From a virus: a stretch of DNA of 21,676 bases. Each line of letters opens with the position of its first letter. The first letter of the stretch is position 1. Positions 1 through 21,676 of this stretch are shown here, one piece after another. Where the stretch lies: positions 1 to 21,676 of the IMG/VR virus record IMGVR_UViG_3300025928_000038, one strand, 5' to 3'. The notes below the pieces were generated by a model, which did not search any database, had not been told where the DNA came from, and saw only the letters and a list, made by a program, of their open reading frames with translations. Made by a program: the position numbers and the translations under genes.

Positions 1-374
1 ACCTAGACCACGACTACCGCAAATGGCCGATCAAGGCCGATGCTGCCCGCCCGGAAACCATTAGTTATTTGTGCCGCCAGGGCCTCAACGTAGCTGCGGC
101 GGAGAAGTGGCAGGGCAGCGTAGAGGACGGCATCAGCCACCTGCGCGGCTTCCGCAAGATTTATATCCACGAGACCCGGTGTCCGAACATCGCCCGCGAC
201 TTCCGACTGTACAGCTGGAAGGTGGACGATAAGAAAGACCCACCGGAAGTACTGCCAATCCCGCTCGACAAGAACAACCACGGCCCGGATGCCGCCCGTT
301 ATGCCCTCGATGGCCTCATTCAGATGCGAGGCGGTCTTGGCGTATGGCTGCGGCTAGTACGGCCAAACAGATAA
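1..374 (+). CDS. terL: Terminase large subunit, C-terminal nuclease part (partial, 5' end outside window)
   Basis: The open frame enters from the left edge (first full codon at base 3) and ends at TAA 372-374, giving about 123 residues. The segment running from '[13 protein letters not shown]' through '[12 protein letters not shown]' and 'KIYIHETRC' to '[14 protein letters not shown]' is the typical end of the RNase H-like nuclease domain of phage large terminases. The Asp of the 'GPDAARYA' stretch is the expected last metal-binding acid. In the family this nuclease cuts concatemeric DNA during head filling, while the N-terminal ATPase (outside the window) drives packaging through the portal. 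The portal lies about 3.9 kb downstream, so other genes have been placed between the two packaging genes. An upstream ATG at 69 is internal and is not the true start. Confidence 0.93.
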
Positions 375-383
375 GGAAAAAGC

Positions 384-746
384 ATGACTCCCGCTACAGT
401 TATTATCCTCATTGGTACAGCGATCGACCACCTAGAAGAGCTAGAGCCGGTCATTGCTGGGGCTGTTGGCACACCCGCGGGTGTACAATCGAAGATCACT
501 GCCGCCATCGCTGATGTCCACACTGGACTCGCCGCTCTTCAGCAGTCGGAGAACAATGCTACTGTAGCCAAGCCGATCGTGCAGCGCATTCTCGATGACC
601 TGTCGACGGTCACTATGGCGCTGGCGGCGCTGCCGCTGCCCCCGCCCGGCCCCGCGGTTATGCTTGGTCTGCAAATGCTCATTCCGGTGATCGGTGGCTT
701 CGCCCACCTGATCTGGCCGACAGCGGTAGCTACAACCGCCTACTAA
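384..746 (+). CDS. Hypothetical protein, helical with hydrophobic C-terminal segment
   Basis: 120 residues. ATG 384 has a good ribosome site (AAGGA, about 7 bases upstream) just after the terminase stop. Residues about 1-75 look helical and amphipathic, with Ala, Leu and Glu spaced as in a helical bundle. A Pro-rich hinge (about 84-90) is followed by a hydrophobic stretch (about 91-115) that could be one membrane segment. I do not recognise a family. Its place in a run of tiny membrane genes directly after the terminase allows a lysis or superinfection role, but nothing in the sequence proves it. Confidence 0.7.
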   Translation: MTPATVIILIGTAIDHLEELEPVIAGAVGTPAGVQSKITAAIADVHTGLAALQQSENNATVAKPIVQRILDDLSTVTMALAALPLPPPGPAVMLGLQMLIPVIGGFAHLIWPTAVATTAY

Positions 747-762
747 CGGGAGCCCGACCACG

Positions 763-1008
763 ATGTGCTTTTCCTTTGGATGGTTAATCCAGCTGCTGAT
801 ATGGCTGGTTATCGTCTGTGCCGTCGTGGCGATCATGCGCCTGCTGTTGCCCTATCTACTCAATATGCTCGGCGTCGCAGGCGAGTTGGTGATGCGGGTG
901 ATCAACATCATCATCGTCGCTATCGTAATAATATTTATCTTGTGGATTTGCTACGACTTGATTTCGTGCATGGGCGGCGTAGGGCCGGGCTACCGAACAC
1001 TGAGGTGA
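763..1008 (+). CDS. Small two-helix membrane protein, holin-like by shape only
   Basis: 81 residues with two clear transmembrane stretches, about residues 6-35 and 44-67, separated by a short loop, and a short polar C-terminus. ATG 763 has GGGAG about 11 bases upstream. A frame starting two bases later is a shadow and is less protein-like. Size and topology fit small phage holins or membrane-interaction proteins, and proteins of this look follow the terminase in other proteobacterial phages. No endolysin is visible in the window to support a lysis cassette, so the function stays open. Confidence 0.7.
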   Translation: MCFSFGWLIQLLIWLVIVCAVVAIMRLLLPYLLNMLGVAGELVMRVINIIIVAIVIIFILWICYDLISCMGGVGPGYRTLR

Positions 1009-1017
1009 GGCGGTAAG

Positions 1018-1218
1018 ATGAGCCTGCTAGTTATTATCCTGATCGTCGTGCTGTTGTTCGGCGGCTTGGGATATGGCGGCTATCGCGGCGGCTACTATGG
1101 TGGCGGCGGTGGCGGCCCTGGCTTGGGCGGAGGCGGAATTATCGGCCTGATCCTGCTCGTTGTAATTGTTGTGGTTGTCCTCGGTGTCGTCGCTGGCCCG
1201 GGGTGGCGTCATTGGTAG
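1018..1218 (+). CDS. Gly-rich small membrane protein, DUF3309-like
   Basis: 66 residues. A hydrophobic start (about 1-18) is followed by a Gly/Tyr-rich middle (about 17-40, with a run of Gly), a second hydrophobic helix (about 40-60) and a 'GPGWRHW' end. The plan resembles DUF3309-type small membrane proteins, whose function is unknown. ATG 1018 follows GAGGCGG closely and lies 9 bases after the previous stop, so it is probably co-transcribed with the two-helix protein upstream. The Gly-rich codons make the reverse strand open too, but that reading is a shadow. Confidence 0.65.
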   Translation: MSLLVIILIVVLLFGGLGYGGYRGGYYGGGGGGPGLGGGGIIGLILLVVIVVVVLGVVAGPGWRHW

Positions 1219-1224
1219 GGAAAT

Positions 1225-1344
1225 ATGGGAAAGAAAAGTAAGGGCGGCGGCAAGAAGGCCAAGCCGAAGGGTCCGAAGAACCTGAAAACTGAATCCTTAG
1301 CCGCGCCCAGCAAGCCGGTGCGTCGTGGACCCCGAGGGCAATAA
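1225..1344 (+). CDS. Lys/Gly-rich basic micro-protein
   Basis: 39 residues, ATG 1225 to TAA 1342-1344. The sequence starts 'MGKKSKGGGKKAKPKG' and ends 'RRGPRGQ', with about one third Lys or Arg and no hydrophobic core. It is likely disordered and nucleic-acid-binding by charge alone. GGTAGGG just upstream of the start can serve as the ribosome site. The stop directly abuts the TTG start of the next gene, which suggests coupled translation. No family recognised. Confidence 0.5.
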   Translation: MGKKSKGGGKKAKPKGPKNLKTESLAAPSKPVRRGPRGQ

Positions 1345-2490
1345 TTGTCGGAAACAATCAGCCAACTTCCCACCACCGGGGGTGCGCCGTTTCTCGGCGA
1401 TGCCGTGCCGATTACGCATGGTTGGAACGGGGCTAGTACCGGCAACACATATGCATATACAGTCGCCAAGCTGCTGTCGGCTGGCGGCTACATCTATGCG
1501 GGGGATCCCGCCTATGGTGTGCGGGCTGACGGAGCAACCGACGATACGTCCGCCTGGACCAGCGCCTTCAACGCTGCGTTCAATGCATCGGCCTGCGTCA
1601 TCGCCCCGCTCGGTGTCAGCCTGGTGTCCTCGCTTGAGGTACCAAGCGGCGTATCCATCATGGGCCAAGCGCCTGGCTCGACCACCGGAAGCGGCTTCCT
1701 GACCGGTGGTAGTGTGATCAGCGCGAGTTCTGGTACCGCCCCGGGCGTCACGCTGGACGCCTGGAGCGCTCTTCGTGGTGTGACGATTGACGGCTCCGGC
1801 AGTCAGCCGTGTGTCTACTCCAGCGCCGGTTATAACCGGTTGGAGGACTGTACGTTATTCGGCGGGTCAAGCGGCGTGCTGTTCGCGGGGGCAGATGGCG
1901 GCTCCTCCATCGAGCTGTGTCGGATCCACGACTGTGGCACGGCGGGTATCTTGAATGCCCATCAAGTCACGGTCGAGAGCTCGTACATCACCAACTGCGG
2001 CAGTGGCGTGGTCATGACCAGCAGCAACAACTCGCTGCGGATGTCCAACACGCGGATCGAGCAATCGACCAATTACGGCATTACCGCGGACGGCCCAAGC
2101 GGCATCTTGCTGGCTACCACGGTGATCGATAATTCCGGCAAGAACGCGATTAAGTTCCACGCGGTCTCCGGCTCAACGATAACTGGCTGCTCGTTTAACC
2201 GGTCAGGCCAAGGCCAGGTAGGCTCTCCTGGCGTGACCGATGACTCGCACCTTTATCTACAAGCCTGCGACGGCGTTATTATCACCGGTAACACCAGCCG
2301 CACAGGCAGCTCGACCGGCTATATCGGCCCGTTTTGGGCGGTGTACGATGGCGGTAGCAATGTCCATTCGCTCATCGGCTTTAACGGTCTGACGTACCAC
2401 AACAACGCAGGCAGCCAGACCAGCGGGCCGATCAACATCGGCTCAACGTTTAATCTTGCTTCGGCTCAGAATCAGACGTGGTGGAGCTGA
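1345..2490 (+). CDS. Right-handed beta-helix tailspike-like protein (pectate-lyase-3-like)
   Basis: 381 residues, starting at TTG 1345 directly after the previous stop. Residues about 1-45 (with 'SQLPTTGGAPFLGDAVPI') look like the short N-terminal part that fixes phage spikes and fibres to the virion. The stretch 'YGVRADGATDD' at 57-67 is the classic opening of pectate-lyase-3-type beta-helices. From about 130 to 350 there are repeated short strands and turns rich in Gly, Ser, Asn and Thr ('SSYITNCGSGVV', 'IIDNSGKNAI'-like turns), as expected for helix rungs. Such proteins bind or cut surface polysaccharide, but I cannot point to catalytic acids. It lies far from the other tail genes, between terminase and portal. 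Its last 41 bases overlap the end of a leftward gene. Confidence 0.8.
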   Translation: MSETISQLPTTGGAPFLGDAVPITHGWNGASTGNTYAYTVAKLLSAGGYIYAGDPAYGVRADGATDDTSAWTSAFNAAFNASACVIAPLGVSLVSSLEVPSGVSIMGQAPGSTTGSGFLTGGSVISASSGTAPGVTLDAWSALRGVTIDGSGSQPCVYSSAGYNRLEDCTLFGGSSGVLFAGADGGSSIELCRIHDCGTAGILNAHQVTVESSYITNCGSGVVMTSSNNSLRMSNTRIEQSTNYGITADGPSGILLATTVIDNSGKNAIKFHAVSGSTITGCSFNRSGQGQVGSPGVTDDSHLYLQACDGVIITGNTSRTGSSTGYIGPFWAVYDGGSNVHSLIGFNGLTYHNNAGSQTSGPINIGSTFNLASAQNQTWWS

Positions 2491-2851
2491 CCCTGCGGCG
2501 CCGTGGGGTGCGGGCAGCGGCAATGGTAATCTCTGCCAGTCGGCGCACCGGATCGTCGTTCCGCGGCTCCTGCCGGGCGATTCTCCGACCTGTGGCGGGA
2601 AGGATGATCTGGCGCAAGAAGGTGTAATGGGCGCGGAGTGCTTGTTTCACTTTTGCCATAAGCTCTCGGTCTTTGGCGATGTGCGTAACGAGCTCCTCTT
2701 CGATCTCCTTCGCCGCGTCGAATTTGCCTTGGCCTCGCAGTAAAATTACCCGTTGTATCGCCTCCGCCATCGCCTCATTGTTGGCAAAGAGCGCACGAAG
2801 GCTGCGCTGTAGATGGGCGTAAGTTACAACGCCAGGGCCGGGTGAGCGCAT
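2450..2851 (-). CDS. Hypothetical helical protein, leftward cluster
   Basis: 133 residues with a good ribosome site (AAGGGAG about 7 bases before ATG 2851). It is almost all helix-forming. Residues 34-58 carry a motif 'RVILLRGQGKFDAA...THI' that matches a similar stretch (R32-M56) in the leftward gene at 3439-4032, so the two look distantly related. The pattern resembles one tetratricopeptide-like helix pair. The C-terminal 30 residues are rich in Arg, Ser and Asp and probably disordered. The gene ends inside the tailspike gene on the other strand. No family recognised. Confidence 0.65.
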   Translation of the reverse strand: MRSPGPGVVTYAHLQRSLRALFANNEAMAEAIQRVILLRGQGKFDAAKEIEEELVTHIAKDRELMAKVKQALRAHYTFLRQIILPATGRRIARQEPRNDDPVRRLAEITIAAARTPRRRRVSSTTSDSEPKQD

Positions 2852-2895
2852 TTTTTGACTCCCTTAAAGGACGTCGGGCGAAGCGGGAAGGGATC

Positions 2896-3354
2896 TTACC
2901 CAGTTTCGCCATTGCTTCGTTTGGCGTTTCTAGGCTGCTCAGCAGTGAGCGGCCGATGTTTTTTATTCTTTCGGTTGTTATTGCGCCGGTTGTTGTTGTT
3001 GCTGGGCGGTGGCGAATGCCCGTCAGGGTTTAGCAGAACCTCCAGGATGAGACGCGCGACTTCGCGCGCCCGTTCTGGATCGGCGAAATGTTCTCCATCG
3101 CCGTTTTTGGCCATATCGATCAGCACGTCGGCCGCCCGTAGAAAGCCGGCCAGGCTGGCCAGGCCACGGCGCAGCCGCCGCAAGATGATCGTGAGGTCAT
3201 CGACGAGCGCCTCGTGATCGTGGTCGGCGACGCTGGCTAGCTCCATTAACTCCTCTAGCCTGTTGCTGTCTCTGATCAGCCCGCCGAACACTTGGCCGAT
3301 AATTGCCTTCAGCGCGTCCAGGCTGGTTAGTTCGAGATCGAGCGGGGTCGACAC
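2896..3354 (-). CDS. Hypothetical helical protein with Asn/Arg/Lys-rich tail
   Basis: 152 residues when started at GTG 3354, which has AAAGGGA about 8 bases upstream. An ATG at 3423 in the same frame would add 23 unlikely residues. Residues 1-125 are predicted helices with charged faces ('RLEELMELASVADHDHEAL', 'RRLRRGLASLAGFLRAADV'). The end is a low-complexity basic tail with several Asn runs between Arg and Lys, encoded by GTT-rich DNA around 2950-3000. It sits between the other two leftward genes with short gaps, so it is likely part of one operon. No family recognised. Confidence 0.6.
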   Translation of the reverse strand: MSTPLDLELTSLDALKAIIGQVFGGLIRDSNRLEELMELASVADHDHEALVDDLTIILRRLRRGLASLAGFLRAADVLIDMAKNGDGEHFADPERAREVARLILEVLLNPDGHSPPPSNNNNRRNNNRKNKKHRPLTAEQPRNAKRSNGETG

Positions 3355-3438
3355 CGGTTCGTCCCTTTCACCTCTGTTATGTTCTGACGCCGTATAATAG
3401 CAGAAGGCTGGGGCGGCAGACAACCGGGTGTGGGATAA

Positions 3439-4032
3439 TTAATGCGCATGCCTCTTGGGGCAGTACGGCAGCACAAAGCCGACCGGAACCGGGGTCTTGA
3501 CACAGCGGAAGCCGGCGGCTAGGCTTGTTACCCGCTCGCCCACGACGGGGATCGAGAGGGAGACAAGCAACATGGCCGCCCCGCTGACCACTGTGATCGC
3601 CCGGCGTGCTAGGGGCCCAGAACGACCGAGGACGTGGTCCTCTCCGTTCAGTGCCCGCTCCACCTTGACGGACGTAGGGTTGACCGCCTTCTGGACAGTG
3701 CGAGTCACCTGAGACGCAAGCTTGGCGTCCTGCTGCGGTGTCCCGCCCTCCACGGTGATTGTAACGGTAACCTTGGAGTTGCGCTTTGCCAGTTCTTCTT
3801 GCAGAGTTTTATGCAGCGCCTGTACGGCCTGGTCGATCGTTCCTCCTGCAGCTATCAGGCGCTCCATGTGGGTGGCAATCTGCTTCGCGACCACCATAGC
3901 GTCTTGGTACTCGCCGACCTCCTGCAAGGTGATGGCGCGGCGGAACAACCTCTCAAGCTTCTTATCGCCAGTCTTCCGTGACTGGCAGGCTCGCTTCAGG
4001 GCGGCGAATGCGTGAACGCTTGGTGGTAACAT
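3439..4032 (-). CDS. Hypothetical protein with one membrane segment; first gene of leftward cluster
   Basis: 197 residues from ATG 4032. The N-terminal half is helical, and residues 32-56 ('RAITLQEVGEYQDAM...THM') align with residues 34-58 of the gene at 2450-2851. Residues about 95-130 form a more polar middle ('KVTVTITVEGGTPQQDAKL'). Residues about 143-168 ('AITVVSGAAMLLVSLSIPVV') look like one transmembrane helix, followed by a short Cys-containing tail. There is no strong ribosome site. The AT-rich stretch just upstream (4033-4045) could instead hold a -10 element. No family recognised; a membrane-attached accessory protein is the most that can be said. Confidence 0.6.
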   Translation of the reverse strand: MLPPSVHAFAALKRACQSRKTGDKKLERLFRRAITLQEVGEYQDAMVVAKQIATHMERLIAAGGTIDQAVQALHKTLQEELAKRNSKVTVTITVEGGTPQQDAKLASQVTRTVQKAVNPTSVKVERALNGEDHVLGRSGPLARRAITVVSGAAMLLVSLSIPVVGERVTSLAAGFRCVKTPVPVGFVLPYCPKRHAH

Positions 4033-4245
4033 ATGTTATATATGGGCGGCCCTCTGGCTACCTCTTCCGTATTAGTTGTGATCGTTAATTATCCACACTA
4101 GCGCACAGTGGGGCCACCCGCGCAAGGTCAAAATGCGCCAAACCCGCACTTTGAGCGATAATTATCGGATTATTTATTGTTTCGCAAGAAACCAACGGTA
4201 GCCCGCTGCCGCCGTGCGGCGCAGCATAAGGATCTCTTATAGATA
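4033..4245. promoter_or_regulatory. Divergent intergenic region with imperfect inverted repeat
   Basis: This 213-base gap separates the leftward gene cluster from the rightward portal gene, so it should hold both promoters. It is more AT-rich than its surroundings. TCAAAATGCG (4128-4137) and CGCACTTTGA (4145-4154) form a 10-base inverted repeat with one mismatch and a 7-base spacer. No T-run follows, so an operator or RNA hairpin is more likely than an intrinsic terminator. Related TAATTATC strings occur near 4086 and 4159. I cannot assign exact -35 and -10 boxes. Confidence 0.45.
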
Positions 4246-6117
4246 ATGGCGCGTAGGCCGACCTCAGCTGGTGGTGGCACCAAGCCCCGGATCCGCGTAC
4301 CCGCGGGCGGGAAGGCTTGGACCCGTGACTCGTACCAGAACTTCGCCGCCTCGGTTGGGGTAGGCGCTGCCAACCTCTCTAGTGGCGGCACCTACGGCTT
4401 CAACCCGATCACCCGGAACCATACCCAGCTCGAGTACATGTATCGGGGCAGCTGGCTGGTCAAAGTTATCGTCGACGCCCCGGCCGAGGATATGACGCGC
4501 GAGCGGATCAATATTGAATCCGACATGGCGCCGGATATCATGGATCGGCTCGATGACTACATGGAAGACCTGCTGCTCTGGCAGCGGCTGACCGAGACCC
4601 TGAAGTGGTCCCGGTTATTTGGTGGCTGCATCGCGGTCATAATGATCGACGGCCAACGCACCGACACGCCACTCGATATCAAGACGGTCGGCAAGGGACA
4701 GTTCAAGGGCTTGTTGGTACTTGACCGCTGGATGATCTGGCCGCATCTTGAGGATCCAGTTAAAGAGTTCGGCAAGGACTACGGCTACCCCAAGTACTAC
4801 GAAGTCGTCTCTGACGCTCGCACCGTCCCGCACATGAAGGTGCATTATACGCGGTGTATTCGTTTCGACGGAGTAGAGCTTCCATACTGGCAGCGCATGG
4901 CCGAGAATTATTGGGGTCTCAGTGTACTAGAACCCTGCTTCGATCGGCTGCTAGCGTTTGATAGCGCAACGGCAGGAACCGCGCAACTGGTCTACCGCGC
5001 CCACCTGCGGGTGCTTAAAATCGAGAAGCTGCGTGAGTTAATTGCCTTTGGTGGCGAAGCCTACAGCGCGGTCACCCAGCAGATCCAGAATATGCGGTTG
5101 ATGCAGGCCAATGAAGGCATCACGCTACTGGACTCTACTGATGAATTCGAAACCCAGAGCTACGCGTTTGGCGGCCTCTCCGACGTATTAATTCAAATGG
5201 CGCAGCAGCTCTCTGGCGCAGCGCAGATCCCGTTGGTACGTCTGTTCGGACAGTCCCCGGCCGGCTTGAATGCGACCGGTGATTCCGACATCCGTAATTA
5301 CTACGATTTTCTGAATAGCGCCCAGGAAACGCGACTGCGTCGCCCGGTGCGGCTGTTGCTCGACCTGTCGTACCGTAGCCTCACCGGCGAAGGACTGCCG
5401 GACGGCTTTAATTTTGAATTTGCCCCGCTGTGGCAGCTGGCTGATACCGAGAAATCGGGCATCGCTGCGCAGCTTACTCAGGCGGTTATTGCCGCGCAAG
5501 CTGCGGGCATCGTGTCCAGTGGCTCGGCCCTGAAGGAGCTGCGGCAGTCGTCCAAGATCACCGGCATCTGGTCGAACATCACGGATGAAGAAATTGCCGA
5601 CGCCGTGGCGGCGCCTCCGTTGGCTACCGAGATGGGTGGCGGCGCGGAGGCACCGATGGCGGGAGGGCCGCACGAAGGCGCGGGTGGTCCTGAAGGACTG
5701 CCAGAGCCGCCCAAGCCGCACCAGCCGTCCCTAGCGCCGCACCCGAGCGGCTTGAACACGCGCGAGGATCTAGACTCGCACTTTAGCAACCTCCGCATGC
5801 CGCGTACGCGTGAGGAGGTCGGCAAACGCTACGCCCATCTGGTCGGTGACAGCCTCCCGGAGGGGTTCAAGATGTCGGTCGGCGCAGATGAAGAGTCGCA
5901 GGCCTGTTGGCTGATCGAGAACCGAGACACCGGTAATTGGCACGCGCAGGTGCAGTACAGTGCGCGCGACGAAGCGGTACAGGCCTTCAAGACCGAGTTC
6001 GGCGAAGATAGTGTTGGTCCGATCAAGCGCATGAGTTTCGCGGATTTCAGCCGTACGATCGCCGAGCTGAACGGCCCGCCGCCGGAAAAATCGAACGGCA
6101 GCGCCCCCCTTCCATAG
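4246..6117 (+). CDS. Portal protein, DUF1073 type, with C-terminal extension
   Basis: 623 residues from ATG 4246, with AAGGAT about 12 bases upstream. Residues about 45-450 fit the DUF1073 phage portal family: 'LEYMYRGSWLVKVIVDAPAEDMTRE' near the start, 'TLKWSRLFGGCIAVIMIDGQ', 'HYTRCIRFDG', 'YWGLSVLEPCFDRLLAFDS' and 'LSGAAQIPLVRLFGQSPAGLNATGDSDIRNYYDFL'. In the family the dodecameric ring forms the DNA entry vertex and docks the terminase. A Gly/Pro/Glu-rich linker (about 465-505) leads to an extra region of about 120 residues (about 505-623) with 'PRTREEVGKRYAHLVGDSLPEG' and 'ACWLIENRDTGNWHAQV'. I cannot assign this region to a family. Databases label some relatives as Acb1-like anti-CBASS N-terminal domains, but this sequence behaves as a portal. 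Confidence 0.9.
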   Translation: MARRPTSAGGGTKPRIRVPAGGKAWTRDSYQNFAASVGVGAANLSSGGTYGFNPITRNHTQLEYMYRGSWLVKVIVDAPAEDMTRERINIESDMAPDIMDRLDDYMEDLLLWQRLTETLKWSRLFGGCIAVIMIDGQRTDTPLDIKTVGKGQFKGLLVLDRWMIWPHLEDPVKEFGKDYGYPKYYEVVSDARTVPHMKVHYTRCIRFDGVELPYWQRMAENYWGLSVLEPCFDRLLAFDSATAGTAQLVYRAHLRVLKIEKLRELIAFGGEAYSAVTQQIQNMRLMQANEGITLLDSTDEFETQSYAFGGLSDVLIQMAQQLSGAAQIPLVRLFGQSPAGLNATGDSDIRNYYDFLNSAQETRLRRPVRLLLDLSYRSLTGEGLPDGFNFEFAPLWQLADTEKSGIAAQLTQAVIAAQAAGIVSSGSALKELRQSSKITGIWSNITDEEIADAVAAPPLATEMGGGAEAPMAGGPHEGAGGPEGLPEPPKPHQPSLAPHPSGLNTREDLDSHFSNLRMPRTREEVGKRYAHLVGDSLPEGFKMSVGADEESQACWLIENRDTGNWHAQVQYSARDEAVQAFKTEFGEDSVGPIKRMSFADFSRTIAELNGPPPEKSNGSAPLP

Positions 6118-6125
6118 GCAATTAT

Positions 6126-6281
6126 ATGTTTGATGGCCCTACTGAGCGTTGGGAAGAGCCGCCACGCCGCGCTCCGCCCCAAGAGTCCCCGCCGTTGTTC
6201 TATCTGGGGATAGCACTGGCTACACTCCCGGTGTGGATGTCGATCGTACTCGTTATAAGTTTCTGGGTAGTGGTACGGTAG
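6126..6281 (+). CDS. Small single-pass membrane ORF overlapping the upstream flank of the methyltransferase
   Basis: 51 residues, ATG 6126 to TAG 6279-6281. A Pro/Arg/Glu-rich soluble N-terminus (1-23) precedes a clear hydrophobic helix ('FYLGIALATLPVWMSIVLVI', about 25-44) that runs on to residue 50. AGG lies about 8 bases upstream of the start, which is weak. It fills the space between portal and methyltransferase, and its stop lies two bases before ATG 6284, a spacing typical of coupled translation. A long TTG-started reading in another frame covers the same bases and looks less natural. No family recognised. Confidence 0.45.
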   Translation: MFDGPTERWEEPPRRAPPQESPPLFYLGIALATLPVWMSIVLVISFWVVVR

Positions 6282-6283
6282 GC

Positions 6284-7117
6284 ATGAGACAACGGTACAC
6301 AATGGTCCTAGAGGGCCATGAGATTGTGCTAGAGCTTGACCGCGAAGTAGACTGCGAAGGCCGGTTGCTGCACTTCTTCGATCAGAACTGCCCCTACGAG
6401 CCCGAAGTTATGCAGCTGTTCTTCCGGTTCCTCGCACCGGGTGATACCGCGATCGATGTAGGGGCTAACATCGGTTATTTTACTACGATCGCCGCATCTA
6501 TCGTCGGTCCAACGGGGCGGGTAGTCGCAGTCGAGCCAGGTACCAACTGCCTAGGTTCGCTGAAGAACAATATTAAGGTCAACGAATTCACCAATGTAGA
6601 GGTGGTCGAGCGGCCGTTATCGGACAAGGTCCGTGAGGTGACGTTCTGCGAGGCCCGTGAGGGTGCTTGGTTCAATTGTGTATGGAACCCAGAGAGTCCT
6701 GCGGACACCGAATTTGCTGCAACGGTTTCATCGATCCAGGCCACCACGCTAGACGAATTGACTGCCGGTAAGCCGCCGCCGAAGCTGATCAAGATTGATG
6801 CCGAAGGCTCGGAACATCTGATCTTCAAGGGTGCGCGCAACCTGCTTTTCAACCACATGACGCCGTTCATAATTATTGAGCTGAACGATCCGTGTCTGAT
6901 GCGGTTGGGGTCATCACAGAGTGAGTTGCGCCGGCATATGTATATGTACGGCTATGATACCTTCCTAATCTACGCCAACGCCGCGTTCCCTAAGTGGCTG
7001 CCGCCGACCGTGAATATTACCGGGCACTTCGTCAGGAATATTCTGTTTGCGCACCGCGACGATGTAGGCCTGTTCTGGAATGCTGAGCACCACGAACCGC
7101 ACTTTGTGGCCCACTGA
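6284..7117 (+). CDS. FkbM-family SAM-dependent methyltransferase
   Basis: 277 residues from ATG 6284. A TTG 45 codons upstream stays in frame, but its extension looks like the shadow of the small membrane ORF. The SAM-binding motif I 'AIDVGANIGYF' is at 57-66, with an acidic end of strand 2 at E84 ('VAVEPG'). The FkbM signature 'LIKIDAEGSEHLIFKGA' is at 168-184, followed by 'PFIIIELND'. The family methylates hydroxyls on sugars and other small groups; the substrate here is unknown. The gene lies between portal and head morphogenesis genes, and its TGA overlaps the ATG of the next gene (TGATG). It is therefore expressed with the head operon, an odd position for a sugar-type enzyme. Codon use resembles the neighbours. 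Confidence 0.88.
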   Translation: MRQRYTMVLEGHEIVLELDREVDCEGRLLHFFDQNCPYEPEVMQLFFRFLAPGDTAIDVGANIGYFTTIAASIVGPTGRVVAVEPGTNCLGSLKNNIKVNEFTNVEVVERPLSDKVREVTFCEAREGAWFNCVWNPESPADTEFAATVSSIQATTLDELTAGKPPPKLIKIDAEGSEHLIFKGARNLLFNHMTPFIIIELNDPCLMRLGSSQSELRRHMYMYGYDTFLIYANAAFPKWLPPTVNITGHFVRNILFAHRDDVGLFWNAEHHEPHFVAH

Positions 7118-7950
7118 TGGCAGTTCCGCCGTATGAAATGCCGGAATGGCAACGTCGCTATCAAGACCTCGAGGCCTTCCGGCGGGTACGCAATGCCGAA
7201 CGGGATTATGGCCGCCGCCTCCGCCAACTAGCCCGCAATATCGAAAATATGGTGCGATCGTATGTCGAGGGACATCACGACGAAACCGAAATTCAACAGG
7301 TGCTGGGCGGATATACCGCGCCGCATGATCTCGCTGGCCTGGCATCTATGCTGGATCGCTATTCGGCGATACTAGATCCCTGGGCACAGTCAGTCGCGCT
7401 AAGGTTTGTGGTCGAGGTCGCCCGCCGGGATCAGGCAGCGTGGGCCACGTACGCCAAGACGATGTCTAGGGCGCTGCAGCAAGAAATACAAACCGCTCCG
7501 ACGGGTGAGTTACTACAACGCGCCCTGGCCGAACAAGTAAGCCTCATTAAATCGATTCCTGAGCAGGCCGCCAAGCGTGTGCACGAGATCGCGGTCGGTA
7601 ACCTCTATGGCGGTGAACGCTATGGTGACCTGATCAAGGTTATTATGGATCAGGGCCAGGTGTCCCGCAATAAGGCGACACTGATCGCGCGCACAGAGAC
7701 TGCCCGGGTCTCCAGCCTGCTGACGCAGACCCGAGCGACCCATGTTGGTGGTACGCATTACATCTGGTCAACGGTGCGGGACGCTCGGGTACGAGAGTCG
7801 CATCGGAAGATGAACGGCCAGACGATCGCCTGGGACGCGCCACCAAGCCCTGATGGGCCTGGCGTTGGCCCGTACCACGCCGGACAGATTTGGAACTGTC
7901 GATGCTTCGCAATTCCGATAATTCCTGACCGCTATCCGATAGCGGCTTGA
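7117..7950 (+). CDS. Phage head morphogenesis protein (SPP1 gp7 / Mu gpF-like)
   Basis: 277 residues from ATG 7117, overlapping the previous stop by one base. The N-terminal 150 residues are helical. Residues 185-263 carry the conserved minor-head-protein module: 'LIARTETARV' (189-198), 'YIWSTVRDARVRESHRKMNGQ' with D222, R224 and H229, and the ending 'WNCRCFAIPI' (259-268), whose Cys-Arg-Cys pair is typical. In SPP1 the homologue binds portal and DNA, and in Mu it is a minor head protein. Position two genes after the portal agrees. The length is close to that of short family members. Confidence 0.9.
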   Translation: MAVPPYEMPEWQRRYQDLEAFRRVRNAERDYGRRLRQLARNIENMVRSYVEGHHDETEIQQVLGGYTAPHDLAGLASMLDRYSAILDPWAQSVALRFVVEVARRDQAAWATYAKTMSRALQQEIQTAPTGELLQRALAEQVSLIKSIPEQAAKRVHEIAVGNLYGGERYGDLIKVIMDQGQVSRNKATLIARTETARVSSLLTQTRATHVGGTHYIWSTVRDARVRESHRKMNGQTIAWDAPPSPDGPGVGPYHAGQIWNCRCFAIPIIPDRYPIAA

Positions 7951-7961
7951 TTGGACCCATT

Positions 7962-8168
7962 ATGGCTTTTGAGCCGAAGAAGAAATCTGCCGCGCGCGAT
8001 CCGACTTACGGCGACGAGCGCAGCATTAACAATATCAACCAGGCGGTGGATGAGCTGTCCACCACGCTGCGCCGTGCCCGTGACAGCGCCCGCATGCGCG
8101 TGGTGATCCAGGCGCTCAGAAACCTGCAAGGTGAGGCTAATAGTGCCGTGATGGCGGAGGACTGTTAA
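7962..8168 (+). CDS. Hypothetical small charged helical protein
   Basis: 68 residues when started at ATG 7962. A TTG at 7947 inside the previous gene would add five residues. The N-terminus is Lys-rich ('MAFEPKKKSAARDP'). The middle 'INNINQAVDELSTTLRRARDSARMRVVIQALRNLQGEA' looks like one long amphipathic helix that could form a coiled coil. It follows the head morphogenesis gene at a short distance and lies one base before the next start, so it is part of the same transcription unit. No family recognised. Confidence 0.6.
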   Translation: MAFEPKKKSAARDPTYGDERSINNINQAVDELSTTLRRARDSARMRVVIQALRNLQGEANSAVMAEDC

Positions 8169-8169
8169 C

Positions 8170-8859
8170 ATGCCGTTGCCGTTCGTACTGGCACTAATCA
8201 ACGTCCCGAACCTTTTTGTTGTCCGAGCTACGGCTTGGACTGACGCGACTCTGGCACCGTTGGCGAGGATGACTAGCAGGGTCACCTTCGCCATGCAGCC
8301 GGTGGCTAGAGCATCATCGCCGCGGCCGATGGCTACTAGGGCGAGCATAGCAGTAAATGCTGTGGCTTCCAGTCAGTTGACCACGGCGGGCATCGTGAAT
8401 GGGCGGATGACGCTCGGCTTTGCACCGCAGATAGCTATGAGCAGCCAGGTGTACGACGTGCGCCAGCCGAAAGCTTATGGTCAAGTGACCTATGGCGTGC
8501 AGGTGCTGCCTTCTGGCGTGTCCAGGCTCAGCTTCCCGTTATCAGAGTTGGGCATGCCGGTCGCCCTCGGTGCGGGTGCGAGCTGGACCTCGGGGCCGGT
8601 TGACTGCCTCGGCCTGCAGCACGTGACTTGGGGTCTCAAAGCTACTCAGCCGATTATTATGGCGCTGAACCGCTTCGTCGATCCCAGCTGCCAGAGTTCG
8701 ATCGGCGCGGCGGTGACCGCGACTGCGGTAGCCAACACGGCGCTAGCGCTCGATTGTAATGACGGGAAGGGCTATTCCGGGTTCACGCTCGGCTTCACCA
8801 ACACGGCTGCCAGCGTTGCCACTCTCAGCTCGTACAGCTTCATGCTGGAGTCTGTCTGA
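8170..8859 (+). CDS. Hypothetical virion-like protein, beta-rich
   Basis: 229 residues. ATG 8170 has a strong GGAGG about 10 bases upstream and follows the previous stop by one base. Residues about 1-75 hold many Ala, Thr and Arg. Residues about 75-229 have short alternating hydrophobic strands with Gly and Ser turns ('GQVTYGVQVLPSGVSRLSFPL', 'YSGFTLGFTNTAASVATLSSYSFML'), as in jelly-roll or fibre proteins. A leftward frame covers the first 180 bases and is treated as a shadow. No family recognised; a structural role is inferred from position between head genes. Confidence 0.6.
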   Translation: MPLPFVLALINVPNLFVVRATAWTDATLAPLARMTSRVTFAMQPVARASSPRPMATRASIAVNAVASSQLTTAGIVNGRMTLGFAPQIAMSSQVYDVRQPKAYGQVTYGVQVLPSGVSRLSFPLSELGMPVALGAGASWTSGPVDCLGLQHVTWGLKATQPIIMALNRFVDPSCQSSIGAAVTATAVANTALALDCNDGKGYSGFTLGFTNTAASVATLSSYSFMLESV

Positions 8860-8988
8860 CCGATATTTCTGGCTGCGCCAGACGCCTGCACAGTGCCATG
8901 AGCAGGTGAGTCGACCTTTGTGGTCGGCAAGAAAGCACGCCCCGCAGACACGGCAGGCCAGGAACTGACGCGATACCCGCTTCTGCAT
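8743..8988 (-). CDS. Possible zinc-ribbon mini-protein, leftward
   Basis: 81 residues if read from ATG 8988 to the stop inside the opposite gene. Residues 12-33 contain C12, C15, C18, C29 and C33 in a 'CRVCGACF...CSWHC' pattern. This is the usual look of a treble-clef or zinc-ribbon knuckle, followed by an Arg/Lys-rich helix. The first 43 residues lie in the 187-base gap between two rightward genes. The last 40 lie antisense to the rightward gene ending at 8859 and may not be under selection. A GGGCGGG site lies just upstream. It could be a real nucleic-acid-binding protein or a chance frame. Confidence 0.35.
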   Translation of the reverse strand: MQKRVSRQFLACRVCGACFLADHKGRLTCSWHCAGVWRSQKYRSDRLQHEAVRAESGNAGSRVGEAEREPGIALPVITIER

Positions 8989-9046
8989 TATTCCCGCCCC
9001 AGCTTCATCTTCCCCTCCCTCTAGCGCGGCTCGCGCTTCCAGGTCA

Positions 9047-10687
9047 ATGCCCGATCCCGTTATCCGATTCTACACATCAGAACAGCTGGGGGCGACGCAG
9101 TCGCTGACCCCTGATGGGTTTCTATTGTGTAAAGAGGTGCCGATCGCAAGAACCGGCCCAATGCTGTACTCCGATGGTGAGGTGCCGGTCACTGCCGATC
9201 GCGACGGAATTATTAGAATCTATCGCGACGAAGACGAGGTCTTCTCACCTGTAGCGGTAGCTTCCTTTGCTGGCAAGCCAGTAACCAACGATCACCCACC
9301 CGAGAAGGTCAACCCACATAATTGGCGCAACTACGCCATCGGGGTCACCCTAAATCCGCGGCGTGGTGACGGCTTACTAACTAATAACGATTTTCTTTAT
9401 GCGGATCTACTCATTCAAGATGAGGTCGCCATCCGCGATGTACGACAAGGAAAACGGGAGGTCAGCGCAGGCTACGACGCTGAGTACGAAGAGCTTTCCC
9501 CAGGAGAAGGAAGACAACACGGGATCATTGGAAACCATGTTGCTTTGGTAGACCGCGGTAGATGCGGACCTTCATGTCATATAGGAGACAAAGAGATGGC
9601 TGGACAAGCCCGTCGCCGCGCATCTGTCGGCGACACCCTTATTAAATCAAGTTTCGATCGTATTCTGGCGGCTCGAGGTACACCCTCGTTCGATGCAGTG
9701 CTCGTAGAAGAGCTGCAGCGCGTCGCTACGATGCTCGGCGATGTTATTTCTGGCGCAAACGAAAGCGGCGGCTTCGCTCAAGTTACCGCGCCGGTTGAGA
9801 ATTATGGCGCCGAAAAAGAAAGCCCCACCAGCGATCGCTTTTCACGCGATGATATGGGTGGCGGTGGCGTACATGTCCATCTGCACGGTGCTGATGCCCC
9901 TGAGGGTGATCCTGCTGGTGGTGGTGCTAGCGCCGGTGGTGCTGGTGCTATGGCTGGTGCTGAAGGCGGTGGCGGCGATCTCGAGCAGCGGGTCAGTGCG
10001 CTTGAGCGTGCAGTCGCCATTCTTGCCCAGGGCGAGGAAGGCGAGGATCCGCAGGAAGCCCAGCAGGCTGAACAGGCGGTTGGTGCTCCTGGTGGAGAAC
10101 CAACAGAGCAGAGGCCAGAGGCAGACCGCGGCATTATGCGTGACGCCAAGCGGACCCGTGCGCTCGACGACGAGCCAGCACCGCCCCCAACAGACGAGCC
10201 GAGTGACGCCTCCAGCAAAGAGAACGTCGCAATCACCGATCGTCGTCGTGTGGCGGTTGGCGACGCGGCAGCGCTGCGTGGTCCGTGGCAGGAGATGGTC
10301 TCCAAGGCCGAACTTCTGGCACCCGGCATCAAGTACCCGACGATGGATTCCAAGTTGGGTGTGACCCGCACGATGGATGCGATGTGCAAGTTCCGTCGTC
10401 GTGTACTCAATGAAGCCCTGCAGGAAGACGATACGGCTGCGGCAGTACGTCAGGTCGCTAGCGGCGGCAACGTCGCACAGATGTCGTGCGATGCGGTTTC
10501 CGCGGTGTTTAATGGTGCCGCAGAGCTAGTACGTCAGAAGCGTTCCAACCTCGCCACCTCGCATGTCGGTGACGGCGTTAATTACAGCCCGTCTATTGGG
10601 TTCAACACCGATCGCACCCTACAGGCACAGCTCCGCGCCTTGAATACCAAAAATGCGGAATTTTGGGCGAAACAGTCGGGACGTTAA
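9047..10687 (+). CDS. DUF2213-type prohead protease fused to scaffold-like region
   Basis: 546 residues from ATG 9047 (AGGTC just upstream). Residues about 1-180 match the DUF2213 prohead protease type. 'VTNDHPPEKVNP' supplies H83, 'REVSAGYDAEY' supplies S140, and 'GNHVALVDRGRCG' supplies H164, consistent with a His-Ser-His herpes-protease-like site. Residues about 184-330 include a Gly/Ala/His-rich stretch and a short coiled coil ('LEQRVSALERAVAILAQ'). Acidic Gln-rich sequence and a folded C-terminus (about 400-546) follow. In the family the protease clears the scaffold before DNA packaging. M184 (base 9596) has AGGAG 8 bases upstream, so a second product made from this internal start is likely. 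Codon use is A-richer in the first 550 bases than after. Confidence 0.85.
   Translation: MPDPVIRFYTSEQLGATQSLTPDGFLLCKEVPIARTGPMLYSDGEVPVTADRDGIIRIYRDEDEVFSPVAVASFAGKPVTNDHPPEKVNPHNWRNYAIGVTLNPRRGDGLLTNNDFLYADLLIQDEVAIRDVRQGKREVSAGYDAEYEELSPGEGRQHGIIGNHVALVDRGRCGPSCHIGDKEMAGQARRRASVGDTLIKSSFDRILAARGTPSFDAVLVEELQRVATMLGDVISGANESGGFAQVTAPVENYGAEKESPTSDRFSRDDMGGGGVHVHLHGADAPEGDPAGGGASAGGAGAMAGAEGGGGDLEQRVSALERAVAILAQGEEGEDPQEAQQAEQAVGAPGGEPTEQRPEADRGIMRDAKRTRALDDEPAPPPTDEPSDASSKENVAITDRRRVAVGDAAALRGPWQEMVSKAELLAPGIKYPTMDSKLGVTRTMDAMCKFRRRVLNEALQEDDTAAAVRQVASGGNVAQMSCDAVSAVFNGAAELVRQKRSNLATSHVGDGVNYSPSIGFNTDRTLQAQLRALNTKNAEFWAKQSGR
9596..10687 (+). CDS. Nested in-frame scaffold product (internal start)
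   Basis: This is the same frame as the protease gene, starting at ATG 9596 (residue 184), giving 363 residues without the protease domain. AGGAG at 9583-9587 stands 8 bases before this ATG, which is a better ribosome site than that of the full-length start. In lambda, gene C and the nested Nu3 give protease and scaffold by the same trick. The visible coiled coil and acidic, Gln-rich sequence suit a scaffold. Whether both products are made is inferred. Confidence 0.5.
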   Translation: MAGQARRRASVGDTLIKSSFDRILAARGTPSFDAVLVEELQRVATMLGDVISGANESGGFAQVTAPVENYGAEKESPTSDRFSRDDMGGGGVHVHLHGADAPEGDPAGGGASAGGAGAMAGAEGGGGDLEQRVSALERAVAILAQGEEGEDPQEAQQAEQAVGAPGGEPTEQRPEADRGIMRDAKRTRALDDEPAPPPTDEPSDASSKENVAITDRRRVAVGDAAALRGPWQEMVSKAELLAPGIKYPTMDSKLGVTRTMDAMCKFRRRVLNEALQEDDTAAAVRQVASGGNVAQMSCDAVSAVFNGAAELVRQKRSNLATSHVGDGVNYSPSIGFNTDRTLQAQLRALNTKNAEFWAKQSGR

Positions 10688-10693
10688 TTTAGA

Positions 10694-11152
10694 ATGCCGG
10701 AAGACAACCCCGCAACGTTCGGCTCCGAGGGACTTAACCGCGTAGCCGAACCGCAGTCCGCTCCCGAAGTTAATCAGGAGGAGCGGCATACCGCCGAACT
10801 AGAGCCAGGTGGTCCGATCCAAACCCCGCCTGCACCGGAGGTACATTATGGCCACCGCCAGAATCTACCAGCCGGTCCCGCAATTCAAGAGCCTGACTCA
10901 CCTGGCGTCGATTATTCAGAAATGGACGCCAGCGTGGAAAGTGCTCCTGAAGATACTGCGGCGCGGGCGCATCGCGTCGTGCATGCGCATGGCGGTGATG
11001 TAGTCCCGCCTGAATACCCCAAGGAGTCGCGCGGCCTCTACCAAGGCGACTTGCCGCAAACGGCGAGGCCCGGGCCGGAGCCAGACCGGCCACGGGCGGG
11101 ACCGCCGCGGACAACCCCGCAGCGCGTTCGTCGCTTCACTGAAGATAAGTAG
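10694..11152 (+). CDS. Pro/Glu-rich disordered protein
   Basis: 152 residues, ATG 10694, seven bases after the previous stop. It is rich in Pro, Glu, Arg and Gly throughout ('GGPIQTPPAPEVHYGHRQ', 'RPGPEPDRPRAGPPRTTP') with almost no hydrophobic core, so it is likely unfolded. The position between protease/scaffold and decoration protein suggests an assembly helper or minor head protein. No ribosome site of full strength is seen, and coupling with the gene before is likely. No family recognised. Confidence 0.6.
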   Translation: MPEDNPATFGSEGLNRVAEPQSAPEVNQEERHTAELEPGGPIQTPPAPEVHYGHRQNLPAGPAIQEPDSPGVDYSEMDASVESAPEDTAARAHRVVHAHGGDVVPPEYPKESRGLYQGDLPQTARPGPEPDRPRAGPPRTTPQRVRRFTEDK

Positions 11153-11166
11153 AAAGGAGTACTATA

Positions 11167-11673
11167 GTGGTCGCTTTCAGTTATCGCATGCCTGCCGGCA
11201 TTCCCGGCGAGGTCAATCGTATTAATAGCGCGAAGATCGAGGCGCAGATTGTTACCCCGGCTGGTACCACTGGTGCCCCGAGCCAGTACGGCCTCGCGAT
11301 GGTCGTAGATAATACTGGCGGCAACGTCGGTAATATGCGCGTTGCATCCACCGCGGATACGGCGATCTACGGCTTCTTGGTCCGCCCGTTCCCCACTGGA
11401 GCTAGCCAGGATCAGCTCGGTACATCGACGCCACCGGCCTCAGGCATCGTCGACATTCTGCGCAGTGGATACATGCTGCTCAAGCTTGGTGGCGTGACAG
11501 CCGCGGCCAAGGGCGGACAGGTGTATATCTACACCACCACGACGGATGCAAATAATCCGGTGATTGGTGGGATTGCTGCGGCGACGTCGACCAGTGCTAT
11601 CGCGCTCCCGAACGCGATCTTCATGGGTCCGGCGGATACCAGCAATTTTGTTGAAATCGCTTTCAACATCTAA
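11167..11673 (+). CDS. Head decoration / capsid cement-like protein
   Basis: 168 residues from GTG 11167, with AAAGGAG ending 7 bases upstream. The opening 'FSYRMPAGIPGEVNR' is typical of small beta-barrel decoration proteins that sit directly before the major capsid gene. The rest is beta-rich with Gly, Thr and Ala ('YGFLVRPFPTG', 'GIVDILRSGYMLLKLGG', 'GGQVYIYTTTTD'). In the family it binds the outside of the expanded capsid and stabilises it. The function is assigned from composition and gene order, not from a unique motif. Confidence 0.65.
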   Translation: MVAFSYRMPAGIPGEVNRINSAKIEAQIVTPAGTTGAPSQYGLAMVVDNTGGNVGNMRVASTADTAIYGFLVRPFPTGASQDQLGTSTPPASGIVDILRSGYMLLKLGGVTAAAKGGQVYIYTTTTDANNPVIGGIAAATSTSAIALPNAIFMGPADTSNFVEIAFNI

Positions 11674-11682
11674 GCAGTAACG

Positions 11683-11696
11683 ATCCCCAGGGGGAT
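11683..11696 (+). other. Short inverted repeat just before the capsid gene
   Basis: ATCCCC (11683-11688) and GGGGAT (11691-11696) form a perfect inverted repeat. As RNA it can fold as a 5-base-pair stem with a 4-base loop. It ends two bases before the AGGAG ribosome site of the major capsid gene (11699-11703). No T-run follows. It may protect or tune the capsid message, or be chance. Confidence 0.3.
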
Positions 11697-11708
11697 ACAG
11701 GAGTACTT

Positions 11709-12911
11709 ATGAGCAATCGTCTCGCCTATCGGGGATCAAGTGCATTGTCCCCGAATCTGATCCTGCCCGGCCACAGCGATCCGCGTGTGCAGGGTAACCT
11801 GATCCGCTACGATAATGGACAGGTTATCGATTGGATGAAGGGGTACAAGGAAGGTACCCAGCCCGAGCGTCGCCGTCATTTCACGACGGACTCATTTATG
11901 ACGTTCGATGAATTCACCTTTACTAAGGATAGTACAGGTGCATTTTTAATTGGTGAATTGGAGAGGTTGGACCAGGAATTACATGATCCATTAGCGTCCG
12001 TTACTTGGGGCAGGGATATTGACCTAAGAGAGGATGTGACGATTGCTGATGAAGTTTCAAGCTTCACCAACAGCAGCTTTGCATCAGCTGGTGGTATCGT
12101 GCCGTCAGGTAAGGCGTGGCTCTCCAAGGACGCGAATCAGATAACTGGTATCGCTCTCGATATTGGTAAGACTACGCATCCTTTGTACCTATGGGCGCTT
12201 GAGGTGAAGTATACGCTCCCAGAATTGGCAAGTGCTCAGAAGCTGGGCCGCCCAATAGATGTACAAAAATACGATGGCCTCAAAATAAAATACCAGATGG
12301 ACATCGACGAGCAGGTGTACATTGGGGACTCTACACTTGGTCAGGTCGGTTTGGCAAATGCCACGACGGCCCAGGGCTGTGCGGCAACGGATCAGCCGGT
12401 GTCCAGCACAAATGCTGCGCAGGCAGGTGCTTCCTCGCCTACCGGCAATTCAACGTCGCTGAAGTGGGTCGATAAAACCCCGGATGCGATCCTGGCCGAT
12501 GTTAACTACGCACTGACGCAGTGCTGGACCAACGCTGGCTGGGCGCTGATGCCTACCGAGCTGCGGGTACCTCCCGTCGAGTTCGGTTATCTGGTCAGCC
12601 AGAAGGTCTCGAGCGCGGGAAATGTTAGTATTCTCGAGTTCCTGCGCAATAACTCGCTGAGCAACGCGGCGTACGGCAAGCCGCTGAACATCCAGCCGGT
12701 GAAGTGGCTAACAGGCCGGGGTGCGGCGTCTAGCGATCGGCTGATGGTGTACACCAAGGAGCGGAATCGCGTGCGCTTCCCGCTGGTGCCCCTGCAGCGG
12801 ACCCCGCTCGAGTACCGCAACCTGTTCCAGATCGTGACCTACTACGGCCGTCTCGGCGTGGTAGAGCGGGTCTACGGTGAGAGCCTATATTATCTTGACG
12901 GAATCGGCTAA
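11709..12911 (+). CDS. Major capsid protein (DUF2184-like)
   Basis: 400 residues from ATG 11709, with AGGAG 5 bases upstream. The C-terminal half, with 'WALMPTELRVPPVEFGYL', 'NVSILEFLRNNSL', 'KPLNIQPVKWLTGRG', 'YTKERNRVRFPLVPLQRTPLEYRN' and 'QIVTYYGRLGVVERVYGESLYYLDGI', is typical of DUF2184-type HK97-fold capsid proteins. These form the shell hexamers and pentamers. Length fits the family. Gene order (protease/scaffold, decoration, capsid) agrees. Bases about 11895-12330 use codons such as TTA, ATA, AGG, AGA and AAA far more than the flanking parts, so the gene looks like a mosaic. Confidence 0.85.
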   Translation: MSNRLAYRGSSALSPNLILPGHSDPRVQGNLIRYDNGQVIDWMKGYKEGTQPERRRHFTTDSFMTFDEFTFTKDSTGAFLIGELERLDQELHDPLASVTWGRDIDLREDVTIADEVSSFTNSSFASAGGIVPSGKAWLSKDANQITGIALDIGKTTHPLYLWALEVKYTLPELASAQKLGRPIDVQKYDGLKIKYQMDIDEQVYIGDSTLGQVGLANATTAQGCAATDQPVSSTNAAQAGASSPTGNSTSLKWVDKTPDAILADVNYALTQCWTNAGWALMPTELRVPPVEFGYLVSQKVSSAGNVSILEFLRNNSLSNAAYGKPLNIQPVKWLTGRGAASSDRLMVYTKERNRVRFPLVPLQRTPLEYRNLFQIVTYYGRLGVVERVYGESLYYLDGIG

Positions 12912-12921
12912 CTAGCAGGGC

Positions 12922-12938
12922 GGAGGGGCTTCCCCTCC
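12922..12938 (+). terminator. GC-rich hairpin after the capsid gene
   Basis: GGAGGGG (12922-12928), CTT, CCCCTCC (12932-12938) form a perfect 7-base-pair stem 10 bases after the capsid stop. The downstream sequence (ACCTGACTTCC) has no T-run, so it is not a classic intrinsic terminator. It may stabilise the capsid mRNA 3' end or weaken readthrough into the next genes. Confidence 0.45.
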
Positions 12939-12965
12939 CACCTGACTTCCGCTATCGTCGTGCCT

Positions 12966-13181
12966 ATGAACATCATTCCCGATGCAATCACGGAGTGCGT
13001 TGATAAACTGCGCATGAGTGAGCCCAGTATGGCGCTGCTGACGGACACGGACCGGGTACGCCTGCTTGCGTCCCTCGGTTTTGCGCTGCTACGATCGCAC
13101 GTGATAGATCCGCAGGGATTGGACCTGCTGCTGAGGCTATCAGACCCTGAAGCAAGGGTCTGGCTACAAGCGGGGGAATAA
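12966..13181 (+). CDS. Hypothetical small helical protein
   Basis: 71 residues from ATG 12966; a GTG two codons upstream is also possible. It is Leu-rich and mixed-charge ('ECVDKLRMSEPSMALLTDTDRVRLLASLGFALLRSHVID'), likely a small helical bundle. It follows the capsid gene after a hairpin. No strong ribosome site is visible. No family recognised; a head-completion or tail-linked role would be guessed only from place. Confidence 0.55.
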   Translation: MNIIPDAITECVDKLRMSEPSMALLTDTDRVRLLASLGFALLRSHVIDPQGLDLLLRLSDPEARVWLQAGE

Positions 13182-13200
13182 TAACTGAAGGACATGGATC

Positions 13201-13377
13201 ATGAGCGTACTTCCCCTGGTTGCTGCCGCGCAGGCCGCGAAGACCGCTGCGGGTTCGGTGGCTGCTGCAATCGTAGTAGTCAATGCCAAGGCCGTTGCTG
13301 CGGTCAGCGACGCCGATGAGTCAGACTGGCTCTTGGTGGCTCAGTATCTCCGCAACTTCGGCGGCTACTTGACGTAA
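13201..13377 (+). CDS. Ala-rich small protein with hydrophobic segment
   Basis: 58 residues, ATG 13201 to TAA 13375-13377, with AAGGA about 9 bases upstream. Residues 4-36 are Ala/Val-rich and hydrophobic ('AAGSVAAAIVVVNAKAV') and could form one membrane or coat-like helix. The end 'DWLLVAQYLRNFGGYLT' is amphipathic. It lies between two other short genes with gaps of 3-20 bases. No family recognised. Confidence 0.5.
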   Translation: MSVLPLVAAAQAAKTAAGSVAAAIVVVNAKAVAAVSDADESDWLLVAQYLRNFGGYLT

Positions 13378-13380
13378 GCC

Positions 13381-13566
13381 GTGGACTGGCTGGTCGAGTT
13401 CCTTGACGTCCATGGGGACGTGATTCTAGACGAGACCTACGTCGGCATCTCGTCCGCTGCCGCTGTCTCCTCCCGCGTTACCCACCAACTGTCGACCGAC
13501 TCACGGCTGGTGAATGCTGCGGGCTGGCAGGTCTACTCGATTGACATCCAAGTGGTGGGAAGATAA
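13381..13566 (+). CDS. Hypothetical small protein
   Basis: 61 residues from GTG 13381, three bases after the previous stop. No ribosome site is evident, so translation is probably coupled. The sequence alternates hydrophobic and polar residues ('WLVEFLDVHGDVILDETYVG', 'WQVYSIDIQVVG'), suggesting a small beta-rich fold. No family recognised. Confidence 0.45.
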   Translation: MDWLVEFLDVHGDVILDETYVGISSAAAVSSRVTHQLSTDSRLVNAAGWQVYSIDIQVVGR

Positions 13567-13576
13567 CCTTGTGGAT

Positions 13577-13612
13577 TGAGTGGATAACTCACAGCGCCCA
13601 CTTTTCAGGCGC
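13577..13612 (+). promoter_or_regulatory. Two adjacent small hairpins in leader region
   Basis: TGAGT-GGATA-ACTCA (13577-13591) and GCGCC...GGCGC (13594-13598 with 13608-13612) are two short inverted repeats in the 86-base gap before the gene starting at 13653. A run of four T lies in the second loop rather than after it. They could fold in the leader mRNA of the next gene. Function is not known. Confidence 0.25.
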
Positions 13613-13652
13613 AAATCTCTGGGCGTAGCCTTCCGTGCAGGAGGGTTTGCCC

Positions 13653-14069
13653 ATGGAAAAAACGACCGAAGCCCTGAAGGTACAGGCGAGCTTGGTGATC
13701 GACACATTGAATAATGTGCTCGACTCGCTAATTCCGCTTCTAGCCCTAAACCCCAAACTACTCCAGGTAGCCAAGGACACCGAGCAGGCGATCGACACGA
13801 TTATGCGCTTCTACCGCGCGCTCGAGACCTGGCGCCTGCCAGAAATTCCACACGACGTACAATTCAAGCGCATGCAGCGAGCCCTGGAGCTGATCGAGCG
13901 GTTGGGGCGCACGGCAGACCAGCGCCTGAAGGATATGCGCCTCGGTGACGAGGACACAGCAGACGTTGCATGTTACGGCGCGTTTCGCCAATTGGGTGAG
14001 ATCGCCAGTGACGGTCTAGGCAACGGCTGGCTAGCGAAAGAGGATGACGATGCCGACCTTCTTACATAA
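13653..14069 (+). CDS. Hypothetical helical protein
   Basis: 138 residues from ATG 13653, chosen because AGGAGG (13639-13644) lies 8 bases upstream; a GTG at 13635 has no such site. It is all helix-forming ('ASLVIDTLNNVLDSLIPLLALNP', 'FKRMQRALELIERLGRTADQRLKDMRLGDEDTA') with an acidic end. It overlaps the next gene's start. No family recognised; by order it could be a small virion or tail-assembly protein. Confidence 0.6.
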   Translation: MEKTTEALKVQASLVIDTLNNVLDSLIPLLALNPKLLQVAKDTEQAIDTIMRFYRALETWRLPEIPHDVQFKRMQRALELIERLGRTADQRLKDMRLGDEDTADVACYGAFRQLGEIASDGLGNGWLAKEDDDADLLT

Positions 14070-14475
14070 GTGCCATTATAGCGGCACCTCCTATGAGGAG
14101 CAGGAGCTCTTCGATCCGGGAGATCCGGTGCCCGAGAAGTTCCTGAAGAACCCTTGGGTCATGGCCCACACCGACAGCCCGATTAAAGTTCCGCCGAAAG
14201 TGGGTACGCCGGAAGATGCCCGCGCCAAGCTCGAGGAGCGCATGCACAGGGCTGAGGATGCAGCCTTCCAGCAGCGCGAAGACGCAAAGCGCGAGGAGGC
14301 GAAACAGGCTGCTGTCATGCAACAGAAGGTGCGGGCTCAGAATGAGGCGCTAGGGCTGGCCGACTACCGCCCAGGTTCCCTGCCAGCAACTCCGGCACCA
14401 CCCGTTAAGGCGGCCCCACAGCCGCTCCGTCAGCCCCTCCGCGAACCACTGGGACAACGCCGTGCATCGGGTTGA
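14050..14475 (+). CDS. Hypothetical protein with coiled-coil middle and Pro-rich tail
   Basis: 141 residues from ATG 14050, preferred to ATG 14044 because AAGAGG stands at a better distance from it. The N-terminus holds 'HKCHYSGTSYEEQELFDPGDPVPE'. A charged coiled-coil stretch follows (about 55-105, rich in Glu, Ala, Lys, Gln and Arg), then a Pro/Ala/Gln tail. The gene starts inside the end of the previous gene, and its own end overlaps the next start by 14 bases. This tight packing suggests one operon. No family recognised. Confidence 0.6.
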   Translation: MPTFLHKCHYSGTSYEEQELFDPGDPVPEKFLKNPWVMAHTDSPIKVPPKVGTPEDARAKLEERMHRAEDAAFQQREDAKREEAKQAAVMQQKVRAQNEALGLADYRPGSLPATPAPPVKAAPQPLRQPLREPLGQRRASG

Positions 14476-15025
14476 TTATACGGTCGCCGACCCAAAGATA
14501 CGAGAGATCAAAGAAGCCGAACCGACAGCCTCCGTTGCGGACATCGGTCGGCGCTTGCGCAATAAGCAGATCAGGATCAGCAACGACTCCGTCCGCAAGC
14601 GCCTGGCCAAAATGGGCTACGAGGTCAAGCGAATTCCTGCACAGTTTCCTGCTCGTGATGCCGAGCTGGTCGAACTGGCCGGACATAGCGTTGCTAGCAT
14701 TGCCGAGATCATGGGCGTGAGCAAGTCCACAGTAGGCAGGCGGGCCACTGAATTGGGTACGGGATCGAAGCCGCCCAAATCGAAGAAACCGCAGACGAAA
14801 CCAGAGCCGCAACAGACCAATCACACCAGCCCGAATGGTTACCCGCGCAGAAATGGCGAAATTCCTCCATACATACGCACTCTTCCTATTCTCCCTTCCA
14901 TCTCAGGCCCAAAGTTTGGTGATGCAATCTGCTACTTCGATAAAGGGGTTAATCCGATGGTTCTCGCCAGCAGTGCAGACCAATCAGGTAAACCTAGCGG
15001 AAGCGATCCATCAAGTTCTGATTGA
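14462..15025 (+). CDS. Putative DNA-binding protein with two helix-turn-helix motifs
   Basis: 187 residues from GTG 14462, overlapping the previous stop. Residues about 24-52 ('SVADIGRRLRNKQIRISNDSVRKRLAKMGY') and about 76-98 ('SVASIAEIMGVSKSTVGRRATELG') each look like a helix-turn-helix, as in small phage terminases and regulators. A Lys/Pro linker (about 102-122) follows. The last 65 residues are polar and low in complexity, and they share their DNA with another good frame (14835-15125), so the true end is uncertain. A regulator or packaging helper is possible. I do not recognise a specific family. Confidence 0.6.
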   Translation: MHRVDYTVADPKIREIKEAEPTASVADIGRRLRNKQIRISNDSVRKRLAKMGYEVKRIPAQFPARDAELVELAGHSVASIAEIMGVSKSTVGRRATELGTGSKPPKSKKPQTKPEPQQTNHTSPNGYPRRNGEIPPYIRTLPILPSISGPKFGDAICYFDKGVNPMVLASSADQSGKPSGSDPSSSD

Positions 15026-15125
15026 ACACCAGGATCTCTATACCCACTTCTCGCAAGAGGGGTTATCTCCAACTCTGTTTGCCCGCATGGTAGCGAACAA
15101 GCTGGACGAAATTCAGGACGACTAG
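14835..15125 (+). CDS. Hypothetical protein, overlapping frame
   Basis: 96 residues from ATG 14835 (ATG 14853 or 14922 are alternatives; none has a good ribosome site). The beginning is hydrophobic ('FLHTYALFLFSLPSQAQSLVM'). The rest is a convincing soluble helical sequence ('NLAEAIHQVLIEHQDLYTHFSQEGLSPTLFARMVANKLDEIQ'). Bases 14835-15025 also encode the end of the helix-turn-helix gene in the frame one position before. Either both frames are used, or a frameshift joins them, or one of the two overlapping ends is not real. Confidence 0.5.
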   Translation: MVTRAEMAKFLHTYALFLFSLPSQAQSLVMQSATSIKGLIRWFSPAVQTNQVNLAEAIHQVLIEHQDLYTHFSQEGLSPTLFARMVANKLDEIQDD

Positions 15126-15167
15126 TCCTGTCCGTCGTGTGAGGGTCTCGCGGCCGCACACCCGCTG

Positions 15168-15186
15168 ACCAGTCGGTTACACTGGT
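15168..15186 (+). other. Small inverted repeat before the terminator
   Basis: ACCAGT (15168-15173) and ACTGGT (15181-15186) form a perfect 6-base inverted repeat with a 7-base loop. It lies in the non-coding 155-base gap after the 15125 stop. The rest of that gap holds a GTGTG/CACAC-type dyad around 15137-15162 and the terminator at 15213. It may be a binding site or an RNA hairpin. Confidence 0.25.
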
Positions 15187-15212
15187 TGACGTTTCCTCCC
15201 TAGTTCAAACTT

Positions 15213-15256
15213 GGCGGTCATGCCTTGCTTGGATTGCATGACCGCCGTTCTTTTCT
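15213..15256 (+). terminator. Strong intrinsic terminator
   Basis: GGCGGTCATGC (15213-15223) pairs perfectly with GCATGACCGCC (15236-15246) across a 12-base loop, and GTTCTTTTCT follows. This 11-base-pair stem plus T-rich tail is a classic Rho-independent terminator. It closes the transcription unit coming from the capsid genes and separates it from the iron permease homologue, whose ribosome site starts only 16 bases after the stem. Confidence 0.85.
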
Positions 15257-15280
15257 GAAGCGGGGAGGAGTTCATATGCA

Positions 15281-15649
15281 ATGGTGGACGCTTGGTTCGG
15301 TCGGGTTGCTCGCTTCTGTGCGACGCAGCTAGGCCACGCACGCTCCTTCGCTATCGGAGTTACGATAGTTATTGTCTGGGGCATCACCGGCCCGATCTTC
15401 AATTACTCCGATACCTGGCAGCTCTTGATCAATACCGGCACGACTATCGCCACGTACCTCATGATCTTCCTGCTGCAAAACACCCAAAACCGCGACACGC
15501 TCGAGATAAACTTAAAGCTGGATGAATTAATCCGGGCTAACGAGCACGCGCATAATCGCATGATACGGCTGGAAAAGCTCACCGAGCGCCAGCTGGAGCA
15601 GTTGAAGTTAGATTTCGACCAAATCTCCGACGAGAACCCCCATGCGTAA
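15281..15649 (+). CDS. Low-affinity iron permease family protein
   Basis: 122 residues from ATG 15281, with GGGGAGGAG ending 10 bases upstream. An ATG five bases before is out of frame. Two transmembrane helices, about 22-40 ('SFAIGVTIVIVWGITGPIF') and 46-66, enclose the family signature 'FNYSDTWQLLINTGTTI'. They are followed by 'FLLQNTQNRDTLEINLKLDELIRA' (63-86) and a charged coiled-coil tail. This is the known bacterial low-affinity iron permease family (Pfam Iron_permease), usually a host gene. Transport itself is not well proven for the bacterial members. The gene sits right after an intrinsic terminator, as phage-carried extra genes often do. It is complete and has no frameshift. Confidence 0.88.
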   Translation: MVDAWFGRVARFCATQLGHARSFAIGVTIVIVWGITGPIFNYSDTWQLLINTGTTIATYLMIFLLQNTQNRDTLEINLKLDELIRANEHAHNRMIRLEKLTERQLEQLKLDFDQISDENPHA

Positions 15650-15863
15650 TAGAGGTTGTGGCTGTCTGAGCTGCCGACAGACGCGCGACGAAACGCCAGA
15701 GGAACGCCAGGCTAAGGCGCAGGAGAAGCTCGCCGACCTAGAAGAGCTGGGGTACTTCGGCTCGGGTAGCTGTCTCTCGCGCGACAGCCTCGGGCACTAC
15801 CACGTCTTTATCCCACGAGGAAATAATCATGGCGGACGACGTAAATCCCGAGCTGCGCGCTGA
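15642..15863 (+). CDS. Small protein with CxCxxC N-terminus
   Basis: 73 residues from ATG 15642, overlapping the permease end by 8 bases. 'RGCGCLSCRQTRDETPEERQAKAQEKL' puts three Cys close together (C6, C8, C11), which could hold a metal with C44. A charged helix follows (about 15-36), then 'GYFGSGSCLSRDSLGHYHVFIPRG'. Its last 35 bases overlap the next gene. The ribosome site is weak. No family recognised. Confidence 0.5.
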   Translation: MRNRGCGCLSCRQTRDETPEERQAKAQEKLADLEELGYFGSGSCLSRDSLGHYHVFIPRGNNHGGRRKSRAAR

Positions 15864-16218
15864 ACTCAGTGCGGCGCTCGAAGTACTCGCACCGCAGATC
15901 CGCGGTATGCATGATCTGCTCAATGTATCGATCTCTGACGAACTGCACGCCGAGCTTTCTGATGTGGTGCAGAAGCGTGAGAGGCGCCGTGGTCTCATCC
16001 AAGCAGTAATAAACAACTTGGATTCTACGCTCACGGCACGCACTGCGTTGGAAGAGGATGGTTACCCATCACTACCAAAAGTCACGATCGTTAATTCTCA
16101 GTTTACCGAACTGCAGGGTGAGGCAGCCGATCTGCAGGCGGCGGTTGGTGTGTTCTCGCAAGAGGCCAGCCGTTTAAGTGTCGGGCTAGGGGCTGCTGCG
16201 GATAAACCTAAGGAGTAA
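15829..16218 (+). CDS. Hypothetical helical coiled-coil-like protein
   Basis: 129 residues from ATG 15829, with GAGG about 8 bases upstream. The sequence is mostly long helix ('PELRAELSAALEVLAPQIRGMHDLL', 'ISDELHAELSDVVQKRERRRGLIQAVINNL') with a heptad-like pattern in the second half. The TAA overlaps an ATG of the next gene (TAATG). Probably a virion-associated or chaperone-like protein; no family recognised. Confidence 0.6.
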   Translation: MADDVNPELRAELSAALEVLAPQIRGMHDLLNVSISDELHAELSDVVQKRERRRGLIQAVINNLDSTLTARTALEEDGYPSLPKVTIVNSQFTELQGEAADLQAAVGVFSQEASRLSVGLGAAADKPKE

Positions 16219-16223
16219 TGTCA

Positions 16224-16577
16224 ATGGCTACACTAACGACTGACCAATTCTATCCCTCCGTAGCGCTCTCGGCTGCTGATTCTGCTGGGGTCGCTGCCCC
16301 ACTGTTCGGTGTGCCGATCTGGGCAAGTTCGGATGAGACCGTGCTGACTGTTGTGGTCGCTGCTGACGGCATGAGTGCGGCTGTACAGACGGTAGCGCCA
16401 GGCACTGGGCGGATTTCGGTTACTGCTGAAGGCGATCCGACCCCGGGTGTGGATACCCTTACCGGCGTCTCTGAGGATGTCACCGTGACCCTCGGCCCGT
16501 CGCATGAGGCGAAGGTCCTAACCCTGGCCCTCGGCGCTCCTGCCGATAAGGTCGTCACTCCGCCGCCCGGGCCGTAA
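16224..16577 (+). CDS. Ig-like (Big_2-type) domain protein
   Basis: 117 residues from ATG 16224, chosen because AAGGAG stands 8 bases before it but only 2 bases before ATG 16218. Residues about 30-75 ('PIWASSDETVLTVVVAADGMSAAVQTVAPGTGRISVTAEGD') follow the bacterial Ig-like group 2 pattern of a Trp strand, a 'SSD' turn and an 'APGTG-I-V' strand. Such domains decorate phage capsids and tails and bind surface carbohydrates weakly. A terminator-like element follows immediately. A decoration protein is the best guess. Confidence 0.6.
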   Translation: MATLTTDQFYPSVALSAADSAGVAAPLFGVPIWASSDETVLTVVVAADGMSAAVQTVAPGTGRISVTAEGDPTPGVDTLTGVSEDVTVTLGPSHEAKVLTLALGAPADKVVTPPPGP

Positions 16578-16590
16578 TTACTGAAAAAAC

Positions 16591-16631
16591 GGGGGCAGGA
16601 TGGCGAAAACCTGCCCCCAAGTGGGGGTTTT
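16591..16631 (+). terminator. Terminator-like element with two competing hairpins
   Basis: GGGGGCAGG (16591-16599) can pair with CCTGCCCCC (16610-16618). Alternatively the same CCCCC (16614-16618) can pair with GGGGG (16623-16627) across AAGT, followed by TTTT. Only the second form has the T-run of an intrinsic terminator, and the two stems exclude each other, as in attenuators. It separates the Ig-like gene from the DUF6065-like gene. A simple terminator with extra stem is the plain alternative. Confidence 0.6.
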
Positions 16632-16714
16632 CAAGAGTACCTGCGAGCCCGGGGACCGCCCTGGCCCGCCCTGCCCTTATAACTGGACTGCCCTCCCCAC
16701 GCAACAGGATTCTG

Positions 16715-17449
16715 ATGCTTCTCGAAGCACTCGCCGTTACGAATAATCCACAAGAATTGGTGCCAGCTCCGAGCGAGCGCGACTGGATGGACCAGAACCG
16801 GCATGCCTACCGGTGTTTGCCCCTCACCATCGCCAATACGTACGGGTGGCAAGTCCTCATGCCGTGCGACGTTATAGCCGAATGGACAGGAGGTCCCGGC
16901 CTACCTGATGTCAGAATAATCAAGGGTGATCCGTTCTACCAAGCTCAAAGCAATTTTGCCACCGGCATCCTGACGCTCGACGTTTCCTACATCTTCCGCA
17001 CACCGCCCGGGTACCACTTGCTGATCACCGGCCCCACCAACCAGTTCAAGGATGGTGTGGCGCCAATGACCGGCATCGTCGAGAGCGACTGGCTACCCTA
17101 CACATTCACCATGAACTACAAGTTCACTCGTCCTGGTCGGGTGGCTTGGAGTGCTGGGGAGCCTTATGCGCAGATATGCGTAATCCATGCCAATGTGCAG
17201 GATAATGTACAGCCAGTCATTCGTAACATAACTGACGACCAGCAGTTTTCTGCGCAGCATAATGCTTGGCGTGAGCGTCGTACCAGGATGCGGGATCTTC
17301 TTGCACAAGGCGATCCGACTGCGATCAAAGATCCTTGGGATAAGGATTATTTCGTCGGCCGATATGCCGATGGGCAGAAGACAGATTTGGCGCATACCAA
17401 CAGGGTGCGGCTGAAAGCTCCTATAGATAAACGTGGGAGCCTGGCATGA
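16715..17449 (+). CDS. DUF6065-like protein
   Basis: 244 residues from ATG 16715, with AGGA about 7 bases upstream. 'YRCLPLTIANTYGWQVLMPCDVIAEWTGGPG' (about 32-62), 'GILTLDVSYIFRTPPGYHLLITGPTN' (about 84-109), 'GIVESDWLPYTFTMNYKFTRPG' and 'GEPYAQICVIHANVQDNVQPVIR' look like the DUF6065 family as I recall it, a family of unknown function seen in bacteria and phages. The fold looks beta-rich with conserved Trp and Gly. Its TGA overlaps the next ATG (ATGA), so it is coupled with the first 2OG-Fe(II) oxygenase and may share its substrate. I am moderately sure of the family and not of any role. Confidence 0.65.
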   Translation: MLLEALAVTNNPQELVPAPSERDWMDQNRHAYRCLPLTIANTYGWQVLMPCDVIAEWTGGPGLPDVRIIKGDPFYQAQSNFATGILTLDVSYIFRTPPGYHLLITGPTNQFKDGVAPMTGIVESDWLPYTFTMNYKFTRPGRVAWSAGEPYAQICVIHANVQDNVQPVIRNITDDQQFSAQHNAWRERRTRMRDLLAQGDPTAIKDPWDKDYFVGRYADGQKTDLAHTNRVRLKAPIDKRGSLA

Positions 17450-17997
17450 TCGAGATTGCACAGTTTGCCAGTCCGGACGAATGCCGCACAGTTATTGAAG
17501 CCTATGACAGATGGTGTGCTAATGCCCATGTCTACGGTGACCCGTTCTTCGACCACCGGGTGATGTTCATCACCAGCTTTCCTGAAAGCGAAATTCAGAC
17601 GCGACGAATTATGCAGAGTTGGCGCAATCGGGAGACAATCGCCGCTAGTGAAGCCGCCCGCCAACAGATGTACCCAGACACCATCCAAATAGTGCGCTGG
17701 ACTACAGAGGCCATGAGTCCGCATCAGGATGATCGCCACCCAGATGGCTCCCCGAACGCGACACCGTGGCGTGAGTGGGCGGGGGTCATTTACCTTAATA
17801 GCGATTATGAAGGTGGGCGGATATATTTCCCTGAGACAAATGAATATTATCAGCCGGTGCAAGGCTCCCTTATATTGTTTCCTGCCGTAACTCGCCATGG
17901 AGTCGAGGCCACACGAGGTGGCGCACGCTACACGTCGCCCGCATGGTTTACGCGCAATCGAGCTCATCAAGATCCCTTGGTAGGAGTCGTACTTTGA
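17446..17997 (+). CDS. 2OG-Fe(II) oxygenase, prolyl-4-hydroxylase-like (first of two)
   Basis: 183 residues from ATG 17446, overlapping the DUF6065-like stop by 4 bases. The double-stranded beta-helix core shows 'HQD' with H93 and D95, 'GVIYLNSDYEGGRIYFPE' (113-130), 'GSLILFPAVTRHGV' giving the distal iron ligand H151, and R161 for 2-oxoglutarate ('GGARYTSPAWF'). The enzyme family uses Fe(II), O2 and 2-oxoglutarate to hydroxylate protein side chains or small molecules. All expected ligands are present, so it should be active. Cellular prolyl hydroxylases are often longer. The substrate is unknown. Confidence 0.85.
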   Translation: MIEIAQFASPDECRTVIEAYDRWCANAHVYGDPFFDHRVMFITSFPESEIQTRRIMQSWRNRETIAASEAARQQMYPDTIQIVRWTTEAMSPHQDDRHPDGSPNATPWREWAGVIYLNSDYEGGRIYFPETNEYYQPVQGSLILFPAVTRHGVEATRGGARYTSPAWFTRNRAHQDPLVGVVL

Positions 17998-18013
17998 AAG
18001 GTCGCTGCGATTG

Positions 18014-18568
18014 ATGAACGATGTTCTTGTTCGCTCGGACTTTCTGTCCGCGTCGCTGTGTGACGACCTGATCTGGCCGATGAAGCTGCAGTCCGAAAGA
18101 TATCTCAACAAGGTTGCCGATAATCGTATCGAGATCCCAGCATGGGAGGCGATATACCCACCGGCCTTGGCCACGTTGCGGGTGTACCGCGACGAGATGA
18201 CGCAGTTGGTGCGCGGCGTCTTCCAGCAATTCGTCCATCTAGAATACTGCATACTGAAAGCCAGTTTCCCTGGCGATTTCTGTGAGCCGCATTGCGATAA
18301 CTGCACGGATGAGGGTGGTCCCAACCACACACCGCACCGCTCCCACACCTGCAATCTATACCTGAACACCTGTGGTACAGATTATCAGGGTGGCGAACTG
18401 ACGTTCCCCGAGCGCGGCATGACGATATCGCCGATGACCGGTACCTTGGTGGCGTTCCCCAACAGCCGGGCATTCAAACACGAAGTACCGCCAATACGCT
18501 CTGGCGTGCGGTACTCAGTCCTTGCGTGGTTCACCCAGGAGGAACATCTCCGGATGCGCGGCTTTTGA
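18014..18568 (+). CDS. 2OG-Fe(II) oxygenase, prolyl-4-hydroxylase-like (second of two)
   Basis: 184 residues from ATG 18014; a TTG one codon earlier is possible. It is a clear paralogue of the gene before: 'PHCDN' with H93 and D95, 'CNLYLNTCGTDYQGGELTFPE', 'GTLVAFPNSRAFKHEV' with H156, and 'GVRYSVLAWFT' with R166. Ligand spacing is slightly longer than in its neighbour. It has several extra Cys and His in the loop after the HxD motif ('CDNCTDEGGPNHTPHRSHTC'), which might bind another metal. GAAAGG lies 12 bases upstream, a rather long spacing. Two related but diverged enzymes suggest two different substrates or two steps. Confidence 0.85.
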   Translation: MNDVLVRSDFLSASLCDDLIWPMKLQSERYLNKVADNRIEIPAWEAIYPPALATLRVYRDEMTQLVRGVFQQFVHLEYCILKASFPGDFCEPHCDNCTDEGGPNHTPHRSHTCNLYLNTCGTDYQGGELTFPERGMTISPMTGTLVAFPNSRAFKHEVPPIRSGVRYSVLAWFTQEEHLRMRGF

Positions 18569-18596
18569 ACCGTTCCTTTAGTTCCCAAGGAGTCCG

Positions 18597-18860
18597 ATGG
18601 CCGGAAACGTTCAAACCACGCTCAACCTAACTGCGGAGGCGGATAACGTCCTGGCATCTGGACAGCCAAGTGGGGCGATCACTGCGGCCCGCCTGCGACA
18701 GTTAATGGAAGATGTCATTGTGTCGTACCTCAATCTCCCCGGGAGTGTGACGCTGGCTTCTTCGCCAAGTTACGACAATGACACCGCTGCTGGGACAGGC
18801 GGTGTGCCTGTTGGAGGCATTTATAGGAACGGCAATTTCTTGATGATCCGCCTCTCATGA
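18597..18860 (+). CDS. Small fibre-linker-like protein
   Basis: 87 residues from ATG 18597, with AAGGAG 4 bases upstream. The end 'VTLASSPSYDNDTAAGTGGVPVGGIYRNGNFLMIRLS' is a pattern often found on phage capsid and tail fibre proteins, where it probably trimerises or attaches a fibre. The N-terminal part is helical ('GAITAARLRQLMEDVIVSYL'). Its TGA overlaps the ATG of the beta-helix gene (ATGA), so both are made together. A head-fibre or tail-fibre base is likely. Confidence 0.65.
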   Translation: MAGNVQTTLNLTAEADNVLASGQPSGAITAARLRQLMEDVIVSYLNLPGSVTLASSPSYDNDTAAGTGGVPVGGIYRNGNFLMIRLS

Positions 18861-20875
18861 AGAGATACCTGCTCTCGGCCTTCCTGTTGTTCTGCGTCCT
18901 ATCGAGCGCCTATGCGCAGACCGGCGTAGGATCTGGAATAACGGTGACGTCGCCGCAGGGCAATTCGCACACGCTGAGCCAATGGATGGCGGGATGGAAT
19001 GTGATCTATCCCACCAACACATCCGCCGACGTTACCACGATCAACAATGCCTTGGTTGGACGCCAGCCGGTGAAGATGGCTGCTGGCACCTGGCAGGTCT
19101 GTTCGCAAATCAATGTGCCCCCGTTTCGGATTATCGAAGGGACCAGCAATATCTCGAACCCTGGCTCAAATGGGCCACAGCAAAGCAATGGCCAGGTCAT
19201 CGTTCAATGCCCCAACAATGGATCATTCTCCGCGGGTCAGGCGTTCTTCGCGCTTCAGGATAGTGACGTAATCCGCGGGCTTGATATCTGGTGTAACTTC
19301 GGCTCTAGTCCGACATTCAATAACATCAATGCGCTGAATGCAACCAGTGTCGAGATCGACCACAATAACCTATTCTGGTGCAAATACGGCGTTGACAGGT
19401 TCTCAAATGGCAGCATCGCAGGACATACGGCCGTCTTCTCACAGCTGGCACATATCCACGATAACCTGTTCTATGGCCAGACCGATCGCGGAATTCGTGG
19501 GGATTTTAGTAACGGCGGGTTTGTTTCGGATGAGGTGTACGGCCCGCACAATGACTTCGTTGTCGTTGCAAATGGTAACTCCGCCGGGTCAGCGATCTAC
19601 TTAAACGGCGCAGCCTCTGTCCAGATTGTAGGCGATCGCTTCGAGGATGCCCCTTGGGGTATAGTCATTGAGAACAGCGGTGAGATTACTATCACCGGGA
19701 ATATGTGCGACCAGATCGGTTGCCTTAAGCTAAACAATGTCAGTGCCTCCATCGTTGGAAACACCGGGCACGCCGTTAACTTCGGTGGTACGACCGATGT
19801 AGCCTTCCTTGGCTCTGATAATGTGCAGATGTCTGGCAATACCTGGGGCGTTGATGGTGCGCCGTTCTATACCTGTACCAGCTGCTCCCTCGGCGCCTCG
19901 TCGACCATCAACGAACGTAATGTAGCGATAACTGATACCACCAATCTGTTTGCTGATGCTTTCACGCAAAGCGTCGTGCAGCCGCACATGGGGTCGAACC
20001 TTGGGGATATAGCGAACACCGTGTCTGGTGTGTCGGCATTGTCGCAATATCCCGGTAGCCACGTATCCAGCCGCGGTTTTACCCCATCGGTGAGTTCATG
20101 CGGCAGTAGTCCCTCTGTGGCAGGTGACGACACCGCTGGCATCATCACGACGGGGACGGGAGCGCCAACAGCGTGCACCCTGACATTCGCTGTGGCCTAT
20201 ACCTATGCGCCGGTCTGCACGCCGAACACCAGCTCGACCTCTTCCAATGCGAGTATGGCCTCCGCCCCCAGCACGACGGCAGTTACTATAAACCTAAGCT
20301 CTGGGCTCACTAGCGGGAAGATCTACTATTATTGCATTGAGCAGTCCCCGAACCTAGACCCAGCCGGTGCTGGGCTAGCGTCGGGGTGGAGCACGACCAA
20401 TGCTACACTGACAGCAGCGGCTGGCACTGACCCATTGGGCGGTGGTACAGCAGCGAAGCTCACGGTGGATGGGAATAATAATCGCCACCGGATTACTGCT
20501 ACTGCAGCTGCTGGGGGATCGACCGGCGTCAACACCATGTCCGGTTATTTCCACGCAGGAACCGGCAGCTTGAACCCAGTGCTTGTCGCCTATGACCCAG
20601 GCTTCTTCACCAGTACCATCGGCGCCATCTTCAGCATAACGGATGGTTCCTTTGTTGGGCTAACACAGCACACTGGATCTGCCACGATTATCTCGACTGG
20701 TAGCCAGAGTGTGGGCAATGGTTGGTGGCGTGTGTGGGCGACATTCAATCTTGGCCTTGTGCCGGCCTTCCCAGAAGTCCAAGTGGCACAAGGCTTCAAC
20801 AACTTCTTCACTGGCAATGGTACGGATAACCTGCTAGTGTGGGGAGTAGCAATTAGGCCAGGAACGCTGCCGTAA
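18857..20875 (+). CDS. Secreted-type beta-helix / fibre protein with signal peptide
   Basis: 672 residues from ATG 18857. Residues 1-20 form a classic Sec signal peptide: a KR start, a hydrophobic core 'YLLSAFLLFCVLSSAYA', and a cut after Ala-Tyr-Ala before Gln21. Residues about 60-370 have beta-helix rungs ('DVIRGLDIWCNFG', 'SVEIDHNNLFWCKYG', 'SVQIVGDRFEDAPWGIVIENS', 'ITITGNMCDQIG'). Residues about 415-495 match a common fibre block ('SSCGSSPSVAGDDTAG' to 'GKIYYYCIEQSPN'). The last 170 residues are jelly-roll-like, with 'NGWWRVWATF' and 'DNLLVWGVAIRPG', as in carbohydrate-binding fibre tips. A signal peptide is unusual for a virion fibre. It may be exported, or the N-terminus may serve another role. 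Confidence 0.75.
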   Translation: MKRYLLSAFLLFCVLSSAYAQTGVGSGITVTSPQGNSHTLSQWMAGWNVIYPTNTSADVTTINNALVGRQPVKMAAGTWQVCSQINVPPFRIIEGTSNISNPGSNGPQQSNGQVIVQCPNNGSFSAGQAFFALQDSDVIRGLDIWCNFGSSPTFNNINALNATSVEIDHNNLFWCKYGVDRFSNGSIAGHTAVFSQLAHIHDNLFYGQTDRGIRGDFSNGGFVSDEVYGPHNDFVVVANGNSAGSAIYLNGAASVQIVGDRFEDAPWGIVIENSGEITITGNMCDQIGCLKLNNVSASIVGNTGHAVNFGGTTDVAFLGSDNVQMSGNTWGVDGAPFYTCTSCSLGASSTINERNVAITDTTNLFADAFTQSVVQPHMGSNLGDIANTVSGVSALSQYPGSHVSSRGFTPSVSSCGSSPSVAGDDTAGIITTGTGAPTACTLTFAVAYTYAPVCTPNTSSTSSNASMASAPSTTAVTINLSSGLTSGKIYYYCIEQSPNLDPAGAGLASGWSTTNATLTAAAGTDPLGGGTAAKLTVDGNNNRHRITATAAAGGSTGVNTMSGYFHAGTGSLNPVLVAYDPGFFTSTIGAIFSITDGSFVGLTQHTGSATIISTGSQSVGNGWWRVWATFNLGLVPAFPEVQVAQGFNNFFTGNGTDNLLVWGVAIRPGTLP

Positions 20876-21439
20876 GTGCTGATCTCACATAAGCACCGGT
20901 TTGTCTTCGTCCATATTCCCAGAACCGCAGGATCATCGATTACGGAGGCCTTCACTCGAGGCGTCCAGGACATTGTGCAGATCCATGGGATCCATTCGCC
21001 CATTTCCGTTCTGAATGGGTATCACGATTATCGAGTGGTCGTCTTTGTTCGTAATCCGTGGCAGCGGGCGTTATCACTCTACGCATATCATGTGCGAAGA
21101 AGGCGACGCCCTACACCGCAAGGCTTCATCGACTTCCTCACCAACCCGCCCAAAGATGCTGAATGGATTATAGGCCAACAGCTTATGCGGCAGCAGGTGG
21201 AGTACTTCGCTGGCGATCGTCACGTGGAGCTCGGGCAATTTGAGTGGCTTGAGGAAGACTTCAAAGCCATATGCGACAAGCTCGGGCTTGGCGATCTCGA
21301 CCTACAGCATCGAAACTCTGCTGCTCAGCTGTCTATGAGCGAGTACTACAACGACACCGCGCTGGCCCTGGTGGCTAAGCTGTTTCCCATGGATATTATG
21401 GCAGCGGGTGGGATCGAACCACCGGCTCAGGACTTATGA
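20876..21439 (+). CDS. Sulfotransferase family protein
   Basis: 187 residues from GTG 20876, immediately after the previous stop. 'FVHIPRTAGSSI' (11-22) is the 5'-phosphosulfate loop and 'VVVFVRNPWQRALSLY' (54-69) is the 3'-phosphate loop of PAPS-dependent sulfotransferases of the Sulfotransfer_2 kind. The family moves sulfate onto sugars or other hydroxyls. 'YYNDTALALVAKLFPMDI' (157-174) is the usual last helix, after which relatives normally end with an aromatic residue. Here residues 175-187 ('MAAGGIEPPAQDL') are read from the antisense strand of a tRNA gene, and the TGA lies in its anticodon region. The native C-terminus may have been replaced. Confidence 0.82.
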   Translation: MLISHKHRFVFVHIPRTAGSSITEAFTRGVQDIVQIHGIHSPISVLNGYHDYRVVVFVRNPWQRALSLYAYHVRRRRRPTPQGFIDFLTNPPKDAEWIIGQQLMRQQVEYFAGDRHVELGQFEWLEEDFKAICDKLGLGDLDLQHRNSAAQLSMSEYYNDTALALVAKLFPMDIMAAGGIEPPAQDL

Positions 21440-21470
21440 AGTCCTTGCTCTACCACTGAGCTACGCTGCC
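21399..21470 (-). tRNA. tRNA-Met (anticodon CAT)
   Basis: Read leftward from 21470, the 72 bases fold as a complete cloverleaf. The acceptor GGCAGCG pairs with CGCTGCC. The D arm is GCTC/GAGC, the anticodon stem AGGAC/GTCCT with loop TTCATAA (anticodon CAT), and the T arm GGTGG/CCACC with loop TTCGATC. The discriminator base is A. CCA is not encoded, so it must be added after transcription. A CAT anticodon usually means methionine, but a lysidine-modified isoleucine tRNA cannot be excluded by eye. The gene overlaps the last 41 bases of the sulfotransferase gene on the other strand. Confidence 0.93.
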
Positions 21471-21477
21471 GTAACTC

Positions 21478-21555
21478 CTATAGGATCACCGCGCAAAAAT
21501 AGACCAACCAGGCCACAGAGGCGATGATGAGTAGACCGATCAATATGTCTGTCAT
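21478..21555 (-). CDS. 25-residue membrane peptide, leftward
   Basis: The reading from ATG 21555 to TAG 21478-21480 gives 'MTDILIGLLIIASVAWLVYF' plus five more hydrophobic residues, a single transmembrane helix. The ATG overlaps the stop of the leftward ORF upstream (ATGA), which supports coupled translation. A longer reading from 21660 in the same frame looks unnatural. It lies 8 bases before the tRNA start. Function unknown. Confidence 0.4.
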   Translation of the reverse strand: MTDILIGLLIIASVAWLVYFCAVIL

Positions 21556-21676
21556 AGGCTGACCGCCAGGGTGAGAAGAATAGCCCCCACCAGCCAGCCA
21601 CCGAACACGAAGTAGGCACCCCTTGGTGCCTTGCTGGATGGGTGGCGAAACCATCGCCACGTCTGCCGATAATCGT
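21552..21676 (-). CDS. Partial membrane protein ORF, leftward, start outside window
   Basis: The open frame enters from the right edge and ends at TGA 21552-21554. The visible 40 residues are 'DYRQTWRWFRHPSSKAPRGA' followed by a hydrophobic helix 'YFVFGGWLVGAILLTLAVSL' to the stop. A basic, Trp-rich stretch with 'HPSS' directly before one helix resembles the N-terminal anchor of NapC/NirT-type cytochromes, but here it is the C-terminal end and no heme motif is seen. The likeness may be chance. The stop overlaps the next start. Confidence 0.4.
   Translation of the reverse strand, partial: DYRQTWRWFRHPSSKAPRGAYFVFGGWLVGAILLTLAVSL

Follow-up and report, generated by a model that had tools for sequence, protein, structure and literature searches.

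Morons are accessory genes of tailed phages, and RexB and RexA of phage lambda form an exclusion pair made of a membrane protein and a soluble protein. Here, we describe three small phage genes, A, B, and C, that bear a likeness to both systems; our best reading is that they are new orphan genes of a moron-like accessory kind. They lie in a virus record of 21,676 bases (the whole of which we call the window), on the strand opposite to that of the spike and portal genes on both sides (Table 1). An initial annotation of the window had recorded three leftward genes at 2450-4032, and all of these open reading frames (ORFs) were confirmed. It had also viewed them as accessory genes between packaging genes: the accessory position stands, but the cluster is actually located between the spike and portal genes. 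We found no title dealing with this cassette in the literature, as far as titles and abstract openings tell.

Table 1. Features of the window and of the three-gene cassette. Genes are rightward (+) unless stated.
Feature	Position	Strand	Remarks
TerL C-terminus	3-374	+	left end of window
Two small genes	384-746 and 763-1008	+	open frames
Beta-helix tail spike	1345-2490	+	left flank of cassette; Pfam/PHROGs searches
Gene C	2450-2851	-	133 aa; probable shorter soluble paralog of the N-terminal domain of A
C/spike tail-to-tail overlap	2450-2490	both	41 bp
Parts of C			predicted helical hairpin (H6-40/H44-83), then basic C-terminal part
Gene B	2896-3354	-	152 aa from GTG start
Terminator-like hairpin and T run	2933-2954	+	inside coding part of B tail
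Promoter-like site before B	3394-3423	-	TTGTCT, 18 nt, TATTAT with TG preceding
GGATAATTAA	3433-3442	+	inverted relative to copy at 4085-4094; just upstream of B promoter-like site
Gene A	3439-4032	-	197 aa; one predicted membrane helix
Domains of A			helical 4-79 (common to C); ~86-117; membrane helix ~145-165 (predicted); short tail with two Cys
Divergent non-coding region A/portal	4033-4245		213 bp
DnaA-box-like TTATCCACA	4089-4097		one exact copy, in 213-bp gap
12-bp palindrome CGATAATTATCG	4156-4167		in 213-bp gap; related copy at 4079-4093
Portal protein (PF06381)	4246-6117	+	right flank of cassette; E 6.5e-109
FkbM methyltransferase, then Mu-F head protein	after portal	+	Pfam/PHROGs
DUF2213 protease-like protein, cement protein, major capsid protein (PF09950)	further rightward	+	

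The TerL end is 61% identical over 119 residues to the TerL of a related locus (L007). Judged by eye, the product of gene 763-1008 is very hydrophobic. The GC content of the cassette genes (57-61%) is inside the range of the window, i.e., their base composition is not foreign.

All three leftward genes are real. Much of the evidence comes from a sister contig (L002; 6,104 bp, 93% nucleotide identity to the window) that carries the same three-gene cassette. Over aligned codons, dN/dS between the two was 0.22 for B (dS 0.51) and 0.23 for C (dS 0.93), with no stops in the sister, a pattern that points to protein-level selection on both genes. The corresponding values for the flanking genes were 0.02 for the TerL end (dS 0.35), 0.13 for gene 384 (dS 0.23), and 0.10 for the spike (dS 0.22), and gene 763 has four differences, all of them silent. 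With gaps uncounted, the window and the sister differ at 153 of 2,400 positions in 1-2400 (6%) and at 211 of 1,200 in 2401-3600 (18%), and they are identical from 3601 to 5946; all 10 substitutions in A fall below position 3601. This pattern suggests a recombination junction inside gene A.

The leftward ORFs might instead have arisen by chance, with the true genes running rightward but unannotated. The cassette is indeed overlapped by rightward ORFs, the longest of 120 aa, and codon usage alone picks out the leftward strand only for A, whose frame has the top score of the six (mean 0.098); for B and C, rightward frames with 6 and 3 stops score slightly higher. Moreover, the antisense frame 2855-3217, which lies over B, reaches a dN/dS of 0.31, near the value for B, and a low ratio by itself therefore cannot settle the matter; the one stop that this frame acquires in the sister argues against it. 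Stops are also gained there by frames 2456-2743 (three) and 3303-3500 (one), making three of the six rightward frames tested. The other three comprise two without differences and one (3455-3712) with eight differences and no stop. Against the chance-frame explanation also stand the leftward frames, which stay open in the sister at dN/dS 0.22-0.23, their start signals, which are conserved there, and the probable homology of A and C. We disfavor it as highly improbable.

The start signals bear on how the cassette may be expressed. A TTG at 3423 is an earlier possible start in the open frame of B, but we prefer the GTG at 3354 because it has an RBS-like site (GAAAGGGA) that is kept in the sister and lies downstream of conserved promoter-like hexamers. 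C is preceded by a ribosome-binding-like AAGGGAG, also kept in the sister, and no clear ribosome-binding site was seen for A. Both hexamers of the promoter-like site before B are identical in the sister. A scan for promoter-like sites between 2300 and 4350 found one against 0.6 expected by chance, and hence the site is supported by its conservation beside variable DNA rather than by the scan. Terminator-like sites in the same interval numbered five against 2.3 expected, a weak excess; among the sites listed, none lies after C on the strand of C. The hairpin within the B tail folds at -17.1 kcal/mol (none of 200 shuffles as good), and its counterpart in the sister, altered in sequence, still folds at -13.7 kcal/mol (8 of 200 shuffles as good). 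Rightward transcripts might end at this hairpin, short of the cassette.

We next consider the relation between A and C, which the initial annotation had proposed to be distant paralogs on the strength of a shared motif. Reading the sequence confirmed the motif at R32, I34, L36, G40, E41, Y42, A45, T54, H55, and M56 of A and at R34, I36, L38, G42, K43, F44, A47, T56, H57, and I58 of C, a resemblance that exceeds chance; the C protein of the sister is without the motif F/Y and A, having GKPD and a 2-residue deletion. Aligned without gaps, residues 4-79 of A and 6-81 of C are identical at 16 of 76 positions, with a raw BLOSUM62 score of 69 (68 using the sister's C). Shuffled sequences gave mean scores of 25-32 and maxima of 58-68. 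Three tests with 3,000 shuffles apiece and four with 20,000 apiece never reached the A-C score, even in the two of these four that preserved the hydrophobic pattern. Profile methods agree: hhalign matched A and C at E 1.5e-4 (probability 51%), and a C profile run against 17,916 ORFs of 106 loci had the sister's A as its best match besides C (E 0.0029). In the reverse search, the A profile placed the sister's C at E 0.14, below an ORF of L030 at 7.4e-4 that had been fetched because it matched the joint A/C profile and that we regard as chance. BLASTP alone did not detect the resemblance. Of the 435 protein pairs in the window, only two scored above A-C: the two oxygenases (158) and two long tail proteins (98). 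When scored against A, a 535-aa minus-strand frame of L005 reached 64, the top of 698 ORFs of at least 100 aa. Taken together, A and C are very probably homologous, as distant paralogs. Their identity per codon position is 0.49, 0.49, and 0.33, so any duplication would be old. B has no sequence relation to A or C.

Structure prediction places the common region in a helical hairpin. The C model has a pLDDT of 72 overall, with means of 89-95 per ten-residue block between residues 11 and 70. The glycine common to A and C lies at the turn of the predicted hairpin, and the 2-residue deletion of the sister's C falls near this turn. The A model is poor (pLDDT 40) and places a helix (24-38), a turn, and a helix (42-61) at residues matching C. 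Further along A, residues 86-117 may resemble tape-measure proteins. A is strongly hydrophobic in a single stretch, residues 146-164 (Kyte-Doolittle 2.2), which backs the membrane helix noted in the initial annotation, and the RR that precedes this stretch suggests an N-in, C-out topology.

Searches for known families gave no assignment, as the initial annotation had also reported: none was recognized for A, B, or C in Pfam, PHROGs, NCBIfam, or PADLOC, and PDB sequence searches returned nothing with an E below 0.06. The only PADLOC match of A was a weak one to LeoA (E 0.0097, 13 bits, model positions 264-371 of 559); B and C had none at E <= 1. We rejected LeoA together with EzrA (0.012), CcFV1_CP (0.0071), T2SSF (0.077), Trypco1 (0.93), and HrpZ (0.067), because these six are under curated cut-offs where such cut-offs exist and are mutually inconsistent.

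The cassette has a narrow distribution. The initial annotation had advised searching other phages for this triplet, and one further contig, the close sister, was found to carry it. A tblastn search of A, B, and C against 50,697 phage records had no match at E <= 1, and among 72,556 plasmid records A had one match, to a PAS-domain protein (E 0.4), and B and C had none. Four of five pattern scans of IMG/VR, made with A, B, C, or two-row alignments, found only the sister; the scan with C alone found nothing, missing the sister although it carries C, and hence such scans overlook even fairly close relatives. Profile searches of 60 distinct related records at their whole length, many of them fragments, found A/C-like genes, and likewise a B-like gene, only in the sister (E <= 0.1); 28 further records were searched in part. 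Two other profile results were set aside as chance. First, when 297 genomes from the phylum to which L019 (a Terriglobia MAG) belongs were searched, one genome had an A/C match (E 8.2e-4) covering 59 columns in a 523-aa frame, which we treated as chance because the frame lies opposite a penicillin-binding-protein-like gene (judged from a reading of the DNA). Second, G012 gave matches at E 0.21 (A/C) and 0.69 (B).

Among relatives with a long record, L004 (93.6 kb, portal 61% identical) is the nearest, and it has in common with the window the TerL end, spike, portal, MuF, protease, cement, and major capsid genes. Its slot between spike and portal contains a different gene, which is rightward, encodes 281 aa, and is without a Pfam match at E <= 0.01; neither A/C nor B had a match at E <= 1 anywhere in the 93.6 kb. 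Gene orders in this slot were read for loci other than L009 to L011. Among 94 loci examined, 16 have both a TerL end and a portal start, and the gap between the two is less than 0.5 kb in 10 of these and 3.9-7.5 kb in the other 6, counts that are not independent since several rows are the same or near-identical phages (L011/L019/L044, L017/L018, L005/L006, and the window/L003). By these comparisons, the cassette is apparently a set of optional, lineage-restricted genes in a variable interval.

This distribution also bears on whether, in this lineage, A, B, and C are instead minor components of the virion or serve in its scaffolding or assembly, and happen to be read leftward. The slot between spike and portal genes would suit such proteins, a predicted coiled-coil hairpin would suit a scaffold or tape-measure-like role, and C has a sub-threshold match (E 0.13) to a PHROG named minor tail protein. 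However, the cassette was not found in L004 despite the common head and tail genes, it is on the opposite strand with its own promoter-like site, and none of A, B, and C has a significant match to a virion family in Pfam or PHROGs. We regard a virion role as unlikely.

A lysis-timing module, in which A would be antiholin- or holin-like and C its soluble regulator, near the small genes at 384-1008, is to our mind comparably improbable. In its favor, A combines a single hydrophobic segment with a short tail containing two Cys, and the small genes lie, like the cassette, to the left of the portal gene; yet neither gene 384-746 nor gene 763-1008 has a Pfam match to any holin, no endolysin was matched among the neighboring proteins scanned (Pfam, PHROGs), and the cassette strand differs from that of the late genes.

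The DNA around A contains repeats that could point to an operator or origin, with B or C binding nucleic acid, i.e., to a regulatory or replication cassette. With up to two mismatches, CGATAATTATCG occurs six times in the window against 0.62 expected, and AATTATC occurs eight times against 1.61 expected, five of them clustered around A in 3298-4166; none of 100 shuffles reached either count. Repeats and a DnaA-box-like site are present in the 213-bp gap, and both proteins have basic parts: residues 81-120 of C have a net charge of +7, and the Asn/Arg-rich tail of B carries +8 over residues 121-152. On the other hand, the repeat and palindrome patterns were picked after the region had been inspected, and four of the six palindrome matches lie elsewhere. 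The remaining patterns are near chance: GGATAATTAA, at up to one mismatch, has only two copies in the window (0.47 expected; 7 of 100 shuffles reach two), and the DnaA-box-like pattern was equaled in 22 of 100 shuffles. No DNA-binding family was above cut-off (HTH_68 came at E 0.037 for one row). We therefore give a regulatory or replication role little credence.

Tentatively, and with somewhat less than even confidence, we read the cassette as moron-like: a membrane-anchored coiled-coil protein A, its soluble paralog C, and a partner B that would act outside the virion. We infer transcription, topology, the A-C interaction, and role as follows. B and C would be transcribed leftward from their own host-type promoter (sigma-70, extended -10); transcription of A would start in the divergent region next to the portal gene. 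The C-terminal helix of A would anchor the protein in the inner membrane, leaving its coiled-coil hairpin domain in the cytoplasm. The co-occurrence of a membrane-anchored A and a soluble paralog suggests either a modulating effect of C on A or a partner common to the two; C may pair with A, or compete for the partner of A, as a modulator, and B may be a third small partner. The cassette would most likely act at the membrane of the host, targeting either the host itself or competing phages by exclusion or counter-defense, roles of the kind that the initial annotation had raised. Exclusion, counter-defense, and lysis timing would each fit the cassette. A bolder version, which we consider rather doubtful, is a novel phage module serving as a small membrane switch against host or rival phages: a soluble paralog, the product of an old duplication, would control the membrane-anchored coiled-coil protein, with a third small partner. 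If the moron-like role is true, this orphan membrane/soluble paralog pair is worth screening for exclusion or counter-defense, and the TerL-portal interval of some related phages is a place for finding more accessory modules.

How does the cassette compare with known systems? Residues 1-87 of C are alike to PDB coiled-coil hairpins such as the SerRS arm, Snf7/CHMP, Vipp1, SMC arms, and ROP variants (VIA Z about 9-11, with many unrelated matches; best Foldseek E 0.057). The arrangement in C differs in being generic: we rejected these matches as functional evidence because they are generic hairpins among which no family stands out. Compared with RexB/RexA, no match by that name was found in Pfam, PHROGs, or PADLOC, and A has one hydrophobic segment only. 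No integrase was found in the window (a fragment) or in L004, which leaves a lysogen-expressed role for the cassette unsupported. The likeness to RexB/RexA is that the cassette genes are small and leftward and combine one membrane protein with soluble partners. Relative to morons, the cassette differs in having three genes, two of them probably paralogous, in its base composition, which is not atypical, and in the lack of a visible leftward terminator after C. Like morons, it is an extra among module genes, with its own promoter-like site and an opposite orientation, and it is present in one sub-lineage while the slot of a relative holds another gene.

Comparison of the window with L002, a sister contig that carries the same leftward three-gene cassette, revealed 0 differences over 2.3 kb (window 3601-5946), against a divergence of 6% over positions 1-2400 and of 18% over 2401-3600. 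Divergence gives way to identity at a junction within the cassette gene at 4032-3439. The 213-bp non-coding gap adjoining the portal gene contains a single exact match to the DnaA-box-like TTATCCACA (4089-4097), a sequence that was present in at least one copy in 22 of 100 shuffles.

On the right, contig L032 (IMGVR_UViG_3300006175_000029) matches window 9191-21676 with 99.97% identity across 12,486 bases. Given this identity, and because L032 is longer than the overlap, it extends the same phage beyond the window's right end.

Other features of the window
Feature	Position	Match	Remark
FkbM-type methyltransferase gene	6149-7117	PF05050	portal gene on one side, MuF (Mu-F head protein) gene on the other
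Protein with weak helix-turn-helix match	14462-15025	Sigma70_r4_2, E 1.8e-4; PHROG D5-like regulator, E 1.8e-5	
DUF6065 gene	16715-17449	E 1.1e-80	precedes oxygenase pair
2OG-Fe(II) oxygenase gene, first	17446-17997	PF13640, E 6.6e-10	
2OG-Fe(II) oxygenase gene, second	18011-18568	PF13640, E 1.7e-15	
Sulfotransferase-like gene	20876-21439	PF03567, E 3.9e-6	
tRNA-Met(CAT)	21399-21470		strand opposite to sulfotransferase-like gene

The two oxygenase genes are adjacent and their products are alike (pairwise score 158), and the end of the sulfotransferase-like gene overlaps the tRNA. In the related locus L007, a protein that, judged by eye, resembles the FkbM-type methyltransferase directly precedes the portal gene.
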